A program made the translations under genes and the position numbers. Positions 1 to 64,000 of a stretch of 64,000 nucleotides of DNA are shown here, one piece after another. The notes under the pieces are model-generated. The model had not been told where the DNA came from. It saw only the letters and a list, made by a program, of their open reading frames with translations, and did not search any database. Positions within the stretch are counted from its first letter, which is position 1. Each line of letters begins with the position of its first letter. The stretch is from contig NZ_JASJEV010000007.1 of the NCBI RefSeq assembly GCF_030067675.1, positions 62,001-126,000 on the forward strand, read 5' to 3'. This DNA is from Chelatococcus albus. GTDB taxonomy: Bacteria > Pseudomonadota > Alphaproteobacteria > Rhizobiales > Beijerinckiaceae.

Positions 1-163
1 CCTTCTCCACGTCGCCGGGGGCGGCCAGGAAGACGAGCGTGTAGCGGCCCTTCTCGTTGTCCATGCGGCGCACTTCGACGAGGCCGAGCTTGTCGCAGTA
101 GAAGTCCAGCGACCGGGCGAGGTCGCTCACGCGCACCATCGTGTGCAGATATTCCACGGGCAT
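1..163 (-). CDS. gloA: Lactoylglutathione lyase (glyoxalase I), N-terminal part, cut by window edge
   Basis: The first 54 residues are visible; the rest lies beyond the left edge. They begin MPVEYLHTMVRVSDLARSLD and continue through FYCDKLGLVEVRRMDNEKGR, the first beta-alpha-beta-beta module of the VOC fold. The His at residue 7 in the LHTMVRV context fits the first metal ligand of glyoxalase I. The family isomerises the methylglyoxal-glutathione hemithioacetal to S-lactoylglutathione in the cytoplasm. The ATG start at 161-163 is the natural start for the family. Other VOC proteins share the fold, but the DFYCDKLGL pattern strongly favours GloA. Confidence 0.85.
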   Translation of the reverse strand, partial: MPVEYLHTMVRVSDLARSLDFYCDKLGLVEVRRMDNEKGRYTLVFLAAPGDVEK

Positions 164-545
164 CCCCTTCTTCCCGATGCGGCGGGAGCGCACTATCCGG
201 CGCCCCGGCCCGCGACGCAACGCGCAAGATGCGATATGCCGGACATGGAAGGAATGCACCGGACGCAGCCACGAGGCACGCCCGAAGAGGCGCCGCGCCC
301 TGCGAAGATCGCCACATGCGATCCTTCACGGGTTCGAATTGTTTCAACAACAATCTGGCCGGCGCAATCCCGCGCCCGGCGCTAGACAGGCGCCGGGAGG
401 GCAAAGACGAACGCCAATCATTTGCAAATACTACAATCTTCTTGCCGGCGGCCGGCGCGATGGCTATGTGCCCTCTCGCCCTGCCCGCGGCGGGCCGGGC
501 GTCGCGCCAGATCCCGCGGAGAGGGCTGCCGGAGAGCCGGAACCG
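164..545. other. Intergenic region without a recognisable gene
   Basis: About 380 bases lie between the divergent gloA and the CDF exporter gene. Part of it (about 340-450) is less GC-rich than the flanks and probably holds promoters for both genes. No convincing coding frame, tRNA or clean hairpin was seen. Confidence 0.5.
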
Positions 546-1955
546 ATGACGTCACCCGCCACCACCGCAGCCGAGACGCGCAGGGATGCCGAGCGGCGCA
601 AGGAGCGCGTGGCGCTCGTGTCCATCTTCGTCAGCGTGGCGCTGACCGCCGCCAAGGGGGTGGCCGGCGTCGCCACCGGGTCGCTCGCCCTCCTCACGGA
701 CGCGGCCAACAGCCTGCTCGACGTCGCCGCCACGACCATGACATGGCTCGCCGTGCGCACGGCGCACAAGCCGGCGGACGAGGAGCACCAGTACGGCCAC
801 GGCAAATTCGAGTCGCTGTCGGCGCTGGTCGAGACCGCATTCCTCTTCCTGCTCTCGGGCGTGGTCGCGGTCGAGGGCCTCCGCCGGCTGGCGACCGGGC
901 GGACGGAGATCGAACCGAGCTGGTTCGCGGTCGGCGTGCTCGTCGCCGCCATCCTCCTCGACGGCTGGCGCTGGTGGACCCTGCGGCGGGTGGCGAAGGA
1001 GACGAACAGCGAGGCGCTGGCGGCGGATGCGCTGCATTTCTCCTCCGACCTCGTCAATTCCGTCTTCGTCCTCGCGGCCTTCGGCGCGGCCGCCCTCGGC
1101 TATCCGCAGGCGGATGCCCTCATCGCCATCGGCGTGTCGTTCTTCATCGCCTTTGCCGGCTTCCGGCTGGCACGACGCACCATCGATGCCCTGCTCGACC
1201 GTGCGCCGCGGGGCCTCGCCGAGCGGGTGACGGCGATTGCCGAGGGCGTCGCCGGCGTCGTCGGGGTCGACCGCGTGCGCGTGCGCCCGGTGGGCGCACG
1301 CGTGCTCGGCGAGATCAACCTCAAGGTGTCGCGCACGCTGCCGCTCGACCGCGTCGCCGCCATCAAGGAGCGGGCGGGCGGGGCGCTCGCCGCGGCCCTG
1401 CCGGAGGCCGAGTTCACCATCACGACGACGCCGGTGCAGCTCGACGACGAGACCATCCTCGAGCGTGTCATGCTCATCGCCGCGCGCCAGCGCGTGCCGG
1501 TGCATCATGTCACGGTGCAGAACCTGGAGCGGCGCCTGTCGGTGAGCTTCGACGTGGAGGTCGACTCGCGCCTGTCGCTCGGGACAGCCCACGAGGTGGC
1601 GAGCCGCATCGAGGCGGCCATCCAGGAGGAGCTCGGGCCGCAGGTGGAAGTGGAGAGCCACATCGAGCCGCTCGTCGTGCCCCATCTCGAAGGGCGCGAG
1701 GCCGACGCGGCGCTCGTGTCCCGGATCGCCGGCACCCTCGCCGAGGCGACGCGCGACGATCGCGGCCTTTCCGGCGTGCACAGCGTGCGCGTGCGCAAGA
1801 CGCCGGCCGGCCTCGTCGTCAACTACCATTGCCGCGCCGACCCGGCGCTCGACGTGGCCAGCGTGCACGACATGGTCGACGCGCTCGACCGGCGCGTGCG
1901 CGCCCTGCATCCCGAAATCGCCCGCATCGTCGGCCACGCCGAACCGCAGCGGTGA
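546..1955 (+). CDS. Cation diffusion facilitator (CDF) metal exporter with long C-terminal region
   Basis: A 469-residue inner-membrane exporter of divalent cations (Zn, Fe, Co or Mn type) driven by the proton gradient. The N-terminal half carries the transmembrane domain, with the HGKFESLSALVE segment and HFSSD in TM5, where H and D match the site A ligands of FieF. The TM2 ligand motif reads NSLLD, so Asn replaces the first Asp of the FieF DxxxD. The C-terminal part contains the ferredoxin-like ZT_dimer domain and then an extension, making it longer than the roughly 300 residues of FieF. The ATG at 546 follows GGAG; the reading frame stays open upstream but the protein-like sequence starts here. 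Metal specificity cannot be assigned. Confidence 0.85.
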   Translation: MTSPATTAAETRRDAERRKERVALVSIFVSVALTAAKGVAGVATGSLALLTDAANSLLDVAATTMTWLAVRTAHKPADEEHQYGHGKFESLSALVETAFLFLLSGVVAVEGLRRLATGRTEIEPSWFAVGVLVAAILLDGWRWWTLRRVAKETNSEALAADALHFSSDLVNSVFVLAAFGAAALGYPQADALIAIGVSFFIAFAGFRLARRTIDALLDRAPRGLAERVTAIAEGVAGVVGVDRVRVRPVGARVLGEINLKVSRTLPLDRVAAIKERAGGALAAALPEAEFTITTTPVQLDDETILERVMLIAARQRVPVHHVTVQNLERRLSVSFDVEVDSRLSLGTAHEVASRIEAAIQEELGPQVEVESHIEPLVVPHLEGREADAALVSRIAGTLAEATRDDRGLSGVHSVRVRKTPAGLVVNYHCRADPALDVASVHDMVDALDRRVRALHPEIARIVGHAEPQR

Positions 1956-2018
1956 AGGGGCGACAGGTCCGCGCGAAGCTTTCCTGATCGCCCCCTGACG
2001 CGTCTTGGGGAGCCCCCC

Positions 2019-5000
2019 TCAGCCCCGCCGCCCCTTGCCGCGCGCGGGCCGGGCCGGGTTGTCGGTGGGCATGAGGCGGGCGCAGGCTTCGCGCACCTTG
2101 GCGCGCGTGTCGTCGAGGTGGCGGGCCAGCACCTTGCCGTCGGGCAGGCCGATGGCGCCGGCGATGCGGCGCAGGACGGCGGGGGCGACGGCCGCCGGGT
2201 CGAAGCGGCCCTCGACGGTGAGCCGCTGCCAGTGGAACACGTCGGAGATCTGCTGGTAGGCCTGACGCAGCGTCTCTCCGTCCCCCGGTGCGATGAGGCC
2301 GAGCTCGACGGCGCGGGCGAGCACGCGGCCGGTGCCGGTGACGGCGATCTCAGGGTGTTTCGCCGCATGCGCCAGCACCAGGAACTGGGCCAGGAACTCG
2401 AGATCGACGAGGCCGCCCGCGACCAGCTTCAGGTCCCAGGGGTCGCTGTCGCCCTTCTCCGCGGCGATGAGGGCGCGCATGTCGCGGATGTCCCTGGCGA
2501 GCCGGCCCGGATCGCGCTCCCGCCCGACGACGGCGGCGATCGCCGCCCGCGCCTCCTCGGCGAAGGCGGCGTCGCCCGCCACCACCCGGGCGCGGGTGAG
2601 CGCCATGTGCTCCCAGGTCTCCGCCTCCTCGCTCTGATAGGCGAGGAAGCCGCGGAACTGCGTGGCGACCGGCCCCTTGCGGCCCGATGGCCTGAGCCGC
2701 ATGTCCACCTCGTAGAGACGCCCGCGGCGCGTCGGCACGGTGAGGGCGCTGACGAGGCGCTGGGTGAGCCGCGTGTAGTAGACCACGGCGTCGAGCGGGC
2801 GCGGCCCGTCGCTCTCGCTCCGCTCGGGGTCGAAATCGTAGAGCACCACGAGGTCGAGGTCTGAAGCCGCTGTCATCTCGCGCGCGCCGAGGCGGCCGAG
2901 GCCGAGCACGACCGCCCGTGCGCCGGGCACCCGCCCGTGCTCGGCCGCGAAGGCCTGCAACACGGCATCGAAGGAGGCACGGATGACGGCCTCCGCCACC
3001 GCCGCATAGGCTTCGCCCGCCTGCCCGGGCGTGAGCACGCCCGAGAGGAGCCGTGCGCCGGTCAGGAAGGTCTCCTGGCGCGCCGCCTCGCGGATGCGGT
3101 CGAGAAAGTCCTCGAAGGAGGCGGGCTCGCCCACGAGGCCGCGCACGCGCGCCTCGATCTCGGCCGGCTGCGTCGTCGGGTCGAGGAAGGTCGGGTCGAT
3201 GACCGCATCGAGCACGTGCGGGCTCGAGGCGACGATCTCGGCAAGGCGCGGGGCGCCGCCGAGGAGATCGGCGAAGAGGCGCAGGAGCTCGTCGTTGGAA
3301 CGCAGGATGGAGAGGAGCTCCACCGCCGCCGGCATGCGGCCGAAGGCCTCGTCGAGCGCCGAAAGCGCCCCGTCGGGGTCGGCCGTGCGGCCGAGCGCGG
3401 CGAGCAGGCCGGGGGTCAGCTCCGTCAGCACCTCGCGGGCGCGGGCGCTCGTCACCGCCGGACGACGTCCGAAATGCCAGCCGCGCACGGTCTCGGTGGT
3501 GCGCTCGGGACGGGTGAACCCCATGCGCCTGAGCGTCTCCACGGTTTCCGGATCGTCCGCCGTGCCGGTGAAGACGAGATTGCCGGCCTCCGCCGCCAGC
3601 TCCGGCCCCTCCTCGAAGAGGAGCGCGTAGTGGCGCTGCACGGCGCGGGCGTGTTTCGTCAGCGCCGTGCCGAAGGCCCTGGCGGTGCGGAAACCGCAGA
3701 AGCGGGCGAAGCGTTCGAGCGCCTCCTCCTCGGCCGGCAGGCGCTGCGTCTGCTCGTCCGCGACCATCTGCAGGCGGTGCTCGACCGTGCGCAGGAAGCG
3801 ATAGGCGGCCGCGAGCTCGTCGCGCGCCTTGTCGGTGATCCAGCCTTCGACGCAAAGCCGCTCCAGCATGTCGAGGGTGCGCCGGCCGCGCAGGTCCGGC
3901 CGGCGGCCACCGAAGACGAGCTGCTGCGTCTGCACGAAGAACTCGATCTCGCGGATGCCGCCGCGCCCGAGCTTGATGTCGTGGCCGGCCACCGCGATCG
4001 CCTCGTGGCCGCGCACGGCATGGATCTGGCGCTTCATGGCGTGGATGTCGGCGATCGCCGCGAAGTCGAAATATTTGCGCCAGATGAAGGGCCTGAGATC
4101 CGCGAGGAAGCGCTCGGCGAGCGGGATGTCGCCGGCGATGGGCCGCGCCTTGATCAGCGCCGCGCGCTCCCAGTTCTGGCCTACCGTCTCGTAATAGGTG
4201 AAGGCGGCCGGCAGCGAGACGGCGACCGAGGTGGAGCCCGGATCGGGCCGGAGCCTCAGGTCGGTGCGGAAGACGTAGCCGTCGGCGTTGCGCTCCTGCA
4301 GGATCTTCGCCATGCCCTGGGTCAGGCGCACGAAGAAGGTCGAGGCCTCGAGATGCTCGGCCACCGGCGCAGCGGGGTCGTAGAAGACGACGAGGTCGAT
4401 GTCGCTCGAATAGTTGAGCTCGCCCGCCCCGTGCTTGCCGAGGGCGAGGACGACGAGGCCCGAGCCCTGCTCCGGGTCGTCCGCGTCCGGCGGCGAAAAG
4501 CGCCCGGCGGCGGCCGCCTCCTTGAGCAGGAAGCGCACGGCGGAGCCGACCGAGGCGTCGGCGAAGGCCGAGAGCGCCTCCGTCACCGGCTCGACGCCCC
4601 ATGCGCCGCCGCAGTCCGCGAGGGCCACGAGGAGCGCCTGTTCGGCCCGCAGGCGGCGCAGGGCGCGCATGAGCTGCGGCGTGTCGTCGGCGCTGCGCCA
4701 GGCGTCGCGCGCCGTCGCCACGATGCGCGCGAGGCTCTCCTCCGGCGAGGTCGTGAGCAGGCGTTCGAGCCGGCCCACGTCGTTGTGGGCGATGCGCCAG
4801 AGGAAGGGCGACTGGTCGGCGAGCCCGAGCAGGAGCGCGCGCGCGGGCGTCGCCTCGGCGAGGAGGCCGGTGAGGCTTCCGGCGCCTTCGCCCTTCGCCT
4901 CGGCGAGGAGATCGGCGAGGCGGCGCCTCGCCTCTCGCGGGTCGGCCGGCAGGGGCGCCGCCGTGATGCGGGCGGCAAGGCTCGTGCCAGCGGGCGTGGC

Positions 5001-5036
5001 GGTCTCCCGCACCGCGTTCTTCGCTGCCGCGCTCAT
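2019..5036 (-). CDS. glnE: Bifunctional glutamine synthetase adenylyltransferase/adenylyl-removing enzyme
   Basis: A 1005-residue enzyme that adenylylates and deadenylylates GlnA under control of PII, setting nitrogen assimilation. Two nucleotidyltransferase domains are visible. The N-terminal adenylyl-removing domain has NYSSDIDLV near residue 210, and the C-terminal adenylyltransferase domain has ASDLDLVVLYD near residue 725. Each carries the DxD metal-binding signature, and length matches the alphaproteobacterial family. The ATG overlaps the stop of the upstream sensor kinase gene by four bases (ATGA), so translation is probably coupled. The neighbours degP, regulator, kinase and glnE are a recurrent rhizobial gene order. 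Confidence 0.97.
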   Translation of the reverse strand: MSAAAKNAVRETATPAGTSLAARITAAPLPADPREARRRLADLLAEAKGEGAGSLTGLLAEATPARALLLGLADQSPFLWRIAHNDVGRLERLLTTSPEESLARIVATARDAWRSADDTPQLMRALRRLRAEQALLVALADCGGAWGVEPVTEALSAFADASVGSAVRFLLKEAAAAGRFSPPDADDPEQGSGLVVLALGKHGAGELNYSSDIDLVVFYDPAAPVAEHLEASTFFVRLTQGMAKILQERNADGYVFRTDLRLRPDPGSTSVAVSLPAAFTYYETVGQNWERAALIKARPIAGDIPLAERFLADLRPFIWRKYFDFAAIADIHAMKRQIHAVRGHEAIAVAGHDIKLGRGGIREIEFFVQTQQLVFGGRRPDLRGRRTLDMLERLCVEGWITDKARDELAAAYRFLRTVEHRLQMVADEQTQRLPAEEEALERFARFCGFRTARAFGTALTKHARAVQRHYALLFEEGPELAAEAGNLVFTGTADDPETVETLRRMGFTRPERTTETVRGWHFGRRPAVTSARAREVLTELTPGLLAALGRTADPDGALSALDEAFGRMPAAVELLSILRSNDELLRLFADLLGGAPRLAEIVASSPHVLDAVIDPTFLDPTTQPAEIEARVRGLVGEPASFEDFLDRIREAARQETFLTGARLLSGVLTPGQAGEAYAAVAEAVIRASFDAVLQAFAAEHGRVPGARAVVLGLGRLGAREMTAASDLDLVVLYDFDPERSESDGPRPLDAVVYYTRLTQRLVSALTVPTRRGRLYEVDMRLRPSGRKGPVATQFRGFLAYQSEEAETWEHMALTRARVVAGDAAFAEEARAAIAAVVGRERDPGRLARDIRDMRALIAAEKGDSDPWDLKLVAGGLVDLEFLAQFLVLAHAAKHPEIAVTGTGRVLARAVELGLIAPGDGETLRQAYQQISDVFHWQRLTVEGRFDPAAVAPAVLRRIAGAIGLPDGKVLARHLDDTRAKVREACARLMPTDNPARPARGKGRRG

Positions 5037-6454
5037 GCCGCGGCCCCCGCCTTGAGCGGCAGGGAGAGCACGGCGCGCAGGCCCGGTGCATTGTCCTCGA
5101 GCCGCAGCTCGCCGCCGTGCAGGCGGGCGACGGCGGCGGCGAGGCTCAGCCCCAGGCCGAAGCCCGGCTTGGAGCGCGCCCCTTCGAGCCGCGCGAAACG
5201 CTCGAGCACGCGGCCGCGCTCGCCCTCCGGAATGCCCGGCCCCCGATCCGTCACGGCGATCTCCACCCTGTTCGCGTTGCGCCCGGCGACGACGGCGACC
5301 GGCGTCGGCTCGTTCATGCCGTCCTCGGCGGCGCCGTATTTGAGCGCATTGTCGAGGAGGTTGGCGAGAGCCTGGCCGATGAGCTCGCGGCTGCCGTGCA
5401 CAGGCAAATCGTCGGCCACCTCGACAGCGAGCGGCGTACCCGCCTCTTCGGCCAGCGCCTCGTAGAGCTCGGCGACGCCGCGCGCCACCTCCGCGGCGTC
5501 GAAGTCCTCCATGGGCTGGGCGGCGTTGCCGGCTTCGAGCCGCGCGATCATGAGGAGGGCGTTGAAGATGCGGATGAGATTGTCCGATTCCTCGATCGTG
5601 CTTTCGAGGGCCCGCGCATAGTCCTCCGGGGTCTTGGCCGTGCGCAGGGCCTCCTCGGCGCGGTTGCGCAGGCGCGTCAGCGGCGTCTTGAGGTCGTGGG
5701 CGATGTTGTCGGAGACCTCCTTCATGCCCGCCATCAGCTCGCCGATGCGGTCGAGCATGGCGTTGAGGTTCTGGGCGAGGCGGTCGAGCTCGTCGCCCGT
5801 GCCGGCGATGGCGAGGCGACCGTCGAGGTCGCCGGCCATGATGGTGCGCGTCGTGTCCGTCATGGCGTCGACGCGCTTGAGCACCCGGCGTGTCACGAAC
5901 CAGCCGCCGAGGCAGGCGAGCACCGTGACGAGGCCGAGGGAGAGGCCGAGCGCGCGGCGGATGACCTGGCCGAGGCGCTCGCGCTCCTCCACGTCGCGCC
6001 CCACGAGCAGGCGGAAGCCCCCCTGCAGCACGAAGACGCGCACGAGCGCGCGACGTGGCACAGGATCCGTCTCGTCGTTGCGGCGGTAGTCGGTCTCGCG
6101 GATGCCGGGGTCGTCGAGCACGCCCGCGGGCAGGGCGCCGACGTTGCCGGCGAGCCGCTCGCCCGAGAAGGTGGTGACGAGATAGAGCGAGGCGCTCGGC
6201 TCGCGCGTGCGCCGGTCGATGACGCCGACGAGGCGGCGGATGCCGCCGATGCGGTACTGCTCGGCGAGCCCCGTGATCTCCGCCTCCACGGTGCCCATGA
6301 TCTGGTCGTCGAGCACGCGCCGGGCGTTCCAGGCGACATAGCCCAGGATGAAGCCGGCGAAGAGCACGAAGACGACGAGATAGGCGACAGAGAGCTTGAA
6401 CGCCGTCGTGCGGAGGAGCTTACCGAGCGCCGTCACGAACCATGTACCCCGCAC
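5033..6454 (-). CDS. Sensor histidine kinase of the degP-glnE locus
   Basis: About 473 residues. An N-terminal transmembrane helix (residues about 17-45), a periplasmic region, a second helix and a HAMP linker precede the kinase core. The H-box is NIAHDLKTPLTRLR with the phospho-acceptor His near residue 253. The N-box is ANLLDNALKYG, followed by G1 (DRGPGIP) and G2 (GFGLGLSLA). The start is uncertain: GTG at 6454 overlaps the regulator gene by 35 bases, and GTG at 6436 is an alternative. It lies between its response regulator and glnE. The signal it senses is unknown; linkage to degP suggests the cell envelope. Confidence 0.92.
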   Translation of the reverse strand: MRGTWFVTALGKLLRTTAFKLSVAYLVVFVLFAGFILGYVAWNARRVLDDQIMGTVEAEITGLAEQYRIGGIRRLVGVIDRRTREPSASLYLVTTFSGERLAGNVGALPAGVLDDPGIRETDYRRNDETDPVPRRALVRVFVLQGGFRLLVGRDVEERERLGQVIRRALGLSLGLVTVLACLGGWFVTRRVLKRVDAMTDTTRTIMAGDLDGRLAIAGTGDELDRLAQNLNAMLDRIGELMAGMKEVSDNIAHDLKTPLTRLRNRAEEALRTAKTPEDYARALESTIEESDNLIRIFNALLMIARLEAGNAAQPMEDFDAAEVARGVAELYEALAEEAGTPLAVEVADDLPVHGSRELIGQALANLLDNALKYGAAEDGMNEPTPVAVVAGRNANRVEIAVTDRGPGIPEGERGRVLERFARLEGARSKPGFGLGLSLAAAVARLHGGELRLEDNAPGLRAVLSLPLKAGAAA

Positions 6455-7103
6455 CGCGCACCGTGTGGATCAGGGGGCGCTCGTGCCCCTTGTCGATCTT
6501 CGAGCGCAGGCGCGACACGTGCACGTCGATGACGTTCGTCTGCGGGTCGAAGTGGTAGTCCCACACGTTCTCGAGCAGCATGGTGCGCGTCACCACCTGT
6601 CCCGCGTGCTTCATGAGATATTCGAGCAGGCGGAACTCGCGCGGCTGCAGCACGATCTCGCTGTCGCCGCGCACGACGCGGTGCGACAGCCGGTCGAGCT
6701 CGAGGTCGCCGACGCGATAGGTCGTCGGCTCGCCGGCGGGCGCCGAGCGGCGGCGCGCGAGCACCTCGACGCGCGCGAGCAGCTCCGAGAAGGCATAGGG
6801 CTTGGGCAGATAGTCGTCGCCGCCGGCGCGCAGGCCCTTGACGCGGTCGTCCACCTGGCCGAGGGCGGAGAGAATGAGCACCGGCGTGTCGACGCCCTGC
6901 TCGCGCAGCGAGCGGATGACGGACAGGCCGTCGAGCTTCGGCAGCATGCGGTCGACGACGAGCACGTCGTACTGCCCCTCACGCGCGAGCGCATAGCCTT
7001 CCAGCCCGTCCGGCGCGTGGTCGGCCACGTGGCCGGCCTCGCGGAACGCCTTGACGAGGTAGGCGGCCGCCTCCTGATCGTCTTCGATGACGAGAATCTT
7101 CAT
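6420..7103 (-). CDS. OmpR-family response regulator of the degP-glnE locus
   Basis: A 227-residue two-domain regulator. The receiver domain has the acidic pair in VIEDDQEA, the phospho-acceptor Asp near residue 51 in VVDRMLPK and the conserved Lys in LPKPYAF. The C-terminal winged helix ends in TVRGAGYMV, typical of OmpR/PhoB proteins. A second in-frame ATG at 7109 would add two residues. The gene overlaps the downstream kinase gene, so the two form a pair. DegP lies immediately upstream in transcription order; regulation of degP by this pair is plausible but is inference. Confidence 0.92.
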   Translation of the reverse strand: MKILVIEDDQEAAAYLVKAFREAGHVADHAPDGLEGYALAREGQYDVLVVDRMLPKLDGLSVIRSLREQGVDTPVLILSALGQVDDRVKGLRAGGDDYLPKPYAFSELLARVEVLARRRSAPAGEPTTYRVGDLELDRLSHRVVRGDSEIVLQPREFRLLEYLMKHAGQVVTRTMLLENVWDYHFDPQTNVIDVHVSRLRSKIDKGHERPLIHTVRGAGYMVRDGAR

Positions 7104-7231
7104 GCGCATGAGCGTAGCAACTCATGAGACGGAGCGGCAGGCCGGACGACGGGAGAAGTCCGGCCTGCCGCCGTCACGGATGCCGCCCGGAGCGGGGGGC
7201 GACAGGGAGTGCCCCGGCCGGCGTCCGATCA

Positions 7232-8809
7232 TCACGCCACGGGCAAGGCGACGAAGCGGGCGCCGTTGCCGCTCTCGACGCGGAACAGCACCGCCTTGCG
7301 GCCCTCCTTCTTCACTTCCGCCACGGCCTTGCGCACGTCGGCCGGCGTCTCGACCTTGCGGCCCGAGACCTCGACGATGACGTCGCCGGACCTGAGGCCG
7401 CGGTCCTCGGCGGGGCTGCCGGGCTCGACGCCGACGATGACGACGCCCTCCCGGCCCGCGCCGCCGACGCTCGTGGCCGGCGCCAGTTCGAGGCCGAGCC
7501 TGACGCCGCCCTCCGTATCCTTCTGGTCGAGGGCCGCCGTCCGGTCGCCGGGCATGGTCGCGAGCCTGACGCTCACGTCGCGCGCCTTGCCGTCGCGCCA
7601 GACCTTCAGCGCCACCTCTCTGCCGGGCTCGAAGCCGGCGATCTGCCGCGACAGCTCGCGCGCATCCTTCACGCCCTTGCCGTCCACGGCCAGGATGGCG
7701 TCGCCGGTCTTCAGGCCCGCCTTCGCGGCCGGACTTGCGTCCTCGACGCGGGCGACGATGGCGCCTTCCTCCTTGTCGAGGCCGAGACTCGCGGCGATGT
7801 CCTTCGTCACGGGCTGGATCTGCACGCCGAGGAAGCCGCGGCGCACCGAGCCGTGATCCCTGATCTCGGCGACGACCTTCTGCACCGTCTCGGCGGGAAT
7901 GGCGAAGGCGATGCCGACATTGCCGCCCGAGGGCGAGGCGATGGCCGTGTTCACGCCCACGACCTCGCCGGCGAGGTTGAAGGTCGGGCCGCCGGAATTG
8001 CCCCGGTTCACCGCCGCGTCGATCTGCAGGAAGTCGTCGTAAGGCCCCGCGCCGATGTCGCGGCCGCGGGCCGAGACGATGCCCGCCGTCACCGTGCCGC
8101 CGAGGCCGAAGGGATTGCCGACGGCGAGCACCCAGTCGCCGACGCGCGGCGTCTTCGGCGCCAGCGACACGTAGGGGAAGGGCCCGCCCTCGTCCACCTT
8201 GAGGAGCGCGAGGTCGGTCTTCGGGTCGGTGCCGACCACCTTGGCCTTCAGGCTGCGCCCGTCGTCCGTCTTCACCTCGACCTCCATGCCCTTCTCGACG
8301 ACATGGTTATTGGTGACGACATAGCCGTCCTTCGAGATGAAGAAGCCCGAGCCCTGCGCCTCGCCGAAGCGGCGCGGCTGCGGACGGGGACCGCGCGGTC
8401 CCTCCTCGCCGAAGCGGCGGAAGAAGCGCTCGATACCGGGCGGCAGGCCGAAGTCCTCGAGGTTCTGGCCCCCGTCGGACACGCCCTCGGCCGCGACCTT
8501 GACGCGCACGGAGACGACCGCCGGCTTCACCCGGTCCACGACATCGGCAAAGGACGCCTGGCCGGGAACGGTGACGGTCATCGGCTGGTTGGACAGGTTC
8601 TGGGCATAGGCCGGCGAGGGGGAAGCGCCGGCGAACCCCTGCAGCGCGCCGGCCGTGGCGAGGGCCGCCAGCGCCGCGGCCCCGAGCAGCAGGGCCTTGC
8701 GCCGCCTCGCGGTGCGCATCGCATGGTCGGAGGCCGGACGGGAATCGGCGGCGCGAGCGGAGGTCGCGGCCTCGGCCTTCTGGCCCTCCGGCGGAAGAAT
8801 GATCGTCAT
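7232..8809 (-). CDS. degP: Periplasmic serine protease DegP/HtrA with two PDZ domains
   Basis: 525 residues. After a long N-terminal leader with a hydrophobic segment (about residues 38-60, ending near AYAQ) comes a chymotrypsin-fold protease domain. The triad is His in TNNHVVEKG (near 166), Asp in KTDLALLKV (near 198) and Ser in NRGNSGGP (near 272). Two PDZ domains follow (about 290-380 and 430-515). The protein degrades or chaperones misfolded envelope proteins. The ATG at 8809 gives about 30 residues before a second candidate start, MRTARRRK, at 8719, which would give a more conventional signal peptide. Confidence 0.95.
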   Translation of the reverse strand: MTIILPPEGQKAEAATSARAADSRPASDHAMRTARRRKALLLGAAALAALATAGALQGFAGASPSPAYAQNLSNQPMTVTVPGQASFADVVDRVKPAVVSVRVKVAAEGVSDGGQNLEDFGLPPGIERFFRRFGEEGPRGPRPQPRRFGEAQGSGFFISKDGYVVTNNHVVEKGMEVEVKTDDGRSLKAKVVGTDPKTDLALLKVDEGGPFPYVSLAPKTPRVGDWVLAVGNPFGLGGTVTAGIVSARGRDIGAGPYDDFLQIDAAVNRGNSGGPTFNLAGEVVGVNTAIASPSGGNVGIAFAIPAETVQKVVAEIRDHGSVRRGFLGVQIQPVTKDIAASLGLDKEEGAIVARVEDASPAAKAGLKTGDAILAVDGKGVKDARELSRQIAGFEPGREVALKVWRDGKARDVSVRLATMPGDRTAALDQKDTEGGVRLGLELAPATSVGGAGREGVVIVGVEPGSPAEDRGLRSGDVIVEVSGRKVETPADVRKAVAEVKKEGRKAVLFRVESGNGARFVALPVA

Positions 8810-8960
8810 GGAGCCATCTCTCCTTCATGTCAGGCGTCATCCGCCCGTGTCGGAAGGCAAGATGGGGGTGGGCGCCTTACGGTGCCCTCACGACCGGATG
8901 AAAGTTTCGTAAGGTCTCCCAGGGGGAGTGGCGTGCCCCCCAGCCGCGCCGGCAGCAGGA

Positions 8961-9059
8961 GGCTCGCGCCGGAACCATCCGCGGTCATCCCGGGCCTCGC
9001 GCAGCGAGGAGCTCGGAACCCGAAACCGAATGCGGGTCATCCAGAAACCGCGCCGGCCA
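8961..9059 (+). repeat. Dispersed intergenic repeat, copy 1
   Basis: Contains the family landmarks: GGCTCGCGCCGGAACC, then GGTCATCCCGGG, GCAGCGAGGA and an ACCGAATGCG end. Related copies occur near 15.1, 26.1, 28.0, 30.6, 31.5, 49.2 and 63.97 kb. It fills the gap between degP and the PleC-like kinase gene. The paired CCCGGG-type arms suggest it folds as a hairpin in RNA. Confidence 0.7.
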
Positions 9060-9063
9060 CCCC

Positions 9064-11427
<2,364 letters not shown>

Positions 11428-11550
11428 GCGTTGCCCCTTCGGATTCCATTCGTCTCGTTCGGAAGACGTGCCGCATCTATCCGAATCAGCTCCATAAGAA
11501 TCGCAGGCGGCTGATTTGTCCAGAGTGTTGATGAAAGGTTGACGCGATCG

Positions 11551-11593
11551 TTAAAAGTTTAAGCCCGCCGCGATACGACTGGTCGCGGCGGGC
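11551..11593 (-). terminator. Rho-independent terminator after pepN
   Basis: A perfect 11-bp stem, GCCCGCCGCGA (11563-11573) pairing with TCGCGGCGGGC (11583-11593), has a 9-base loop. On the minus strand it is followed by TTAAACTTTTAA. It lies 29 bases past the pepN stop codon. Confidence 0.85.
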
Positions 11594-11621
11594 TCAATAC
11601 TGTTGAACTATATGTAGTGGC

Positions 11622-14270
11622 TCAGGCGAGGGAGCGGCCCGAGATGTCGCTGACGTCCGGCGACAGGCCGGGCGTTCCGGCGACGCGCTTCAGCGCCGCC
11701 TCGGCCTTGGCGCGCCTTCCCGGCTCCAGCATGCGCCAGGTGCGGAAGGCTGTGAGCAGGCGCGCGGCCACCTGCGGGTTCTTCGGGTCGAGGGCGATGA
11801 CGACATCGGCCAGGAAGTCGTAGCCCGCGCCGTCGGCCCGGTTGAACTGCGTGGCATTGCCCATGGCGAAGCTGCCGACGAGCGAGCGCACGCGGTTCGG
11901 ATTGCCCATGGAGAAGGCCGGGTGCCGGGTGAGCTCCCTGACGCGGTCGAGCGTGCCGGCCTCCGGGATCGTCGCCTGCAGCGCGAACCACTTGTCGAGC
12001 ACGAGCGGATCGTCGTGGAAGCGCCCGGCGAAGTCGGCGAGCGCCGTTTCGCGCGCCGCGCCGGGCAGATGGGCGAGGACGGCAAGGGCACCGAAGCGGT
12101 CCGTCATGTTGTCGGCGGCGGCGAACTGCGCCACGGCGAGCTCCGTGCCGCGGGCCGCGTCCCCGGCCGCCAGGAGGTCGAGGGCGGCGTGGCGCAGGGC
12201 GCGGCGGCCCGCACTCGCCGCATCGGGGCTGTAGGCGCCGCGCGAGGCGAGCCGGCCGTAGAGAGCCGCTAGCCGGTCGGCGAGCGCCGCGCCGAGCGCG
12301 CGCTTGACCGCCAGGCGCCCGGTGAAGACGGCGTCCGGATCGACGTCGCCGCCGATCTCGCGGGCCATGTCGGCCTCCGTCGGCAGGGCGAGCACCTGCG
12401 CCGCGAAGGCGTGGTCGGCCTCGGCGCGGCTGTCGAGGAAATGGGCGAGCGCCTCGCCGAGGCGGGCGTCGACGGAGATGGCCTGGCCGGCGCGCGCGGC
12501 CCGCGTCGCCTCCAGGATGACGCGGGTCGCGACCGTCTGCGCCGCCTGCCACTGGTTGAACGGATCGCGATCGTGCCGGAAGAGGACGAAGAGGTCCTCG
12601 TCCGCGAGGTCCATCTCGAGGCGCACGGGTGCCGAGAAGCCGCGCAGGAGCGAGGGCACCGGCCGCTCCGGCACGTCCGTGAAGGTGACCGAGAGCGCCG
12701 GGCCGTCAAGCGTCAGCACGCCGTTCGCGAGCGGCACCTCGTTGCCGGCCTTCAGGGGGAGTTCCCGGCCGCTCTCGCCCACAAGGCCGAGCGCCACGGG
12801 GATGACGACGGGCCGCTTCTCGGCCTGGCCGGGGGTGGGCGGCGTGCGCTGGGCGAGATCGAGCCGGTAGGTTCTCGCCGCCGGATCGTAATGGCTGCTC
12901 GCCGTCACCGTCGGCGTACCCGCCTGCTCGTACCAGGTGAAGAACTGCGAAAGGTCGCGCCCGCTCGCCTCGGCGAAACAGGCGATGAAGTCCTCCACCG
13001 TCGCCGCCGTGCCGTCGCAGCGCTCGAAATAAAGGTCCATGCCGCGCCGGAAGGCTTCCGCCCCGATCAGCGTCTTGAGCATGCGGATGACCTCGGCGCC
13101 CTTCTCGTAGACGGTCGCCGTGTAGAAGTTGTTGATCTCGCGGTACTGCGCCGGCCGCACGGGATGGGCGAGGGGCCCCGCGTCCTCGGCGAACTGCTGG
13201 GCGCGGAGCGTGCGCACGTCGGCGATGCGCTTGACCGGCCGCGAGCGCTCGTCGGAGGAGAACTCCTGGTCGCGGAAGACGGTGAGCCCCTCCTTCAGGC
13301 AGAGCTGGAACCAGTCGCGGCAGGTGATGCGGTTGCCCGTCCAGTTGTGGAAATATTCGTGGGCGATGATCGCCTCGATATTGGCGTAGTCGGCGTCCGT
13401 CGCCTTCTCGGCGCTCGCGAGCACGTACTTGTCGTTGAAGATGTTGAGGCCCTTGTTCTCCATGGCCCCCATGTTGAAGTCGGACACGGCGACGACGTTG
13501 AAGACGTCGAGGTCGTACTCGCGGCCGAAAACCTTCTCGTCCCAGCGCATGGAGCGGGCCAGCGCGTCGAGCGCGTAGGTGGCGCGCTCGCCCTTGCCGG
13601 CCTCCACGTGGATGGCGATCTCGACCGCACGGCCCGAGCCCGTCACATAGGTCTGCGACACCTTGTCGAGCCGCCCGCCGACCAGGGCGAAGAGGTAGCA
13701 GGGCTTGGGGAAGGGGTCGTGCCAGAGGGCGTAGTGCCGGCCCGTACCGGGAACCTCGCCGCGCTCGACGGGGTTGCCGTTGCCGAGGAGGAGCGGCGCC
13801 TCCTCCCGGTCGGCTTCGATGCGCGTCGTATAGACGGAGAGCACGTCCGGCCGGTCGAGGAAATAGGTGATGCGGCGGAAGCCCTCGGCCTCGCACTGCG
13901 TGCAGTAGATGCCGCTCGAGCGGTAGAGGCCCATGAGCTTGGTGTTGGCGCTCGGGTCGAGTTCCGTTTCGAGCGTCAGCGTGAAGGGCCGCTGCGGCGG
14001 GGCGTGCAGCACGAGGGAGGAAGGCGTCACCGCGTAGGCGGCGGCGCCCAGGGCCACGCCGTCGAGGCGCGCCGAGACGAGCCTCAGCTCGTCGCCGTCG
14101 AGGGTCAGCGCGGCGCCTGGGGTGCCCTTCGGATTGGGGCGCAGCGCAAGCTCCGCCGTGACGCGCGTCGCCGTCGGATGGAGACGCACATCGAGCTTCA
14201 CCGTATCGATCAGATAGTCGGTCGGCCGGTAGTCCTCGAGACGGACGACGGGGGCGTTCTCGGTGCGCAT
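11622..14270 (-). CDS. pepN: Aminopeptidase N (M1 zinc metallopeptidase)
   Basis: 882 residues, the usual length for bacterial PepN of the E. coli type. The enzyme removes N-terminal residues from peptides in the cytoplasm. The substrate-binding GAMEN motif is near residue 268. The zinc site HEYFH is near 302-306, with the third-ligand Glu about 19 residues later in CLKEGLTVF. The C-terminal half is the helical domain of the family. The ATG at 14270 begins MRTENAPVVRLEDY. It is monocistronic: a strong terminator follows and over 200 bases precede it. Confidence 0.97.
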   Translation of the reverse strand: MRTENAPVVRLEDYRPTDYLIDTVKLDVRLHPTATRVTAELALRPNPKGTPGAALTLDGDELRLVSARLDGVALGAAAYAVTPSSLVLHAPPQRPFTLTLETELDPSANTKLMGLYRSSGIYCTQCEAEGFRRITYFLDRPDVLSVYTTRIEADREEAPLLLGNGNPVERGEVPGTGRHYALWHDPFPKPCYLFALVGGRLDKVSQTYVTGSGRAVEIAIHVEAGKGERATYALDALARSMRWDEKVFGREYDLDVFNVVAVSDFNMGAMENKGLNIFNDKYVLASAEKATDADYANIEAIIAHEYFHNWTGNRITCRDWFQLCLKEGLTVFRDQEFSSDERSRPVKRIADVRTLRAQQFAEDAGPLAHPVRPAQYREINNFYTATVYEKGAEVIRMLKTLIGAEAFRRGMDLYFERCDGTAATVEDFIACFAEASGRDLSQFFTWYEQAGTPTVTASSHYDPAARTYRLDLAQRTPPTPGQAEKRPVVIPVALGLVGESGRELPLKAGNEVPLANGVLTLDGPALSVTFTDVPERPVPSLLRGFSAPVRLEMDLADEDLFVLFRHDRDPFNQWQAAQTVATRVILEATRAARAGQAISVDARLGEALAHFLDSRAEADHAFAAQVLALPTEADMAREIGGDVDPDAVFTGRLAVKRALGAALADRLAALYGRLASRGAYSPDAASAGRRALRHAALDLLAAGDAARGTELAVAQFAAADNMTDRFGALAVLAHLPGAARETALADFAGRFHDDPLVLDKWFALQATIPEAGTLDRVRELTRHPAFSMGNPNRVRSLVGSFAMGNATQFNRADGAGYDFLADVVIALDPKNPQVAARLLTAFRTWRMLEPGRRAKAEAALKRVAGTPGLSPDVSDISGRSLA

Positions 14271-14481
14271 CTCGGTCTCCGCATGGCGGGCAAATCGTTA
14301 CCCGCCGTTATGGGGGACGCGGGCGGGCCCGACAACCCGTGCGCGAGGCGTGCCGGCAGGTGCCAACGCCCCGGCTTCGTCCGGCAGCCCCCTCGTCCCC
14401 GCCTCCCGCATGACCGCTCCGCGGGCTCGCGGAACGGCGAGAGGATGGGCGGGCAAGGCCCCTGCCCTGCCCGGCGCGCTC

Positions 14482-14964
14482 TCAGCTCACGATGCGCCAG
14501 CTGCCGTCCGGCTGCTGGCAGGCGGTGCCGTAGCCGCGCTGGGGCCGGCCGCCGACGTAGATCGTGTGGGTGTATTCGCGGCAGTAGCCGTCCGGGCTGT
14601 CGTAGGCCGGGCCGGGATCGATGTAGCCGTAGGCGCCGCTGTCGCTGCGCCACTCGGTGCGACGGCCGTAGGAGACGGCGTCGTACTGGGCGGTGTAGGC
14701 GCGCTGCCGGGCCGCGTCGTCGAGCGAAGAGCCGATGGCACCGCCGAGCAGGCCGCCGATCGCAGCGCCCGCCACGATGGCCGCCGCCTTGCCGGCGCCC
14801 CCGCCGAAGGCCGAGCCGATGAGGCCGCCGGCGACCGCGCCGCCGATGACGCCCACCGTCTGGTTCGTCGTGGGCGGCCGGCCGTAGGGGTCGCTCGTGC
14901 AAGCGGCCGTCGAGAAGGCCACGACGGCGATCATGCCCGCCGAGAGAATGGATTTCACGGTCAT
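14482..14964 (-). CDS. Glycine-zipper outer-membrane lipoprotein
   Basis: 160 residues. It begins MTVKSILSAGMIAVVAFSTA with the lipobox TAAC, so the mature protein would start at the Cys near residue 21 and be lipidated. Residues about 37-80 form a glycine-zipper two-TM segment with repeats of GGAVAGG, GSAFGGG and GGLLGGAIG. The C-terminal domain (YCREYTHTIYVGGRPQRGYG) resembles the RT0821/Lpp0805 surface-protein type. The ATG at 14964 has AGGGAC upstream; longer starts in the same frame lack a sensible signal peptide. Its function is unknown, probably in the outer membrane. Confidence 0.8.
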   Translation of the reverse strand: MTVKSILSAGMIAVVAFSTAACTSDPYGRPPTTNQTVGVIGGAVAGGLIGSAFGGGAGKAAAIVAGAAIGGLLGGAIGSSLDDAARQRAYTAQYDAVSYGRRTEWRSDSGAYGYIDPGPAYDSPDGYCREYTHTIYVGGRPQRGYGTACQQPDGSWRIVS

Positions 14965-15075
14965 CACTGTCCCTGCCGGTCGTTGTTCGTGTCGATTCGC
15001 CCGGAGCTTCTTCCGGCGCCGGGCCATACGAGGCATGGAATTCGGCGAAACCGAGGTCAAGCCCGCCCCCGCCCC

Positions 15076-15190
15076 GCAGCTCCCAGGGTGACGGGGAGGT
15101 TCGCGCGGGAACCCTCCACCGTCGTCCCGGGGCCGGGCGTGAGCCGCGAGCCCGGACCTAGGACCGATGCCGGTGAACCAGGAGACGCAG
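15076..15190 (+). repeat. Dispersed intergenic repeat, copy 2
   Basis: Runs from CAGCTCCCAGGGTGACGGGG through GGTTCGCGCGGGAACC and GTCGTCCCGGGGCCGGG to GGACCGATGC. It sits between the lipoprotein gene and feuQ and shares order and spacing of blocks with the copy near 31.5 kb. Confidence 0.7.
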
Positions 15191-15255
15191 CGGCCGCCAC
15201 GCCCTCCTTTCGGCCGGCATCCTTTGCGGGTCCCGGACAGCAGCTCGCCCTTCGC

Positions 15256-16632
15256 TCACACCCCGGGCAGGCGCAGTACGGCGCGCAGACCCCCGAGCGG
15301 CGAATCGTCGAGCACCAATGTGCCGCCGTACAGGTCGGCGAGGTCGGCGGCGATGGCGAGGCCGAGGCCGGAGCCGGGCTTCGTCTCGTCGAGCCGCTTG
15401 CCGCGCCGCATGACCTCGCTGCGCGCCTCGGGCGGCAGGCCCGGGCCGTCGTCGTCGACGACGATCTGGAGCGTCGAGCGTTCTCCGTCGGGAAAAACGT
15501 CGACCGCGACGGCCACACGGGCCTGCGCCCATTTGCAGGCATTGTCCGCGAGGTTGCCGACCATGTCCTCGAAGTCCTGCCGCTCGCCGCGGAAGCGGGT
15601 GCCTTCCGGCACCGCGACCTCCACCGCGAGGTCCCGGTCCCGGTAGATGCGGCCGAGGGCGCGCTTGAGGCCGACGAGCACGGGCGCGACCTCCGTCACG
15701 GTGCCGAGCGTGCCGGCGAGGGCCGCCGCGCGGGCGCGGTCGAGGTAGTAGTTGATCTGGTCGCGCATCACGGCCGCCTGCTCGCGCACCTTGTCTGCGA
15801 AGGGGCCGGGCATGCCGTCGGCCTCGTTGACGATGACGCTGAGTGGCGTCTTCAGCGCGTGGGCGAGATTGCCGACATGGGTGCGGGCGCGCCCGAGGAT
15901 CTCGCGGTTGGCGTCGATCATCAGGTTGAGTTCCCCCGCCAGCGGCGCGATGTCGTGCGGGTACTTGCCCTCGATGTGCTCGGCGTCGCCGCGGCGCACG
16001 TCCGCCACCGCCTTGCGCAGGCGGATGAGCGGCAGGAGGCCGTAGCGCACCTGGGCGAGCGTGGTGAGGCCGAGCGCCACGCCGAGGGCCGCGAAGGTGA
16101 GGCCGAGCGCCCAGCCGAAGCTGCGGATGTCGTTCTCGATCTCCTCGTCCGGCGCGGCGACGGCGACGTGGAAGCGCCCGTCCTCGCCGAGGTCGATGAC
16201 GCGCTCGAGGATGCGCAGGTTGCGCTCGTCGGGCCCCGTGGCGTAGCCCTTGCGCAGGCCCCCCTCCCCGGCCGGCACGCCGAGGTCGGCGAGCTTCGGC
16301 AACTGCCCGCCGAAGAGCGATTTCGAGGTGCGGAGGTCGCGCGGGCCGCCGTTGAGGCGCGTCACCTGCCAGTACCAGCCCGAGAGCGGCAGCTCGAAGC
16401 GCGGCTCGCCGATGGTGCCGAGCTCCTTGCGCTCGAGCTCGCCGGGGGTGGCGAGGTCGGAGACGAGGTCGGTCAGGTAGACGTCGAGCCGCTCGTCGAA
16501 GGCGCGCTCGGTCGTGCGCCGGTAGATCGTCGACAGGATGAGCCCCGCGACGAGCAGGATGAGCAGGCTCCAGGCGATGGCCGACACGAAGAGGCGGGTC
16601 GCGATCGAATGGCGGCGGAAGCCGAATGCCAT
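15256..16632 (-). CDS. feuQ: Sensor histidine kinase, FeuQ/PhoQ type
   Basis: 458 residues. Two membrane helices (about 16-40 and 165-190) flank a periplasmic sensor domain. A HAMP-like linker and the kinase core follow, with the H-box VGNLAHALKTPLSV (His near 255). ATP-binding boxes are NLADNACKW, DDDGPGLPP and GSGLGLAIA. In Sinorhizobium, FeuQ with FeuP controls cyclic glucan export under low osmolarity. This assignment rests on similarity and the feuN-feuP-feuQ order. The gene starts 15 bases after the regulator's stop. Confidence 0.8.
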   Translation of the reverse strand: MAFGFRRHSIATRLFVSAIAWSLLILLVAGLILSTIYRRTTERAFDERLDVYLTDLVSDLATPGELERKELGTIGEPRFELPLSGWYWQVTRLNGGPRDLRTSKSLFGGQLPKLADLGVPAGEGGLRKGYATGPDERNLRILERVIDLGEDGRFHVAVAAPDEEIENDIRSFGWALGLTFAALGVALGLTTLAQVRYGLLPLIRLRKAVADVRRGDAEHIEGKYPHDIAPLAGELNLMIDANREILGRARTHVGNLAHALKTPLSVIVNEADGMPGPFADKVREQAAVMRDQINYYLDRARAAALAGTLGTVTEVAPVLVGLKRALGRIYRDRDLAVEVAVPEGTRFRGERQDFEDMVGNLADNACKWAQARVAVAVDVFPDGERSTLQIVVDDDGPGLPPEARSEVMRRGKRLDETKPGSGLGLAIAADLADLYGGTLVLDDSPLGGLRAVLRLPGV

Positions 16633-16647
16633 GCCGGCGCGCCCCGC

Positions 16648-17316
16648 TCAGTCGCCCGGCGGCGGCTCGGCCACGTAGCCGAGACCACGCACCGTCTGGA
16701 TGATGTCGACGCCGAGCTTCTTGCGCAGGCGGCCGATGAACACCTCGATGGTGTTCGAATCGCGGTCGAAATCCTGGTCGTAGAGATGCTCGACCAGCTC
16801 GCTGCGGGAGATGACGCGCCCCGCGTGGTGCATGAGATAGGCGATGAGCCTGTACTCGTGCGAGGTGAGCTTGACGGGGTTGCCGTCGACCACGACGCGC
16901 CCGGCGCGCGTGTCGAGGCGCACGGGCCCGCAGACGAGCTCGTTCGTCGCGTGCCCCGCCGCACGACGCAGGAGGGCGCGCAGGCGGGCAAGAAGCTCCT
17001 CCATGTGGAAGGGCTTGGTCACGTAGTCGTCGGCGCCGGCGTCGAAGCCCTGCACCTTGTCGCTCCAGCGGTCGCGCGCCGTCAGGATGAGCACGGGCAT
17101 GGTGCGCCCGGCGGCGCGCCAGGCGGCGAGCACGGCCGCGCCGTCGATCTTGGGCAGGCCCATGTCAAGGACCACGGCGTCGTAGGGCTCCGTCTCGCCG
17201 AGGAACTGCCCCTCCTCGCCGTCGAACGCCTTGTCCACGGCGTAGCCCGCATGTTCGAGCGCCGTGACGAGCTGGCGGTTGATGTCCCTGTCGTCCTCGA
17301 CGACCAGAAGTCGCAA
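16648..17316 (-). CDS. feuP: Response regulator, FeuP/PhoP type
   Basis: 222 residues. The receiver domain starts LRLLVVEDDRDINRQL, has the phospho-Asp in VVLDMGLPKIDG (near 51) and the Lys in DDYVTKPFH. The winged-helix effector has LTSHEYRLIAYLMHH and ends near TVRGLGYV. The sequence closely fits rhizobial FeuP. The start is taken as TTG at 17316: it aligns with the usual MRILVVEDD start and has GAGGG about 7 bases upstream, while no ATG or GTG fits in frame. Only 10 bases separate it from the feuN stop. Confidence 0.85.
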   Translation of the reverse strand: MRLLVVEDDRDINRQLVTALEHAGYAVDKAFDGEEGQFLGETEPYDAVVLDMGLPKIDGAAVLAAWRAAGRTMPVLILTARDRWSDKVQGFDAGADDYVTKPFHMEELLARLRALLRRAAGHATNELVCGPVRLDTRAGRVVVDGNPVKLTSHEYRLIAYLMHHAGRVISRSELVEHLYDQDFDRDSNTIEVFIGRLRKKLGVDIIQTVRGLGYVAEPPPGD

Positions 17317-17326
17317 TTGACCACCC

Positions 17327-17644
17327 TCACCGAACCGAGGCGACCGTGCCGGTGCCGCCGTCGACGCGGACGCGTACCACACGTCCATCGCGGCGCAAGG
17401 CCGTGATGAAATACATGTAGACGCCGTCGCGCCGGCACAGCCGCGCGCGCAGGACCTTCGCCCCGCCGCTGGCGGCCGCGCGCGCCGCATCCACCGCGGT
17501 CACGGGCGGCACCACCTCGCTGCGGGCAACGGCCTCGCGCGTCTCCGCCGCGGACAGGCAGCCCTGCGGAGCGCGAATGTCCTCGGCCGCCCACGCGCCG
17601 GTCGCACAAGTCGCGACGAGAAGGGTCAAAATGTGGCCACGCAT
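17327..17644 (-). CDS. feuN: Small secreted PepSY-like protein upstream of feuP (FeuN-like)
   Basis: 105 residues. A signal peptide (MRGHILTLLVATCATGAWAA) precedes a short periplasmic domain. The C-terminus (YMYFITALRRDGRVVRVRVD, then GGTGTVASVR) has the beta-hairpin pattern of PepSY-like modules. Two Cys (29 and 70) could form a disulphide. In S. meliloti a small periplasmic protein, FeuN, encoded just upstream of feuP restrains the kinase FeuQ. The same position, size and secretion signal support that role here, but this is inference by context because sequence similarity could not be tested. Confidence 0.65.
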   Translation of the reverse strand: MRGHILTLLVATCATGAWAAEDIRAPQGCLSAAETREAVARSEVVPPVTAVDAARAAASGGAKVLRARLCRRDGVYMYFITALRRDGRVVRVRVDGGTGTVASVR

Positions 17645-17726
17645 GGGCGCAATCTGGTCGACAGGTGCTGAACGGCGGGTGAACGAGGTATCATGATGGA
17701 CAGCCGCGGCACCCGCCGGCCGTCCT

Positions 17727-18317
17727 TCAGCCGCACCGCGGGGTGCTGCCGGGCGCCGCGCCGCCCATCCCCGCGCGCTCGCGCCGGAGCATGACGACCT
17801 CGCTCTCCTTGTAGGTCGTGCGGGCGATCTCGCGATATCCGCATTTCTGCGCCACGCGCAGCGAGGCGCGGTTCGCAGGCGCGACGATGCAGGCGGTGGC
17901 CGGCGCGGCGAGATGCCGCTCGCTCCATCCGAGCGCCCCTTGCACCGCCTCCGTCGCGTAGCCCCTGCCATGCACGGCGGGGGCGAGCACCCAGCCGATC
18001 TCCGGCGTGCCTTCGAGCGAGGGCGTGATGGCCCGCTTGAAGTCCGCGAAGCCGACATCGCCGACGAAGCGGCCCGTGCCCTTCTCCTCCACGGCCCAGT
18101 AGCCGTAGCCCAGGAGACGCCAGAGCCCGGCATAGCGCAGCATGCGCGCCCAGCTCTCCTCCCGCGTCGACGGCTTGCCGCCGATGTGCGCGACCACGGC
18201 GGGGTTGCCCCACAGGGCCGTGACCGCCTCGAAGTCGCGGGCCTCGTGTCCGCGCAGCACGAGGCGCTCCGTTTCGATCCGGGGCGCCTCCCCCGCCGGT
18301 CCCGTCGCTGCAGCCAT
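17727..18317 (-). CDS. GNAT-family N-acetyltransferase (RimJ/RimL type)
   Basis: 196 residues. It contains ETERLVLRGHEARDFEAV at the start of the fold and the acetyl-CoA pyrophosphate loop HGRGYATEAVQGAL. ANRASLRVAQKCGYREI follows, all typical of the Acetyltransf_3 group that modifies amino groups of proteins or small molecules. The ATG at 18317 precedes AAATGPAGEAPRIETERL. The substrate is unknown. It is transcribed toward the feu operon but has its own 80-base gap to feuN. Confidence 0.85.
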   Translation of the reverse strand: MAAATGPAGEAPRIETERLVLRGHEARDFEAVTALWGNPAVVAHIGGKPSTREESWARMLRYAGLWRLLGYGYWAVEEKGTGRFVGDVGFADFKRAITPSLEGTPEIGWVLAPAVHGRGYATEAVQGALGWSERHLAAPATACIVAPANRASLRVAQKCGYREIARTTYKESEVVMLRRERAGMGGAAPGSTPRCG

Positions 18318-18406
18318 GACCGTTCTCCCGTGGGCGGCCAGGACTATCGCGCGGCGGTGCTGGCGTACAGGGCCGGTGCGGCCCAACCGGCGTCGCTGCC
18401 GCTCCC

Positions 18407-18452
18407 GGAGCACTTCCCGATTCAACTGAATCGGGAAGTGCTCCGTCTTTTT
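18407..18452 (+). repeat. Perfect 18-bp inverted repeat with trailing T-run
   Basis: GGAGCACTTCCCGATTCA (18407-18424) pairs exactly with TGAATCGGGAAGTGCTCC (18427-18444) across a 2-base centre, followed by GTCTTTTT. The T-run suits a plus-strand terminator, yet no plus-strand gene lies upstream. It contains two GANTC sites, the target of the alphaproteobacterial cell-cycle methylase CcrM. It could be a mobile REP-like element rather than a terminator. Confidence 0.75.
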
Positions 18453-18458
18453 GAGAAT

Positions 18459-18507
18459 AGAGCATTTACTTCGCCAAACCGGCGTCCACTTCGGCGGAAA
18501 ATGCGCT
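18459..18507. repeat. REP-like palindromic element of the Rhizobiales GCATTTT...AAAATGC type
   Basis: Starts AGAGCATTTACTTCGCC and ends CACTTCGGCGGAAAATGCGC, with AACCGGCGTC in the middle. This layout resembles a common intergenic repeat of Rhizobiales known to me from memory. The stop codon of the last GTA-cluster gene (18506-18508) lies inside its right end, so the element abuts the coding sequence. Confidence 0.55.
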
Positions 18508-18715
18508 AACGCGCCAGGCGCTTGGTGGCGGTGAGGCGGAAGACGGTGGAGAGGATGAAGCTCGCCCCGGCGACGACCTGCAGCGCCGCCTCGGCGAGGG
18601 CGCCGCTGTCGAGGCCCGACGTGTCGAAGCCGAGGAACGACAGGGTGATGGCCACGAGGCCGAAGAGGTTCGCCCATACCGTGCGGCTCGCGAGGAAGGA
18701 TTTCGTCTCGATCAT
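18506..18715 (-). CDS. Small one-TM protein, holin-like, with its own internal start
   Basis: 69 residues starting MIETKSFLASRTVWANLFGL, with one hydrophobic helix (about 15-32) and a second, weaker hydrophobic stretch (about 40-58). It occupies the holin position next to the GH108 lysozyme at the end of the GTA cluster. The ATG at 18715 is preceded by AAAGGAG with a 7-base spacer, one of the best ribosome binding sites in the window. No stop codon separates it from the upstream lysozyme reading frame, so the same sequence is also the C-terminus of a fusion. The holin role is inferred from position and size only. Confidence 0.6.
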   Translation of the reverse strand: MIETKSFLASRTVWANLFGLVAITLSFLGFDTSGLDSGALAEAALQVVAGASFILSTVFRLTATKRLAR

Positions 18716-19294
18716 CGTGCTGCTCCTTTGCTGCCGGGAAGGGGAAAAGGAAGAGGAAGAGGAAGAGGAAGAGGCCACGGCAGTGGCGAGCGCGAGCGCC
18801 TCGCGCTCCACCCTGCGCACACGCCGCGTCCAGCCGCGGCCGAAGGTGGCGAAGACGGAAAGCCGCGCGAGGAAGCTCAGGCGCGCGGCGGCGAGCGCCC
18901 GCACGAGGCCCTGCGGGTCGGCGCGGGCGACGGCAGCGAGCGTGACGGGCCCGGGCAAGCCGTCCGCCGGCACCGCGAGCACCCGCTGCAGCAGGCGCAC
19001 GGCGGCCTTCGGTCCGGAATGCACGGCGCAGTCGAACAGGGCGAGGTCGACGCCCGCCGGCAGCTCGTCGGCGCGGATGGTCCGCCAGTAGAAGCGGTGG
19101 TAGATCGCCTCGGCCTCGGCGCGCGTCAGCGCCATCACCTCGGCGACGGCGACCGGCCTCCCCCGAGCGCGGGCGAGGGTCGCGCGGGTGATGCCCATGT
19201 TGGTCGTCCCGCCCGGGTCGAGAGGGTGGTTCACGAAGCCGCCCTCCAGGGCGAAGACGAGCGCCATGGCGCGTTCGAAGCTCGCTGCCGCCAT
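18506..19294 (-). CDS. GH108-type lysozyme fused in frame to a holin-like membrane segment
   Basis: 262 residues as read. Residues 1 to about 170 are a glycoside hydrolase family 108 lysozyme: ALEGGFVNHPLDPGGTTNMG contains the catalytic Glu and the DPGG loop, followed by YHRFYW. A Ser-rich linker encoded by a TCTTCC hexanucleotide tract then leads without a stop into the one-TM peptide MIETKSF. The start is ATG 19294, with GGAG 6 bases upstream; ATG 19306 is a weaker alternative. The family cleaves peptidoglycan for phage or GTA release. The fusion probably arose by loss of the lysozyme stop codon; whether the long product is made is unknown. Confidence 0.75.
   Translation of the reverse strand: MAAASFERAMALVFALEGGFVNHPLDPGGTTNMGITRATLARARGRPVAVAEVMALTRAEAEAIYHRFYWRTIRADELPAGVDLALFDCAVHSGPKAAVRLLQRVLAVPADGLPGPVTLAAVARADPQGLVRALAAARLSFLARLSVFATFGRGWTRRVRRVEREALALATAVASSSSSSSSFSPSRQQRSSTMIETKSFLASRTVWANLFGLVAITLSFLGFDTSGLDSGALAEAALQVVAGASFILSTVFRLTATKRLAR
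18749..18774. repeat. Hexanucleotide microsatellite (GGAAGA), four copies plus two bases
   Basis: Four perfect copies of GGAAGA on the plus strand, with degenerate flanks, encode the Ser-rich linker of the lysozyme-holin reading frame. A hexamer slip preserves frame, so length variation would not break the fusion. Confidence 0.9.
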
Positions 19295-19349
19295 CAGGGT
19301 CTCCATCGTGCTGCGGGCCGCCCTGGCGCGCCGCCGGGGCAGAAGGGGC

Positions 19350-20660
19350 TCACTCGAACTCCCAGATCCAGACGGCGCCGTCCGCCCCGCGTCCCCCCGG
19401 CTGGCCCGTGGCGCTGTTCGCCACGCAGCCGCCGGAGCCGCCGTCGCCGCGGGCGACGCCCGGCCCGCCCGGCGCGTTGCCCACCTGGCCGCGCGCCCCG
19501 CCGCCAAGGAAGGAGGGCGCGCCATTGCCGGAGACGCCGTTGCCGGCGTCGAGGCGCAGGCCGGGCGCGCCCGCCCCGCCCTCGGCATTGAGGTCGCCGC
19601 CGCCCGCCGTGCCGCCAAGGCCGCCCGGCACCGCCCGGGCGAAACCACCCGCCGCCTGGCCGCGCCCGCCCTGCCCGCCGCCGGCGACGGCATGGGGGCC
19701 GAAGCGCGTCTCGCCGCCCGCCCCGCCGTCGCCGCCCGTGGTCGCGCCGCCGGCGCCGCCGGCACCGACCGCCACCGGCACGCTCGCGAGCGTCGTCACG
19801 TCGAGGAGGCGGAGGGACAGGCCGCCTGCGCCGCCGCCCCCGCCGCAGGCGCCCGCCTCGGCCGCACCGGCGGCGCCCCCGCCGCCTCCGCCGGCGCCGA
19901 GGGCGAAGACGAGGGCGAAGCGCACGCCCGCCGGCCGCTCCCAGGTGCCGGAGACGGTGATCCAGCGGCAGGCGGTGAGGCGCCCGCCGCCTGTGAGGCC
20001 GCCGGGCAGGAGCGCGAGCCGGCCGGTGGCGGCCGAGAGGCGCAGGGCCTCGTGCCAGGTCGCGCCGTCCGGCGAAACCTTGAAGGAAAGGTCGTCGTCG
20101 CCGATCAGCCCGATCTCGGCACGCGCGCCGTAGCCCGACTGGAAGAGGAGCGAGAGCACCTGCCCCGGCCCCTCCTTGTTGAGCTTGCAACGCAGGTCGC
20201 CCGTGCCGCCCTCGCCCGTGCCGCGCGCCGTCACGAGGAGGTCGTTGAGCTTGGCGCTGAAGGGATTGGCGGCATCCGCCGCCGTGCCGAGACCGAGGCG
20301 ATCGAGGTTCTGCAGCGCCCGGCCCGTGAGCGGCACCCAGGCCACGCCATCGAAGACGAGGAGGACCGCCTCGTCGCGCACGAAGGCGCGCCAGCCCTTC
20401 TCGGGGGTGTGGAAGCGCCAGGCGCCGTCGCGGCGCACGGCGATCTCGCCGCGACGCCCGCTCCAGGGGCCGGAGGCGCCCTCCGCCACGATCCAGCGCC
20501 CGCCCTCCGCCGCTTCCGGCGGCGGGGCGGGGAGGTCGCGGTCCTCGACGGAGAGGTGCACGAGGTCGTCGAGCGCGACGAGGGCCTCGTTGTGCGTGAC
20601 GTGCTTCTGCGCCTGGGCCGCCGCAAGAAGCGGCAGCCCGAGGTTTCGCGTCTCGGTCAT
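19350..20660 (-). CDS. DUF2793 tail-fibre-like protein with glycine-rich C-terminal domain
   Basis: 436 residues. Residues 1 to about 130 match the DUF2793 pattern: MTETRNLGLPLLAAAQAQKH, the repeated THNEAL, then W-rich strands such as GRRGEIAVRRDGAW and GVAWVPL. The middle has the jelly-roll-like LIGDDDLSFKVSPDGATWHE. From about residue 250 the chain is a glycine-rich domain with runs of GGGGG and many GGxGG repeats, ending WIWEF. Such tips occur in phage receptor-binding fibres. It directly follows g15, so it is the likely host-recognition fibre of the GTA particle. It is not part of the R. capsulatus core set. Confidence 0.8.
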   Translation of the reverse strand: MTETRNLGLPLLAAAQAQKHVTHNEALVALDDLVHLSVEDRDLPAPPPEAAEGGRWIVAEGASGPWSGRRGEIAVRRDGAWRFHTPEKGWRAFVRDEAVLLVFDGVAWVPLTGRALQNLDRLGLGTAADAANPFSAKLNDLLVTARGTGEGGTGDLRCKLNKEGPGQVLSLLFQSGYGARAEIGLIGDDDLSFKVSPDGATWHEALRLSAATGRLALLPGGLTGGGRLTACRWITVSGTWERPAGVRFALVFALGAGGGGGGAAGAAEAGACGGGGGAGGLSLRLLDVTTLASVPVAVGAGGAGGATTGGDGGAGGETRFGPHAVAGGGQGGRGQAAGGFARAVPGGLGGTAGGGDLNAEGGAGAPGLRLDAGNGVSGNGAPSFLGGGARGQVGNAPGGPGVARGDGGSGGCVANSATGQPGGRGADGAVWIWEFE

Positions 20661-20696
20661 GGCGGGGCTCCGGGGATGCAGGCCGGGGGAGGCCGG

Positions 20697-23600
20697 TCAG
20701 GGAGCGCGAACGGCGACGGTGACGATGCGCACAGCGCCCCGGCCGACAGTGGCGCTCACCTGCGCGAGGCCGAGCGTCAGGCGCGCCTGGGGCATGCCGA
20801 AGTCGGCGAGCTCGTCGGCCGCCGCGTAGCGCAGCAGAGGCGCATCGGCGGCGAGGCGGCGCAGGACAGTGCCGCCCGAGAGGATGTCGGCCTCGTAGCG
20901 CTCGATGCTCTCGCCGAGCGGGATCTCCACCGGCTCCCAGGCATCGCCGCCGGTGCGGCTGCGGCGGACGAAGGCGATGTCGATTCCCGCCGGCCCGCGC
21001 CGCGCAGTTACGTGCACGGGCGGCAGCGGCGCGAGCGCGGCAGCGCCCGGCGTCGCCTCGAAGGCGAGGAATGAGGGGTCCGCGTGGTCGCGCTCGGCCG
21101 GGCCCACCCGGTAGCAGAAGGTTCGTCCCACCTCGTCGAGGCGCGTGGCGAGGGGCACGAGCGCGCGGTCGAGCACGACGGCGGGCGCGCCGGGGGCGAG
21201 CCGGCGCGCCGCCGCCGCCTCCGAGCCGCCGAGGCCGCGCAGGAGCCGCGCAAGGCGGAACGTGCCTTCGCCCACGAGCTCGGCGCGCGCCGCGGTCAGG
21301 ATCTCCCAGGTGCCGTCCGGCCCGCGCAGCGCCAGCGTGTTGGCGCCGGCGAGCGCCCGCCCGTCATCGACGGAGGTGAGCGCCCCGCCCCTGAGCCTCA
21401 CCGTCACCGTCGCGCCCTCGTCCCAGCGCCACAGCGGCCCGGGCCCGAGGGGTGACAGGGTCTCACCAAGGATCGCCGGCAGCTCTGCCACCGCATGGAG
21501 GTCGTAGGCCGCGCCGTCGCCCGAGCGCCAGACGGCGAGGCGCCCCGGCCAGGGATCGGCGAAGACGGCGAGATGCTGCAGCGGCGCCGGGCTCCCGAGG
21601 GCGAGCGGCAAGTCGAGCACCAGTGCGTGAGGCCGCCCCGGCAGGAGCGGCGGGGGCTTCGGCGCGCGCGTGAGGCGCGGGGCCGGCAGGTCGTAGACCG
21701 CAGGCTCGACGGCGCGGGCGGTGACGCGCCGTTCCGCCGCATCGGCGATGCGCGTGATGCGGAAGAGGCGCGGCGCGCTGCCCGTGGGCAGCGCCACCAC
21801 GTCGCCGACCTCGAGGTCGACGCGGCGCGGGCTCAGGCCGAACTCGGCCGTCTCGCGCCCGGTCCAGAGGTCCTGCAGCCAGATGTCGGCGAGGCGCTGG
21901 GCCTCGGCCGGACGCAGCACCGCCGCCACCTCGCCGCCGATCTCGCGGCGGCTGCCGCAGGCGAGGCGGCGCGAGGCCACGGCGGCGCGGCGATAGTCGC
22001 GCTCGCCGTCGACGAAGCCGAGGCGGATCTCGCGCGGCAGCTCCGTCTCCTGCATGCGGCGCAGGCTGAAGGCCGCGTCCTCGCGGCCGGGCACGAGCTC
22101 ATCGGCCGTGAGCGTCGCGACCGCCCGGCCGTTGCGGCCGACGAGGCGCAGGCCCGCCGCCCCCGCCACCGCGTCGAAGCCGAAGGCGCGCGCGAGCGGC
22201 TCCAGCGCCTCGCGGGCCGACATCGGCCGGTCGACGACATAGCCGTCGACGAAGCCGTCGAGGGCGATCTCGGCCGCCGGCGGCAGGCCGTGGTCCGCGA
22301 GGATCGCCGCCGCGAGCCGGTCGAGCGCAACCCCTTCGAGGCGGCCGGTGAGCCAGTGGCCGGTCTCCCAATTGGCGCCGTCGGCCCAGACCACGGAGAG
22401 GTCCGGGAAGGCCGGGAAGGGCCGCGCGTCCCAGGCCCAGGCGAAGATCCGCCCGGGGTCGACCATCGGCCCGCCGTAGACGGGCGAGATGGGGTTCGCC
22501 CCCGCCCGATGTCCCGGCTGCGCGGGATCGAAATGGGTCAGGACGGCCTCGAGGCCCCTCGTCTGCACGAGGTCGTCGCGGCGCCCGTCGGAGAAGGGCG
22601 GCAGGCCGCCCTCGGCCGATTTGGCGTCGGGGAAGACGTTCGGCGCATTGGCGCCCTTGTCCACGGCGGGCAGGCCGACCTCGGTGAGCCAGATGGGCTT
22701 CGCCCGCGGCGCCCAGGCGGTTGCGGCCGTCTCGACGCCGGCGACGCGCTCGACATGGGCGTTGCCCCACCAGCCGGCGAGATCCTTGACGCGGAACACC
22801 CAGGGCTTGCCGTAGGCGCCATCCGTGATCGGCTTGCGCGCCTGCGCCGCGCGCGCGGCGGCATCAGCATAGAACCAGTCGAAGCCCTCGCCCCCCGCGA
22901 CCTGCGACCTCAGATAGGCCGGGTCGCAGGCCGAGCGTGCCGCGGCGCGGTCATGATGGCCCGTGCCGTCGCGCCAGTCGGCGAGCGGCGGGTAGAAGTC
23001 GATGCCCACGGCATCGATCGCCGGCGAGGCCCAGAGCGGATCGAGCGGGAAGCGCACCTCCGCGCCGCCGTCGCGCACGTGGGCGCCGTACTCCGTCCAG
23101 TCCGCGGCGTAGGTGAGGCGCGTGCCGGCGCCGAGCACCGCGCGCAGGTCGGCGGCGAGCCGCACCAGTTCCTCGACCGCCGGGTAGACGCCGGGAGCGG
23201 AGCGCACGCGCGTGAGCCCCACGAGCTCGGAGCCGAGGACGAAACCCTCGACCCCGCCCGCGGCGCGGGCAAGATGGGCATAGTGCAGCGCCTGCCGCCT
23301 GAGGCTCCATTCCTCCGGGCCGCGGTAGACGACGCTTTCGCCCTCGACGGCGAATTCCCCCGGCGCCGCCCGGCCGAAGAAGGCCGAGACCTCGGCCGCG
23401 GCGGCGGGCGTCGCGTCGGGGCTGCCGGGCCGGCCCGGCGCGGGATCGCAGGTGATGCGCCCCCGCCAGGGATAGGCCGGCTGGCGCGCGGCGCCCGTCC
23501 ACGGGTCCGGCCGGACGTTGTCCGCCGGCACGTCCATCATGACGAAGGGATAGAGCACGACCTCGAGGCCGCGCGCCCTGAGTTCGCGCAGGAGACGCAG

Positions 23601-24626
23601 GATGGAGGCGTCCGAGGGCGTGCCGCCGTAGGCCGGCCGGCCGTCGACACGGCTCACCACCTGGGCGGTGGCGCGCGTCAGGCCGGCAACCGACCATTGT
23701 GCTTCGAGCGTCGCCTTCGCATCGGTCTCGACGCGCGGCGCGATGCGGCAGCGGCCGGCACGCAGATCGTCGCCGAACCAGCTCACGACGAGCGACACGC
23801 GCCGCAGGTTCGGGCACAGGCCCTGCAGCGCATCGAGCGAGGCCATGACGTCGCTCGCCCGCTGGAGCTGGTGGCGGTTCTCGGGCCGTGTCACGCCGGG
23901 ATCGAGCGCGCGGCTGACCGCAAGCGTGTCGTAGGCGAACTCGCTCGCGCCCGGGATGAGGTTGACGGCACGGAGCATGGAGCCGAGGCCTGGCACGGGC
24001 CGCACGACCTCGAAGGACAGCTGCGGAATGCGGTTGCCGAAGGGTTCGAGCGGCAGGCGCTCGAGGACGACATAGGCGAGGCCGCGGTAGGCGGGGGCGT
24101 TCTCCGCCCCCTCCTTGGCGACGATGAGCGGGTCCGGCTCCTGGTCCTCGCCGCCGCGATGCAGGCGCATGGCGAGATGGGCAAGGTCGATCTCCCTGCC
24201 GTCGGCCCAGACACGGCGCAGGAAGGCAACCGGCCCCTCGCACAGGCCGACGGCGATATTGGCGTAATAGGCATAGGTCGTCGTCACCGTGCGGGGACCG
24301 CGCGGCGCGCCCTTGCCGCCGGCGCGCGGGGCGCGGGTCACGGTGGTCGTCGCCACCTCCTCGAAGCGCGTCGCCCAGATCAGCGCGCCGCCGATGCGGG
24401 CGCGGCCGTAGACGCGCGGGATGGGCGCGCCTTCGGTCGAGGTCAGCCCCTCCATGGTCTTCAACCGCGGCCCCTCGACGTAGCGCGTGCTGCCGTCGGC
24501 GAAGAGGGCCCCGTCGACGGCCGCCCCGGCCATGGCGCCGAGCGCGCGGCCCACCACGGCCCCGACCGGTCCGCCGACGAGGCCGCCGACGGCGGCGCCT
24601 GCCACCTGCAGAACGAGTGTCGCCAT
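20697..24626 (-). CDS. GTA tail host-specificity protein (ORFg15-like, GTA TIM-barrel domain)
   Basis: 1309 residues, the usual size for the GTA g15 megatron. It begins MATLVLQVAGAAVGGLVGGP, the family start. A TIM-barrel-like region carries GIDFYPPLADWRDG, and a phage-tail (rift/FN3-like) C-terminal half follows. It forms the baseplate hub and spike that contacts the recipient cell. An in-frame ATG at 24695 would add 23 residues but does not resemble the family. The gene follows the NlpC/P60 peptidase g14 after 75 bases. Confidence 0.93.
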   Translation of the reverse strand: MATLVLQVAGAAVGGLVGGPVGAVVGRALGAMAGAAVDGALFADGSTRYVEGPRLKTMEGLTSTEGAPIPRVYGRARIGGALIWATRFEEVATTTVTRAPRAGGKGAPRGPRTVTTTYAYYANIAVGLCEGPVAFLRRVWADGREIDLAHLAMRLHRGGEDQEPDPLIVAKEGAENAPAYRGLAYVVLERLPLEPFGNRIPQLSFEVVRPVPGLGSMLRAVNLIPGASEFAYDTLAVSRALDPGVTRPENRHQLQRASDVMASLDALQGLCPNLRRVSLVVSWFGDDLRAGRCRIAPRVETDAKATLEAQWSVAGLTRATAQVVSRVDGRPAYGGTPSDASILRLLRELRARGLEVVLYPFVMMDVPADNVRPDPWTGAARQPAYPWRGRITCDPAPGRPGSPDATPAAAAEVSAFFGRAAPGEFAVEGESVVYRGPEEWSLRRQALHYAHLARAAGGVEGFVLGSELVGLTRVRSAPGVYPAVEELVRLAADLRAVLGAGTRLTYAADWTEYGAHVRDGGAEVRFPLDPLWASPAIDAVGIDFYPPLADWRDGTGHHDRAAARSACDPAYLRSQVAGGEGFDWFYADAAARAAQARKPITDGAYGKPWVFRVKDLAGWWGNAHVERVAGVETAATAWAPRAKPIWLTEVGLPAVDKGANAPNVFPDAKSAEGGLPPFSDGRRDDLVQTRGLEAVLTHFDPAQPGHRAGANPISPVYGGPMVDPGRIFAWAWDARPFPAFPDLSVVWADGANWETGHWLTGRLEGVALDRLAAAILADHGLPPAAEIALDGFVDGYVVDRPMSAREALEPLARAFGFDAVAGAAGLRLVGRNGRAVATLTADELVPGREDAAFSLRRMQETELPREIRLGFVDGERDYRRAAVASRRLACGSRREIGGEVAAVLRPAEAQRLADIWLQDLWTGRETAEFGLSPRRVDLEVGDVVALPTGSAPRLFRITRIADAAERRVTARAVEPAVYDLPAPRLTRAPKPPPLLPGRPHALVLDLPLALGSPAPLQHLAVFADPWPGRLAVWRSGDGAAYDLHAVAELPAILGETLSPLGPGPLWRWDEGATVTVRLRGGALTSVDDGRALAGANTLALRGPDGTWEILTAARAELVGEGTFRLARLLRGLGGSEAAAARRLAPGAPAVVLDRALVPLATRLDEVGRTFCYRVGPAERDHADPSFLAFEATPGAAALAPLPPVHVTARRGPAGIDIAFVRRSRTGGDAWEPVEIPLGESIERYEADILSGGTVLRRLAADAPLLRYAAADELADFGMPQARLTLGLAQVSATVGRGAVRIVTVAVRAP

Positions 24627-24701
24627 GGACGGGAAGCCTTTCGATGAAGAAAGTTGAGGAACGGCGCCGTCGCTTCGCGCGGGAAGCACTTGCATGCCCC
24701 C

Positions 24702-25157
24702 TCACCCCGCCTCCACGCCGGGGAAGCGGAAGGCGAAGGCGAGGTGGCGGCGCCACCAGGGCGTGAGCGCCACTTCCGCCACCGCCGCGCCGTCGTGGGC
24801 GTGGATCATGGCGTGCGGACCGCTCGCGATGCCGGCGTGCTTCGCGGGCAGATGGTCGCGCCAGCGGAAGAGGAGCACGTCGCCCGCGCCGAAGGCCGCC
24901 GGATCGACGGCGACGAGATGGCGGGCCGCTGCCTCGGCCAGCGCCTCACCGCCGGCGGCCTCCGCCCAGTCGGACGCATAGGGCGGCGGGAGCTCCGGCT
25001 CCGGCCCGACGACGGCGCGCCAGACGCCGCGCACGAGGCCGAGGCAGTCGCAGCCGACTCCCTTCAGGCTCGCCTGATGGCGGTAGGGCGTGCCGATCCA
25101 GGCGCGCGCCTCGGCCACCAGCGCTGTGCGGGTGATGCCGCCAGCGGCGGCGCTCAT
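24702..25157 (-). CDS. GTA NlpC/P60 peptidase (ORFg14-like)
   Basis: 151 residues. The N-terminus ALVAEARAWIGTPYRHQASL and GVGCDCLGLVRGVWR hold the catalytic Cys (the Cys before LGL, near residue 35). KHAGIAS supplies the catalytic His, followed by a Trp-rich C-terminus. The family cleaves cell-wall peptides during DNA injection. The ATG at 25157 overlaps the g13 stop by four bases (ATGA), indicating coupled translation. Confidence 0.93.
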   Translation of the reverse strand: MSAAAGGITRTALVAEARAWIGTPYRHQASLKGVGCDCLGLVRGVWRAVVGPEPELPPPYASDWAEAAGGEALAEAAARHLVAVDPAAFGAGDVLLFRWRDHLPAKHAGIASGPHAMIHAHDGAAVAEVALTPWWRRHLAFAFRFPGVEAG

Positions 25158-26047
25158 CGGAACAGGCTCCCGCCGTCGAGCCCCGCCTCGCCCTCGCGCG
25201 GCAGGCGCAGGATGAAATCGTCGCCCGGCATGTGCGGGAAGCCGCGGAAGTTCACACCGTTGCCGAACTTGTCCCGGCAGGTGGCGAAGCGCTTGTCGCA
25301 GCCCGCCGTGATGCGGAAGCTGTCGCCCACGGCGATCGGCCGCGGCATGGGCTGCCACAGCACGATCTCGGGCGCAGGCGGCGCATGGCGGTGGAGCTTC
25401 ACCTCGACGCTGCCCCCGGCATTCGCCCCGCTCGTCCAGGTGACGAGGCCGCCGGTGAACCAGCCATCCGCGTGCGCCGTGAGCCCCACGGCGGCGAAGC
25501 CGAGGCGCCCGTCCGTCGCCGTCACCCGCGCCTCGGCGGCGAAACGCGGATCGGCGAGGGCCACGCGGCAGCGGGCGTCGCCCAGGTCGGCCGAGCAGGT
25601 CGGCCGGTAGAGGCGGCCCTGCTCCTCGTCGAGGCGGTGCATGGCGCCGCGCAGCTCGGCGACGAAGGCCCGCTCGCTGCGCCGGATCTCGCCGATCGTA
25701 CCGACATCGAGGAGCAGACGTTCATCGACGTCCGACCAGTCGACGAGCCAGGTCTCGACGGCCGCTCCATCGTAGAGGCCCGATGCAAGCTCGTACTCCG
25801 TGATCCCGGCGGCGACAAGGGCGCCTGCCACCTCACCGCCGCCCACCGCGAAGCCGAGCTCGGCGGTCGCCTCCGCCGCCTCGAGGCCCGTGCGGGCGAG
25901 GAAGGCGACGCCGGCGAAGGCAAGGTCGCGGTCGTGGTCGGTGAAGCCGAGCCGCGCGCCGTCGCGGCGCGTGAGAAGCCAGCAGCGACACAGCGTCGTG
26001 GCGCCGCCCCCGAGGCGGGCGGCCAGGCCCGCGGGCAGGTTGCGCAT
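25154..26047 (-). CDS. GTA baseplate protein DUF2163 (ORFg13-like)
   Basis: 297 residues. It starts MRNLPAGLAARLGGGATTLC with GAGGAG about 8 bases upstream. The segment CRCWLLTRRDGARLGFTDHD and the C-terminus CDKRFATCRDKFGNGVNFRG are diagnostic of the DUF2163/phage BR0599 family. In RcGTA structures this family forms the hub beneath g12. It is coupled to g14 by a four-base overlap. A 184-base gap holding a dispersed repeat separates it from g12, unusual for a normally compact cluster. Confidence 0.92.
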   Translation of the reverse strand: MRNLPAGLAARLGGGATTLCRCWLLTRRDGARLGFTDHDRDLAFAGVAFLARTGLEAAEATAELGFAVGGGEVAGALVAAGITEYELASGLYDGAAVETWLVDWSDVDERLLLDVGTIGEIRRSERAFVAELRGAMHRLDEEQGRLYRPTCSADLGDARCRVALADPRFAAEARVTATDGRLGFAAVGLTAHADGWFTGGLVTWTSGANAGGSVEVKLHRHAPPAPEIVLWQPMPRPIAVGDSFRITAGCDKRFATCRDKFGNGVNFRGFPHMPGDDFILRLPREGEAGLDGGSLFR

Positions 26048-26115
26048 GCGGGATCTCCTCGGAAGGTGCCTTCCGCGCAATGCGGCGAGCCGGCAGTTGG
26101 CGCGGGCCCGCCGAT

Positions 26116-26210
26116 GGTCATCCCGGGGCGGCCGCAGGCCGCCCCGGGATGACGGGCGGAGGAGGTTGGACAGCCGCACAGCGGCTTCCGGGGTGACGGT
26201 GTGTGGTTCG
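26116..26210. repeat. Dispersed intergenic repeat, copy 3, inside GTA cluster between g12 and g13
   Basis: GTCATCCCGGGGCGGCC and GGCCGCCCCGGGATGAC form a near-perfect long hairpin. CAGCCGCACAGCGGCTTCC and GGGGTGACGG follow, the same end block found near 31.6 and 64.0 kb. Confidence 0.8.
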
Positions 26211-26230
26211 CGGCGACGAGCTGCACCGGT

Positions 26231-26875
26231 TCACGGCAGGATCTCGACGAGCGGAATGCGCGGGATCTCGCCGGCGGCGAAGGCGGCGAGGTCAATCTCG
26301 AGCGCGTCCGTGTCGAAGCGCACCGGCACGTCGAAGGCAAAGCCCGCCGTCACGGCCGCACCCGGCGGCGGCACCTCGCCGTCGCGGAAGGTGACGAGGC
26401 CGGTCGTCACGTCGCAGTCGAAATGCAGCCCCTCGACCTTCTCCGTGCCCGCGACCGCTACCCGCACGGAGCCGGCGACGGGCTTGGCGATGGGCCGCAG
26501 ATAAGGCGCGTGGGCGCCGCCGTAGGTCTTGACGAGCTGGAAGCTCGCCCGTGCCCCGTCGCCCGTGCCGAGCGCCTGGTCCTTCGGCGTCGGCGGGCGC
26601 GAGGGCGGGCCGGAGCGGAAGTCGACCCGGTCGTGCCAGCGGAAGCCGTAGAGCCGCCCGCGCCGCTCCTCGAAGAAGGCGAGGACGGCATGGAGCGCAT
26701 CGAGCGTCTTGACGCCGTAGCCGGCGTCGTAGCGGCGGCGCGAATGGGCCCAGCGCGCGTTGCGATGCTCGCGGCCGGAGCCCAGCGTGACGATGTCCGT
26801 GCGCCGCTCCGGCCCGCCGCGGCTCGCGAGCGCCACGTCGAGGGGAAAGCGCAGCTCGTGGAAATCGGCGGGCAT
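26231..26875 (-). CDS. GTA distal tail protein DUF2460 (ORFg12-like)
   Basis: 214 residues with the DUF2460 landmarks: FHELRFPLDVALASRGGPER at the start and HRNARWAHSRRRYDAGYGVK. Further on are LYGFRWHDRVDFRSG and the C-terminal GFAFDVPVRFDTDALEIDLA. It joins the tail tube to the baseplate. It starts at ATG 26875, 18 bases after the tape-measure stop. Confidence 0.93.
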   Translation of the reverse strand: MPADFHELRFPLDVALASRGGPERRTDIVTLGSGREHRNARWAHSRRRYDAGYGVKTLDALHAVLAFFEERRGRLYGFRWHDRVDFRSGPPSRPPTPKDQALGTGDGARASFQLVKTYGGAHAPYLRPIAKPVAGSVRVAVAGTEKVEGLHFDCDVTTGLVTFRDGEVPPPGAAVTAGFAFDVPVRFDTDALEIDLAAFAAGEIPRIPLVEILP

Positions 26876-26893
26876 GGGCGCACCTCCCTCGCG

Positions 26894-27547
26894 TCACAGC
26901 GCCCGCCGGCCGCGGGCCACGGCGCGGGCGACGGCGGCGGCGACCTGCGCCTCCGAGCGGCGGAAGCTCTCGACGTCGCTCGCCGCGACATTGACGGTGA
27001 CGGCAAGCGGCCGCTCGCGCCCGGCGGCCGCGCGCACGCCGAGCCGCCCGTCCGGCCCGCGGGCGAGCGGCATGATGGCCTCCGCCCCGAGCTCGCCCAT
27101 GAGCCCGAGCCCGCGCGCCAGGGGAAAATAGGTCGGCGCCGCGACGACGCCGCCCTCGGCGAAGGGCTGCACGAGGCCGCGCGCCACAACGTTGCCGCGG
27201 GCGTTGGGAACCACGAGGGGCGAGCCGAGCTGCTTGCCGACCTCCGACAGATCTGGTCCTATCGGCAGGATATTCTTGAAGAGTCCTTCCGATAACGTCT
27301 TCAGCGCCTGGGTCAGGCCGAGCTCGAGCGGCTTGAAGGCGAGGCGCGCAGCGAATTCCGAGAACTTCCTGCCCATGCCCTTGAGAACGTCATCGAATTT
27401 CCTGCCTTCGACGAGCCCCTTCGCAAAAGCATTGGAGAGAGATCGGCCGAGATCGTCGCTGAGCTTCTTGACGCTCCTGAGCTGTTCGTTGAGAGCGTCT
27501 ATTCTTTCGGGTCTGTCATCCCTGTATTCATGGTTGTCCATCTGCAT
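26894..27547 (-). CDS. GTA tail tape-measure protein (ORFg11-like)
   Basis: 217 residues, typical of the short GTA tape measure. The N-terminal part is helical (LNEQLRSVKKLSDDLGRSLS) and continues with FKPLELGLTQALKTLSEGLF. The C-terminal part has the family segments GVVAAPTYFPL, GLMGELGAEAIMPLARGPDG and VTVNVAASDVESFRRSEAQV. ATG 27547 has GGGAAGGA just upstream; ATG 27541 is an alternative. The 5' half (above about 27235) is markedly less GC-rich than the 3' half and than neighbouring genes, suggesting replacement by recombination together with the adjoining lipoprotein gene. Confidence 0.88.
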   Translation of the reverse strand: MQMDNHEYRDDRPERIDALNEQLRSVKKLSDDLGRSLSNAFAKGLVEGRKFDDVLKGMGRKFSEFAARLAFKPLELGLTQALKTLSEGLFKNILPIGPDLSEVGKQLGSPLVVPNARGNVVARGLVQPFAEGGVVAAPTYFPLARGLGLMGELGAEAIMPLARGPDGRLGVRAAAGRERPLAVTVNVAASDVESFRRSEAQVAAAVARAVARGRRAL

Positions 27548-27596
27548 TTCCTTCCCCCACCGTCACCGGCCTGGGCATCCGTTACGGTTCCTGCTC

Positions 27597-27854
27597 ATGA
27601 TCTTGGCAGCATCTCTGGCAGCCGGGTGCGTCCGCACGGCTCCCAGGCACGACGTCTACACCTTCAGGCGGATGCCCGACGCCAAGGACCCTTTTCAGAG
27701 CGCAAGGGTCTCCTGCGATTACGAATCGCAGAAATTCGCGGTCACTGCGCCGCCGGAGCGCGGCGCATCGATCATCAATCTGCAAAGGGAACAGCTCTAT
27801 CTTGCCTGCATGAAATCGAAGGGATTCCTGATGACCAAGCATTGGGAGGAATGA
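27597..27854 (+). CDS. Small putative lipoprotein inserted in the GTA cluster on the opposite strand
   Basis: About 85 residues. A short hydrophobic N-terminus runs into the lipobox LAAGC. The mature part has VSCDYESQKFAVTAPPERGA and ends LYLACMKSKGFLMTKHWEE, a layout common among small envelope lipoproteins. The ATG at 27597 gives an unusually short signal sequence with no charge and no clear ribosome binding site, so the true start is uncertain. It is divergent from g11 and lies between g11 and g10.1, where RcGTA has no gene. Base composition is lower in GC than its surroundings, arguing for transfer. Confidence 0.6.
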   Translation: MILAASLAAGCVRTAPRHDVYTFRRMPDAKDPFQSARVSCDYESQKFAVTAPPERGASIINLQREQLYLACMKSKGFLMTKHWEE

Positions 27855-28000
27855 TGCGCGGCGGCCCGCCCCATCTCTTCGCTGGCTTGCAGCCCATTCC
27901 GTCGTTCGCCCTGTCGGCCGCCTGCGCTCGCCGGCCGACAGGTTTCACCGACGAATTCCGGGAAACCGCCGGTCGAGGCCACCCGCATGGCTGCCGCCGC

Positions 28001-28100
28001 TGCGCCTTCCCGATCACCCGCATCGGTTCTGGTTCCCGGGCTCGGCCTGCGGCCGTCCCGGGATGACCGGCAACGGTTCTCGCGCGAGCCTCGCTTCCGG
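28001..28100 (-). repeat. Dispersed intergenic repeat, copy 4 (inverted), inside GTA cluster
   Basis: The reverse complement contains GGCTCGCGCGAGAACC, GGTCATCCCGGGACGG and ACCAGAACCGATGCG in the family order. It separates the inserted lipoprotein gene from g10.1. Confidence 0.8.
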
Positions 28101-28119
28101 CAGCGGCCGCCCCCGCCCG

Positions 28120-28347
28120 CTACCCGTCGGGGAAGGCGCGCATCAGCGCCGCAAGCTCCGCCCGGCCGGGCGGCGCGGGTGCGGCAGCCGGCCCGGCGAA
28201 CCCTTCGACGGCGGCGGCGAGCTCGCGCGGCGTCAGGCGCCAGAAGGCGTCGGGGCCGAGCCGCAGGACGCCGAGGCCGAAGGCCATGACCTCGCGCCAG
28301 GGGAAGGGGCGCGGCGCCCCGCCCTCCCCGCGCCCTGCGGCGATCAA
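28120..28347 (-). CDS. GTA small protein g10.1 (rcc01693/TIGR02216 family)
   Basis: 75 residues. The core FPWREVMAFGLGVLRLGPDA then FWRLTPRELAAAVEGF is diagnostic of the TIGR02216 family, encoded between the tail chaperone g10 and the tape measure. The ATG at 28347 overlaps the g10 stop (ATGA), so it is translationally coupled. It is probably part of a two-protein tail assembly chaperone with g10. Confidence 0.9.
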   Translation of the reverse strand: MIAAGRGEGGAPRPFPWREVMAFGLGVLRLGPDAFWRLTPRELAAAVEGFAGPAAAPAPPGRAELAALMRAFPDG

Positions 28348-28673
28348 GGGTTTGCCGCGTCCTCCCCGCCGCCGAAGGTCGCGGCGAGAAGCGCCACGGC
28401 GGCGCGCATGCAGGCTTCGAGCTCGCCCGCGGCCGGCAGGGCCGCCACCTCGGCGTCGGTCAGGGCGGTGCCGCCGCCGCGGATGCCGGCGGCGAGGATG
28501 CGGATGAGGTCGCGCGTCGAGGGGGCGCCCTCCGCGAGGCGGGCGCAGAGCGCCGGCAGATTGTCGGCCGCGAAGGCGGCCTCCAGCTCGGCGAGGGCGC
28601 CGAGCGTGAGGCAGAGGGTGAAGCGGCGGCCGCCGAGGACGGCCTCGACCTCGCCGCGATGCCGGTTGGCCAT
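28344..28673 (-). CDS. GTA tail assembly chaperone g10 (Phage_TAC_11 family)
   Basis: 109 residues beginning MANRHRGEVEAVLGGRRFTL, then CLTLGALAELEAAFAADNL and the Asp-Leu-Ile-Arg helix TRDLIRILAAGIRGGG. These are typical of GTA gene 10 / TAC proteins that coat the tape measure during tail assembly. It follows g9 closely and is coupled to g10.1. Confidence 0.9.
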   Translation of the reverse strand: MANRHRGEVEAVLGGRRFTLCLTLGALAELEAAFAADNLPALCARLAEGAPSTRDLIRILAAGIRGGGTALTDAEVAALPAAGELEACMRAAVALLAATFGGGEDAANP

Positions 28674-28683
28674 CGGCGCCTCC

Positions 28684-29094
28684 TCAGATGGCGGTGAAGG
28701 TGAGCTGGCCGGCGGATTCGAGGGCGAGCTCGAAGGTCACCTCGCCGGCGTGGTCGCCGCGATATTCGAGCGTCGTGACCTGGAACGGCCCCTCGACGAC
28801 GCCGAAGGCCGGCACCACCACCTGCCAGCGGCGGATCTCGCCGTCGAAGAAGATCTCGCGCACGAAGGCGTCCGACGCCTCGTCCTTGAAGATGCCCGCG
28901 CCGGTGACGCTCGCCCGGCGCACACCCGCCCCGGCGAGAAGCTCGCGCCAGCGGCCGGCGGATTCGGCGTGCGTCACGTCCACCGTCTCGGCGTTGAAGG
29001 CGATCTGGCGCGTGCGCAGGCCGGCCACAGTGGTGAAGGCGCCGACGGCGTCGGCCACCTTGAGCAAGAGGTCCTTTCCCTTCTGAGCGCCCAT
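28684..29094 (-). CDS. GTA major tail tube protein (ORFg9-like)
   Basis: 136 residues from MGAQKGKDLLLKVADAVGAF. This includes the conserved TVAGLRTRQIAFNAETVDVT, WRELLAGAGVRR and the C-terminal YRGDHAGEVTFELALESAG. The protein polymerises into the tail tube. ATG 29094 agrees with relatives; an ATG at 29118 would add eight residues (MNDGSLKP). 81 bases separate it from g8. Confidence 0.93.
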   Translation of the reverse strand: MGAQKGKDLLLKVADAVGAFTTVAGLRTRQIAFNAETVDVTHAESAGRWRELLAGAGVRRASVTGAGIFKDEASDAFVREIFFDGEIRRWQVVVPAFGVVEGPFQVTTLEYRGDHAGEVTFELALESAGQLTFTAI

Positions 29095-29175
29095 CGGCTT
29101 CAGGCTCCCGTCGTTCATCGCGTTGAAAAGGGGTGGGGCGCGCTGGCGGCGGGGCTGCGGCCACAGCTCCGCCGG

Positions 29176-29583
29176 TCACAGCTCCTCGGTCACGGCGCGC
29201 AAGGTCAGCGCCACGCGGGCGGCGCGCGCGCGCTCGTCGCGCTTCAGCTCGCAGCGCGTGACAGCGAGGAGGACGAGGCGGTGGCCCGCGAGCGTCAGCG
29301 CCGCATCGTCGAGGAGGACGCGAATCCGCTCGGCCGCCTCGAGGGCCGCTCTGGCGCCGAGGCCCTTCGCCCAGATGACGAGCGTCACCTCCTGCTCGTG
29401 GCCGCGGTCGCTTGCCGTCGAGCGGTCGGTCAGGCGCTGGTCGCCGAAGACGATTTAGAGGCCTTCCGCGGCGCGCGGCGGCTCCTCGTGGATGCGCGGC
29501 CCGCCGAGCATGGCGGCAAGCGCCGCATCGCCGGACAGCCGCGCATGGACCGCGCGGCGCAGGGCGAGGATGGGGCTCGTCAC
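29176..29583 (-). pseudogene. GTA g8 (DUF3168 tail terminator) interrupted by an in-frame TAA
   Basis: The frame begins GTG (29583), overlapping the g7 stop as GTGA with GAGGAGG upstream, so the start is secure. It reads VTSPILALRRAVHARLSGDA, then the DUF3168-like GGPRIHEEPPRAAEGL. A TAA stop at 29457-29455 (codon 43) interrupts it. The same frame then continues as IVFGDQRLTDRSTASDRGHE to the normal C-terminus RAVTEEL. Relatives have a Tyr before IVFG/VTFG, so a TAC or TAT to TAA change is the simplest cause. DUF3168 proteins terminate the tail tube. Readthrough, reinitiation or a sequencing error are alternatives to a true null. Confidence 0.85.
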
Positions 29584-29924
29584 GGCATCACCTCCTCGAC
29601 GGTGAGCACGAGGCGGCGGCGGCGCCCGTCCGGATCCGCCGCGGCGAGGATGCGGTAGAGCCGCTCGCCGTCGCGCAGGCGCAGGCGGCCGTCGACGCCG
29701 GGGCGCCAGCGCAGGACGAGGCGGCGGCGCACCGCGATCTCGGGCCGGTCGGCCACATGACGCTCGCCGGCCTCGGCGGCGGGCATGGCGCTCACCGCCG
29801 CCCAGGGGCGGGCGACGGGCGTCCAGCTGCGGGCGACGCCGCCGGCGTCGTCGGGCGCCTCCACCGGCGCCTCCAGCGTCACGCGCCGGCGCAAGGCGGC
29901 GATGGTCGTCTCGCGGAGGGTCAT
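29580..29924 (-). CDS. GTA head-tail adaptor (ORFg7-like)
   Basis: 114 residues. The basic N-terminus MTLRETTIAALRRRVTLEAP leads into GGVARSWTPVARPWAAVSAM. RRLVLRWRPGVDGRLRLRDG and YRILAAADPDGRRRRLVL follow, typical of the phage head-tail joining (Phage_H_T_join) fold. ATG 29924 overlaps the g6 stop (TGATG); GTG one codon earlier is also possible. Its own stop overlaps the g8 GTG. Confidence 0.88.
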   Translation of the reverse strand: MTLRETTIAALRRRVTLEAPVEAPDDAGGVARSWTPVARPWAAVSAMPAAEAGERHVADRPEIAVRRRLVLRWRPGVDGRLRLRDGERLYRILAAADPDGRRRRLVLTVEEVMP

Positions 29925-30496
29925 CACAGCCTCATCCGGCGGAAGGGGGCGAGGAGCACCCGCACGCCCGGCGGCAGCGCCGCCTCGGCCGCGGCCTCCC
30001 CGTCGCCGCGATGCTCGAACCAGTGGGCGGCGAGCTCCGTGACCGCCTGGCGCAGCGGCATGGGCACGGCGGCGGGATCGGCGCCGTAGCCCGCCGCGAC
30101 GTCGAGCTCGATACCGCCGCGTGCCAGCCGCGGGGGCGGCACCGGCGCGACGAGGGCGATGCGCCCCGGCTCGGCCCGCGTGTCGGTGGCGAAGGCAGCA
30201 AGCGGCAGGGGCTCGGGCGCGCCGCCGTCCCGCGCCGCAAGCCGCGCGGCGAGGAGCCCCGCAAAGGGCGTGAGCGGCACGCGCAGCACCCCCTCGGTCG
30301 GCCAGACGTCGAGCACGAGCCGCCAGGTCTGGGCGACGAGCAGGCGGCCCGATGCGGCCTCGACCATGAGGCGCGCGGCGGTGACGAGGCTCGTGACGAG
30401 GTCGTCCTCCTCGCCGGTGTCAAGGCGCAGATGGGCCTTCATCGCGGCGAGCGACACGGGCTCGACCGCAGGCCCGGAAACGAGGATCGGCGTCAT
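29924..30496 (-). CDS. GTA head-tail connector (ORFg6-like, phiE125 gp8 family)
   Basis: 190 residues. It begins MTPILVSGPAVEPVSLAAMK, then AHLRLDTGEEDDLVTSLVTA. The family feature RLLVAQTWRLVLDVWP and the C-terminus PLRQAVTELAAHWFEHRG, with GVRVLLAPFR, identify the TIGR02215 head-tail connector. It stacks on the portal ring. In relatives it lies next to the capsid gene; here the protease gene and repeats intervene. Confidence 0.9.
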   Translation of the reverse strand: MTPILVSGPAVEPVSLAAMKAHLRLDTGEEDDLVTSLVTAARLMVEAASGRLLVAQTWRLVLDVWPTEGVLRVPLTPFAGLLAARLAARDGGAPEPLPLAAFATDTRAEPGRIALVAPVPPPRLARGGIELDVAAGYGADPAAVPMPLRQAVTELAAHWFEHRGDGEAAAEAALPPGVRVLLAPFRRMRL

Positions 30497-30560
30497 GGTT
30501 CGTCCGTGTGCAAAGGGCTTGGGCTGGCGACAGGGGGCGCGCACGGTCGGCATTGGCTTG

Positions 30561-30615
30561 GCCCCGCGGCTTCCGGGGTGCCAGTCAGGGGTTCGCGCGG
30601 CAACCATCCCTTCCC
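30561..30615. repeat. Dispersed repeat fragment, copy 5, between g6 and the inserted protease
   Basis: CGCGGCTTCCGGGGTG followed by GGTTCGCGCGGCAACC reproduces the end block plus start block of the family seen near 15.08 kb, as if two repeat units were joined. Confidence 0.6.
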
Positions 30616-30664
30616 TTCCCGCCGCGCGGCCGGTAAGCCTCGCCGGCGGAACGGGAGGTGTCGC

Positions 30665-31426
30665 ATGGTTCGTTCGCTGCGCGTTGCGGCGACCGCGCTC
30701 GTCACGCTTGCCGCCGTGCCGGCCGGGGCCGTCGTCGGCGGGCGCGAGGGCGGGGCCTGGGAGCGCTCGGCCGTCATGGTGCTCGGCTCGCGCGGCAATG
30801 TCTGCTCGGGCGTGGTGCTGGCGGCGGACGTCGTGCTCACGGCCGCGCATTGCGTGAAGAACGCGCCCGAGCACCGCATCCATTTCCGCTCGGCGGCGGG
30901 CGAGCCCGTGCTCGTCACCACCGCGGGCATTGCCGTGCATCCGGGCTACCGCGCCGAGGCGGTCGCGAGGCGCGAGCGCTCGGTGGACATCGCCCTCGTG
31001 CGCCTCGCCGAGCCTCTGCCGGACAGCTTCGCGCCGGCACGCCTCTCCGCCGCCGCGCCGCCCGCGGCGGGAACCCGCCTTGCGCTCGGTGGCTACGGGG
31101 TGGCGCGCGAGGACGAGCCGCGGTCGAGCGGCACCTTCCGCACCGCCGACCTCGCCGCCGTCGAGCCCTATGGCCGCGGCGCCATCCTCGTCTGGCTCGC
31201 CGACCCGGCGGGGCTCGGCAAGCGTCCCGGCGCCGGGGCCTGCGAGGGTGATTCCGGCGGCCCCATCGCCGACGGGGGAAGCATCGTTGCCGTGACGAGC
31301 TGGTCGACCGGAGCGGGCAAGGCGACCTGCGGCCTCCTCACCCAGGGCATCGCCCTCGGCCCCCAGCGCGCCTGGATCGACGCAACGCTCGCCCGCTGGG
31401 GGCGGATGGCGCAGTGGGGGGAGTAG
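30665..31426 (+). CDS. Secreted trypsin-like serine protease (S1A) inserted in the GTA cluster
   Basis: 253 residues. A signal peptide (MVRSLRVAATALVTLAAVPA) is followed by VVGGREG, which resembles a zymogen activation site. The triad is His in LTAAHC (near 60), Asp in VDIALVRL (near 108) and Ser in GDSGGPI (near 196). Cys pairs are consistent with disulphides. The ATG at 30665 has GGGAGG about 5 bases upstream. It is read opposite to all GTA genes and lies between capsid g5 and connector g6, flanked on both sides by dispersed repeats. It is not part of the known GTA set. It is exported and probably degrades envelope or external proteins. Confidence 0.88.
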   Translation: MVRSLRVAATALVTLAAVPAGAVVGGREGGAWERSAVMVLGSRGNVCSGVVLAADVVLTAAHCVKNAPEHRIHFRSAAGEPVLVTTAGIAVHPGYRAEAVARRERSVDIALVRLAEPLPDSFAPARLSAAAPPAAGTRLALGGYGVAREDEPRSSGTFRTADLAAVEPYGRGAILVWLADPAGLGKRPGAGACEGDSGGPIADGGSIVAVTSWSTGAGKATCGLLTQGIALGPQRAWIDATLARWGRMAQWGE

Positions 31427-31440
31427 GGCGCCCGCGACGA

Positions 31441-31640
31441 CGGGCCACGGTTCGCGCGGCAACCGCCCCCCGTCATCCCGGGGCCGGGCGCAGCGAGGAG
31501 CCCGGGATCCAGAGCCGATGCGCGTGATCGAGACGGCGCGCCGGCCGCCGCGTCCTTGCCACAACCGGGATCGTTTCCGGGCCCCGGACAGCCGCTGCCG
31601 CGGCTTCCGGGGTGACGGGAAGAGGCTCGCGCGGCGGCCT
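31441..31640 (+). repeat. Dispersed intergenic repeat, copy 6 (most complete), beside capsid gene
   Basis: The copy shows GGTTCGCGCGGCAACC, CGTCATCCCGGGGCCGGG and CGCAGCGAGGAGCCCGGGAT. Then come AGAGCCGATGCG, a spacer, GGACAGCCGCTGCCGCGGC and TTCCGGGGTGACGGG. It ends at the capsid stop codon and serves as a reference for the other copies. Confidence 0.8.
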
Positions 31641-31642
31641 CC

Positions 31643-32890
31643 TCACGCCGCGAACTTCAGCAGCTTGATCGCCTCGAAGTCCTGCACGCCGCCGCCGACG
31701 CGCTTCGTCGTGTAGAAGAGCACGTAGGGCTTCGCCGAGAAGGGGTCACGCAGCACGCGCACGCCCGCCCGATCGACGACGAGATAGCCGCGGCGGAAGT
31801 CGCCGAAGGCGACCGACAGGCTGTCGGCGCCGACGTTCGGCATGTCCTCCGCCTCGACGACGGGAAAGGTCATCAGTGTCGCCTGCCCGCCGGCAGCGGC
31901 CGGCGGCTGCCAGAGGTAGTTGCCCTGCCCGTCCTTGAACTTGCGGATGAGGCTCTGCGTCTTGCGGTTCATGACGAAGACGGCGTTCTGGCGGTAGCCG
32001 CTCTTCAGCGCATAGACGAGGTCGACGAGCACGTCGGAGGGGCTCGACGCCGGGAAGGCGCCGGCCGCGCCCGTCGACACGGTGCCGAGCTTGCCCCAGC
32101 TCCAGTTGCCGTTCGCCACCGTCTCGTAGCTCAGGAAGCCCTTCGGCTTGCCGACGCCGTCGCCGGCGACGAAGGCCGCGCCCTCCTGCTCGGCGAAGGC
32201 GGTCTCCACCTCCTCGGCGAGCCACTGGTCGACGTCGACCACGGCGTCGTCGAGCAGCGTCTGGGTCGCCGCCGGCATGGCGTAGAGCTCCATCGCCGGG
32301 AAGGAGAGCTCGGCGAGCGTCGGGCTCGCGGTCTGGGCGCGCGGGGCGCTCTCGGCCACCCAGCCGACCGCCGGGGCGCCGGTGGAACGGGCCGTCTTGT
32401 AGGTGCCGGACGAGACGACGCGGACGGAGGCGACGGCACGGATGGGCGAGACCGTGGCGAGCCGGCGCAGGACCTCGCGCTCCACCTCGGCCGGTACGAG
32501 ATAGCCGCCGTCCGGGCCCGCGCCGGCGGACAGCGCCTTCGCCTCCAGGTGCTTCAGCCCGGCCGCCTCCCCCGAGCGCATGTAGGCGTCGAAGGCGGCC
32601 TTGTGCTCGGCGGCGGCGGGGTCGGCCGGCACCGCGGCCGCGCCGAGGGCTGGCCGGCGGGCGTCGAGCGTCATCCGCTCGAGCCGCCGCTTCGTCTCGT
32701 CGAGGGCGGCGTCGATGCGGGCGAGCTTCTCCTCGGTGAGGACGTCGGCGGCGAGCCGCGTCTCGATCTCACCGATGCGGGCGTCGTTCGTCTCGCGGAA
32801 GGCGGCGAAGGCGCGCGAGAAATCCTCGAAGGCGGCGGCGACGTCGGCGCCGCCGGCCTTCGTCTCGGGGGCGGGATGGTCCATGGTCAT
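31643..32890 (-). CDS. GTA major capsid protein (ORFg5-like, HK97 fold)
   Basis: 415 residues. An N-terminal helical scaffold-like region (RIGEIETRLAADVLTEEKLA, then LARIDAALDETKRRLE) would be removed by the g4 protease. The HK97 shell domain follows: GYLVPAEVEREVLRRL, then LAEEVETAFAEQEGAAFVAG, and GFLSYETVANG. The C-terminal DFRRGYLVVDRAGVRVLRDP is also conserved. ATG 32890 is preceded by a GA-rich ribosome binding site; an upstream in-frame start lacks support. Confidence 0.95.
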   Translation of the reverse strand: MTMDHPAPETKAGGADVAAAFEDFSRAFAAFRETNDARIGEIETRLAADVLTEEKLARIDAALDETKRRLERMTLDARRPALGAAAVPADPAAAEHKAAFDAYMRSGEAAGLKHLEAKALSAGAGPDGGYLVPAEVEREVLRRLATVSPIRAVASVRVVSSGTYKTARSTGAPAVGWVAESAPRAQTASPTLAELSFPAMELYAMPAATQTLLDDAVVDVDQWLAEEVETAFAEQEGAAFVAGDGVGKPKGFLSYETVANGNWSWGKLGTVSTGAAGAFPASSPSDVLVDLVYALKSGYRQNAVFVMNRKTQSLIRKFKDGQGNYLWQPPAAAGGQATLMTFPVVEAEDMPNVGADSLSVAFGDFRRGYLVVDRAGVRVLRDPFSAKPYVLFYTTKRVGGGVQDFEAIKLLKFAA

Positions 32891-32918
32891 GCGAAATCCT
32901 CTCTCCTCCTGCGGATGG

Positions 32919-33455
32919 TCACGGGGCGAGTTCATGCGCGGCGCGGCGGATGGCTTCGGCAAGGGCTGCCGACCGGTCGGTGCCCCTGCCCTTGACGCCG
33001 GTCACGCGCGCGCCGGGCAGCATGGGAAAGGTGACGAGCGAGATCTCCCACAGATCGACTTTGGCGATGTGCCTCACGCGCGTGCGCGGATCGGTGCGGG
33101 CCCGCTCGGTGCGGAAGCCGATGGACAGGCCGTCGACGGCCCCCTCGCTCAGAAGCGCGTGGATCTCCCGGGCCCGTGCCACGGCGAGGTTGAGACGGCC
33201 GCGCGCCTTGAGGCCGCGCCCGTCCTCGGCGAGCGACAGCCAGCGGCCGAGCGGCTCGGCCGGGTCGTGCTGCCAGAGCAGGCGCACGCCGCCGGCGCCG
33301 CGGCGAGCGAGGCTCTCGGCAAAGGCGCCGGGCTCGATCACGTCGCGGCCGAGGTCGGGCACGCCGAAGAGGCTGGCATAGCCCTCGAACTCGCCGTCGG
33401 GGGCGCCCGCCGCGGGCGGCGCGGGCCACAGCTTCACCTCTAGGCCTGCCGTCAT
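32919..33455 (-). CDS. GTA prohead protease (ORFg4-like, HK97 family)
   Basis: 178 residues. FEGYASLFGVPDLGRDVIEP then GAFAESLA starts the U35/HK97 prohead protease fold. RLLWQHDPAEPLGRW holds the catalytic His and AVDGLSIGFRT the catalytic Ser. LWEISLVTFPM completes the core. It cuts the capsid N-terminal domain during maturation. The ATG at 33455 overlaps the stop of the preceding 57-codon gene (ATGA). Confidence 0.93.
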   Translation of the reverse strand: MTAGLEVKLWPAPPAAGAPDGEFEGYASLFGVPDLGRDVIEPGAFAESLARRGAGGVRLLWQHDPAEPLGRWLSLAEDGRGLKARGRLNLAVARAREIHALLSEGAVDGLSIGFRTERARTDPRTRVRHIAKVDLWEISLVTFPMLPGARVTGVKGRGTDRSAALAEAIRRAAHELAP

Positions 33456-33625
33456 CGGCGCCCTCCCGCTGCCGAGGGCTCCCGCGCCGGCGTGGTCCTG
33501 CCCGCAGCGGGCTCCAGCCGCTCCAGCACGCGCAGGAAGGTGGCGATCACCGCCCCTTCCCGCCCCGGCACAGGTTCTGCAGGCGAAACGCGCCCGGCGG
33601 CGCGCGGCGGTCGTCGTCGCGTCAT
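33452..33625 (-). CDS. Unrecognised 57-residue protein tiled between g3.5 and g4
   Basis: It starts MTRRRPPRAAGRVSPAEPVP and continues GREGAVIATFLRVLERLEPA with a short Arg/Ala-rich tail. A probable amphipathic helix is VIATFLRVLERLE. I do not recognise a family. The support is positional: its ATG overlaps the g3.5 stop by ATGA and its stop overlaps the g4 ATG by ATGA, so it exactly fills a gap in a chain of coupled genes. It is too short for most gene callers. Confidence 0.55.
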   Translation of the reverse strand: MTRRRPPRAAGRVSPAEPVPGREGAVIATFLRVLERLEPAAGRTTPAREPSAAGGRR

Positions 33626-33813
33626 TCCTCATCTCCCGAAAAGCGGCGGTTGAAGCGGGCGAGCTCGCGCACGAAGGCGTCGAAGCGCCGGTTGGCGGCG
33701 GCGAGCTCGCGCAGGGTGAGGGTGAGCAGCGCGGAAGCCCCGCTCGCCCACAGGAAGAGGGCGAGATGGGCGAGGTCGCCACGCGTCACGATGGCCTCGG
33801 TGACGGACGTCAT
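33622..33813 (-). CDS. GTA small membrane protein (g3.5-like)
   Basis: 63 residues: MTSVTEAIVTRGDLAHLALF leads into one transmembrane helix (about 15-35). A charged amphipathic tail follows (ANRRFDAFVRELARFNRRFS). A gene of this size and topology between portal and protease is usual in GTA clusters (g3.5); its role is unknown. It is coupled to the following 57-codon gene by ATGA. Confidence 0.75.
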   Translation of the reverse strand: MTSVTEAIVTRGDLAHLALFLWASGASALLTLTLRELAAANRRFDAFVRELARFNRRFSGDEE

Positions 33814-33844
33814 GATTGCCGTTTCCCGCGCGAATCTCTGACCG

Positions 33845-33890
33845 TCATTGGCGTTCCCGCGAACACTCCCCCGTCACCCCGGAAACGATC
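33845..33890 (-). repeat. Dispersed repeat end block, copy 7, overlapping the portal 3' end
   Basis: On the minus strand TTTCCGGGGTGACGGGGGAG is followed by TGTTCGCGGGAACGCC, the end block plus start block of the family. It extends into the coding sequence and supplies the portal stop context. Confidence 0.6.
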
Positions 33891-35089
33891 GCGGTGCCGG
33901 CAAGGGCGCGGCGGCCGTAGCCGACGGCCTCGCGCTTCTCGTCGGCGGTGAGGAAGTCGGCCGTGGTGACGCGCCGCCACAGGGCCTCGCGCTCGGTCGA
34001 GAGCGCCTCGACGGCGTCGAGGTCGGGCGTGAGGCGGAGCCCCTGGCCGAAGGCCGGGCCGAGCCAGTGGACGAGGCTCGCCGCCGTGCGCTGCACGAGG
34101 GGGATGACGGTCTGGCGCCAGAAGGCGCGGTTCGCCTCGGCGTAGTTGGCATAGGTGTTGTCCCCGGGCAGGCCGAGGAGGAGCGGCGGCACGCCGAAGG
34201 CGAGCGCGATCTCGCGCGCCGCCGCCGCCCGCGCCTCGACGAAGTCCATGTCCTTCGGCGTCAGCGACAGCGGCTTCCAGTCGAGCCCGCCCTCGAGCAG
34301 CATGGGCCGCCCGGCGTTGGCCGCGCCCTGGTAGCTCTCCTCGAGCTCGGCCTTCAGCCGCTCGAACTGCGTCTCCGTCAGGTTGACGCCGGCCGGCCCC
34401 GCATAGACGAGCGCCCCCGAGGGCCGGGCCGCATTGTCGAGGAGCGCCTTGTTCCAGGCGCCCGCGGCATTGTGCACGTCGAGGGCGACGGCCGCCGCCT
34501 CGAGCGGCGCGAGGCCGTAGTGGTCGTCGAGCGGGTTGAAGAGCTTCAGGTGCAGGACCGGCGGCACGCCGCCGGGCTCCGCCCGCTGGGACATGCGCAC
34601 GGTCTCGGCGCCCACGGCGTAGTCGTAGGCTTCCGGCCAGCCGTCGGCTCCCGGCACGACGCGCACGCGGTCGGGCCTGAGCGCATAGAGTTCGCGCGGG
34701 CGCCCGTCGACGGAAACCGCCTCGAGATAGGCATTGCCGGCGACGAGCAGGTGGCCGTAGACGGCTTCGAGCAGCACCGCGCCCGTCTCGCGCAGGTTGG
34801 GCCGGGCGAGGAGGGCGAGAAGCGGATGCTCGTCGCGCTCGCGCGCGCCCTCGTAGAGCAGGAGCGGCAGGAAGGCCGCCGCCTCCGCCACCAGACGGAC
34901 GCAGCGGTGCACGACGGCGTTGCGCTTCAGCCCCTCGCGGGCGAGCGCCGCATAGTCGCGCGGCGTCCACACCGGACGCCCGGCGGCGTAGAGCGCCATG
35001 ACCGGGGCGACGCGCGAGGCCTTGACGTCGGGAGCAGCCGCGCGGGTGCGCCCCGCGCCCCCGAGCGGGCGGGAAAGAAGAGAGGGCAT
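33845..35089 (-). CDS. GTA portal protein (ORFg3-like, HK97 type)
   Basis: 414 residues from MPSLLSRPLGGAGRTRAAAP. Conserved portal segments include GLKRNAVVHRCVRLVAEAAA, GNAYLEAVSVDGRPRELYAL and HLKLFNPLDDHYGLAPLEAA. FGVPPLLLGLPGDNTYANYA and the C-terminal LDAVEALSTEREALWRRVT are also typical. It forms the dodecameric DNA gate. The last roughly 13 residues (VSGVTGECSRERQ) are encoded by a copy of the dispersed repeat (TTCCGGGGTGACGGGG), so the natural C-terminus has been rewritten by repeat insertion. Confidence 0.94.
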   Translation of the reverse strand: MPSLLSRPLGGAGRTRAAAPDVKASRVAPVMALYAAGRPVWTPRDYAALAREGLKRNAVVHRCVRLVAEAAAFLPLLLYEGARERDEHPLLALLARPNLRETGAVLLEAVYGHLLVAGNAYLEAVSVDGRPRELYALRPDRVRVVPGADGWPEAYDYAVGAETVRMSQRAEPGGVPPVLHLKLFNPLDDHYGLAPLEAAAVALDVHNAAGAWNKALLDNAARPSGALVYAGPAGVNLTETQFERLKAELEESYQGAANAGRPMLLEGGLDWKPLSLTPKDMDFVEARAAAAREIALAFGVPPLLLGLPGDNTYANYAEANRAFWRQTVIPLVQRTAASLVHWLGPAFGQGLRLTPDLDAVEALSTEREALWRRVTTADFLTADEKREAVGYGRRALAGTAIVSGVTGECSRERQ

Positions 35090-35109
35090 GGTGTCGCTTT
35101 CGCAGGAAG

Positions 35110-35143
35110 AGACAGCCGCTGACGCAGCTCCCGGGTAACGGTG
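35110..35143 (+). repeat. Dispersed repeat fragment, copy 8, between portal and terminase
   Basis: ACAGCCGCTGACGCAGCTCC followed by CGGGTAACGG is a degenerate version of the family end block (CAGCCGCTGCCGCGGCTTCC, then GGGGTGACGG). Confidence 0.45.
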
Positions 35144-35166
35144 GTGGAGGAGGGTGCCCCCTTCGC

Positions 35167-36549
35167 TCACAGCCCCCTCACCCGCGGCTCGGCGGCGGAT
35201 TGCAGGGCGAGCGCCGTGACGGCCCAGACAAGGGCGTCGAGGCGGTCGGGCGAACGGCCGGAGGAGAGGCCGCCCGGGCCGAAATCCGCCATCTCGTCCT
35301 CGAGCGCCGGAAAGGCGCCCACGTGGCGCACGCGCCCCTGCTCGTAGAGCGCGGCGACGGGCTCGGCGCGCAGAAACTTGCCGCGCGTGGCGCGCACGGT
35401 GGTGACCGGCACGGCCGGGTCCGTCTCGCGCAGCACCGCCGTCGCCATCTCGCCCCCCTGGTTGACCTCGACGACGAGCGCATCCGCCGCATGGCGGTGG
35501 AACAGGGCCGCCGCCTTCGCCGCCCATTCCGCCGGGCGGGCGCGTTCGAGGGTCGCGTCCTCGAGCACGTAGACGACGCGCTCGCGGTCGATGCCGGCGA
35601 CGACGAGGCCGCAGGCGTCCGCCCGCCGGCCCGAACTCGCCGGCGGGTCCACCGCCACGACGAGACGCGCGAGCGGCGGCGCCTGCGCGACGCGCGCCGC
35701 CTCGAGCGCGGCCCGCGTCCACAGGGCATCCGCCCGCTCCTCGACGATCTCGCCGTCGAGCTCCTGGCGGCCGAGGCGCGTGCCGGCGTAGCGCCCGACC
35801 ACCGCGTCGAGGAAGGACGGGGCGAGGTTCAGTGCATTGGCGCGGGTGGCGGCGCGCGTCACGGCCGTGCGGGGATCGGCCATCAGCGCCCTCAGGAGCG
35901 GGATGGGCCGCGGCGTCGTGGTCACCACCTGCCGCGGCCGCATGCCGAAGCGCAGGCCGAACTGCAGCATGTCCCACGTCTCCCGGGCGAGGCGCCATTT
36001 GCACAGCTCGTCGGCCCAGGCCGCGCCGAACTGCGGGCCGCGCAAGGCCTCCGGGTCCTCGGCCGAGAAGGCCTGCGCCACCGCGCCGTTGCGCCATTCG
36101 AGGCGGCGGCGCGAGGGCTGCCACTGCGGCCGCTCCCAGCGCGGGTGGACGGCGAGCAGGCCCGACACGCCCTCGATCATCACGTCGCGCACGTCGGCCG
36201 CCGTCTCGCCCACGAGGGCGATGCGGCCGACGGGGCGGTCGGCATGGGGCGGCAGGCCGAGTGCGGTGCCGCGCACCCATTCGGCGCCCGTGCGCGTCTT
36301 GCCGGCACCGCGGCCGCCGAGCACGAGCCAGGTGGTCCACTCGCCGCCGCCTTCCGCCGCCGCCGGCGGCATCTGGTCCGGCCGGGCGAAGAACGGCCAA
36401 TGGGTGGCGATTGCCTGCAGGAGGCGCCGGTCACAGGTGGCGAGCAGGCGCGCAAGCTCATTCCTCCGCGCGCAGGCGATCAAGGCGTTCCGCAAGCTCT
36501 CGTCGGAAATCGTCGAGGTCACGCGGTCCGGTGTCGTCGTCTCCATCAT
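35167..36549 (-). CDS. GTA terminase large subunit (ORFg2-like)
   Basis: 460 residues. The N-terminal ATPase has Walker A GGRGAGKTRTG (near 81), LVGETAADVRDVMIEG and Walker B AAWADELC (near 178). The C-terminal RNase H-like nuclease has Asp in VVAVDPPASS (near 297), VVEVNQGGEMA and the final Asp in SPDRLDALVWA. It packages host DNA headfuls into the particle. The start is uncertain: ATG 36549 overlaps g1 by 92 bases; later GTG or TTG codons around 36500-36520 are possible. Confidence 0.94.
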   Translation of the reverse strand: MMETTTPDRVTSTISDESLRNALIACARRNELARLLATCDRRLLQAIATHWPFFARPDQMPPAAAEGGGEWTTWLVLGGRGAGKTRTGAEWVRGTALGLPPHADRPVGRIALVGETAADVRDVMIEGVSGLLAVHPRWERPQWQPSRRRLEWRNGAVAQAFSAEDPEALRGPQFGAAWADELCKWRLARETWDMLQFGLRFGMRPRQVVTTTPRPIPLLRALMADPRTAVTRAATRANALNLAPSFLDAVVGRYAGTRLGRQELDGEIVEERADALWTRAALEAARVAQAPPLARLVVAVDPPASSGRRADACGLVVAGIDRERVVYVLEDATLERARPAEWAAKAAALFHRHAADALVVEVNQGGEMATAVLRETDPAVPVTTVRATRGKFLRAEPVAALYEQGRVRHVGAFPALEDEMADFGPGGLSSGRSPDRLDALVWAVTALALQSAAEPRVRGL

Positions 36550-36943
36550 CCATCTTTCGCGCGTCGCGGGCGTCGAACGCCGTGAGCTCCCGCATGGTCC
36601 TGACGACCACGGCGAGCGCGCGGGCGTCGCGCTCGCGCGTCGCCGCCCCCTCCCCGCCGGCTTCGAGCCGCCCGGCGATGTCGCGCACCTGCAGCGCGGC
36701 CGCGCGCCAGATGCGGTCGACCAGGGCGGCGCGGTGCTTCGGCCCCCAGTGCGACGTCCGCGGGTGACAGCGGCGCAGCGGCAGCGGCTCGGCCACCAGC
36801 TCGCCCCCGGCACCGTACCCCGCGAGCCAGCGGTAGAGCCGGCTGCCGCCGACCTTCAGGTCGGCCCGGATGCGCGCCACGGGCACGCCCTCGGCATAGA
36901 GCCGGCGCGCGTATGCGGCGGCCTCGCCATCGTCCTCGACCAT
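36458..36943 (-). CDS. GTA g1, small terminase-like DNA-binding protein
   Basis: 161 residues from MVEDDGEAAAYARRLYAEGV. A helix-turn-helix follows (VARIRADLKVGGSRLYRWLA), then RCHPRTSHWGPKHRAALVDR and a helical region (IWRAAALQVRDIAGRLEAGG). The acidic C-terminus (DDGDDDTGPRDLDDFRREL) includes LAERLDRLRAEE. Position and architecture match the GTA g1/TerS that feeds DNA to TerL. ATG 36943 has AGG about 6 bases upstream; ATG 36955 and 37048 are in frame. It is the first gene after the cluster promoter. Confidence 0.75.
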   Translation of the reverse strand: MVEDDGEAAAYARRLYAEGVPVARIRADLKVGGSRLYRWLAGYGAGGELVAEPLPLRRCHPRTSHWGPKHRAALVDRIWRAAALQVRDIAGRLEAGGEGAATRERDARALAVVVRTMRELTAFDARDARKMDDGDDDTGPRDLDDFRRELAERLDRLRAEE

Positions 36944-37054
36944 GCGATGCCTCATCCTCGGAAGGGGCGATCCCGCCCGGGGCCGGTGCAGGTCCGCAAG
37001 GCCCGCGGCCTCGGCCGGCGATGCGCCCCGGACGCAATTGTGGAGCATGGCCGA

Positions 37055-37083
37055 ACACTATCCCGGCACCGCGCAGGTGTCAA
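37055..37083 (-). promoter_or_regulatory. Promoter of the GTA cluster
   Basis: On the minus strand a perfect -35 hexamer TTGACA (37083-37078) is followed after 17 bases by TAGTGT (37060-37055) as -10. Transcription would start near 37048, about 105 bases before the chosen g1 ATG. The -35 box is overlapped by one arm of an inverted repeat. Confidence 0.6.
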
Positions 37084-37128
37084 GGACTATTTTCCTCATA
37101 ATGCCATGCATGATGAATGCAGTCCTTG
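37081..37128. promoter_or_regulatory. Inverted repeat upstream of the GTA promoter, possible operator
   Basis: CAAGGACT (37081-37088) and AGTCCTTG (37121-37128) are perfect 8-bp arms around an AT-rich centre containing CATGCATG. One arm overlaps the -35 hexamer. This could bind an activator of the GafA type or a repressor. The rest of the 36944-37413 interval holds no gene. Confidence 0.45.
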
Positions 37129-37413
37129 CGAAACGCCGGATGCGGCATGGCCCCCCCTGTCGCCATGGCGTCCCTTCGGGGTGGCGCGGAGCATCAGCCC
37201 CCTCGTCGCGGCTCGCGCCCGTGCCGGCATGACGGAGCCGGCGGTATCCCGGAACCGGCATGCGTTGCCCGCTCGCCACACCGGCGATGAAAATGGCGCG
37301 GCCGCATGCTGCGGCAGGGGCCAGCACCGCCGCAGCGCGATTCATCCGTCATGAATTCGCCCCAACGGCACGCCACTGGCGCCCCTCCCGACAATCAGCA
37401 CGAGGTGGCAGGA

Positions 37414-38076
37414 ATGCAGACGATGAGCCGGCGCATGTTCGTTCTCGCAGGCACGGCAGGGCTCGCGGGCTGCGCCATGCGGCCGCCGCTGCCGCCGGCG
37501 CCGATGGGGCGTCCGATGCCGGCGATCGATCCCGCCTTCTTCGACATGTACGGCCCGATCGACGACGACCGCTTCCCGGTGCCGGAGGTCGACATCGGCC
37601 AGATCGACCCCACCTATCTGCGCCGCGTCGTGCGCTACGACCGCCCGGAACTCGCCGGCACGGTGGTGGTCGACCCCGCCAACCGCTTCCTCTACCTCGT
37701 GCAGGACGGCGGCCGGGCGATCCGCTACGGCGTCGGGGTCGGCCGCGAGGGCTTCGCCTGGGCCGGCAACGCCACCATCCGCCGCAAGGCGGAATGGCCG
37801 ACCTGGACGCCCCCCTCGCAGATGATCCGCCGCCAGCCGGAGCTCGCCGAATGGGCGGCGGGCATGCCCGGCGGCCTCGACAACCCGCTCGGCGCCCGCG
37901 CCCTCTACCTCTACCAGGGCGACCGCGACACGCTCTACCGCATCCACGGCACCAACGAGCCCTGGTCCATCGGCAGCGCCGTCTCCTCGGGCTGCATCCG
38001 CCTCATCAACCAGGACATCATCGATCTCTACCGCCGGGTGCCCACCGGCACGCGCGTCGTCGTCCTGCGCGCCTGA
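37414..38076 (+). CDS. L,D-transpeptidase (YkuD family) with Tat/lipoprotein-like leader
   Basis: 220 residues. The leader [20 protein letters not shown] combines a twin-arginine-like motif with a lipobox. The catalytic domain (about 80-220) has [20 protein letters not shown], then [20 protein letters not shown] with the active-site Cys near residue 192 and the following Arg. It forms 3-3 peptidoglycan cross-links or anchors proteins in the periplasm. ATG 37414 has GAGG and AGGA upstream. Its 3' end overlaps the convergent ycgN frame by 49 bases. Confidence 0.93.
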
Positions 38077-38642
38077 GGCGCGCATCGCCTCCCGGAGACG
38101 GGCGGGGGTGTCCTGCGCGCCGCGCCCTGCGCCGTCGTGCCGGAAACGCCGGCCGGCCGCGTGCGCGCGGCCTTCGGCACGCGGCCGGGCCAGGTGACGA
38201 TGTGGTCGACGAGGTCCTCGAGCGGGATCTCGTCCTCGCTCGCCGCGACGCGTCCTTTCACCGACACGCCGGCGACGTGCACCGTGTCGGGATCGCCGGA
38301 GACGAGCGGATGCCACCAGTAGAGGTCGTGGCCCTCGCGCACCAGGCGGTAGGCGCAGGTCGGCGGCAGCCAGGTCAGGCGGCGCACCTCGGCCGGCGTC
38401 AGGCGCACGCAGTCGGGTACCCGCGCCTGCCTGTGCGCATAGTCGCGGCAGCGGCAGGTCTCGCCGTCGAGCAGGGTGCAGCCCACGTCGGTGAGGTGGA
38501 TGCGGCCGGTATCCTCGTCCTCGAGCTTGACAAGGCAGCAACGCCCGCATCCGTCGCAGAGCGATTCCCACTCCGCCGGCGTCATCTCCTCGAGCGTCCT
38601 GGCCTGCCAGAAGGGCGGGGCGCCGTTTCGTCCGTCGTCCAT
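38028..38642 (-). CDS. YcgN/YkgJ-family cysteine-cluster protein with extended C-terminus
   Basis: 204 residues. [20 protein letters not shown] contains the CxxCxxCC cluster, followed by [26 protein letters not shown] and [13 protein letters not shown]. These define the UPF0260/YcgN family, thought to bind Zn or an Fe-S centre; its function is unknown. Relatives end soon after [10 protein letters not shown], at about 150 residues. Here about 50 low-complexity Arg/Pro/Thr-rich residues follow, overlapping the convergent L,D-transpeptidase gene, so the natural stop was probably lost. ATG 38642 starts [12 protein letters not shown]. Confidence 0.85.
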
Positions 38643-38873
38643 GCGCGATCCGTTGTCCGTCCTGCGGTCTCCGCCCGTCACGTCTGCGCGAGGAGTCTCG
38701 CCGCAATTCGGCTGGCCCTCTCCTTCGCAGGCGGTTGCCCTGTCCCGACGAACGCGGCACACCATATCGCGTCGGACGCGGCGGGACATTGCGACGTGGC
38801 GCCTCGTCCGTGGGCGCGAAGGTTGATATTCTGATCCGCCGGACGGAAGGGCGGGGCGGCGGGAGGCCTCGGG

Positions 38874-41087
38874 GTGCAGTTCTTCGGCGAAACCTCGCTG
38901 TGGACGCGGGTGAAGCGCGCAGCCCTCGCCTTCGATTCGTGGCTCGACGCGAGCCTCTACGAGGCGGGCCGCCGCGGCGCCGATGCCTGGGAGCGCTTTT
39001 CCTCGTGGGCCGACAGGCTGTCGGTCTCCGGCGGCTGGCGCCTGGTCACCGAGCTCGCCGACGAGGCCCTGACCCTGGGCGCGGGCGGCAGCGTCGTCCT
39101 GCTCGCGCTCGCCGTGCCCGCCTTCCGCGAGACGAGCGACGACTGGCTGAAGCAGCAGGAGCTCGCCGTCATCTTCCTCGACCGCTACGGCAACGAGATC
39201 GGCAAGCGCGGCATCCGCCACGACGATTCGCTGAAGCTCGAGGAGTTCCCCGACCATCTCATCAAGGCCGTGCTCGCCACCGAGGACCGGCGCTTCTATG
39301 AGCATTTCGGCATCGACATTGTCGGCACCATGCGCGCCCTCTCCGCCAATGCGCGCGCTTCCGGCGTGGTGCAGGGCGGCTCCTCCATCACCCAGCAGCT
39401 CGCCAAGAACCTCTTCCTCACCAACGAGCGCTCCATCGAGCGCAAGATCAAGGAAGCCTTCCTCGCCCTCTGGCTCGAGTCGCGGCTGACCAAGAACGAG
39501 ATCCTGAAGCTCTATCTCGACCGCGCCTACATGGGCGGCGGCGCCTTCGGCGCGGCGGCCTCGGCCGAGTTCTACTTCGGCAAGTCGGTGAAGGACGTCA
39601 CGCTCGCGGAAGCCGCGATGCTCGCCGGCCTCTTCAAGGCTCCCACCAGGTTCGCGCCGCACGTCAACCTGCCGGCGGCGCGCGCCCGCGCCAACGTGGT
39701 GCTCAGCAACATGGTGGAGGCGGGCTTCCTCACCGAGGGCCAGATCCAGACGGCGCGGCGCCACCCGGCGACGCCGATCGACCGCAAGCGCGAGACGAGC
39801 CCCGACTACTACCTCGACTTCGCCTTCAACGAGGTCAAGCGCATGGCGGACGAGGGCAAGCTCGGGCAGGAGCGGGTCGTCACAGTCAAGACGGCGCTCG
39901 ACGCCTCCATCCAGGCGAGGGCCGAGGCCGCGCTCGAAAACAGCCTGCGCCAGCACGGCAAGGAATACGGCGCCAGACAGGGCGCCATCGTCGTCATGCT
40001 GCCGGACGGCGCCGTGCGCGCCATGGTCGGCGGCCGCGACTACGGCATGAGCCAGTTCAACCGCGCCACCGACGCGCTGCGCCAGCCGGGCTCGGCCTTC
40101 AAGCCCTTCGTCTATGCCACGGCGCTCGCCGCCGGCCTCTACAAGCCGACGAGCATCGTCGTCGACCGCCCGGTGTGCATCGGCAACTGGTGCCCCAACA
40201 ACTACAGCCGCTCCTATGCGGGCTCCATGCCGCTCACGGTGGCCCTGGCGAAGTCGATCAACACCATCCCCGTGCAGATGTCGCTCGCCCTCGGCAAGGG
40301 CAATGCCAAGGTCGGGCGGGCGCGCATCATCGAGACGGCGCGCGCCATGGGCCTGACGACCGACCTCAAGGATACGACCTCGCTCCCCATCGGCGCGGCG
40401 GAGGTGACCGTGATCGACATGGCGGCGGGCTACGCCGTCTTCGCCAATGCCGGGCGGCGGGCCGCTCCCTACGCCGCCCTCGAGATCCGCAACGCGCGCG
40501 GCGAGACGATCTGGCGGCACGACCGCGACGCCCCGCAGCCGAAGCAGGTGCTGCCCCTCTCGGTGGTGGCGGACATGAACATGATGCTCAACCAGGTGGT
40601 GGAGGCGGGCACCGGCCGGCGCGCCATCATCGAGGGCGTGCAGGTGGCGGGCAAGACCGGCACCACCAATGCCTATCGCGATGCCTGGTTCGTGGGCTAC
40701 TCGGGCAATCTCGTGGCCAGCGTCTGGCTCGGCAACGACGACTACAGCTCGACGCACAACATGACCGGCGGCACCCTGCCGGCCATGACCTGGCACGAGG
40801 TGATGGCACCGGCGCACCAGGGCATCGAGCTGAAGCCGCTGCCCGGCATCGGTGGCACGCCGGCCGTGGCGAAGGCACCGGCGGCGGAGGGCGAGAGCCT
40901 CGCCTCAGCCCGGGCCCCCTCGGCCCTGTCGCGGCGCTCCTTCGAAGTGCTCGGCAGCATCGGCGACCTCTTCCGCTCGGTCGAGCCCGGACGGCGCGAG
41001 GCGAGCATCACGGCGCCGGCGGCCCTGTCCGCCGGCGGCTTCCCGGGCGGCGCGCGCGCCGCCGGCGGACGGATCGGCGTGCCGTGA
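38874..41087 (+). CDS. Class A penicillin-binding protein (PBP1A type)
   Basis: 737 residues. A cytoplasmic N-terminal stretch of about 65 residues precedes one transmembrane helix ([14 protein letters not shown]). The GT51 glycosyltransferase has [13 protein letters not shown] (catalytic Glu near 137), [15 protein letters not shown] and [12 protein letters not shown]. The transpeptidase has SxxK in PGSAFKPF (near 407), SxN in AKSINT and KTGTT (near 594). A Pro/Ala-rich tail follows. It polymerises and cross-links peptidoglycan. It heads an operon with DUF1214 and DUF1254 genes. Confidence 0.95.
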
Positions 41088-41113
41088 GGCGGACGGTGAG
41101 GCAACCTCATCCG

Positions 41114-41761
41114 ATGGCCGCCGGCGAGCGCCCTGCCCGCATGCCGTGGCGGGCGCTGGCGGCGCATGCGACGCAGGGCAGCCTGCGGCCGATCCTCCTC
41201 ATCCTCTTCGCCCTCACGGTCGCCACCCTGTCGGGCCTCGGCTCGGCCTATCTCGCCGTGCGCGACGTGCCGCCCTTCGGCGCCGCGGTGAGCGGGCCGT
41301 GGACCGCCTGGCCGCGGCTCGGCGCGCGCGACATCGACCCCTATGCCCGGGCGGTGCTGGCACGCACGGCCGACCTGCCGCTCGGGCCGGGCGAAGGGCT
41401 CACCTTCTCGGCGCGCACGGACGATGCCGGCCGGCCGCTCGAAGCCGGCTGCGCCTACAGGCTCGCCGGCCCGGTGCCGGCGGCGCGGGCCTGGACGCTG
41501 ACGCTCTACGACGAGGCGGGCCGGCTCGTCGACAACCCGGCGCGGCGGCACGGCTTCACCTCGGCGGAGGTGCTGCGCGACGGCGCCGGCACGGCGACGC
41601 TCGTGCTGTCGCGCAGCGTGCAGAGCGGCAACTGGCTGCCGCTGCCGCAGCAGGGGCGCTTCACGCTGGTGCTGCGCCTCTACGACACGCCCGCCTCGGC
41701 GAGCGCGGCGGCGCTCGACGCGCGCGCCATGCCGTCGATCGAGAGGACGGCCTGCGAATGA
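41114..41761 (+). CDS. DUF1214 membrane-anchored protein
   Basis: 215 residues. One N-terminal transmembrane helix (LRPILLILFALTVATLSGLG) is followed by an extracytoplasmic DUF1214 domain. Typical features are PYARAVLARTADLPLGPGEG, WTLTLYDEAGRLVDNPARRH and the terminal SGNWLPLPQQGRFTLVLRLY. ATG 41114 is chosen; a GTG at 41084 overlapping the PBP stop (GTGA) is an alternative. The function is unknown; linkage to PBP1A suggests an envelope role. Confidence 0.85.
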   Translation: MAAGERPARMPWRALAAHATQGSLRPILLILFALTVATLSGLGSAYLAVRDVPPFGAAVSGPWTAWPRLGARDIDPYARAVLARTADLPLGPGEGLTFSARTDDAGRPLEAGCAYRLAGPVPAARAWTLTLYDEAGRLVDNPARRHGFTSAEVLRDGAGTATLVLSRSVQSGNWLPLPQQGRFTLVLRLYDTPASASAAALDARAMPSIERTACE

Positions 41762-42330
41762 AGGGCGCGCTGCAATTCGCCTTCGCCGGAGTGGTCGGGC
41801 TCGTGCTCGGCGCCATCGTGCATCTTGCCGCCGTCTTCGGCATTCCCGAGCTCGGCGACCGCGACGCCTACAGCCGTTTCTCGCCCCTGTCGCGGGAGAG
41901 CGCGGCCCACCTGCTCACCGACGCCGACCGCGCAGGCGCGGCGCCCGCGCTGCGCGACCCGGCGGTCGCCACCTCGGTCTGCGCGTTCGATCTCGCCGAG
42001 GGGCCGGTGCATGTCGGCGTCAGCGTGCCGGGGGGCTTTGCCTCGGTGTCGGTCCATCGGCCGGGCGGCGGCGTGATCTATGCGGTGACCGACCGTGCGG
42101 CGCAGCGCGGGGCGATCGACATCACGCTCATGACCCAGGACCAGCTCGACGAGATTCTCGCCGAGGACGAGACCGGCGAGCCGACGCAGGACCTCAGGGT
42201 CGTCTCGCCCGTGACGCGCGGCCTCGTCGTCGTGCGGGCGCTGGCCGCCCTGCCGAGCCTGAGGGAACGCGCCGAAGGCATCGCCTCGACGGCCACCTGC
42301 AAGCCGCTGCGCGCAGTGGACGGGGGGTAG
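41758..42330 (+). CDS. DUF1254-type membrane-anchored protein
   Basis: 190 residues. An N-terminal helix (ALQFAFAGVVGLVLGAIVHL) leads into a periplasmic domain with SPLSRESAAHLLTDADRAGA and CAFDLAEGPVHVGVSVPGGF. SVHRPGGGVIYAVTDRAA follows, matching the rhizobial DUF1254 proteins encoded after DUF1214. The ATG overlaps the upstream stop (ATGA). It probably works with the DUF1214 partner. Confidence 0.82.
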   Translation: MKGALQFAFAGVVGLVLGAIVHLAAVFGIPELGDRDAYSRFSPLSRESAAHLLTDADRAGAAPALRDPAVATSVCAFDLAEGPVHVGVSVPGGFASVSVHRPGGGVIYAVTDRAAQRGAIDITLMTQDQLDEILAEDETGEPTQDLRVVSPVTRGLVVVRALAALPSLRERAEGIASTATCKPLRAVDGG

Positions 42331-42411
42331 GCGAGGGCTGCGGGCGAAGGGCGGGAGGCCGCCGTGGCGTCGCGCCCGCAAGCGCGGGCGACGGGCGCTG
42401 CCTTTCCGGGG

Positions 42412-42909
42412 TCAGGACCCGTCGCGCAGCAGCTCGTCGAGGGCGGCCTTCTCGCGGGCATCAAGGGGGGCTGCCGCCTCGGGTTCCACCGCCCGACGGC
42501 GGCGCGCCAGGATGGCGAGCGCCACGACGCCGGCGAGAAGGACGGCGAAGGGCCCGGCCCACAGGAGCAGCGTGTGCGGCCCGAAGGGGGGCTTGAGCAG
42601 GACGAACTCGCCGTAGCGGCTGACCACGAAGTCGCGCACAGCGGCATCGCTGTCGCCGGCCTTCAGGCGCTCGCGCACGAGGATGCGCAGGTCGCGGGCG
42701 AGCGGCGCGTCGGAATCGTCGATCGACTGGTTCTGGCAGACGAGGCAGCGCAGCCCCGCCGAGATCGCCCGCGCGCGCGCCTCGAGCTTCGCGTCCGGCA
42801 GCACCTCGTCGGGCTGCACGGCGCGCACCGGGGCGACGGGCAGCGCCGCGAGGCCGGCGGCAACGCCGGCGATGGCGAGAAGGCGCGCGAACCGCCGCAC
42901 GGCGCTCAC
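42412..42909 (-). CDS. ccmH: Cytochrome c maturation protein CcmH/CycL
   Basis: 165 residues. A signal peptide or anchor ([20 protein letters not shown]) precedes the periplasmic three-helix domain with the redox motif [20 protein letters not shown] (CxxC). A C-terminal transmembrane helix follows ([20 protein letters not shown]). It reduces the apocytochrome CxxCH motif before haem attachment. GTG 42909 overlaps the ccmF stop (GTGA). It is the last gene of ccmI-ccmE-ccmF-ccmH. Confidence 0.95.
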
Positions 42910-44891
42910 TCCGCCGGCGTCGCCGCCGGCAGGGCGGCGGCGCGGGCCCGGGCCGGCGCGCCGACGCGCAGGCGCCGGTCGGTGAGCGACAGGGCGCCGC
43001 CCGCGGCCATGAAAAGGGCGCCGCCCCAGATCAGGAGGACATAGGGCTTCCAGTAGAAGCGCACCCCGAGGCCGCCGCCCGGCTGCGGCTCGCCGAGACT
43101 CACGTAGAGCTGGCTCGGGCCGCGCGTCATGATGCCGGCCTCGGTCGTCGGCATGCCGCGCGTGACGTAGAGGCGCTTCATGGCCTCGACCGTGCCGACC
43201 GTCTCGCCGTGCCGCATGACGGAAAAGCGCGCCACGTCCTCGCGGTAGTTGGGGCCGGTACGTGGCAGCACGGCGTCGAGGCGGAGCTGGTAGGGGCCGG
43301 CGGCCGCGACCTCGCCCGGCTTCATCACCGCGAGCGTCTCGGTGCTCCAGGCCTGGGCGGCGATGCCGATGGCGACGAGGCCGACGGCGGCGTGGGCAAC
43401 CGCCATGCCCCAGGCCGAACGCGGCAGGCCCCGGGCGCGGCGCCACGCGGTCGCGAGCGGCATGCCGCGCGTCCAGGACCGGTTGACGATGTCGGCGAGG
43501 GAGCCGGCGACCAGGAAGAAGCCGAGGGCGAGGCCGAGCACGGCGACGACCGGCCCTCCCTCGGCAAAGGCGACGGCGGCCAGTGTCGCGGCGAGCGCCA
43601 GGGCGAAGGCGGCGAACAGCCGCTCGGCCGTGCCGAGGAGGTCGCCGCGCTTCCAGGCGAGCGACTGGCCGAGCGGCAGCACGGCAAGCAGCGGCACGAC
43701 GATGGGCAGGAAGGTGGCGTTGAAGAAGGGCTCGCCGACGGAGATCTTGTCACCCGTCAGGGCTTCCAGCGCCAGGGGATAGAGCGTGCCGATGAAGACG
43801 GTGGCGCAGGCGGAGGCGAGCAGCAGGTTGTTGAGGACGAGCGCGCCCTCGCGCGACACGGGGGCGAAGAGGCCGCCGGGCTTGAGCATTGGCGCCCGCC
43901 AGGCGAACAGCGCGAGGCTGCCGCCGATGAAGGCGACGAGGATGGCGAGGATGAAGACGCCGCGCGCCGGGTCGGTGGCGAAGGCGTGCACCGAGGTGAG
44001 CACGCCCGACCGCACGAGGAAGGTGCCGAGCAGCGACAGCGAGAAGGTGAGGATGGCGAGGAGCACCGTCCACACCTTGAGCGCGTCGCGCTTCTCCATG
44101 ACGATGGTGGAGTGCAGGAGCGCCGTGCCCGCGAGCCAGGGCATGAGCGAGGCGTTCTCCACCGGATCCCAGAACCACCAGCCGCCCCAGCCGAGCTCGT
44201 AGTAGGCCCAGTAGGAGCCCATGGCGATGCCGAGGGTGAGGAACAGCCAGGCGGTCAGCGTCCAGGGCCGCACGGCGCGCGCCCACACCGCGTCGATGCG
44301 CCCCTCGATCAGTGCCGCCGCGGCGAAGGCGAAGGAGATCGAGAAGCCGACATAGCCGAGGTAGAGGAGCGGCGGGTGGATGGCGAGGCCCAGGTCCTGC
44401 AGGATGGGGTTGAGATCCTGCCCCTCGAACGGCGCGGGCGTGACGCGCGCGAAGGGATTCGAGGTGACCAGGATGAAGGCGAGGAAGGCGATGGCGATGG
44501 CGCCCTGCGCCGCAAGCGCGTTGGCGCGCAGGCGCTCCGGCAGCGAGCGCCGGGACAGCGCGACGAGCGCGCCGAACAGCGTGAGGATGAGCACCCACAG
44601 CAGCATCGAGCCCTCGTGGTTGCCCCACACGCTGGTGAACCTGTAGAGGAGCGGCTGCGTCGAGTGGGAGTTCTCGACGACGTTCAGCACCGAGAAGTCG
44701 GACTGCACGTAGGCGAGCGTCAGCGCCGCGAAGGCGACGGCGACGCACAGGAAGGCGCCGAGGGCGGCGGGCGTGGCGATGCCCATGAGGGCCGGGTCGC
44801 GCATGCGTGCGCCCCACAGCGGCAGGGCGCACTGCACCAGCGACAGTCCGAGGGCGAGCGCAAGGGCGAAGTGGCCGATCTCGACGATCAT
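42906..44891 (-). CDS. ccmF: Haem lyase subunit CcmF/CycK
   Basis: 661 residues with many transmembrane helices. The haem-handling WWD signature is [20 protein letters not shown] near residues 228-247. Conserved His residues lie in [19 protein letters not shown] and [14 protein letters not shown]. The protein moves haem from holo-CcmE to apocytochrome with CcmH and CcmI. ATG 44891 overlaps the ccmE stop by ATGA. Confidence 0.97.
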
Positions 44892-45334
44892 CGGCGGGAT
44901 CCCTCCCCCTGCCACACACCCTGCTTCTTCAGGGTGTCGGCCACCTCGCGCGGCATGTAGGTCTCGTCGTGCTTGGCGAGGACGCTGTCGGCGCGGAAGT
45001 CGCCCGACGGCTCCAGCACCCCCTCGGCCACAACGCCCTGCCCCTCGCGGAACAGGTCGGGCAGCAGCCCCGTGTAGCGCACGAGGACACTGCGGTTCGT
45101 GTCCGTCACCTCGAAGCGCACGCTCTGGCCCTCGCCGCGCACCACCGAGCCCTCCTTGACGAGGCCGCCGAGACGGAAGCGCGTGCCGGGGCGGACCCCC
45201 TTCTCGGCGATGTCCGTCGGTCCGTGGAAGAAGACGATCGTGTCGCGCATGGCGAAGAGCACGAGGCCGAGCGCCAGCGCGATGACCGAGAGCGCTGCAC
45301 CGATGAGGGTGAGACGGCGCTGCTTGCGGGTCAC
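44888..45334 (-). CDS. ccmE: Haem chaperone CcmE/CycJ
   Basis: 148 residues. An N-terminal anchor ([20 protein letters not shown]) is followed by an OB-fold domain with [15 protein letters not shown] and [20 protein letters not shown]. The haem-binding His is in [11 protein letters not shown] (near 117), with Tyr three residues later. It carries haem from the CcmABCD system, not present here, to CcmF. The start is GTG, overlapping the ccmI stop (GTGA). Confidence 0.96.
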
Positions 45335-46464
45335 CGGGACACCTCCTTGCCGGAATCGCTGGTGATGTCGAGATCGAGGTCGCGCGCCGCGGCGGTGAGC
45401 CGCCGCTCGGCCTCGGCGTCGCCGGCGAGGCGCTCCGCGGCGCGGGCAAGCGCCGCCCGCGCCTTGCCGCGCTCGCCGAGCACGGCGTAGGAGCGAACGA
45501 GCCCCAGCCAGCCGTCGACGCTGCCGCCTTCGGCCGTCAGGCGCGCCTCGAGGCTAGCGACCATGCCGCGGATGGCCGCGTCGCGCTCGGCCGGCGGCAG
45601 GGCGGCGACGGCGGCGGCCCCGCTCTCGCCGCCGAGGCGGGCCATGCGCTCGCGCACGACGGGCTGCCAGGGCGCGTCGGCCGGGCCCGAGCGGGCGAGG
45701 TCGGCGAGGAGCGCCAGCGCATCCTGCCGGCGGCCGTCCTGCTCGGCGGCGACGGCGAGGTAGAATTTCGGCTTGGGCGCGGTCCCGTCGAGCGCGAGCG
45801 CGCGTTCGAAGGCGGTCCGCGCGTCGGCGGTCACCGTGCCACCGGCGGCGACGACCATGGCCTCGCCGTAATCGGCGTAGCGCTGCGGGGCGTCGCCGAG
45901 CAGGCGCAGCGCCGCCGCATAGGCCTTCACCGCGTCCTCGGCGCGGCCGCTCTTCAGGTAGACCGGCGCCAGCACCTCCCAGCCGCGCCCGTCCTCGGGC
46001 GTCCTGGCGAGATGCGCCTCGATGCGCGCCACGGCCGCGGCGAGGTCGAGGCCGCGCGGGTCGCCCGCCAGGCGCTCCGCATGGGGCACGGAGGGCAGTT
46101 GCGGCGAGCCCAGCGCCCCGTAGAGCGCCAGCGCCACCAGCGGAATGGTGGACAGCGTCACGGCTGACGCGGCGCGGCGGCGGCGCAGGGCCGGCTCGCC
46201 CTCCTGGTCGGCGGCGGCGTGCTCGGCGGCGGCGGCGGCGCGCAGGAGCCGCCGGCCGGCCTCGGCCTTCGCCGCCTCGGCCTCCGCGGCCGTGAGGGCG
46301 CCGCGCGCCGCATCCCGCTCGATCTCGGCGATCTGCTGGCGATAGAAGGCCGCGTCATCGCCCGTGCCGTCGTCGGCGGCGGCCGTCCGCTGCCGCGACA
46401 GCGGCCACAGGACCGCGAGGACGGCAGCGCCCGTCATCAGCGCAAAGATCACCCAAATCGCCAT
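45331..46464 (-). CDS. ccmI: Cytochrome c maturation protein CcmI/CycH
   Basis: 377 residues. The first helix [20 protein letters not shown] is followed by [19 protein letters not shown] and then [20 protein letters not shown] as the second helix. A periplasmic TPR domain comes next ([35 protein letters not shown]). CcmI chaperones apocytochromes to the haem lyase. ATG 46464 gives the natural N-terminus. This is the first gene of the ccmI-E-F-H operon, all joined by 4-base overlaps. Confidence 0.94.
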
Positions 46465-46642
46465 GCGCAACCTTTAGCGCGCCGGCGGCACGATCACGAT
46501 GGCCCGCCGCGGCGACATACCGTCGCTCGGGACGACGCCGCCGGCCACCGCCGCGCGCCATCCCGCGTCCGGCGCGGCAATGCCGGCAGGCCCGGACTTC
46601 CGGCGCGGCCTTGAAGGCGGGCTCGCCGCTGCCACCCGCGCC

Positions 46643-47614
46643 TTACTTCGTGTAGCGCGGCCTTGCGGGCGGGGCGGGTTCGGGAACGGGGGCGCAGGCG
46701 AGCGGGGTCGGCGGCAGGCGGTAGATCTCGGTCGGCCCGTCGCCGATGAGGGAGCGCACCTCGAGCGCGTCGAGCGCCCTCGCCTCCTGCTCGAGCAGGC
46801 CGAGGCTGCGCTCGGCCATGATGGCCTCGGTCTGCGGCCCGGCGACGACGAGATGGTCGAGGGCGTAGCGGTAGCGGCAGATGCGCAGCGCGACCTCCTC
46901 GCGCACCCACAGGATGAGACCGATGTTCTCGGCGAGGCGCGAGCGGGCGTCCTGCAGCTCCTCGCCCGAGAGCGGCAGCGCATCCATGGAGCGGCGGCGC
47001 ACCCGGTCGGCGCTGACGACGCGGCCGGCGACGGCCCGGAAGGGGACGAGGAGCTTGCGGTCGGCCGTGACGTCGTCCGCCAGGCGGTTGTAGCGCGAGG
47101 AGGGCGAGCGGTAGGGCTCGCCGACGAGGGCGTTGTAATAGGTGGCCGGATCGGCCGTGAGGCTCTGGCCCGGCAGGGACTGGTTCCTCGCGAACCTGGC
47201 GAGCTGGTCGTCAAAGAGACTGCGGTCGTAGGCCGGCATCAGGAAGCGCCAGGCGCGGCTGCGCAGCTCCTGCTCGTCGTTGGTCGGGACGAAGCGCGAG
47301 GGCGGCTGCCCGCGCGCGCCGGCGGCGTGGGAATTGACCGAGGGCTCGATGGCGTTGCTCCAGGCCGTCTGCGTCGGGCGGCCGAAGTCGCCGGTCTCGG
47401 CGCAGGCCGCGACGAGGATGGTGGCGGCGAGAACGGGCGCGGCGGCGCAGAGCCTCCCGGCACAGCGCAGGGCGAGGCGTAGGTGGTGCCGGCGCAGCGC
47501 CGAAGGATCGCGCCAGCCGCGATGCTCTCCCTTCAGGGCCTTGATCGCGTCCTTCGATTGAAGGACGTCAGAAATCCCCAGAACGGCCGCGGCCCCTGAC
47601 CCATCTGCAAGCAA
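46643..47614 (-). CDS. Putative lipoprotein of unknown function
   Basis: 323 residues as read. A hydrophobic stretch with lipobox ILVAAC (near residue 75) is followed by a mostly helical domain. Features include ELRSRAWRFLMPAYDRSLFD, NRLADDVTADRKLLVPFRAV and ALRICRYRYALDHLVVAGPQ. No family recognised. TTG 47614 is the only start in frame before the lipobox and has GGGAG 6 bases upstream. It leaves an unusually long leader of about 70 residues, so the N-terminus is doubtful. It starts 16 bases after the preceding small gene, implying an operon. Confidence 0.65.
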   Translation of the reverse strand: MLADGSGAAAVLGISDVLQSKDAIKALKGEHRGWRDPSALRRHHLRLALRCAGRLCAAAPVLAATILVAACAETGDFGRPTQTAWSNAIEPSVNSHAAGARGQPPSRFVPTNDEQELRSRAWRFLMPAYDRSLFDDQLARFARNQSLPGQSLTADPATYYNALVGEPYRSPSSRYNRLADDVTADRKLLVPFRAVAGRVVSADRVRRRSMDALPLSGEELQDARSRLAENIGLILWVREEVALRICRYRYALDHLVVAGPQTEAIMAERSLGLLEQEARALDALEVRSLIGDGPTEIYRLPPTPLACAPVPEPAPPARPRYTK

Positions 47615-47630
47615 GACGTGCTCCCGAACC

Positions 47631-47936
47631 TCAGCCGCGCCGGCGGGGGCGAGCCGGCGGGCGCTGCGCAGGGCGGCCGCCCTGCCGCGCCGCGGGACGG
47701 CGCAGGGGCGCCTCGTCGCCGTGGCGCTCGTAGCGGATGCCGGTGAACAGGAGGATCTCGCCGCAGGGCTCGCCCGCTGCCGGGCGCGCCCGCCGCGGCC
47801 GCGCCGCCGCCTCGGGAAATGCGACGACGACGCCCCGCGTCCCCTCGGATCTCATCACCATGACGGCCTCCAGCTTCGGGCCCGGCCGGCCCCGCGGCAC
47901 CTCAACCCTCCGACCATCTCCCCTGGCGCCATTCAT
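47631..47936 (-). CDS. Small conserved-looking hypothetical protein
   Basis: 101 residues. The central part MRSEGTRGVVVAFPEAAARP and GEILLFTGIRYERHGDEAPL looks like a genuine protein, and the GIRYERH motif recalls small rhizobial proteins of unknown function. The C-terminus is Arg/Pro-rich. ATG 47936 has AAGGA close upstream; ATGs at 47861 and 47855 are alternatives. It probably forms a two-gene operon with the downstream lipoprotein and is divergent from the DUF2336 gene. Confidence 0.55.
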   Translation of the reverse strand: MNGARGDGRRVEVPRGRPGPKLEAVMVMRSEGTRGVVVAFPEAAARPRRARPAAGEPCGEILLFTGIRYERHGDEAPLRRPAARQGGRPAQRPPARPRRRG

Positions 47937-48012
47937 CCTTCGGCAGGGTTAACAGTCCGCTAACGAAGCGCCGCTAATGTCCCGGGCACAGGATTGAGCC
48001 CGCCGATCATCC

Positions 48013-49158
48013 ATGCACGACACGCCCGTTCCGGATCTCTCCGGCCTCGCCGCCCTTGCCCGCGCCGGCGACATCGACATCAGGCCAGTGCTCCTGCGCG
48101 TGCAGACGGATCTCTTCCTCGCGGCGAAGGCCCGCCCGCCCGAGGCGGTCGCCGCCTTCCGGGCGCTGGCGACGGGCCTCATCCCGGTGGTGGACGCGGG
48201 CACCCTCGCGGTGGTGGCGCAGAAGCTCGCGCCGCATCCGGATACGCCCGAGGCCGTCATCGAGGCGCTGGCGCGCGCGGGCGGCCGCGCCGAGGAGATC
48301 GTGCTCGCGCTCACCCCGAACCTGCCGGAGGAAGGGCTGACCGCCATCGCGGCGACGGGGCCCGTACGGCTCGCCGTGGCGGTGGCGCGCCGCCGCGATC
48401 TCGCCCCGCAGACGCTCGACGCGCTCGTCGCGCGCCGGCATGTCGCGCTCGACGAAGCGCTCGCCGGCAATCCGTCGCCCCTGCCGGCGGACGTGCTCGC
48501 CACGCTCGTCGCCCGCGCCCGACAGTCGGCGCACTTGCGCGCCGCGCTTGCCGCCCTGCTCCTTGAGCGCGCCGACCTCCCGGTGATCGACGCGGCTGCG
48601 CTCTACGGCGAGGCCGAGCCGGCGCGGCGCGCCGCGATCCTCGCCGAGATGGGCCGGGCCGCGGCGCTCGACGGCCGCCGCCGCGCCCTGCCGCTCGTCG
48701 ATGCGACACGGCGGGAGGCGCTCGTCCGGGCGGCCGCCCGGGGCGACAGGCCGGCCTTTTCGGTGCGCCTCGCCGACGCCTTCGGCACGTCCATCCGCGA
48801 GGCGCAGCGCCTCCTCGCCGACCCGAGCGGCGACCTCCTGGCGCTGGCGCTCCACGCCGTCGGCTTCGAGGAGGAGGAGGCCGTGCGCGTCTTCCTGACG
48901 CTCGACCCGGCGCTGGCGCAGTCGACGCAGCGCGTCTTCGCGCTCGCCGGGCGCATTCGCGCCGTGCCGCGCGAGGTCGCCGCCCGCGTCGTCTTCGCCG
49001 TTCTCGGGCGCGACACCGGCGAGGTGCGCCCGCGCGCCGCCCATGTCCCCGCCATGGCGCCGGGCGGCACGACGAGCCGGCCGGCCCTGCCCGGCCTGCG
49101 CCGCCCCGCGCCGCCCGAGCGCCCCCCCGAGACCGGGCGCGACCGTTCCGCCGGCTGA
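48013..49158 (+). CDS. DUF2336 helical-repeat protein
   Basis: 381 residues. An almost all-helical protein with HEAT-like repeats, e.g. VVAQKLAPHPDTPEAVIEAL, RAEEIVLALTPNLPEEGLTA and RHVALDEALAGNPSPLPADV. It ends in a disordered Pro/Arg-rich tail. The pattern matches DUF2336 proteins of Rhizobiales; their function is not known to me. Single gene, divergent from the small gene at 47936. Confidence 0.8.
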   Translation: MHDTPVPDLSGLAALARAGDIDIRPVLLRVQTDLFLAAKARPPEAVAAFRALATGLIPVVDAGTLAVVAQKLAPHPDTPEAVIEALARAGGRAEEIVLALTPNLPEEGLTAIAATGPVRLAVAVARRRDLAPQTLDALVARRHVALDEALAGNPSPLPADVLATLVARARQSAHLRAALAALLLERADLPVIDAAALYGEAEPARRAAILAEMGRAAALDGRRRALPLVDATRREALVRAAARGDRPAFSVRLADAFGTSIREAQRLLADPSGDLLALALHAVGFEEEEAVRVFLTLDPALAQSTQRVFALAGRIRAVPREVAARVVFAVLGRDTGEVRPRAAHVPAMAPGGTTSRPALPGLRRPAPPERPPETGRDRSAG

Positions 49159-49169
49159 GGGCCGGGCGG

Positions 49170-49300
49170 GCACCACGCCCGGTCGTCCCGGGGTCGGGCG
49201 GAGCAAGGAGCCCGGGATCCGGAACCGATGCGGGGGAACCGGAAAGGCGCGGCGCCGGTCGCGCCCCTGTCCGCACCGCCATCGCTTCCGGGGCGGCGGC
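49170..49300 (+). repeat. Dispersed intergenic repeat, copy 9
   Basis: GGTCGTCCCGGGGTCGGGCG, AGCAAGGAGCCCGGGATCCG and GAACCGATGCG are in family order, then a spacer and CGCTTCCGGGGCGGCGG. It lies between the DUF2336 gene and DUF1491. Confidence 0.75.
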
Positions 49301-49318
49301 CCCTCGGCCCTGCCGGGG

Positions 49319-49663
49319 CTAGTCCGCCGCGACCTCCAGGAAATGCCGTCCCACGCGGTCCTCCACCTCGACCACCCAGACGTCCGGGTCGAAGGAGATC
49401 TCGCGGCGCAGGCGCTCCTCGGCGGCGAGGGGCGTCGCCTCGGCGCCGAGATCGACGGCGACGAAGCGGCGCTCCTCGGCGCGCTCCTCGTAGAAGCTTT
49501 GCGGCGCCGGGCCGTAGAGTGCCGCCGTGCCGTCGAGCCGGTCGACCTTGACGAAGACGGTGCCGGCCTCCGCCGCGCCGCGCCGGCGCAGCACGGCATA
49601 GGCCCCCCCCACGGCGCAGCGCCGGAGGTAGGCGGAGACCCAGATGTCGGTGCGCAGGCGCAT
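49319..49663 (-). CDS. DUF1491 family protein
   Basis: 114 residues. MRLRTDIWVSAYLRRCAVGG, then GTVFVKVDRLDGTAALYGPA and the C-terminal DPDVWVVEVEDRVGRHFLEV fit the small alphaproteobacterial DUF1491 family. Its function is unknown. ATG 49663; a longer frame upstream is not protein-like. Genes for a peptidoglycan-binding protein and a PAS kinase precede it on the same strand. Confidence 0.85.
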   Translation of the reverse strand: MRLRTDIWVSAYLRRCAVGGAYAVLRRRGAAEAGTVFVKVDRLDGTAALYGPAPQSFYEERAEERRFVAVDLGAEATPLAAEERLRREISFDPDVWVVEVEDRVGRHFLEVAAD

Positions 49664-49861
49664 GGCGTCGGGCGGAGGATGGGGCGGGTCGAATCGTCCG
49701 GGGGCGGAACGGCGGAAGTCCATTCTCTGCCCCGAGCCGGGCCCTTCGCCAATGGTCCTTCGGCACCTCGCCAGGCCCCGCCGGCGGCGCGCTCCCCGCC
49801 GCCCCCTCCCCGGCGGGCCGCGGGGCGGCACAAGGCGAGGGCCGCCCCTTCGTCGCGCCTT

Positions 49862-50542
49862 CTACTCGATCGGCATGCCCGCGGCGGCCGAGAGGGCCTT
49901 CACGACGCGCGGGCCGAGTTCGCCGGTGACCGGCAGGCCCTTGTCCTTCTCGAAGCGCTCGATGGCGGTGCGGGTGGCCGCGCCCATCAGGCCGTCGGGC
50001 TTGACGCCGTAGCCGAGCTTGGCAAGCGCGCGCTGCGCCGCGAGCACCGGGCGCTGGGCCTCGGCCCGCGGCTCGCCGGTGCGGATGAGGTCGCCGATGG
50101 CGTCGCGGGCAAGCGGGCGCGGCGCAGTTCCCTGAGCCGACGGCTGGGTGGCGCGGGCCATCGCGTCGGCGAGGGCGGCCTGTTCCGTCGGCTGCGGGGC
50201 GAGCTCCGCCGGGCGGCTCGGCGGCAGGGCGGGGGCCATCTCCGTCTGCCGCGGCGGCAGGCGCGCGTCGCGGCGCAGCTCGCCCCTGTCCGCGCCGAAG
50301 AGCGGGGCCGGATGCTGGCTGCGCTGCAGCACCACGGCATTCACGACGATCGCGGCCGCGAAGCCGAGGAAGACCAGGGCGCCGAAGCTGCGCCCCGGGC
50401 GGCGGACGAGGAGGCCGAGAAGCCGGCGCGCGAGCCCCGCCTTGCGCGCGCCGCGCTTCGCCCCCGCCCGGCCCGCCGTGCGCGTCGGCGGACGGTCGTA
50501 GAGGACGAAGTCGTTGTCGGATCGGGCGAGGGCTTCACGCAC
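49862..50542 (-). CDS. Membrane-anchored peptidoglycan-binding protein
   Basis: 226 residues. The N-terminus MREALARSDNDFVLYDRPPT and a basic cytoplasmic region precede one transmembrane helix (FGALVFLGFAAAIVVNAVVL). A Pro-rich linker follows. The C-terminal PG_binding_1 domain is LAAQRALAKLGYGVKPDGLM, then GAATRTAIERFEKDKGL and VTGELGPRVV. The GTG start at 50542 overlaps the end of the upstream kinase gene by 8 bases. It may tether the envelope to the kinase's signalling. Confidence 0.82.
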   Translation of the reverse strand: MREALARSDNDFVLYDRPPTRTAGRAGAKRGARKAGLARRLLGLLVRRPGRSFGALVFLGFAAAIVVNAVVLQRSQHPAPLFGADRGELRRDARLPPRQTEMAPALPPSRPAELAPQPTEQAALADAMARATQPSAQGTAPRPLARDAIGDLIRTGEPRAEAQRPVLAAQRALAKLGYGVKPDGLMGAATRTAIERFEKDKGLPVTGELGPRVVKALSAAAGMPIE

Positions 50543-52367
50543 GTTTCTTCACCGCATCTCGTTCGGTCGGGGCCGCCTGGCGCCGGGCGAGCGGCACCTC
50601 CGCGGCGAGGCTCGTCGCCGCCGCGGGCGCGACACGGCAATCCTGCGGCAGCGCCACCGTCACCGTCGTGCCCTCGCCCGGCGTGCTCGCGATCGTCATC
50701 GTGCCGTGGTGCAGCCCGACGAGGCCCCGCACCACCGACAGGCCGAGCCCCGTGCCCTCCTGCGGCCACCCGCGCGGCCGCTCCGGGGCGGAGCGCACCT
50801 GGAAGAAGGGATCTCCGAGGCGCGGCAGGTCGCGCTCGCCGATGCCGATGCCCGTGTCGGCGACAACGAGGACGAAGCGGTCGCTCGTGCGCCGGACGCT
50901 GACCGTCACGCGGCCGCCGGCAGGCGTGAACTTCAGGGCGTTCGACAGGAGGTTGATGAGGATCTGCTTGAGCGCCCGGCGATCGGCGACGATCTCGCCG
51001 CGGTCGGCGGCGATGTCGCGCTGAAGCACGATGCCGGCCTCGTCGGCCTTGAGCTGCATGAGGTCGCAGCAGCCGCGGGCGAGCTCCGCCGTGTCGAAGG
51101 CCTCGGGCGCGAGGTCGACGTGGCCCGCTTCGATGCGCGAGAGGTCGAGCAGCGTGTTGACGACGTCGAGCAGGTGGCGGCCCGAGTCGCGGATGATGCC
51201 GGCGTATTCGCGCCGGCGCGCCTCGTCCGCCGGGGCGAGCGTGCCGCTCGCCAGCATCTCGGAGAAGCCGATGACGGCATTGAGCGGCGTGCGCAGCTCG
51301 TGGCTGACGGTGGCGAGGAAGCGGCCCTTCTGCTCGCTCGCCCGCTCGGCCTCGGCGCGGGCCGCCTCGCGCTCGGCCTCGTGGCTCCTGCGCTCGGTGA
51401 TGTCGCGGATCACGGCGACGACGGCATGCGTGTCGGCGTCGGCGCCAGCGGGCGCCGGCCCTGCCGGCTCCGGCCGCTGCGCGCGCATCTCCACCCAGGC
51501 GACCTCGGTCGGCGCGCGCCCGCCCTCCCCCGCGACGCTGCGATGCAGGCGGAACTCGACCGTCACGGCGACGCCGCGGTGCGCCGCATCGGCGAGCGCC
51601 TTGAGATAGAGCGGCCGGTCGGCCACATGCACGCGGTCGAACAGGCCGCGGCCGTGCAGGCTGCGGGCCGGCACGCCGACGAGGCGTTCGGCGGCGGCGC
51701 TGGCGAAGACCACGGCGCCGCCGCGCTCGTGCCAGGTGACAAGGTCCCCGATGGTTTCGAGCACGGCCCGGTCGCGCGCCTCGCGCCGGGCGCGGTCGCC
51801 GAGCCGCTCGGACTCGCGCCGGCAGGCGGCGAGGCCGAGGGCGGCGGCATAGGCGACGGCGGTGACGAGGAATGCGGGCATGGCGGCGGCCGGTGCCCCG
51901 CCCCCGGAGGCGGCGAGCCAGCCGGCGGCATCGGCGGCGGCGACGCCGACGGCCGCCGCGGCGGCGATCAGGCTCGCGGCGACGACGGCCCGGCGCGAGC
52001 CGGAGAGAAGCGCCTCGAGCGGCACGGCGACGAGCCAGGCGATCGCGGGCGATTCGGCCCCGCCCGTGGCGCAGGCGACGGCCGCGACGATGAGCGCGAA
52101 GGCGGCGGACGACAGGGCGTGCGCGAGATCGAGCCGCCCGGTGCGCGACAGCAGGGCGACGGCGGCGATGGGCAGGGCAAGGGCGGCGAGCGCCACCGTC
52201 TGCGCGCCGGAGGGCACGCCCCAGAGGGCGAGATAGGGCGGCACGGCGGCGAGCGCCACGAAGCCCGCGACGAGGCGGGTCAGGATGAACTGCTCGTGGC
52301 GCGCGCATGCCTCGGCATCCGCCGCGGCCGCCGGATGGACCAGCGCCGCAAGCCGTGCCCGGATCAT
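50535..52367 (-). CDS. Multi-TM PAS sensor histidine kinase, DivJ/PleC type
   Basis: 610 residues. Several transmembrane helices lie in the first about 190 residues. A PAS domain follows (TIGDLVTWHERGGAVVFASA, then ERLVGVPARSLHGRGLFDRV). The H-box ATVSHELRTPLNAVIGFSEM has the His near 355, followed by LLDLSRIEAGHVDL. ATP-binding boxes are NLLSNALKF, ADTGIGIGERDL and GTGLGLSVV. The core resembles the cell-cycle kinases DivJ/PleC, and the multi-TM plus PAS layout suits DivJ, but orthology is not established. ATG 52367 begins MIRARLAALVHPAAAAD. Confidence 0.85.
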   Translation of the reverse strand: MIRARLAALVHPAAAADAEACARHEQFILTRLVAGFVALAAVPPYLALWGVPSGAQTVALAALALPIAAVALLSRTGRLDLAHALSSAAFALIVAAVACATGGAESPAIAWLVAVPLEALLSGSRRAVVAASLIAAAAAVGVAAADAAGWLAASGGGAPAAAMPAFLVTAVAYAAALGLAACRRESERLGDRARREARDRAVLETIGDLVTWHERGGAVVFASAAAERLVGVPARSLHGRGLFDRVHVADRPLYLKALADAAHRGVAVTVEFRLHRSVAGEGGRAPTEVAWVEMRAQRPEPAGPAPAGADADTHAVVAVIRDITERRSHEAEREAARAEAERASEQKGRFLATVSHELRTPLNAVIGFSEMLASGTLAPADEARRREYAGIIRDSGRHLLDVVNTLLDLSRIEAGHVDLAPEAFDTAELARGCCDLMQLKADEAGIVLQRDIAADRGEIVADRRALKQILINLLSNALKFTPAGGRVTVSVRRTSDRFVLVVADTGIGIGERDLPRLGDPFFQVRSAPERPRGWPQEGTGLGLSVVRGLVGLHHGTMTIASTPGEGTTVTVALPQDCRVAPAAATSLAAEVPLARRQAAPTERDAVKKRA

Positions 52368-52783
52368 CGATGCCGACGGGGACAACGCCACACTCACCGT
52401 CGCGCGCTTGAAGGGCGCGCGCTCCTCCACTCTGCTGCCGGCACCATCGCAGCCCCCGCTTAAGCGAACGCTAAAGCTGCGCCGCAGCAGGCCCGCCGCC
52501 GCGGCCGGAAAGCCCTGAAAACGCCTGGGCCCGCGGCGCCCGAGCCGAAACTTCCGCATAACGTAAACAACCGCTCAACGACTGCTGGAATCACCGCCCC
52601 AGCAGAACGCACGCGCCCTCAACGCCCCCTTCCCCCGCGCGCCGCAATTCGATTCAAATTCTACGCATCGCCTTGAGACGATCTTCGCAGGCCCTGCCCC
52701 ACAGTCGCGACGAGACGGCGGAGGGCCGGCAGCTCCCACGGGCTGCGGGGCCGCGCCCCAACCGGTACGGGGAGGTTCGAGCC
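52368..52783. other. Divergent intergenic region without a gene
   Basis: About 415 bases between the kinase and the DUF5330-like gene. The stretch around 52555-52690 is less GC-rich, with ACGTAAACAACCG and AATTCGATTCAAATTCTACG, and probably contains the promoters of both genes. No coding frame or clear hairpin found. Confidence 0.5.
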
Positions 52784-53137
52784 ATGGCCTACATCCTGCG
52801 GAGCGCCTTCTTCATCGGCGCGATCTACATGATGTCGCCGGTCGAGACCGTTCCTCCGCCCGCCACGGCAACGGGCGGCCTCAGCGGCGCGACCGCGGCC
52901 ATGGCGCGCCCCCTGCCGGCGCTCGGCGGCGCCGGGGTCAAGGACGCCATGACGCTCGCGGGCGAGGCGGCGCGGGTGTGGTCGGACCTCGATCCGCAGA
53001 CGCGCGAACGGCTGCTCGACCTCCTCGCCGAGCGCCGTCCGGCCGCGGGCCGCGCCACACCGTCGGCCGATACCCTCTCCGGTCGCGACCGGGCCGTTCC
53101 GTGGCGCGGCGAGGCCGCCCGCGGCACCCAGGGCTGA
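52784..53137 (+). CDS. Small rhizobial protein, DUF5330-like
   Basis: 117 residues. An N-terminal hydrophobic segment (MAYILRSAFFIGAIYMMSPV) is followed by Ala/Pro-rich sequence. A short helical segment (KDAMTLAGEAARVWSDLDPQ, then TRERLLDLLAE) and a disordered tail complete it. Start and size resemble the DUF5330 family, which I recall next to sufE in Rhizobiales. ATG 52784 has GGGGAGG upstream. Function unknown; the family assignment is tentative. Confidence 0.65.
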   Translation: MAYILRSAFFIGAIYMMSPVETVPPPATATGGLSGATAAMARPLPALGGAGVKDAMTLAGEAARVWSDLDPQTRERLLDLLAERRPAAGRATPSADTLSGRDRAVPWRGEAARGTQG

Positions 53138-53283
53138 GACGAGGCGCGACAAGTCGCGGCAATCGCGCGGCCGGGGGGCCGATGCGCCGCTCGCACTCTC
53201 GCGGTCGGGCGAAAAACCCCATATAGAGAACGAAGCGGGCGCGACCTGAGGCGCCCGCCAGCCTGCGGGACGACAGACACGCA

Positions 53284-53718
53284 ATGCAGCCGCCGCTCGA
53301 CGAGATCCTCGAGAACTTCGAGTTCCTCGACGATTGGGACGATCGCTATCGCTACCTGATCGAGCTCGGCCGGACGCTCGAGCCGCTGCCGGATGCCGCG
53401 CGCACGGACGCCAACAAGGTGCGCGGCTGCGCGAGCCAGGTGTGGCTCGAGACGATGGTCGACGGGGCCGGTGCCCCCGCGCCGGTGCTCACCTTCCGCG
53501 GCGACAGCGACGCCCACATCGTGCGCGGCCTCGTCGCCCTCGTCTTCGCGATCTATTCCGGGCAGCCGGCCCGCCACATCCTCGACACCGACGCGCTCGA
53601 CGTCTTCCGCCATCTCGGCCTGTCCGAGCACCTGACGCCGCAGCGCTCGAACGGCCTGCGCTCCATGGTCGAGCGCATCAAGGGCGACGCCCGCAGAGCG
53701 CTCGCGGCGGCGGCCTGA
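53284..53718 (+). CDS. sufE: Cysteine desulfuration protein SufE
   Basis: 144 residues. EILENFEFLDDWDDRYRYLI and ELGRTLEPLPDAARTDANKV lead to the active-site Cys in RGCASQVWLE (near 49). HLTPQRSNGLRSMVERIK is at the C-terminus. SufE takes persulfide sulfur from SufS for Fe-S cluster assembly. It is a standalone gene here, without sufBCDS. Confidence 0.96.
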   Translation: MQPPLDEILENFEFLDDWDDRYRYLIELGRTLEPLPDAARTDANKVRGCASQVWLETMVDGAGAPAPVLTFRGDSDAHIVRGLVALVFAIYSGQPARHILDTDALDVFRHLGLSEHLTPQRSNGLRSMVERIKGDARRALAAAA

Positions 53719-53898
53719 GGCCGTCCTTGGGGCGAACGCCTCCCATCCCGGACGCCGCATCGGCCGCCGTCCGCCCGGCGGCAGCGGGCCCGCGTGCGGG
53801 AAGCGCCTTGCGCGCCGCCTCTCCCCGATGAAGGCACGACCTCTCACCTCTCCGGCGGGGAGCGCCCGTGAACCGCGCGCGTTCCGGTCCGCCGACGG

Positions 53899-53931
53899 CC
53901 GGAAAATGCGAACGGGGCCCTGCGGCCCCGT
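53899..53931 (-). terminator. Terminator after the superoxide dismutase gene
   Basis: ACGGGGCC (53912-53919) pairs with GGCCCCGT (53924-53931). On the minus strand it is followed by TCGCATTTTCC. It lies 25 bases after the sod stop, between convergent sufE and sod, and may work for both. Confidence 0.7.
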
Positions 53932-53955
53932 CCATCGGGCCTGTCGCCGGCGCCG

Positions 53956-54666
53956 TCAGCGCGCCGCCTCGTCGTACATCTTCTCGACGTATTCCCAGTT
54001 GACGAGGTTGTCGACGAAGGCCTTGAGGTAGTCCGGCCGGCGGTTGCGGTAGTCGATGTAGTAGGAATGCTCCCACACGTCGACGCCGAGGATGGGCCTT
54101 GCCCCGTGCACCAGCGGGTTCTCGCCGTTCGGCGTCTTCATGATCTCGAGCTTGCCGTTCCTCAGCGCCAGCCAGGCCCAGCCCGAGCCGAACTGCGCCA
54201 CCCCCGCCTGGATGAAGTCCGCCTTGAACTTCTCCACCGAGCCGAGATCCTCGATGATCTTCTTCTCGAGCTTGCCCGGCAGCTTGGCGCTGCCGCCGTT
54301 CGGCTTCATCCACTGCCAGAAGTGGATGTGGTTGTAGTGCTGGCCGGCATTGTTGAACAGCGCCGCGTTCTTGCCGAAGGAGCCCTTCACCACCTCCTCC
54401 AGCGTCTTGCCGGCGAACTCCGTGCCCTCGAGCAGCTTGTTGCCGTTGTCGACATAGGCCTTGTGGTGCTTGTCGTGGTGGTACTCCAGCGTCTCCTTCG
54501 ACATGTACGGCTGCAGCGCGTCGTAGGCGTAGGGCAGGTCAGGCAGCGTGAAGGACATCGCGGACTCCTTGGCTTCGACCGTCAAGGTCGGGATCGATGA
54601 GCTCACCATCGTGCCGCCGGCAAGCGCAAGGCCGGTCAGCAACATATCGCGGCGTCTGAGGGTCAT
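53956..54666 (-). CDS. sodB: Superoxide dismutase (Fe/Mn family) with Tat-type leader and internal start
   Basis: 236 residues. The leader MTLRRRDMLLTGLALAGGTM has a twin-arginine motif and hydrophobic core. The mature enzyme begins SFTLPDLPYAYDALQPYMSK. Metal ligands are His in EYHHDKHH and His in HYNHIHFWQW, plus Asp and His in GVDVWEHSYY. The Gln in NNAGQH favours the iron type. A second in-frame ATG at 54558 is preceded by AAGGAG with a 6-base spacer and would give a leaderless cytoplasmic enzyme of about 200 residues, so two products may be made. Confidence 0.93.
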   Translation of the reverse strand: MTLRRRDMLLTGLALAGGTMVSSSIPTLTVEAKESAMSFTLPDLPYAYDALQPYMSKETLEYHHDKHHKAYVDNGNKLLEGTEFAGKTLEEVVKGSFGKNAALFNNAGQHYNHIHFWQWMKPNGGSAKLPGKLEKKIIEDLGSVEKFKADFIQAGVAQFGSGWAWLALRNGKLEIMKTPNGENPLVHGARPILGVDVWEHSYYIDYRNRRPDYLKAFVDNLVNWEYVEKMYDEAAR

Positions 54667-54842
54667 GGCAGACTCGCTCGCTGAGCGACAGGGTGTCGCC
54701 ACACCGGCTTACTTATGACCGCCGCCGGGCGCGGGCAAGCGCCCGCAGGGGCGCCCGTGCCATTCTGTTGGCAGCGGTCAACGATGTCTTTACTGTGCCG
54801 GGTCAAGGCATTGCCGAATGTCCTTCAAGGGTGTTGCGTCGC

Positions 54843-56057
54843 ATGGTGCTAGGGCTGTTCGTGGTCGCCGGTCTGTTCTTCGTCGGCGGCATAGCGGCGA
54901 TCGTGTCGGGCTCCGACATCATCGTCCTGGAGCGCGGCTGGTCGATGGTGATCGCCGGCAGCGTGGCGGCGACGGGCGGTGCCCTGCTCGCGGGCCTCGG
55001 CCTCGTATTGCGGGAGCTGAAGCGGCTCGCCGCGGAACTCGCGGCCGCGCCCCGGGCGGCGCCGGCGCCCCTCGCCGGTGCGGCCCCCGCCCTCGCAGCG
55101 GCCGGTGCGGCCGCGGCACTCGCGGCGGCGGGCAGCGCCGCGCAGGACGCGCAGGAAGACCAGCATTCCCTCGACCTGCGCCCGCCGGAGCCGGCAGCCC
55201 CGGAGGCGGAGGAGCGTCGCCCCGAGCCGTCCCGGCCGGCGGAGGCCGAGCGGCGCGAGCCTGTGGTGGCCGCCTGGGGCGACCGGTTCCGCTTCGACGA
55301 GATCGCCAGGCCGGCCGGACCCGCGGCCGAAGCCCCGGCCGAGAACCCTGCCGGAGCGCGCGCCGAGGAGCCGGCGCCGGAGGCGCGCGTCTTCCGCCCG
55401 GAACCGCCGTCCTGGCTGCGCAAGGAGACCGCGGCGCCCGCCGCGGCGGAAAAGAAGCCGCTGTTCCCCTGGCTGAAGACCGGTGCCGAGGAGCCGGCGG
55501 AGGCGGCGCCGCGCCCGTCACCCGCCGAGCCCGACCTGCCGGACGTTCCCGACCTCGCCGAGCCCGGGGAGCGCAGGGCCGAGCGCATGCCGCCCGAGCT
55601 GCCCTATCGCGAGGCCTCCTACGCCGAGCCGTCCTGGCCTGAGCTGCTGCCGGAGGAGGCTGCGGAGGCGCCGCGGCCGGCGGCCGCGGCGGGGCGCGCG
55701 GATCTGGCGCGTGCGGCGGAGGCGGCGGTCGCCGGGGCGCTCGCGGCCGAGCGTCGGCCGGGCGAGACCGCAGACGCGGCCGAGGAGAAGGCTGCGCCAG
55801 TGACCGAGGCGGAGCGCGGCGGGGCGAAGACGGGCGAGGAGGCCATTCCGACCGTCGTCGGCACCTACAGCGCCGGTGGCAATCTCTACGTGATGTTCTC
55901 GGACGGCTCGATCGAGGCCGAGACGACGCGCGGCGTCTTCCGCTTCACTTCGCTCGACGAGCTGAAGTCCTACATCGCCAAGGGCGAGATCGGGAAGGGC
56001 GAGACCGGGAAGGGCGCGCCGGAGGACGGCCCGGCGGCCGGGCGGACGAAGTCCTGA
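54843..56057 (+). CDS. Membrane protein with Ala/Pro/Glu-rich linker and conserved C-terminal domain
   Basis: 404 residues. Two transmembrane helices (MVLGLFVVAGLFFVGGIAAI and MVIAGSVAATGGALLAGLGL) are followed by about 280 disordered residues rich in Ala, Pro and Glu. A short folded C-terminus reads TVVGTYSAGGNLYVMFSDGS, then IEAETTRGVFRFTSLDELKS. That end looks conserved in Rhizobiales (recalled, not checked). The frame extends upstream to 54693, but ATG 54843 directly begins the first helix. Function unknown. Confidence 0.7.
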   Translation: MVLGLFVVAGLFFVGGIAAIVSGSDIIVLERGWSMVIAGSVAATGGALLAGLGLVLRELKRLAAELAAAPRAAPAPLAGAAPALAAAGAAAALAAAGSAAQDAQEDQHSLDLRPPEPAAPEAEERRPEPSRPAEAERREPVVAAWGDRFRFDEIARPAGPAAEAPAENPAGARAEEPAPEARVFRPEPPSWLRKETAAPAAAEKKPLFPWLKTGAEEPAEAAPRPSPAEPDLPDVPDLAEPGERRAERMPPELPYREASYAEPSWPELLPEEAAEAPRPAAAAGRADLARAAEAAVAGALAAERRPGETADAAEEKAAPVTEAERGGAKTGEEAIPTVVGTYSAGGNLYVMFSDGSIEAETTRGVFRFTSLDELKSYIAKGEIGKGETGKGAPEDGPAAGRTKS

Positions 56058-56208
56058 CCGCCGGGCGTCGGGCGCCCGCCGCCCGACGCTCCTCCCCTGC
56101 CCCGCCTTCCTCCGTCCGCCCCGGACGCCGCGCGAGGGACTGTCACCCCCAACCGAGGACAGCCAGCGGGGCGGGGCGGCGACGGCGAGACGGCCGCCGC
56201 AGGCGGCC

Positions 56209-56532
56209 TCAGCCGAGGAGAAGCTTCGGCAGCCAGGTGGCGAGTGACGGAAAGAGGGCGACGAGGCCGAGCGTGACGAGCTGCATCGCCACGAAGGGCA
56301 TGACGCCGCGAAACATGTGGCCGTAGGTGAGGTCCGCCGGCGCGATCGAGCGCAGGTAGAAGATCGAGGGGGCCATCGGCGGCGTCGGATACGAGGTCTG
56401 GATGGCGACGATGAAGAGCACGGCGAACCACAGCGGGGCGATGCCCGCCGCCTCCACGATCGGCGCGCCGATGAGCACGATGGAGATCCAGTCGAGCACG
56501 AAGCCGGCCGCGAAGACGATGGCGATCGCGCA
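56209..56532 (-). pseudogene. C-terminal remnant of a TRAP transporter large subunit (DctM)
   Basis: About 107 codons in frame from AIAIVFAAGFVLDWISIVLI to the natural end FPSLATWLPKLLLG. The stretch includes SYPTPPMAPSIFYLRSIAPA, typical of the DctM C-terminus. The N-terminal roughly three quarters of the usual 430 residues is missing. It adjoins a DctQ remnant in another frame, indicating a deletion joining the two genes. Confidence 0.85.
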
Positions 56533-56763
56533 TAGAAGGGCCAGAGCAGCGGCGCCCAGGGGCTCACCTCCTCGACCTGGCCCAAGACATAGGCCGCCGA
56601 GGTCTTCATGAGGGCCACGCGGGTCATGAGCGCGAGCAGCGGCGTGAACAGGACGAGGAGGGCGAAGCCGATGATGCGCGCCTGCGCCGCCTCCGGCAGG
56701 CGGGAGGAGAGGAAGTCGATGCGCACGTGCGCGTCATGCTTCAGGGCGTAGGCCGAGCCGGAG
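56529..56763 (-). pseudogene. Internal remnant of a TRAP transporter small subunit (DctQ)
   Basis: About 78 codons read GSAYALKHDAHVRIDFLSSR and continue to EEVSPWAPLLWPFYA. These are the middle and third-helix regions of DctQ, including the KHDAHVRID motif. The N-terminus and the last helix are absent. At TATGCG the sequence passes into DctM in a different frame, so the junction is a deletion scar. Confidence 0.8.
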
Positions 56764-56881
56764 GGAACAGGCCGGAAGGCCCCCCGCGGCCATTCCGGCA
56801 ATCGCGCCGAATGCCCGGCGCCCCCCGCCGTCATCCGGGGCGCCACGGGGGCAGGCGCCCCCCGCGGCGCGGCCGCGCATC

Positions 56882-59011
56882 TCAATCGCCGCCGAGCGTC
56901 CCGTCCAGCACGGCGAGGGCGAAGGCGTAGTTGAAGGCCACTTCCTTGATGCGGTCGAAGCGGCCGGCGGCGCCGCCGTGGCCGGCGTCCATGTTGGTCT
57001 TGAGCAGGATCGGCCCGCCGCCCGTCATGGTGGCGCGCAGCTTCGCCACCCATTTCGCCGGCTCCCAGTAGGTGACGCGCGGGTCGGAGAGGCCACCGAG
57101 CGCGAGGATCGCCGGATAGCGCTGCGCCGCCACCCGGTCGTAGGGCGAATAGGCGCGGATCGCGGCAAAGGCCGCCGGGTCCTCGATGGGATTGCCCCAT
57201 TCGGGCCATTCCGGCGGGGTGAGCGGCAGGTCCCCGTCGAGCATGGTGTTGAGCACATCGACGAAGGGCACGTCGGCGATGATGGCGGCGAAGAGATGCG
57301 GCGCCATGTTGGCGACGGCGCCCATCAGCATGCCGCCGGCGCTGCCGCCATGGGCGACGATGCGGCCCTTCGCCGTGTAGCCCGCCGCGATCAGGTGCTC
57401 GGCGCAGGCGATGAAGTCGGTGAAGGTATTGGGCTTCTTCTCGCGCTTGCCGTCCTTGTACCAGCGCCAGCCCTTCTCCGTGCCGCCGCGCACGTGGGCG
57501 ATGGCATAGACGAGGCCGCGGTCGACGAGAGACAGCCGGCCCGTGCTGAAGGAGGCCGGCATGGCGCTGCCGTAGGCGCCGTAGCCGTAGAGGAGGCAGG
57601 GCGCCGTGCCGTCGAGCGGCGTGCCGCGGCGGTAGACGAGCGAGATCGGCACGCGCTCGCCGTCCGGCGCCGTGGCGAAGAGGCGCTCCGTCACGTAGTC
57701 CGCCGGGTCGTGGCCGGAGGGCACCTCCTGGCGCTTCATGAGGCGTCGCTCGCGCGTCGCCATGTCGTAGTCGTAGGTCTCCGCCGGCGTCGTCATGGAC
57801 GCGTAGGTGAAGCGCACGACGTCCGTGTCGAACTCGAAGGAGCTCTCCAGCGAGAGGGAATAGGCCTCCTCGGGGAAGGCGACCGCATGGTCCTCCCCGC
57901 TGCCGAGGTCGCGCACGACGAGGCGCGGGCGCGCGTCCTCGCGCTCCAGCCAGACAAGGTGGCGGGCGAAGGGAACGTGCGAGAGCACCATGATGCCGGG
58001 CCGCGCCGGCACGAGATCCCGCCAGGCCTGCCGGCCTGGCGCGGCGAGGGGCGCGGTGACGAGCTTGAAGTCCTCCGCCCCGTCGGCGTTGGTGCGGATG
58101 ATCAGGTCCTCGCCCCGGTGCTCCACCTCGTAGCGCACTTCCCTTTCGCGCGGGGCGACGAGGCGCGGCCGCGCGGCGGCGTCGGCGAGGTCGAGGAGGT
58201 GGGCCTCCGAGGTCTCGTGGTCGCCGACGGAGATGACGCAGAAGGCCCCCGACTGCGTCCTGTCGATATCGACGAACCAGCCCGGGTCGGGCTCCTCGTA
58301 GATGAGCTCGTCGGCCTCCGCCGGTGTGCCGAGGCGGTGGCGGCAGACGCGGCTCGGCCGGTGGTTCTCGTCGAGGCGCACGTAGTAGAAGGCGCGCCCG
58401 TCACTGGTCCATACGGCCTCGCCGCCGGTGTCGGGCACGCGGTCGGGCAGGTCCTCGCCGGTCGAAAGGTCGCGCACGCGCATGAGATGGAATTCGGAGC
58501 CCGTCTCGTCGGCGCTCCAGGCGAGGAACCGGTGGTCGGGCGAGTGGGCGGCCCCGCCCAGCTCGAAGAAGGCTTTGCCCGCGCCCAGCGCGTCGCCGTC
58601 GAGCAGCACCGCCTCGGCCCCGCCCTCGCGCGGGCGGCGGCAGACGAGCGGGTGCTGCCCGCCCTCGCGGTAGCGCGTGTAGTAGGCGAAGGCGCCGTCG
58701 GGCGCCGGCACCGTCGCGTCGTCCTCCTTGATGCGGGCGCGCATCTCGGCGGCCAGGGTCTCCCTGAGTGCCTCGGTGCCGGCCATCAGCGCCGCCGCAT
58801 GGGCGTTCTCCGCCTCGAGATGGGCGCGGATGTCGGCCGGCAGGGCGGCCGGGTCCTTCAGCACCTCGCGCCAGTTCTCGGCCTTCAGCCAGGCGAAGTC
58901 GTCGCTCAGCGCCTCGCCGTGCACGACGGTCGTCACCGGCCGGCGCAGGGCCGCCGGCGCCGCGGCGGTCGGGGGGATCGGGTGGCGGTCGGGCATCGTC
59001 CGGTCACGCAT
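56882..59011 (-). CDS. ptrB: Oligopeptidase B (S9 prolyl oligopeptidase family)
   Basis: 709 residues. An N-terminal beta-propeller (e.g. [20 protein letters not shown]) leads to the hydrolase domain. The catalytic residues are Ser in HGGSAGGML (near 557), Asp in GGLSDPRV (near 641) and His in DAGHGG (near 680). [18 protein letters not shown] is also diagnostic. It cleaves oligopeptides after basic residues in the cytoplasm. ATG 59011 overlaps the msrB stop by 8 bases; ATG 58996 (MPDRHPIPP) is also possible. Confidence 0.94.
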
Positions 59012-59438
59012 CGTCGGTCGTCGCATCCTCGTCGGGGATCAGGGTCAGCGCCGTGCCGTTCACGCAGTAGCGCAGGCCCGTCGGCTTCGGCCCGTCGGCA
59101 AAGACATGGCCGAGATGGGCGGCGCAGGCGGCGCAGCGGATCTCGGTGCGCTCCATGCCGCGCGAGTCGTCGGCGTGCTCGGTCACCGCCTCGGCGCTCA
59201 CGGGCGCGAAGAAGCTCGGCCAGCCCGAGCCCGAATCATATTTCGTGCCGGAGCGGAAGAGGGGCGCCCCGCAGCCGACGCATCGGTAGAGGCCGGCGCG
59301 CTTCTCGTCGAGATGGGGGCCCGTGAACGGACGCTCCGTGCCGCCCTGGCGGGTGACGTAATACTGCTCGGGCGTCAGTACCGCCCGCCATTCCTCGTCG
59401 CTCCTGCGGATCCGCGGCCATTCATCCCCGCCCGCCAT
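59004..59438 (-). CDS. msrB: Peptide-methionine (R)-S-oxide reductase MsrB
   Basis: 144 residues. Zinc-binding pairs CVGCGAPLF (near 54) and [12 protein letters not shown] (near 103) frame [11 protein letters not shown]. The catalytic Cys is in [11 protein letters not shown] (near 124). It repairs methionine-R-sulfoxide in the cytoplasm. ATG 59438 starts [17 protein letters not shown] with a GGGAG site upstream. It forms an overlapping operon with ptrB. Confidence 0.95.
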
Positions 59439-59725
59439 GCCTCGCTCTCCCGTCTCGCGGACCGTCTCCTGCCCTTCCGGGGGGTACCGGCCCGGGCTCG
59501 CAAGACGATCGTTTCCAATGACTTGGCGCATGACCTCGCGCCTCCCGCCGGCGGCGGGTGGCGCCCCGCCCCGCGGCCCCGCGCTCTCCGCGGGGCTCGC
59601 AGGAATATGGCGGCGGCGGCCCGGCAGGCAAGGAGCCCCCTGCCCACCCCCTCCCGCGACCGAAAGCCGGACGTGGCAAGAGATTACCGCCGGCGAGAAG
59701 AGAAAGGTTGTCGCAGGAGGATGAT

Positions 59726-59755
59726 GATGAGCTCACAACAACGCGTGAGTTCATC
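59726..59755. promoter_or_regulatory. Imperfect inverted repeat upstream of mucR
   Basis: GATGAGCTCAC (59726-59736) and GTGAGTTCATC (59745-59755) are inverted with one mismatch, 210 bases before the mucR start. The 59720-59960 leader is less GC-rich than its surroundings. MucR proteins commonly repress their own genes by binding AT-rich DNA, so this may be an operator. Confidence 0.4.
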
Positions 59756-59963
59756 GACAGAAATGAAATTCTTGTCTTGCGGAGCGCACAACTTTGGCTT
59801 ACTTGCTGGGAGCGAACCGAGCGGCGATTCCGCCGTAGTCACAGATGCGTCGACCGCCGCCTGGCGGGGAGAGCGTGGAAAATCCGCCTCGGGATCCTTC
59901 AAGTGCATGGCTGGCATTCGTCTTGCGCGGAGCGAGGCGGAGAAGAGAGGGACAATAGTCGAC

Positions 59964-60392
59964 ATGAACGACACAGCTCAGGCTTCGAACTACATCGAGC
60001 TCGCCGCCGATATCGTGTCTGCCTATGTGAGCAACAACACGGTTTCCGCCAACGAGCTGCCCGGCCTGATCAACGAGGTGCATGCTGCCCTGGTACGCGT
60101 GGTGGCGGGGGCCGCCGAGGCGCCGGCCGAAGCGCCGAAGCCGGCGGTTCCGATCAAGAAGTCCGTCACGCCGGACTACATCGTCTGCCTCGAAGACGGC
60201 AAGAAGTTCAAGTCGCTCAAGCGTCACCTGCGTACGCAGTACAACATGACGCCCGAGCAATACCGAGAGAAGTGGGGCCTGGCGGCGGACTATCCGATGG
60301 TCGCGCCGAACTATGCCAAGGCCCGCTCGCAGCTGGCCAAGGAAATGGGCCTCGGCCAGCAGCGCCGCAAGCGCCGCTCCTCGCGCGGCTGA
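59964..60392 (+). CDS. mucR: MucR/Ros-family zinc-finger transcriptional regulator
   Basis: 142 residues. The N-terminal oligomerisation region ([20 protein letters not shown]) is followed by [20 protein letters not shown] and [36 protein letters not shown] and a basic tail follow. Compared with the Ros C2H2 finger, position two of the Cys pair is Asp and the last His is Gln, variants I recall in other rhizobial MucR proteins. MucR is a global silencer of surface, motility and virulence or symbiosis genes. ATG 59964 is the family start. Confidence 0.94.
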
Positions 60393-60550
60393 GAGCCGCG
60401 CGGGTGGCCGGCCCCGCGCCCGGCGGACGGTTCCCGTTCGCCGGAAAGGGTGATTGCGGCATCCCGGATCTCGCCTTGACCATCGCTTGCCGGCAGGGCC
60501 TCGCCTGAGGCGCCCGTGGTGATCACGCCGGACCAGCATTGAGGATCGCG

Positions 60551-60575
60551 AAGGCCGCCGCTTCGGCGGCCTTTT
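60551..60575 (+). terminator. Rho-independent terminator downstream of mucR
   Basis: AAGGCCGCC (60551-60559) and GGCGGCCTT (60565-60573) form a 9-bp stem with loop GCTTC and trailing TTTT. It is 160 bases past the mucR stop. Confidence 0.8.
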
Positions 60576-61251
60576 GCGTGCCGGGCCGGGATATCCGCCT
60601 CGACCGGTCGCCCCCGCTCCCGTCCCCCCGGCCCCGGGACCAGGCCGGCGCCGGCCGCGCGGCGCCGCAGCGGCGGTTCGCCGGGCAGGGGAAGCCGGCC
60701 AGGGACATGGCCCGGCGGTGGCGACGGACAACACGGAGGGCGGGGAGGCTCACCCCTTGCCGACACGGGCCGCCGGCGGCTCTGCCACGCCGCCGTTCCC
60801 GGGCGGTGTGATGGGGCCGCCCGTACAGGTCGGCAGCGCCCCGAGCGGTGCAAGACCTGGTGCCGATCGCAACAGGTGTCGGTCCAGGCGTCGATCACTC
60901 CGGAGTCGGGCGCCGCGCCTCACCAGGATTGCAACGCTCGATCGGGAAGTGGCACGGTCGCGCATCGCGGGCTTGCAATCGCCGAAATAGGATATTAATC
61001 CTAGCGCAGCCGGGCACCCATTGGCCCGGATCGCATTGTCTTATGGAACATAACATGAACAAACATAACGAGCGAGCCGGTCGGCCCGCAATCGTCCCGG
61101 GTTATCTCGCGACAGCGGCCGCAGCCGCCCTCGCTCCCTCCCCCGCCGCGCGCGGGGACGCGTCCCCCTGGGCGCCGGCGGTGGCCGGAGCGTGGCGGAC
61201 GGCGGGCGCTCCCTGCCCTGCCTCTCCCCTCTCCGCTGGCGGGAGGTCGGT
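60576..61251. other. Long leader region upstream of the DUF6456 gene
   Basis: About 675 bases without a confident gene. From 60970 to 61080 the sequence turns AT-rich and contains palindromes. A 70-codon frame from ATG 61043 (MEHNMNKHNERAGRPAIVPG) ends with a TGA that overlaps the DUF6456 ATG (ATGA). Its C-terminal half looks like non-coding composition, so it is noted but not called. Confidence 0.4.
60988..61003. promoter_or_regulatory. Palindrome TAGGATATTAATCCTA, possible operator
   Basis: Six-base arms TAGGAT and ATCCTA flank ATTA. Just upstream, GATTGCAA (60927-60934) and TTGCAATC (60973-60980) are a second inverted pair. The cluster of symmetric AT-rich motifs lies 250 bases before the DUF6456 gene and probably regulates it. 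The binding protein is unknown. Confidence 0.45.
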
Positions 61252-62118
61252 ATGAGGCGCAGGACGGGACACGAAGCGGGACGGGGGCTGGACGCCAAAG
61301 CCGGGCGGCTCCTGCGCCACCTCGCCGAGGACGGCGCCTTCGCCCGCCTCGCGGCCGACGGGGGCGACCGGCTCGACCTCTTCCGCCGCCGCGGGAACAT
61401 GACGCTCGGAGCCGGCACGGCCCCGAGCGCCGCCGCCGCGGCACTCGTCGCCGCCGACTGCGCCCGCTGGCGGCACGATGCCGCGGGGCGCCGCTTCCTT
61501 GCCATCACGGAGGCGGGGCGGGCGCGGCTCGCGCGCCGGGATGCGCCGGTGCCCGACCTCGGCTTCCTGGCGCAGCACAGGCCGCTCGCCACGCGCCGCG
61601 TCGAGGTCGACGGCGCGGCGGGCACCGTCAGGGTGGACGAGGCGGAGAGCCCCCTCGCCTGGCTGCGGCGGCGCAGGGGCCGCAACGGCGAAGCCCTCGT
61701 CGACGCGGCGGAGTTCGCCGCCGGCGAGCGCCTGCGGGCGGACCTGACGCTCGCCGGCATGCTGCCGCGTGTCACGGCCGACTGGAGCGCGACGGCCGGC
61801 GCCCGGCGCGGCGCGGGACCGGCCGAGGCGACCGACGCCGTCATCGCCGCGCGCCAGCGGGCGCGGCAGGCGCTCGAAGCCGTCGGCAGCGACCTCTCCG
61901 GCCTGCTCGTCGATGTCTGCGGCTTTCTCAAGGGGCTGGAGCGGGTGGAGCGCGAGCGCGGCTGGCCCGCGCGCTCGGGCAAGGTCGTGCTGCGCCTCGC
62001 CCTGGCGCGGCTCGCGCGCCATTACGGCCTTGCGCCGGAGACGCGCGGCCCCCTGCGCTCGTCCGGCATCAGGCTCTGGGCCTCGCCGGACGCGCGCCCG
62101 CGCATCGACGGCCGCTAG
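61252..62118 (+). CDS. DUF6456-like protein, candidate GTA activator of the GafA/GafZ kind
   Basis: 288 residues. The N-terminal half (KAGRLLRHLAEDGAFARLAA, then RWRHDAAGRRFLAITEAGRA) looks like a winged-helix module. The C-terminal domain has ESPLAWLRRRRGRNGEALVD, AAEFAAGERLRADLTLAGML and GLLVDVCGFLKGLERVERER. RSGKVVLRLALARLARHYGL follows. This pattern matches my memory of DUF6456, the family that I believe includes the C-terminal part of the GTA activator GafA. Its family name and GTA link are recalled, not tested. ATG 61252 has GGGAGG upstream. Confidence 0.7.
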   Translation: MRRRTGHEAGRGLDAKAGRLLRHLAEDGAFARLAADGGDRLDLFRRRGNMTLGAGTAPSAAAAALVAADCARWRHDAAGRRFLAITEAGRARLARRDAPVPDLGFLAQHRPLATRRVEVDGAAGTVRVDEAESPLAWLRRRRGRNGEALVDAAEFAAGERLRADLTLAGMLPRVTADWSATAGARRGAGPAEATDAVIAARQRARQALEAVGSDLSGLLVDVCGFLKGLERVERERGWPARSGKVVLRLALARLARHYGLAPETRGPLRSSGIRLWASPDARPRIDGR

Positions 62119-62187
62119 CGACGGAGCCGCGCGCCGCCACCGCCAGCCGACCAGCCCGCAACGTTCCGATCGATTGCGGTTGAGAAT

Positions 62188-62205
62188 ATGGAATATTTGT
62201 TCCAT
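62188..62205. promoter_or_regulatory. Inverted repeat before rpiR-type gene, likely autoregulatory operator
   Basis: ATGGAA and TTCCAT flank TATTTG in an AT-rich stretch 40 bases before the gene. RpiR-type regulators often bind short GGAATAT-like palindromes beside their own genes. Confidence 0.5.
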
Positions 62206-62245
62206 TGTGGAGCGGACCGACGAACTGCTCCGGGGATTGCACGCG

Positions 62246-63085
62246 ATGCCGGCCAACGAAGCCGCCGACGGCGCGCCGCGCGACTTCGACTCGCTGAAGG
62301 CCCTGCTCATCGAGCGTCGGGCGGAGCTGCCGCGCCGGCTGGCGCAGGTGGCGGAGTTCGCCATCGCGCACCCGGACGAGGTCGCCTTCGGCACGGTGGC
62401 GAGCGTGGCGACGCAGGCGCAGGTGCAGCCCTCCACGCTGATCCGCTTCGCGCAGGCGGTGGGCTATGCCGGCTTCAGCGACCTGCAGGAGATCTTTCGC
62501 CTGCGCCTGCGCGAGCGCTGGCCCGACTATCGCGAGCGCCTCGCCGTGCTGCGCGCGAGCGAGGAAGGGGACGGCATCGCCGAGCTCTTCGAGCGCTTCA
62601 CCGAATCGGCGGCCCTGTCGCTCATGAAGCTGCGCGAGAGCGTGCGCCCGGAGGATCTCGAGGCCGCCGCCACGCTGCTGGCGCAGGCCGACACGATCTA
62701 TCTCGTGGGCCTGCGCCGCGCCTTCCCCGTCAGCGCCTATCTCGCCTATGCCATGGGCAAGCTCGGCCTGCGCTCGGTGCTGGTCGACCACGTGGCGGCG
62801 CTCGCCGGCGAGCAGCTCGCGGGGGCGCGTTCAGGGGATGCGCTGATCGCCATCAGCTTCACGCCCTACACGCCCGCGACGGTGGACCTCGCCAACGCCT
62901 GCGCCGGGCGCGGCATCCCGGTCGTGGCCATCACCGACAGCCCCTTCTCGCCCCTGTCGGCGGCGGCGAAGGTGCGCTTCGAGGTGGTGGAGGCCGACGT
63001 CGGCGGTTTCCGCTCGCTCGCCGCCACCTTCTGCCTCGCCATGACGCTCGCCGTCGCCGTGGGCGAGCGCCGCAAGGGCGAGTGA
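62246..63085 (+). CDS. RpiR/MurR-family transcriptional regulator with SIS domain
   Basis: 279 residues. The N-terminal HTH_6 domain has LPRRLAQVAEFAIAHPDEVA and FGTVASVATQAQVQPSTLIR, then FAQAVGYAGFSDLQEIF. The C-terminal SIS sugar-phosphate-binding domain (about 120-265) has ADTIYLVGLRRAFPVSAYLA and GDALIAISFTPYTPATVDLA, plus VVAITDSPFSPLS. Such proteins sense phosphosugars and control sugar or polyol genes. ATG 62246; a GTG at 62204 is an alternative. No sugar genes are nearby, so the target is unknown. Confidence 0.9.
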   Translation: MPANEAADGAPRDFDSLKALLIERRAELPRRLAQVAEFAIAHPDEVAFGTVASVATQAQVQPSTLIRFAQAVGYAGFSDLQEIFRLRLRERWPDYRERLAVLRASEEGDGIAELFERFTESAALSLMKLRESVRPEDLEAAATLLAQADTIYLVGLRRAFPVSAYLAYAMGKLGLRSVLVDHVAALAGEQLAGARSGDALIAISFTPYTPATVDLANACAGRGIPVVAITDSPFSPLSAAAKVRFEVVEADVGGFRSLAATFCLAMTLAVAVGERRKGE

Positions 63086-63392
63086 GCCCGACGCCCTGCC
63101 TGCCTCCACGCGTGGCAGCGCCGCTCGACCGGCACTTCCGCCGAAGGGGCGGGCGGGAGCCTGGCCCGGCATCCCGGCGCAGCCCTCAGTCCTCGGCGAT
63201 GACAGGATGGGGGGCCTTCCGCCGGGGCCGCCCCGCTCCGACCGCCGAGGCCTCCACGCCCGGGCTGCCGCGCCGGAGCATTCTCGCCGCAATGGCCGGC
63301 AGTTCGGCGAAGAGCCCACGGCCCGCATCGGCGACAATGCCCCGGCCGCATTGGCCGAAGCCTTTTCCGGCCCATCGGAACCGGAGACCGGC
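63086..63392. other. Intergenic region after the RpiR gene
   Basis: About 300 GC-rich bases with no convincing gene, RNA or hairpin with T-run. Confidence 0.5.
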
Positions 63393-63712
63393 CTATTCGA
63401 TATTCATGCTCACGGGAGCGTACATATAGCCGCCCCAGACGGTGCAGCGTCCCCGGTCACAACTCTGCGGGTCGGTGATGATCTGTCCCGAATTGTCGCG
63501 GGTCGTGGTCATTGTTCTGCCCGGCTTGTGCCCCACGTCCCGTCGTCCTGCTTGCGGTACCAGTGATAATCCCATCCCGCGGCGCAATCGGGCGTGGCGA
63601 CGAGGGTCACCAGCCACCGCGGTTGCTCGATGGCACCGCAACAGCCCGATTGCAGCTTCGCGCCATCCGCCATCGCACAGTCACGAACTGCCTTGATTGT
63701 ATATGCAAGCGT
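63393..63712 (-). pseudogene. Frameshifted remnant of a secreted-type hypothetical protein
   Basis: One frame reads AYTIKAVRDCAMADGAKLQS through CAAGWDYHWYRKQDDGTWG and then hits a stop. From the G-run at 63531-63534 a second frame continues HKPGRTMTTTRDNSGQIITD to VWGGYMYAPVSMNIE and a natural stop. The joined sequence (DYHWYRK, then HKPGRT, then DNSGQIITDP) resembles a family of alphaproteobacterial hypothetical proteins known to me by pattern only. One base appears lost in the G-run. No start codon remains at the 5' side (a TAG precedes), so the N-terminus is gone too. Confidence 0.7.
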
Positions 63713-63944
63713 CTATCCGGCATATTCGCCCGGCATATGAAGCGTGTTCGTTCTCATATTGCACGCATAATCGTGGAAATTATTTCGCTCTTGCCAAGCA
63801 TCTAATTCCAGAATACGTGATTATACATACAAATTTCGACAAAACAACTTCCGACTGCAACAGCAATGGCATTCTCAGGCCAGGCGTCACGCACGCCGGT
63901 GGCAAGCATGTCGCCCGCCGCCATGGGCGAGCGCCGCGCCCTTG

Positions 63945-64000
63945 CCTCGACCGGAATCGTCTCGGGCCCCGGACAGCCGCTCACGCGGCTTCCGGGGTGA
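63945..64000 (+). repeat. Dispersed intergenic repeat, end block, copy 10 (cut by window edge)
   Basis: GGGCCCCGGACAGCCGCTCA followed by CGCGGCTTCCGGGGTGA repeats the end block of the copy near 31.6 kb almost exactly. Confidence 0.75.

Follow-up and report, generated by a model that had tools for sequence, protein, structure and literature searches.

The window analysed here, a stretch of 64,000 nucleotides from Chelatococcus albus, contains a head-tail gene cluster that appears, by gene content and order, to be of the RcGTA type (Table 1), named for Rhodobacter capsulatus. A gene transfer agent (GTA) is a domesticated phage by which host DNA passes from cell to cell. The g numbers are those which, on our assumption, follow RcGTA gene order. 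Each of the 17 genes of the cluster has a match in three of three genus mates (G001–G003), with gene order unchanged, and the matches were single and full-length or nearly so, except that of g1, which covered only the last ~90 residues. The upper end of the cluster (37048) is the start of the ORF in the g1 position. Pfam named seven of the eight proteins scanned (the products of g2, g5, g7, g9, g10, g11, g12, and g15), as terminase, capsid, head completion, tail tube, GTA-gp10, DUF2460, and GTA_TIM/Phage-tail_3, and gave no match for the g11 product. The 16 genes other than g8 had no internal stop, where several gene starts were set by homology and a frame is called open across the homologous stretch. 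The initial annotation had regarded the GTA as otherwise complete, and these open frames, in an order shared with the three genus mates, agree with that view. Apparent stops in g2 of G001 and G003 were judged not to be lesions, as they lie ahead of the conserved part of g2, in sequence that aligns poorly and where g2 overlaps g1.

Table 1. Position of g8, its internal stop, and genes of the surrounding putative RcGTA-type cluster in the window.
Feature	Position	Strand	Remarks
Whole putative GTA head-tail cluster, g1–g15	20697..37048	minus	17 genes counted; 16 open, g8 broken
g2, terminase large subunit (PF03237, PF17289)	35167..36720	minus	start approximate
g5, major capsid (PF05065)	31643..32890	minus	start approximate
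g7, head completion/stopper (PF05521)	29580..29927	minus	stop overlaps g8 start
g8, tail terminator (PF11367)	29176..29583	minus	one internal stop; supported by translation, Pfam, profile, and fold match
g8 coding part ahead of the stop	29458..29583	minus	42 residues; predicted helices 4–17 and 20–26
Internal TAA, codon 43 of g8	29455..29457	minus	Tyr in 28/40 relatives
Candidate restart ORF after the stop, GTG start	29176..29388	minus	70 aa; only sizeable one; no spaced ribosome-binding site
g9, tail tube (PF06199)	28684..29094	minus	0.81–0.84 identity to genus mates
g10 (PF11836)	28344..28673	minus	
g15 (GTA_TIM PF13547, Phage-tail_3 PF13550)	20697..24623	minus	start approximate

Several further features were seen around the cluster. 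A gene for a DUF2793 and glycine-rich protein (19350–20660, minus strand) lies directly downstream of g15 and is perhaps a tail-fibre gene of the GTA. Similar short intergenic sequences at about 27980–28070 and 31480–31560 of the window flank inserted cluster genes; both translate to ITRIGSGSRA in spurious ORFs, and they resemble copies of a dispersed repeat. An open frame at 61192–62118 (plus strand), about 24 kb from the cluster, encodes a 308-aa protein with DUF6456 (PF20057), a domain matched nowhere else in the genome. We take this domain to be linked to the GTA activator GafA, and the protein is a possible GafA-like activator candidate.

A trypsin-like (S1, PF00089) protease gene was observed between g5 and g6, at 30665–31426 of the window (start approximate), on the plus strand and thus opposite to the GTA genes. 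It occupies the same place in all three genus mates, and a relative also lies next to the cluster in Rhodoplanes (L037) and Nitrobacter (L038). At least 92 of the 131 family-level genomes with a PF11367 match have a relative of the protease 0–3 kb upstream of that match and on the opposite strand, at a median distance of 1,077 bases, and none was found within 3 kb on the same strand among the matches listed. A literature search for a protease in GTA clusters gave nothing evidently about it. GTA release in Caulobacter is described as requiring LypABC, which contain trypsin-like peptidase domains (PMC13236601); LypABC are multi-domain proteins. This divergent protease in GTA clusters across the family may be of more interest than the stop in g8.

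Translation of the minus strand from 29583 to 29176 gave 42 residues, a TAA (29457–29455), 92 residues, and a TGA. The frame is open apart from the TAA, no second lesion was detected within g8, and the sequence after the stop is conserved in frame. The in-frame ochre stop reported in the initial annotation is therefore present, in a gene on the minus strand, a strand which that annotation had left unnamed. The start, which had been considered secure, was also confirmed: the GTG overlaps the g7 stop (GTGA), GAGGAGG lies upstream, and g8 of all three genus mates begins with a GTG at the aligned place, likewise overlapping the g7 stop. These aligned starts rule out a g8 that begins downstream of the stop, an arrangement in relatives that the initial annotation had named as speaking against its reading and that is not seen in these three genomes.

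The read-through stretch matched PF11367 (Tail_completion_gp17), which we take to be the former DUF3168, over positions 1–124 of 124 (E = 7.2e-20; 73 bits, cut-off 24.5 bits), with one TAA inside the match. A profile built without g8 of this genome gave 140 bits over positions 1–124. No second PF11367 match was found in the genome, g8 being the sole one, which rules out a spare copy of this family. Identity of g8 to the genus mates was 0.52–0.53 (0.42–0.84 for the other cluster genes), and its third-position GC of 0.92 was ordinary for the cluster. As both values are within the cluster norm, they give no sign of older relaxation. The genus mates are distant relatives by this measure of identity, and a recent lesion would leave little trace in dN/dS.

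The codon at the stop was examined in an alignment of 40 relatives, comprising the three genus mates, the 30 best-scoring family loci, and seven named loci; a weak second match (L005) was excluded. Tyr was present in 28 relatives (15 TAC, 13 TAT), including all three genus mates (TAC), followed by Phe in four, Arg in four, Cys in two, Trp in one, and Thr in one; a stop codon was present in none of the 40. The Tyr that had been expected in this column is thus the majority residue, though not a universal one, and TAA is one substitution away from either Tyr codon.

We further examined how rare such a stop is. A family-level genome search gave a PF11367 match in 131 of 199 genomes (149 rows; 130 genomes above the cut-off), and a class-level search gave one in 63 of 387 (58 above the cut-off), so that a few of the matches counted lie below it. 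In both searches an internal stop was found in this genome only. With four genomes (G000, G004, G011, and G028) common to the two lists, 190 distinct genomes had a match, which need not always be a GTA gene, and 189 of them had no internal stop. Among the IMG/VR matches listed, 80 loci had g9 relatives, 75 of these had a g8 profile match, and 72 of the 75 matches spanned at least 100 profile positions. None of the 75 listed had a clean nonsense substitution in g8, and two (L144 and L167), both on GTA-like contigs, were broken, each by frameshift. These frameshifts are possibly sequencing errors (L144 also has unresolved bases), and they indicate that g8 lesions are not unheard of in draft data. 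The exact pattern around the stop, with the third codon base left free, did not occur in viral contigs; a search for near-identical GTA DNA gave one distant protein match in phage records and eight distant matches in plasmid records, none of which covered 80% of the query. No conspecific copy was thus found in these three collections, which says little, because they may omit records of this or near genomes.

A model of read-through g8, built from an alignment of 27 sequences, had a mean pLDDT of 94.8 and comprised, in a 135-residue fold, helices at residues 4–17, 20–26, and 77–91 and strands at 41–53, 61–73, 101–116, and 121–134. Its best match among solved structures was 6tba chain 4A (E = 5.3e-12, TM 0.87/0.88), and the next matches were phage tail terminators and neck proteins, among other entries. 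Read-through g8 is thus confidently predicted to have the fold of the RcGTA tail terminator. On this model, the 42-residue product would keep both N-terminal helices but only two residues of strand 1, at its beginning, and would have no barrel. The RcGTA terminator itself (g8, Rcc01690; PDB 6tba, 6te9, 6toa, and 6tui) matched in sequence over residues 7–132 (E = 7e-8); it likewise lies between g7 and g9 and, in the pairwise alignment, has Tyr at the position of the stop, but the copy in C. albus is cut after 42 residues. According to the structural report (PMC7296036), Rcc01690 forms a hexamer that is bound to the stopper and links it to the tail tube; helix 1 contacts the stopper, and the tail tube attaches at a long loop together with strands 4 and 6.

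In 104 kb scanned for coding potential, 77 stops were tested, each closing a coding-looking stretch of 40 codons; the scan is blind to frameshifts and to stops less than 40 codons from a gene end. Beyond six of the 77, the frame again looked coding, and five of these stops (38074, 29178, 26896, 20699, and 16650) appeared by eye to be normal ends of genes with a neighbour or a spacer behind them. The stop at 29457 was the only one judged to lie inside a gene. Among the 14,073 coding bases considered, 304 sites are targets for a nonsense change. From the absence of a second lesion, the divergence since inactivation, if neutral, was bounded at about 1% when only nonsense changes are considered, and at 0.2–0.3% if indels amount to 5–10% of substitutions, a ratio that we assumed. 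The lack of further decay in g8 or its partners is what either a very recent event or an error would leave.

The best explanation of these results, to which we give a probability of roughly 0.7, is that a real and very recent one-base nonsense mutation in g8 has made the strain a GTA non-producer. One substitution to TAA would have disabled the tail terminator of a GTA, apparently of the RcGTA type, that is intact in other respects. Translation would end with the two N-terminal helices and provide no barrel for the hexameric ring that links the stopper to the tail tube; tails would then be uncapped and unjoined to heads, and no DNA-delivering particles would be made. Through polarity, early termination may also reduce expression of g9–g15. 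The strain, which would produce no GTA, may still receive DNA. The pattern that favours a very recent loss of particle production, as the initial annotation had proposed, consists of a single lesion, an open cluster, and the removal of most of the fold; the loss of particles itself we infer, since no g8 knockout is described in the literature consulted, where a search on g8 of GTAs gave no paper. A further reading, in which the first mutation of a natural GTA cheater is seen here, with selection in nature or culture having favoured the non-producer, is doubtful to us. On this reading the strain keeps the whole cluster and the DUF6456 regulator candidate, and presumably DNA uptake, with the lesion at the step of tail capping and head joining.

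The chief competitor of a real mutation is an error of sequencing or assembly, in which case the organism would have a sense codon here and an intact GTA. We consider this clearly the less probable explanation, but one to be taken seriously. The assembly is a draft of 37 contigs, the stop recurs in none of the other genomes among the 190, and a lone lesion in an otherwise open cluster is what a random error would leave, so that the single lesion is equally compatible with an error and with a recent mutation. Against this, the assembly was rated 99.87% complete and 0.07% contaminated, and the consensus error rate of assemblies is generally low. The lesion is moreover a substitution rather than an indel, and no second internal stop was found among those tested in the 104 kb; these two points make an error less likely.

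It is very improbable, in our estimation, that the stop is functional, with the UAA read through or translation restarted so that the terminator is made whole or in two pieces, perhaps in small, regulating amounts. The in-frame conservation past the stop is what such a mechanism predicts, and the cluster otherwise looks maintained, but that conservation is expected anyway after a recent mutation, and the stop in g8 is absent from the genus mates and the other genomes searched. RF00005 gave 44 tRNA matches, and ARAGORN found one Tyr(GUA) gene and no UUA anticodon, which would read UAA, among them; a suppressor tRNA is ruled out among the tRNA genes found, in a list that is incomplete, with no Ile(GAU) gene in it, for example. 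No sign of recoding was seen elsewhere, either as another stop judged internal in the 104 kb or in g8 of the genus mates. For a restart, the first in-frame ATG, GTG, or TTG past the stop is the GTG at 29388, which an AGGAG touches with no spacer, and the 70-residue product would, on the model, lack residues 1–65, which comprise the two N-terminal helices, all of strand 1, and five residues at the beginning of strand 2. Even less credible is that g8 had become dispensable through an earlier replacement by another terminator protein. That analogues may take the place of GTA genes is considered possible in the literature (PMC9765227). However, the genome has no other PF11367 match, a result that concerns this family only, and both the g7–g8 overlap and the reading frame past the stop are intact. 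Of the three outcomes put forward in the initial annotation (recent loss, read-through or restart, and error), the loss is thus supported by the pattern, and read-through or restart has no support from the tRNA genes found or the unspaced GTG.

If the stop is real, the strain has a clean single-lesion GTA-minus genotype, and typing of g8 in other isolates would test the prediction of the cheater model that non-producers invade producer populations; the stop is of interest mainly as a possible starting point for such a population test. If it is an error, it shows why reads should be consulted before a GTA is declared dead. A literature search on premature stop codons in alphaproteobacterial GTAs gave nothing that, judged by its listing, was on topic, and one on pseudogenization of GTA head-tail genes gave a single paper (PMC10883770). 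In it, pseudogenized alphaproteobacterial GTA clusters are discussed as possible recent cheater lineages. The importance first attached to the stop was accordingly generous, since this kind of event and its cheater reading are already published there, and the g8 stop would be a further example. As in those clusters, an inactivated gene lies here in a cluster of apparent RcGTA type. The passages on pseudogenization do not name g8; in comparison with the clusters they describe, the present one has one lesion only, in the named structural gene g8, and would be at a very early stage.
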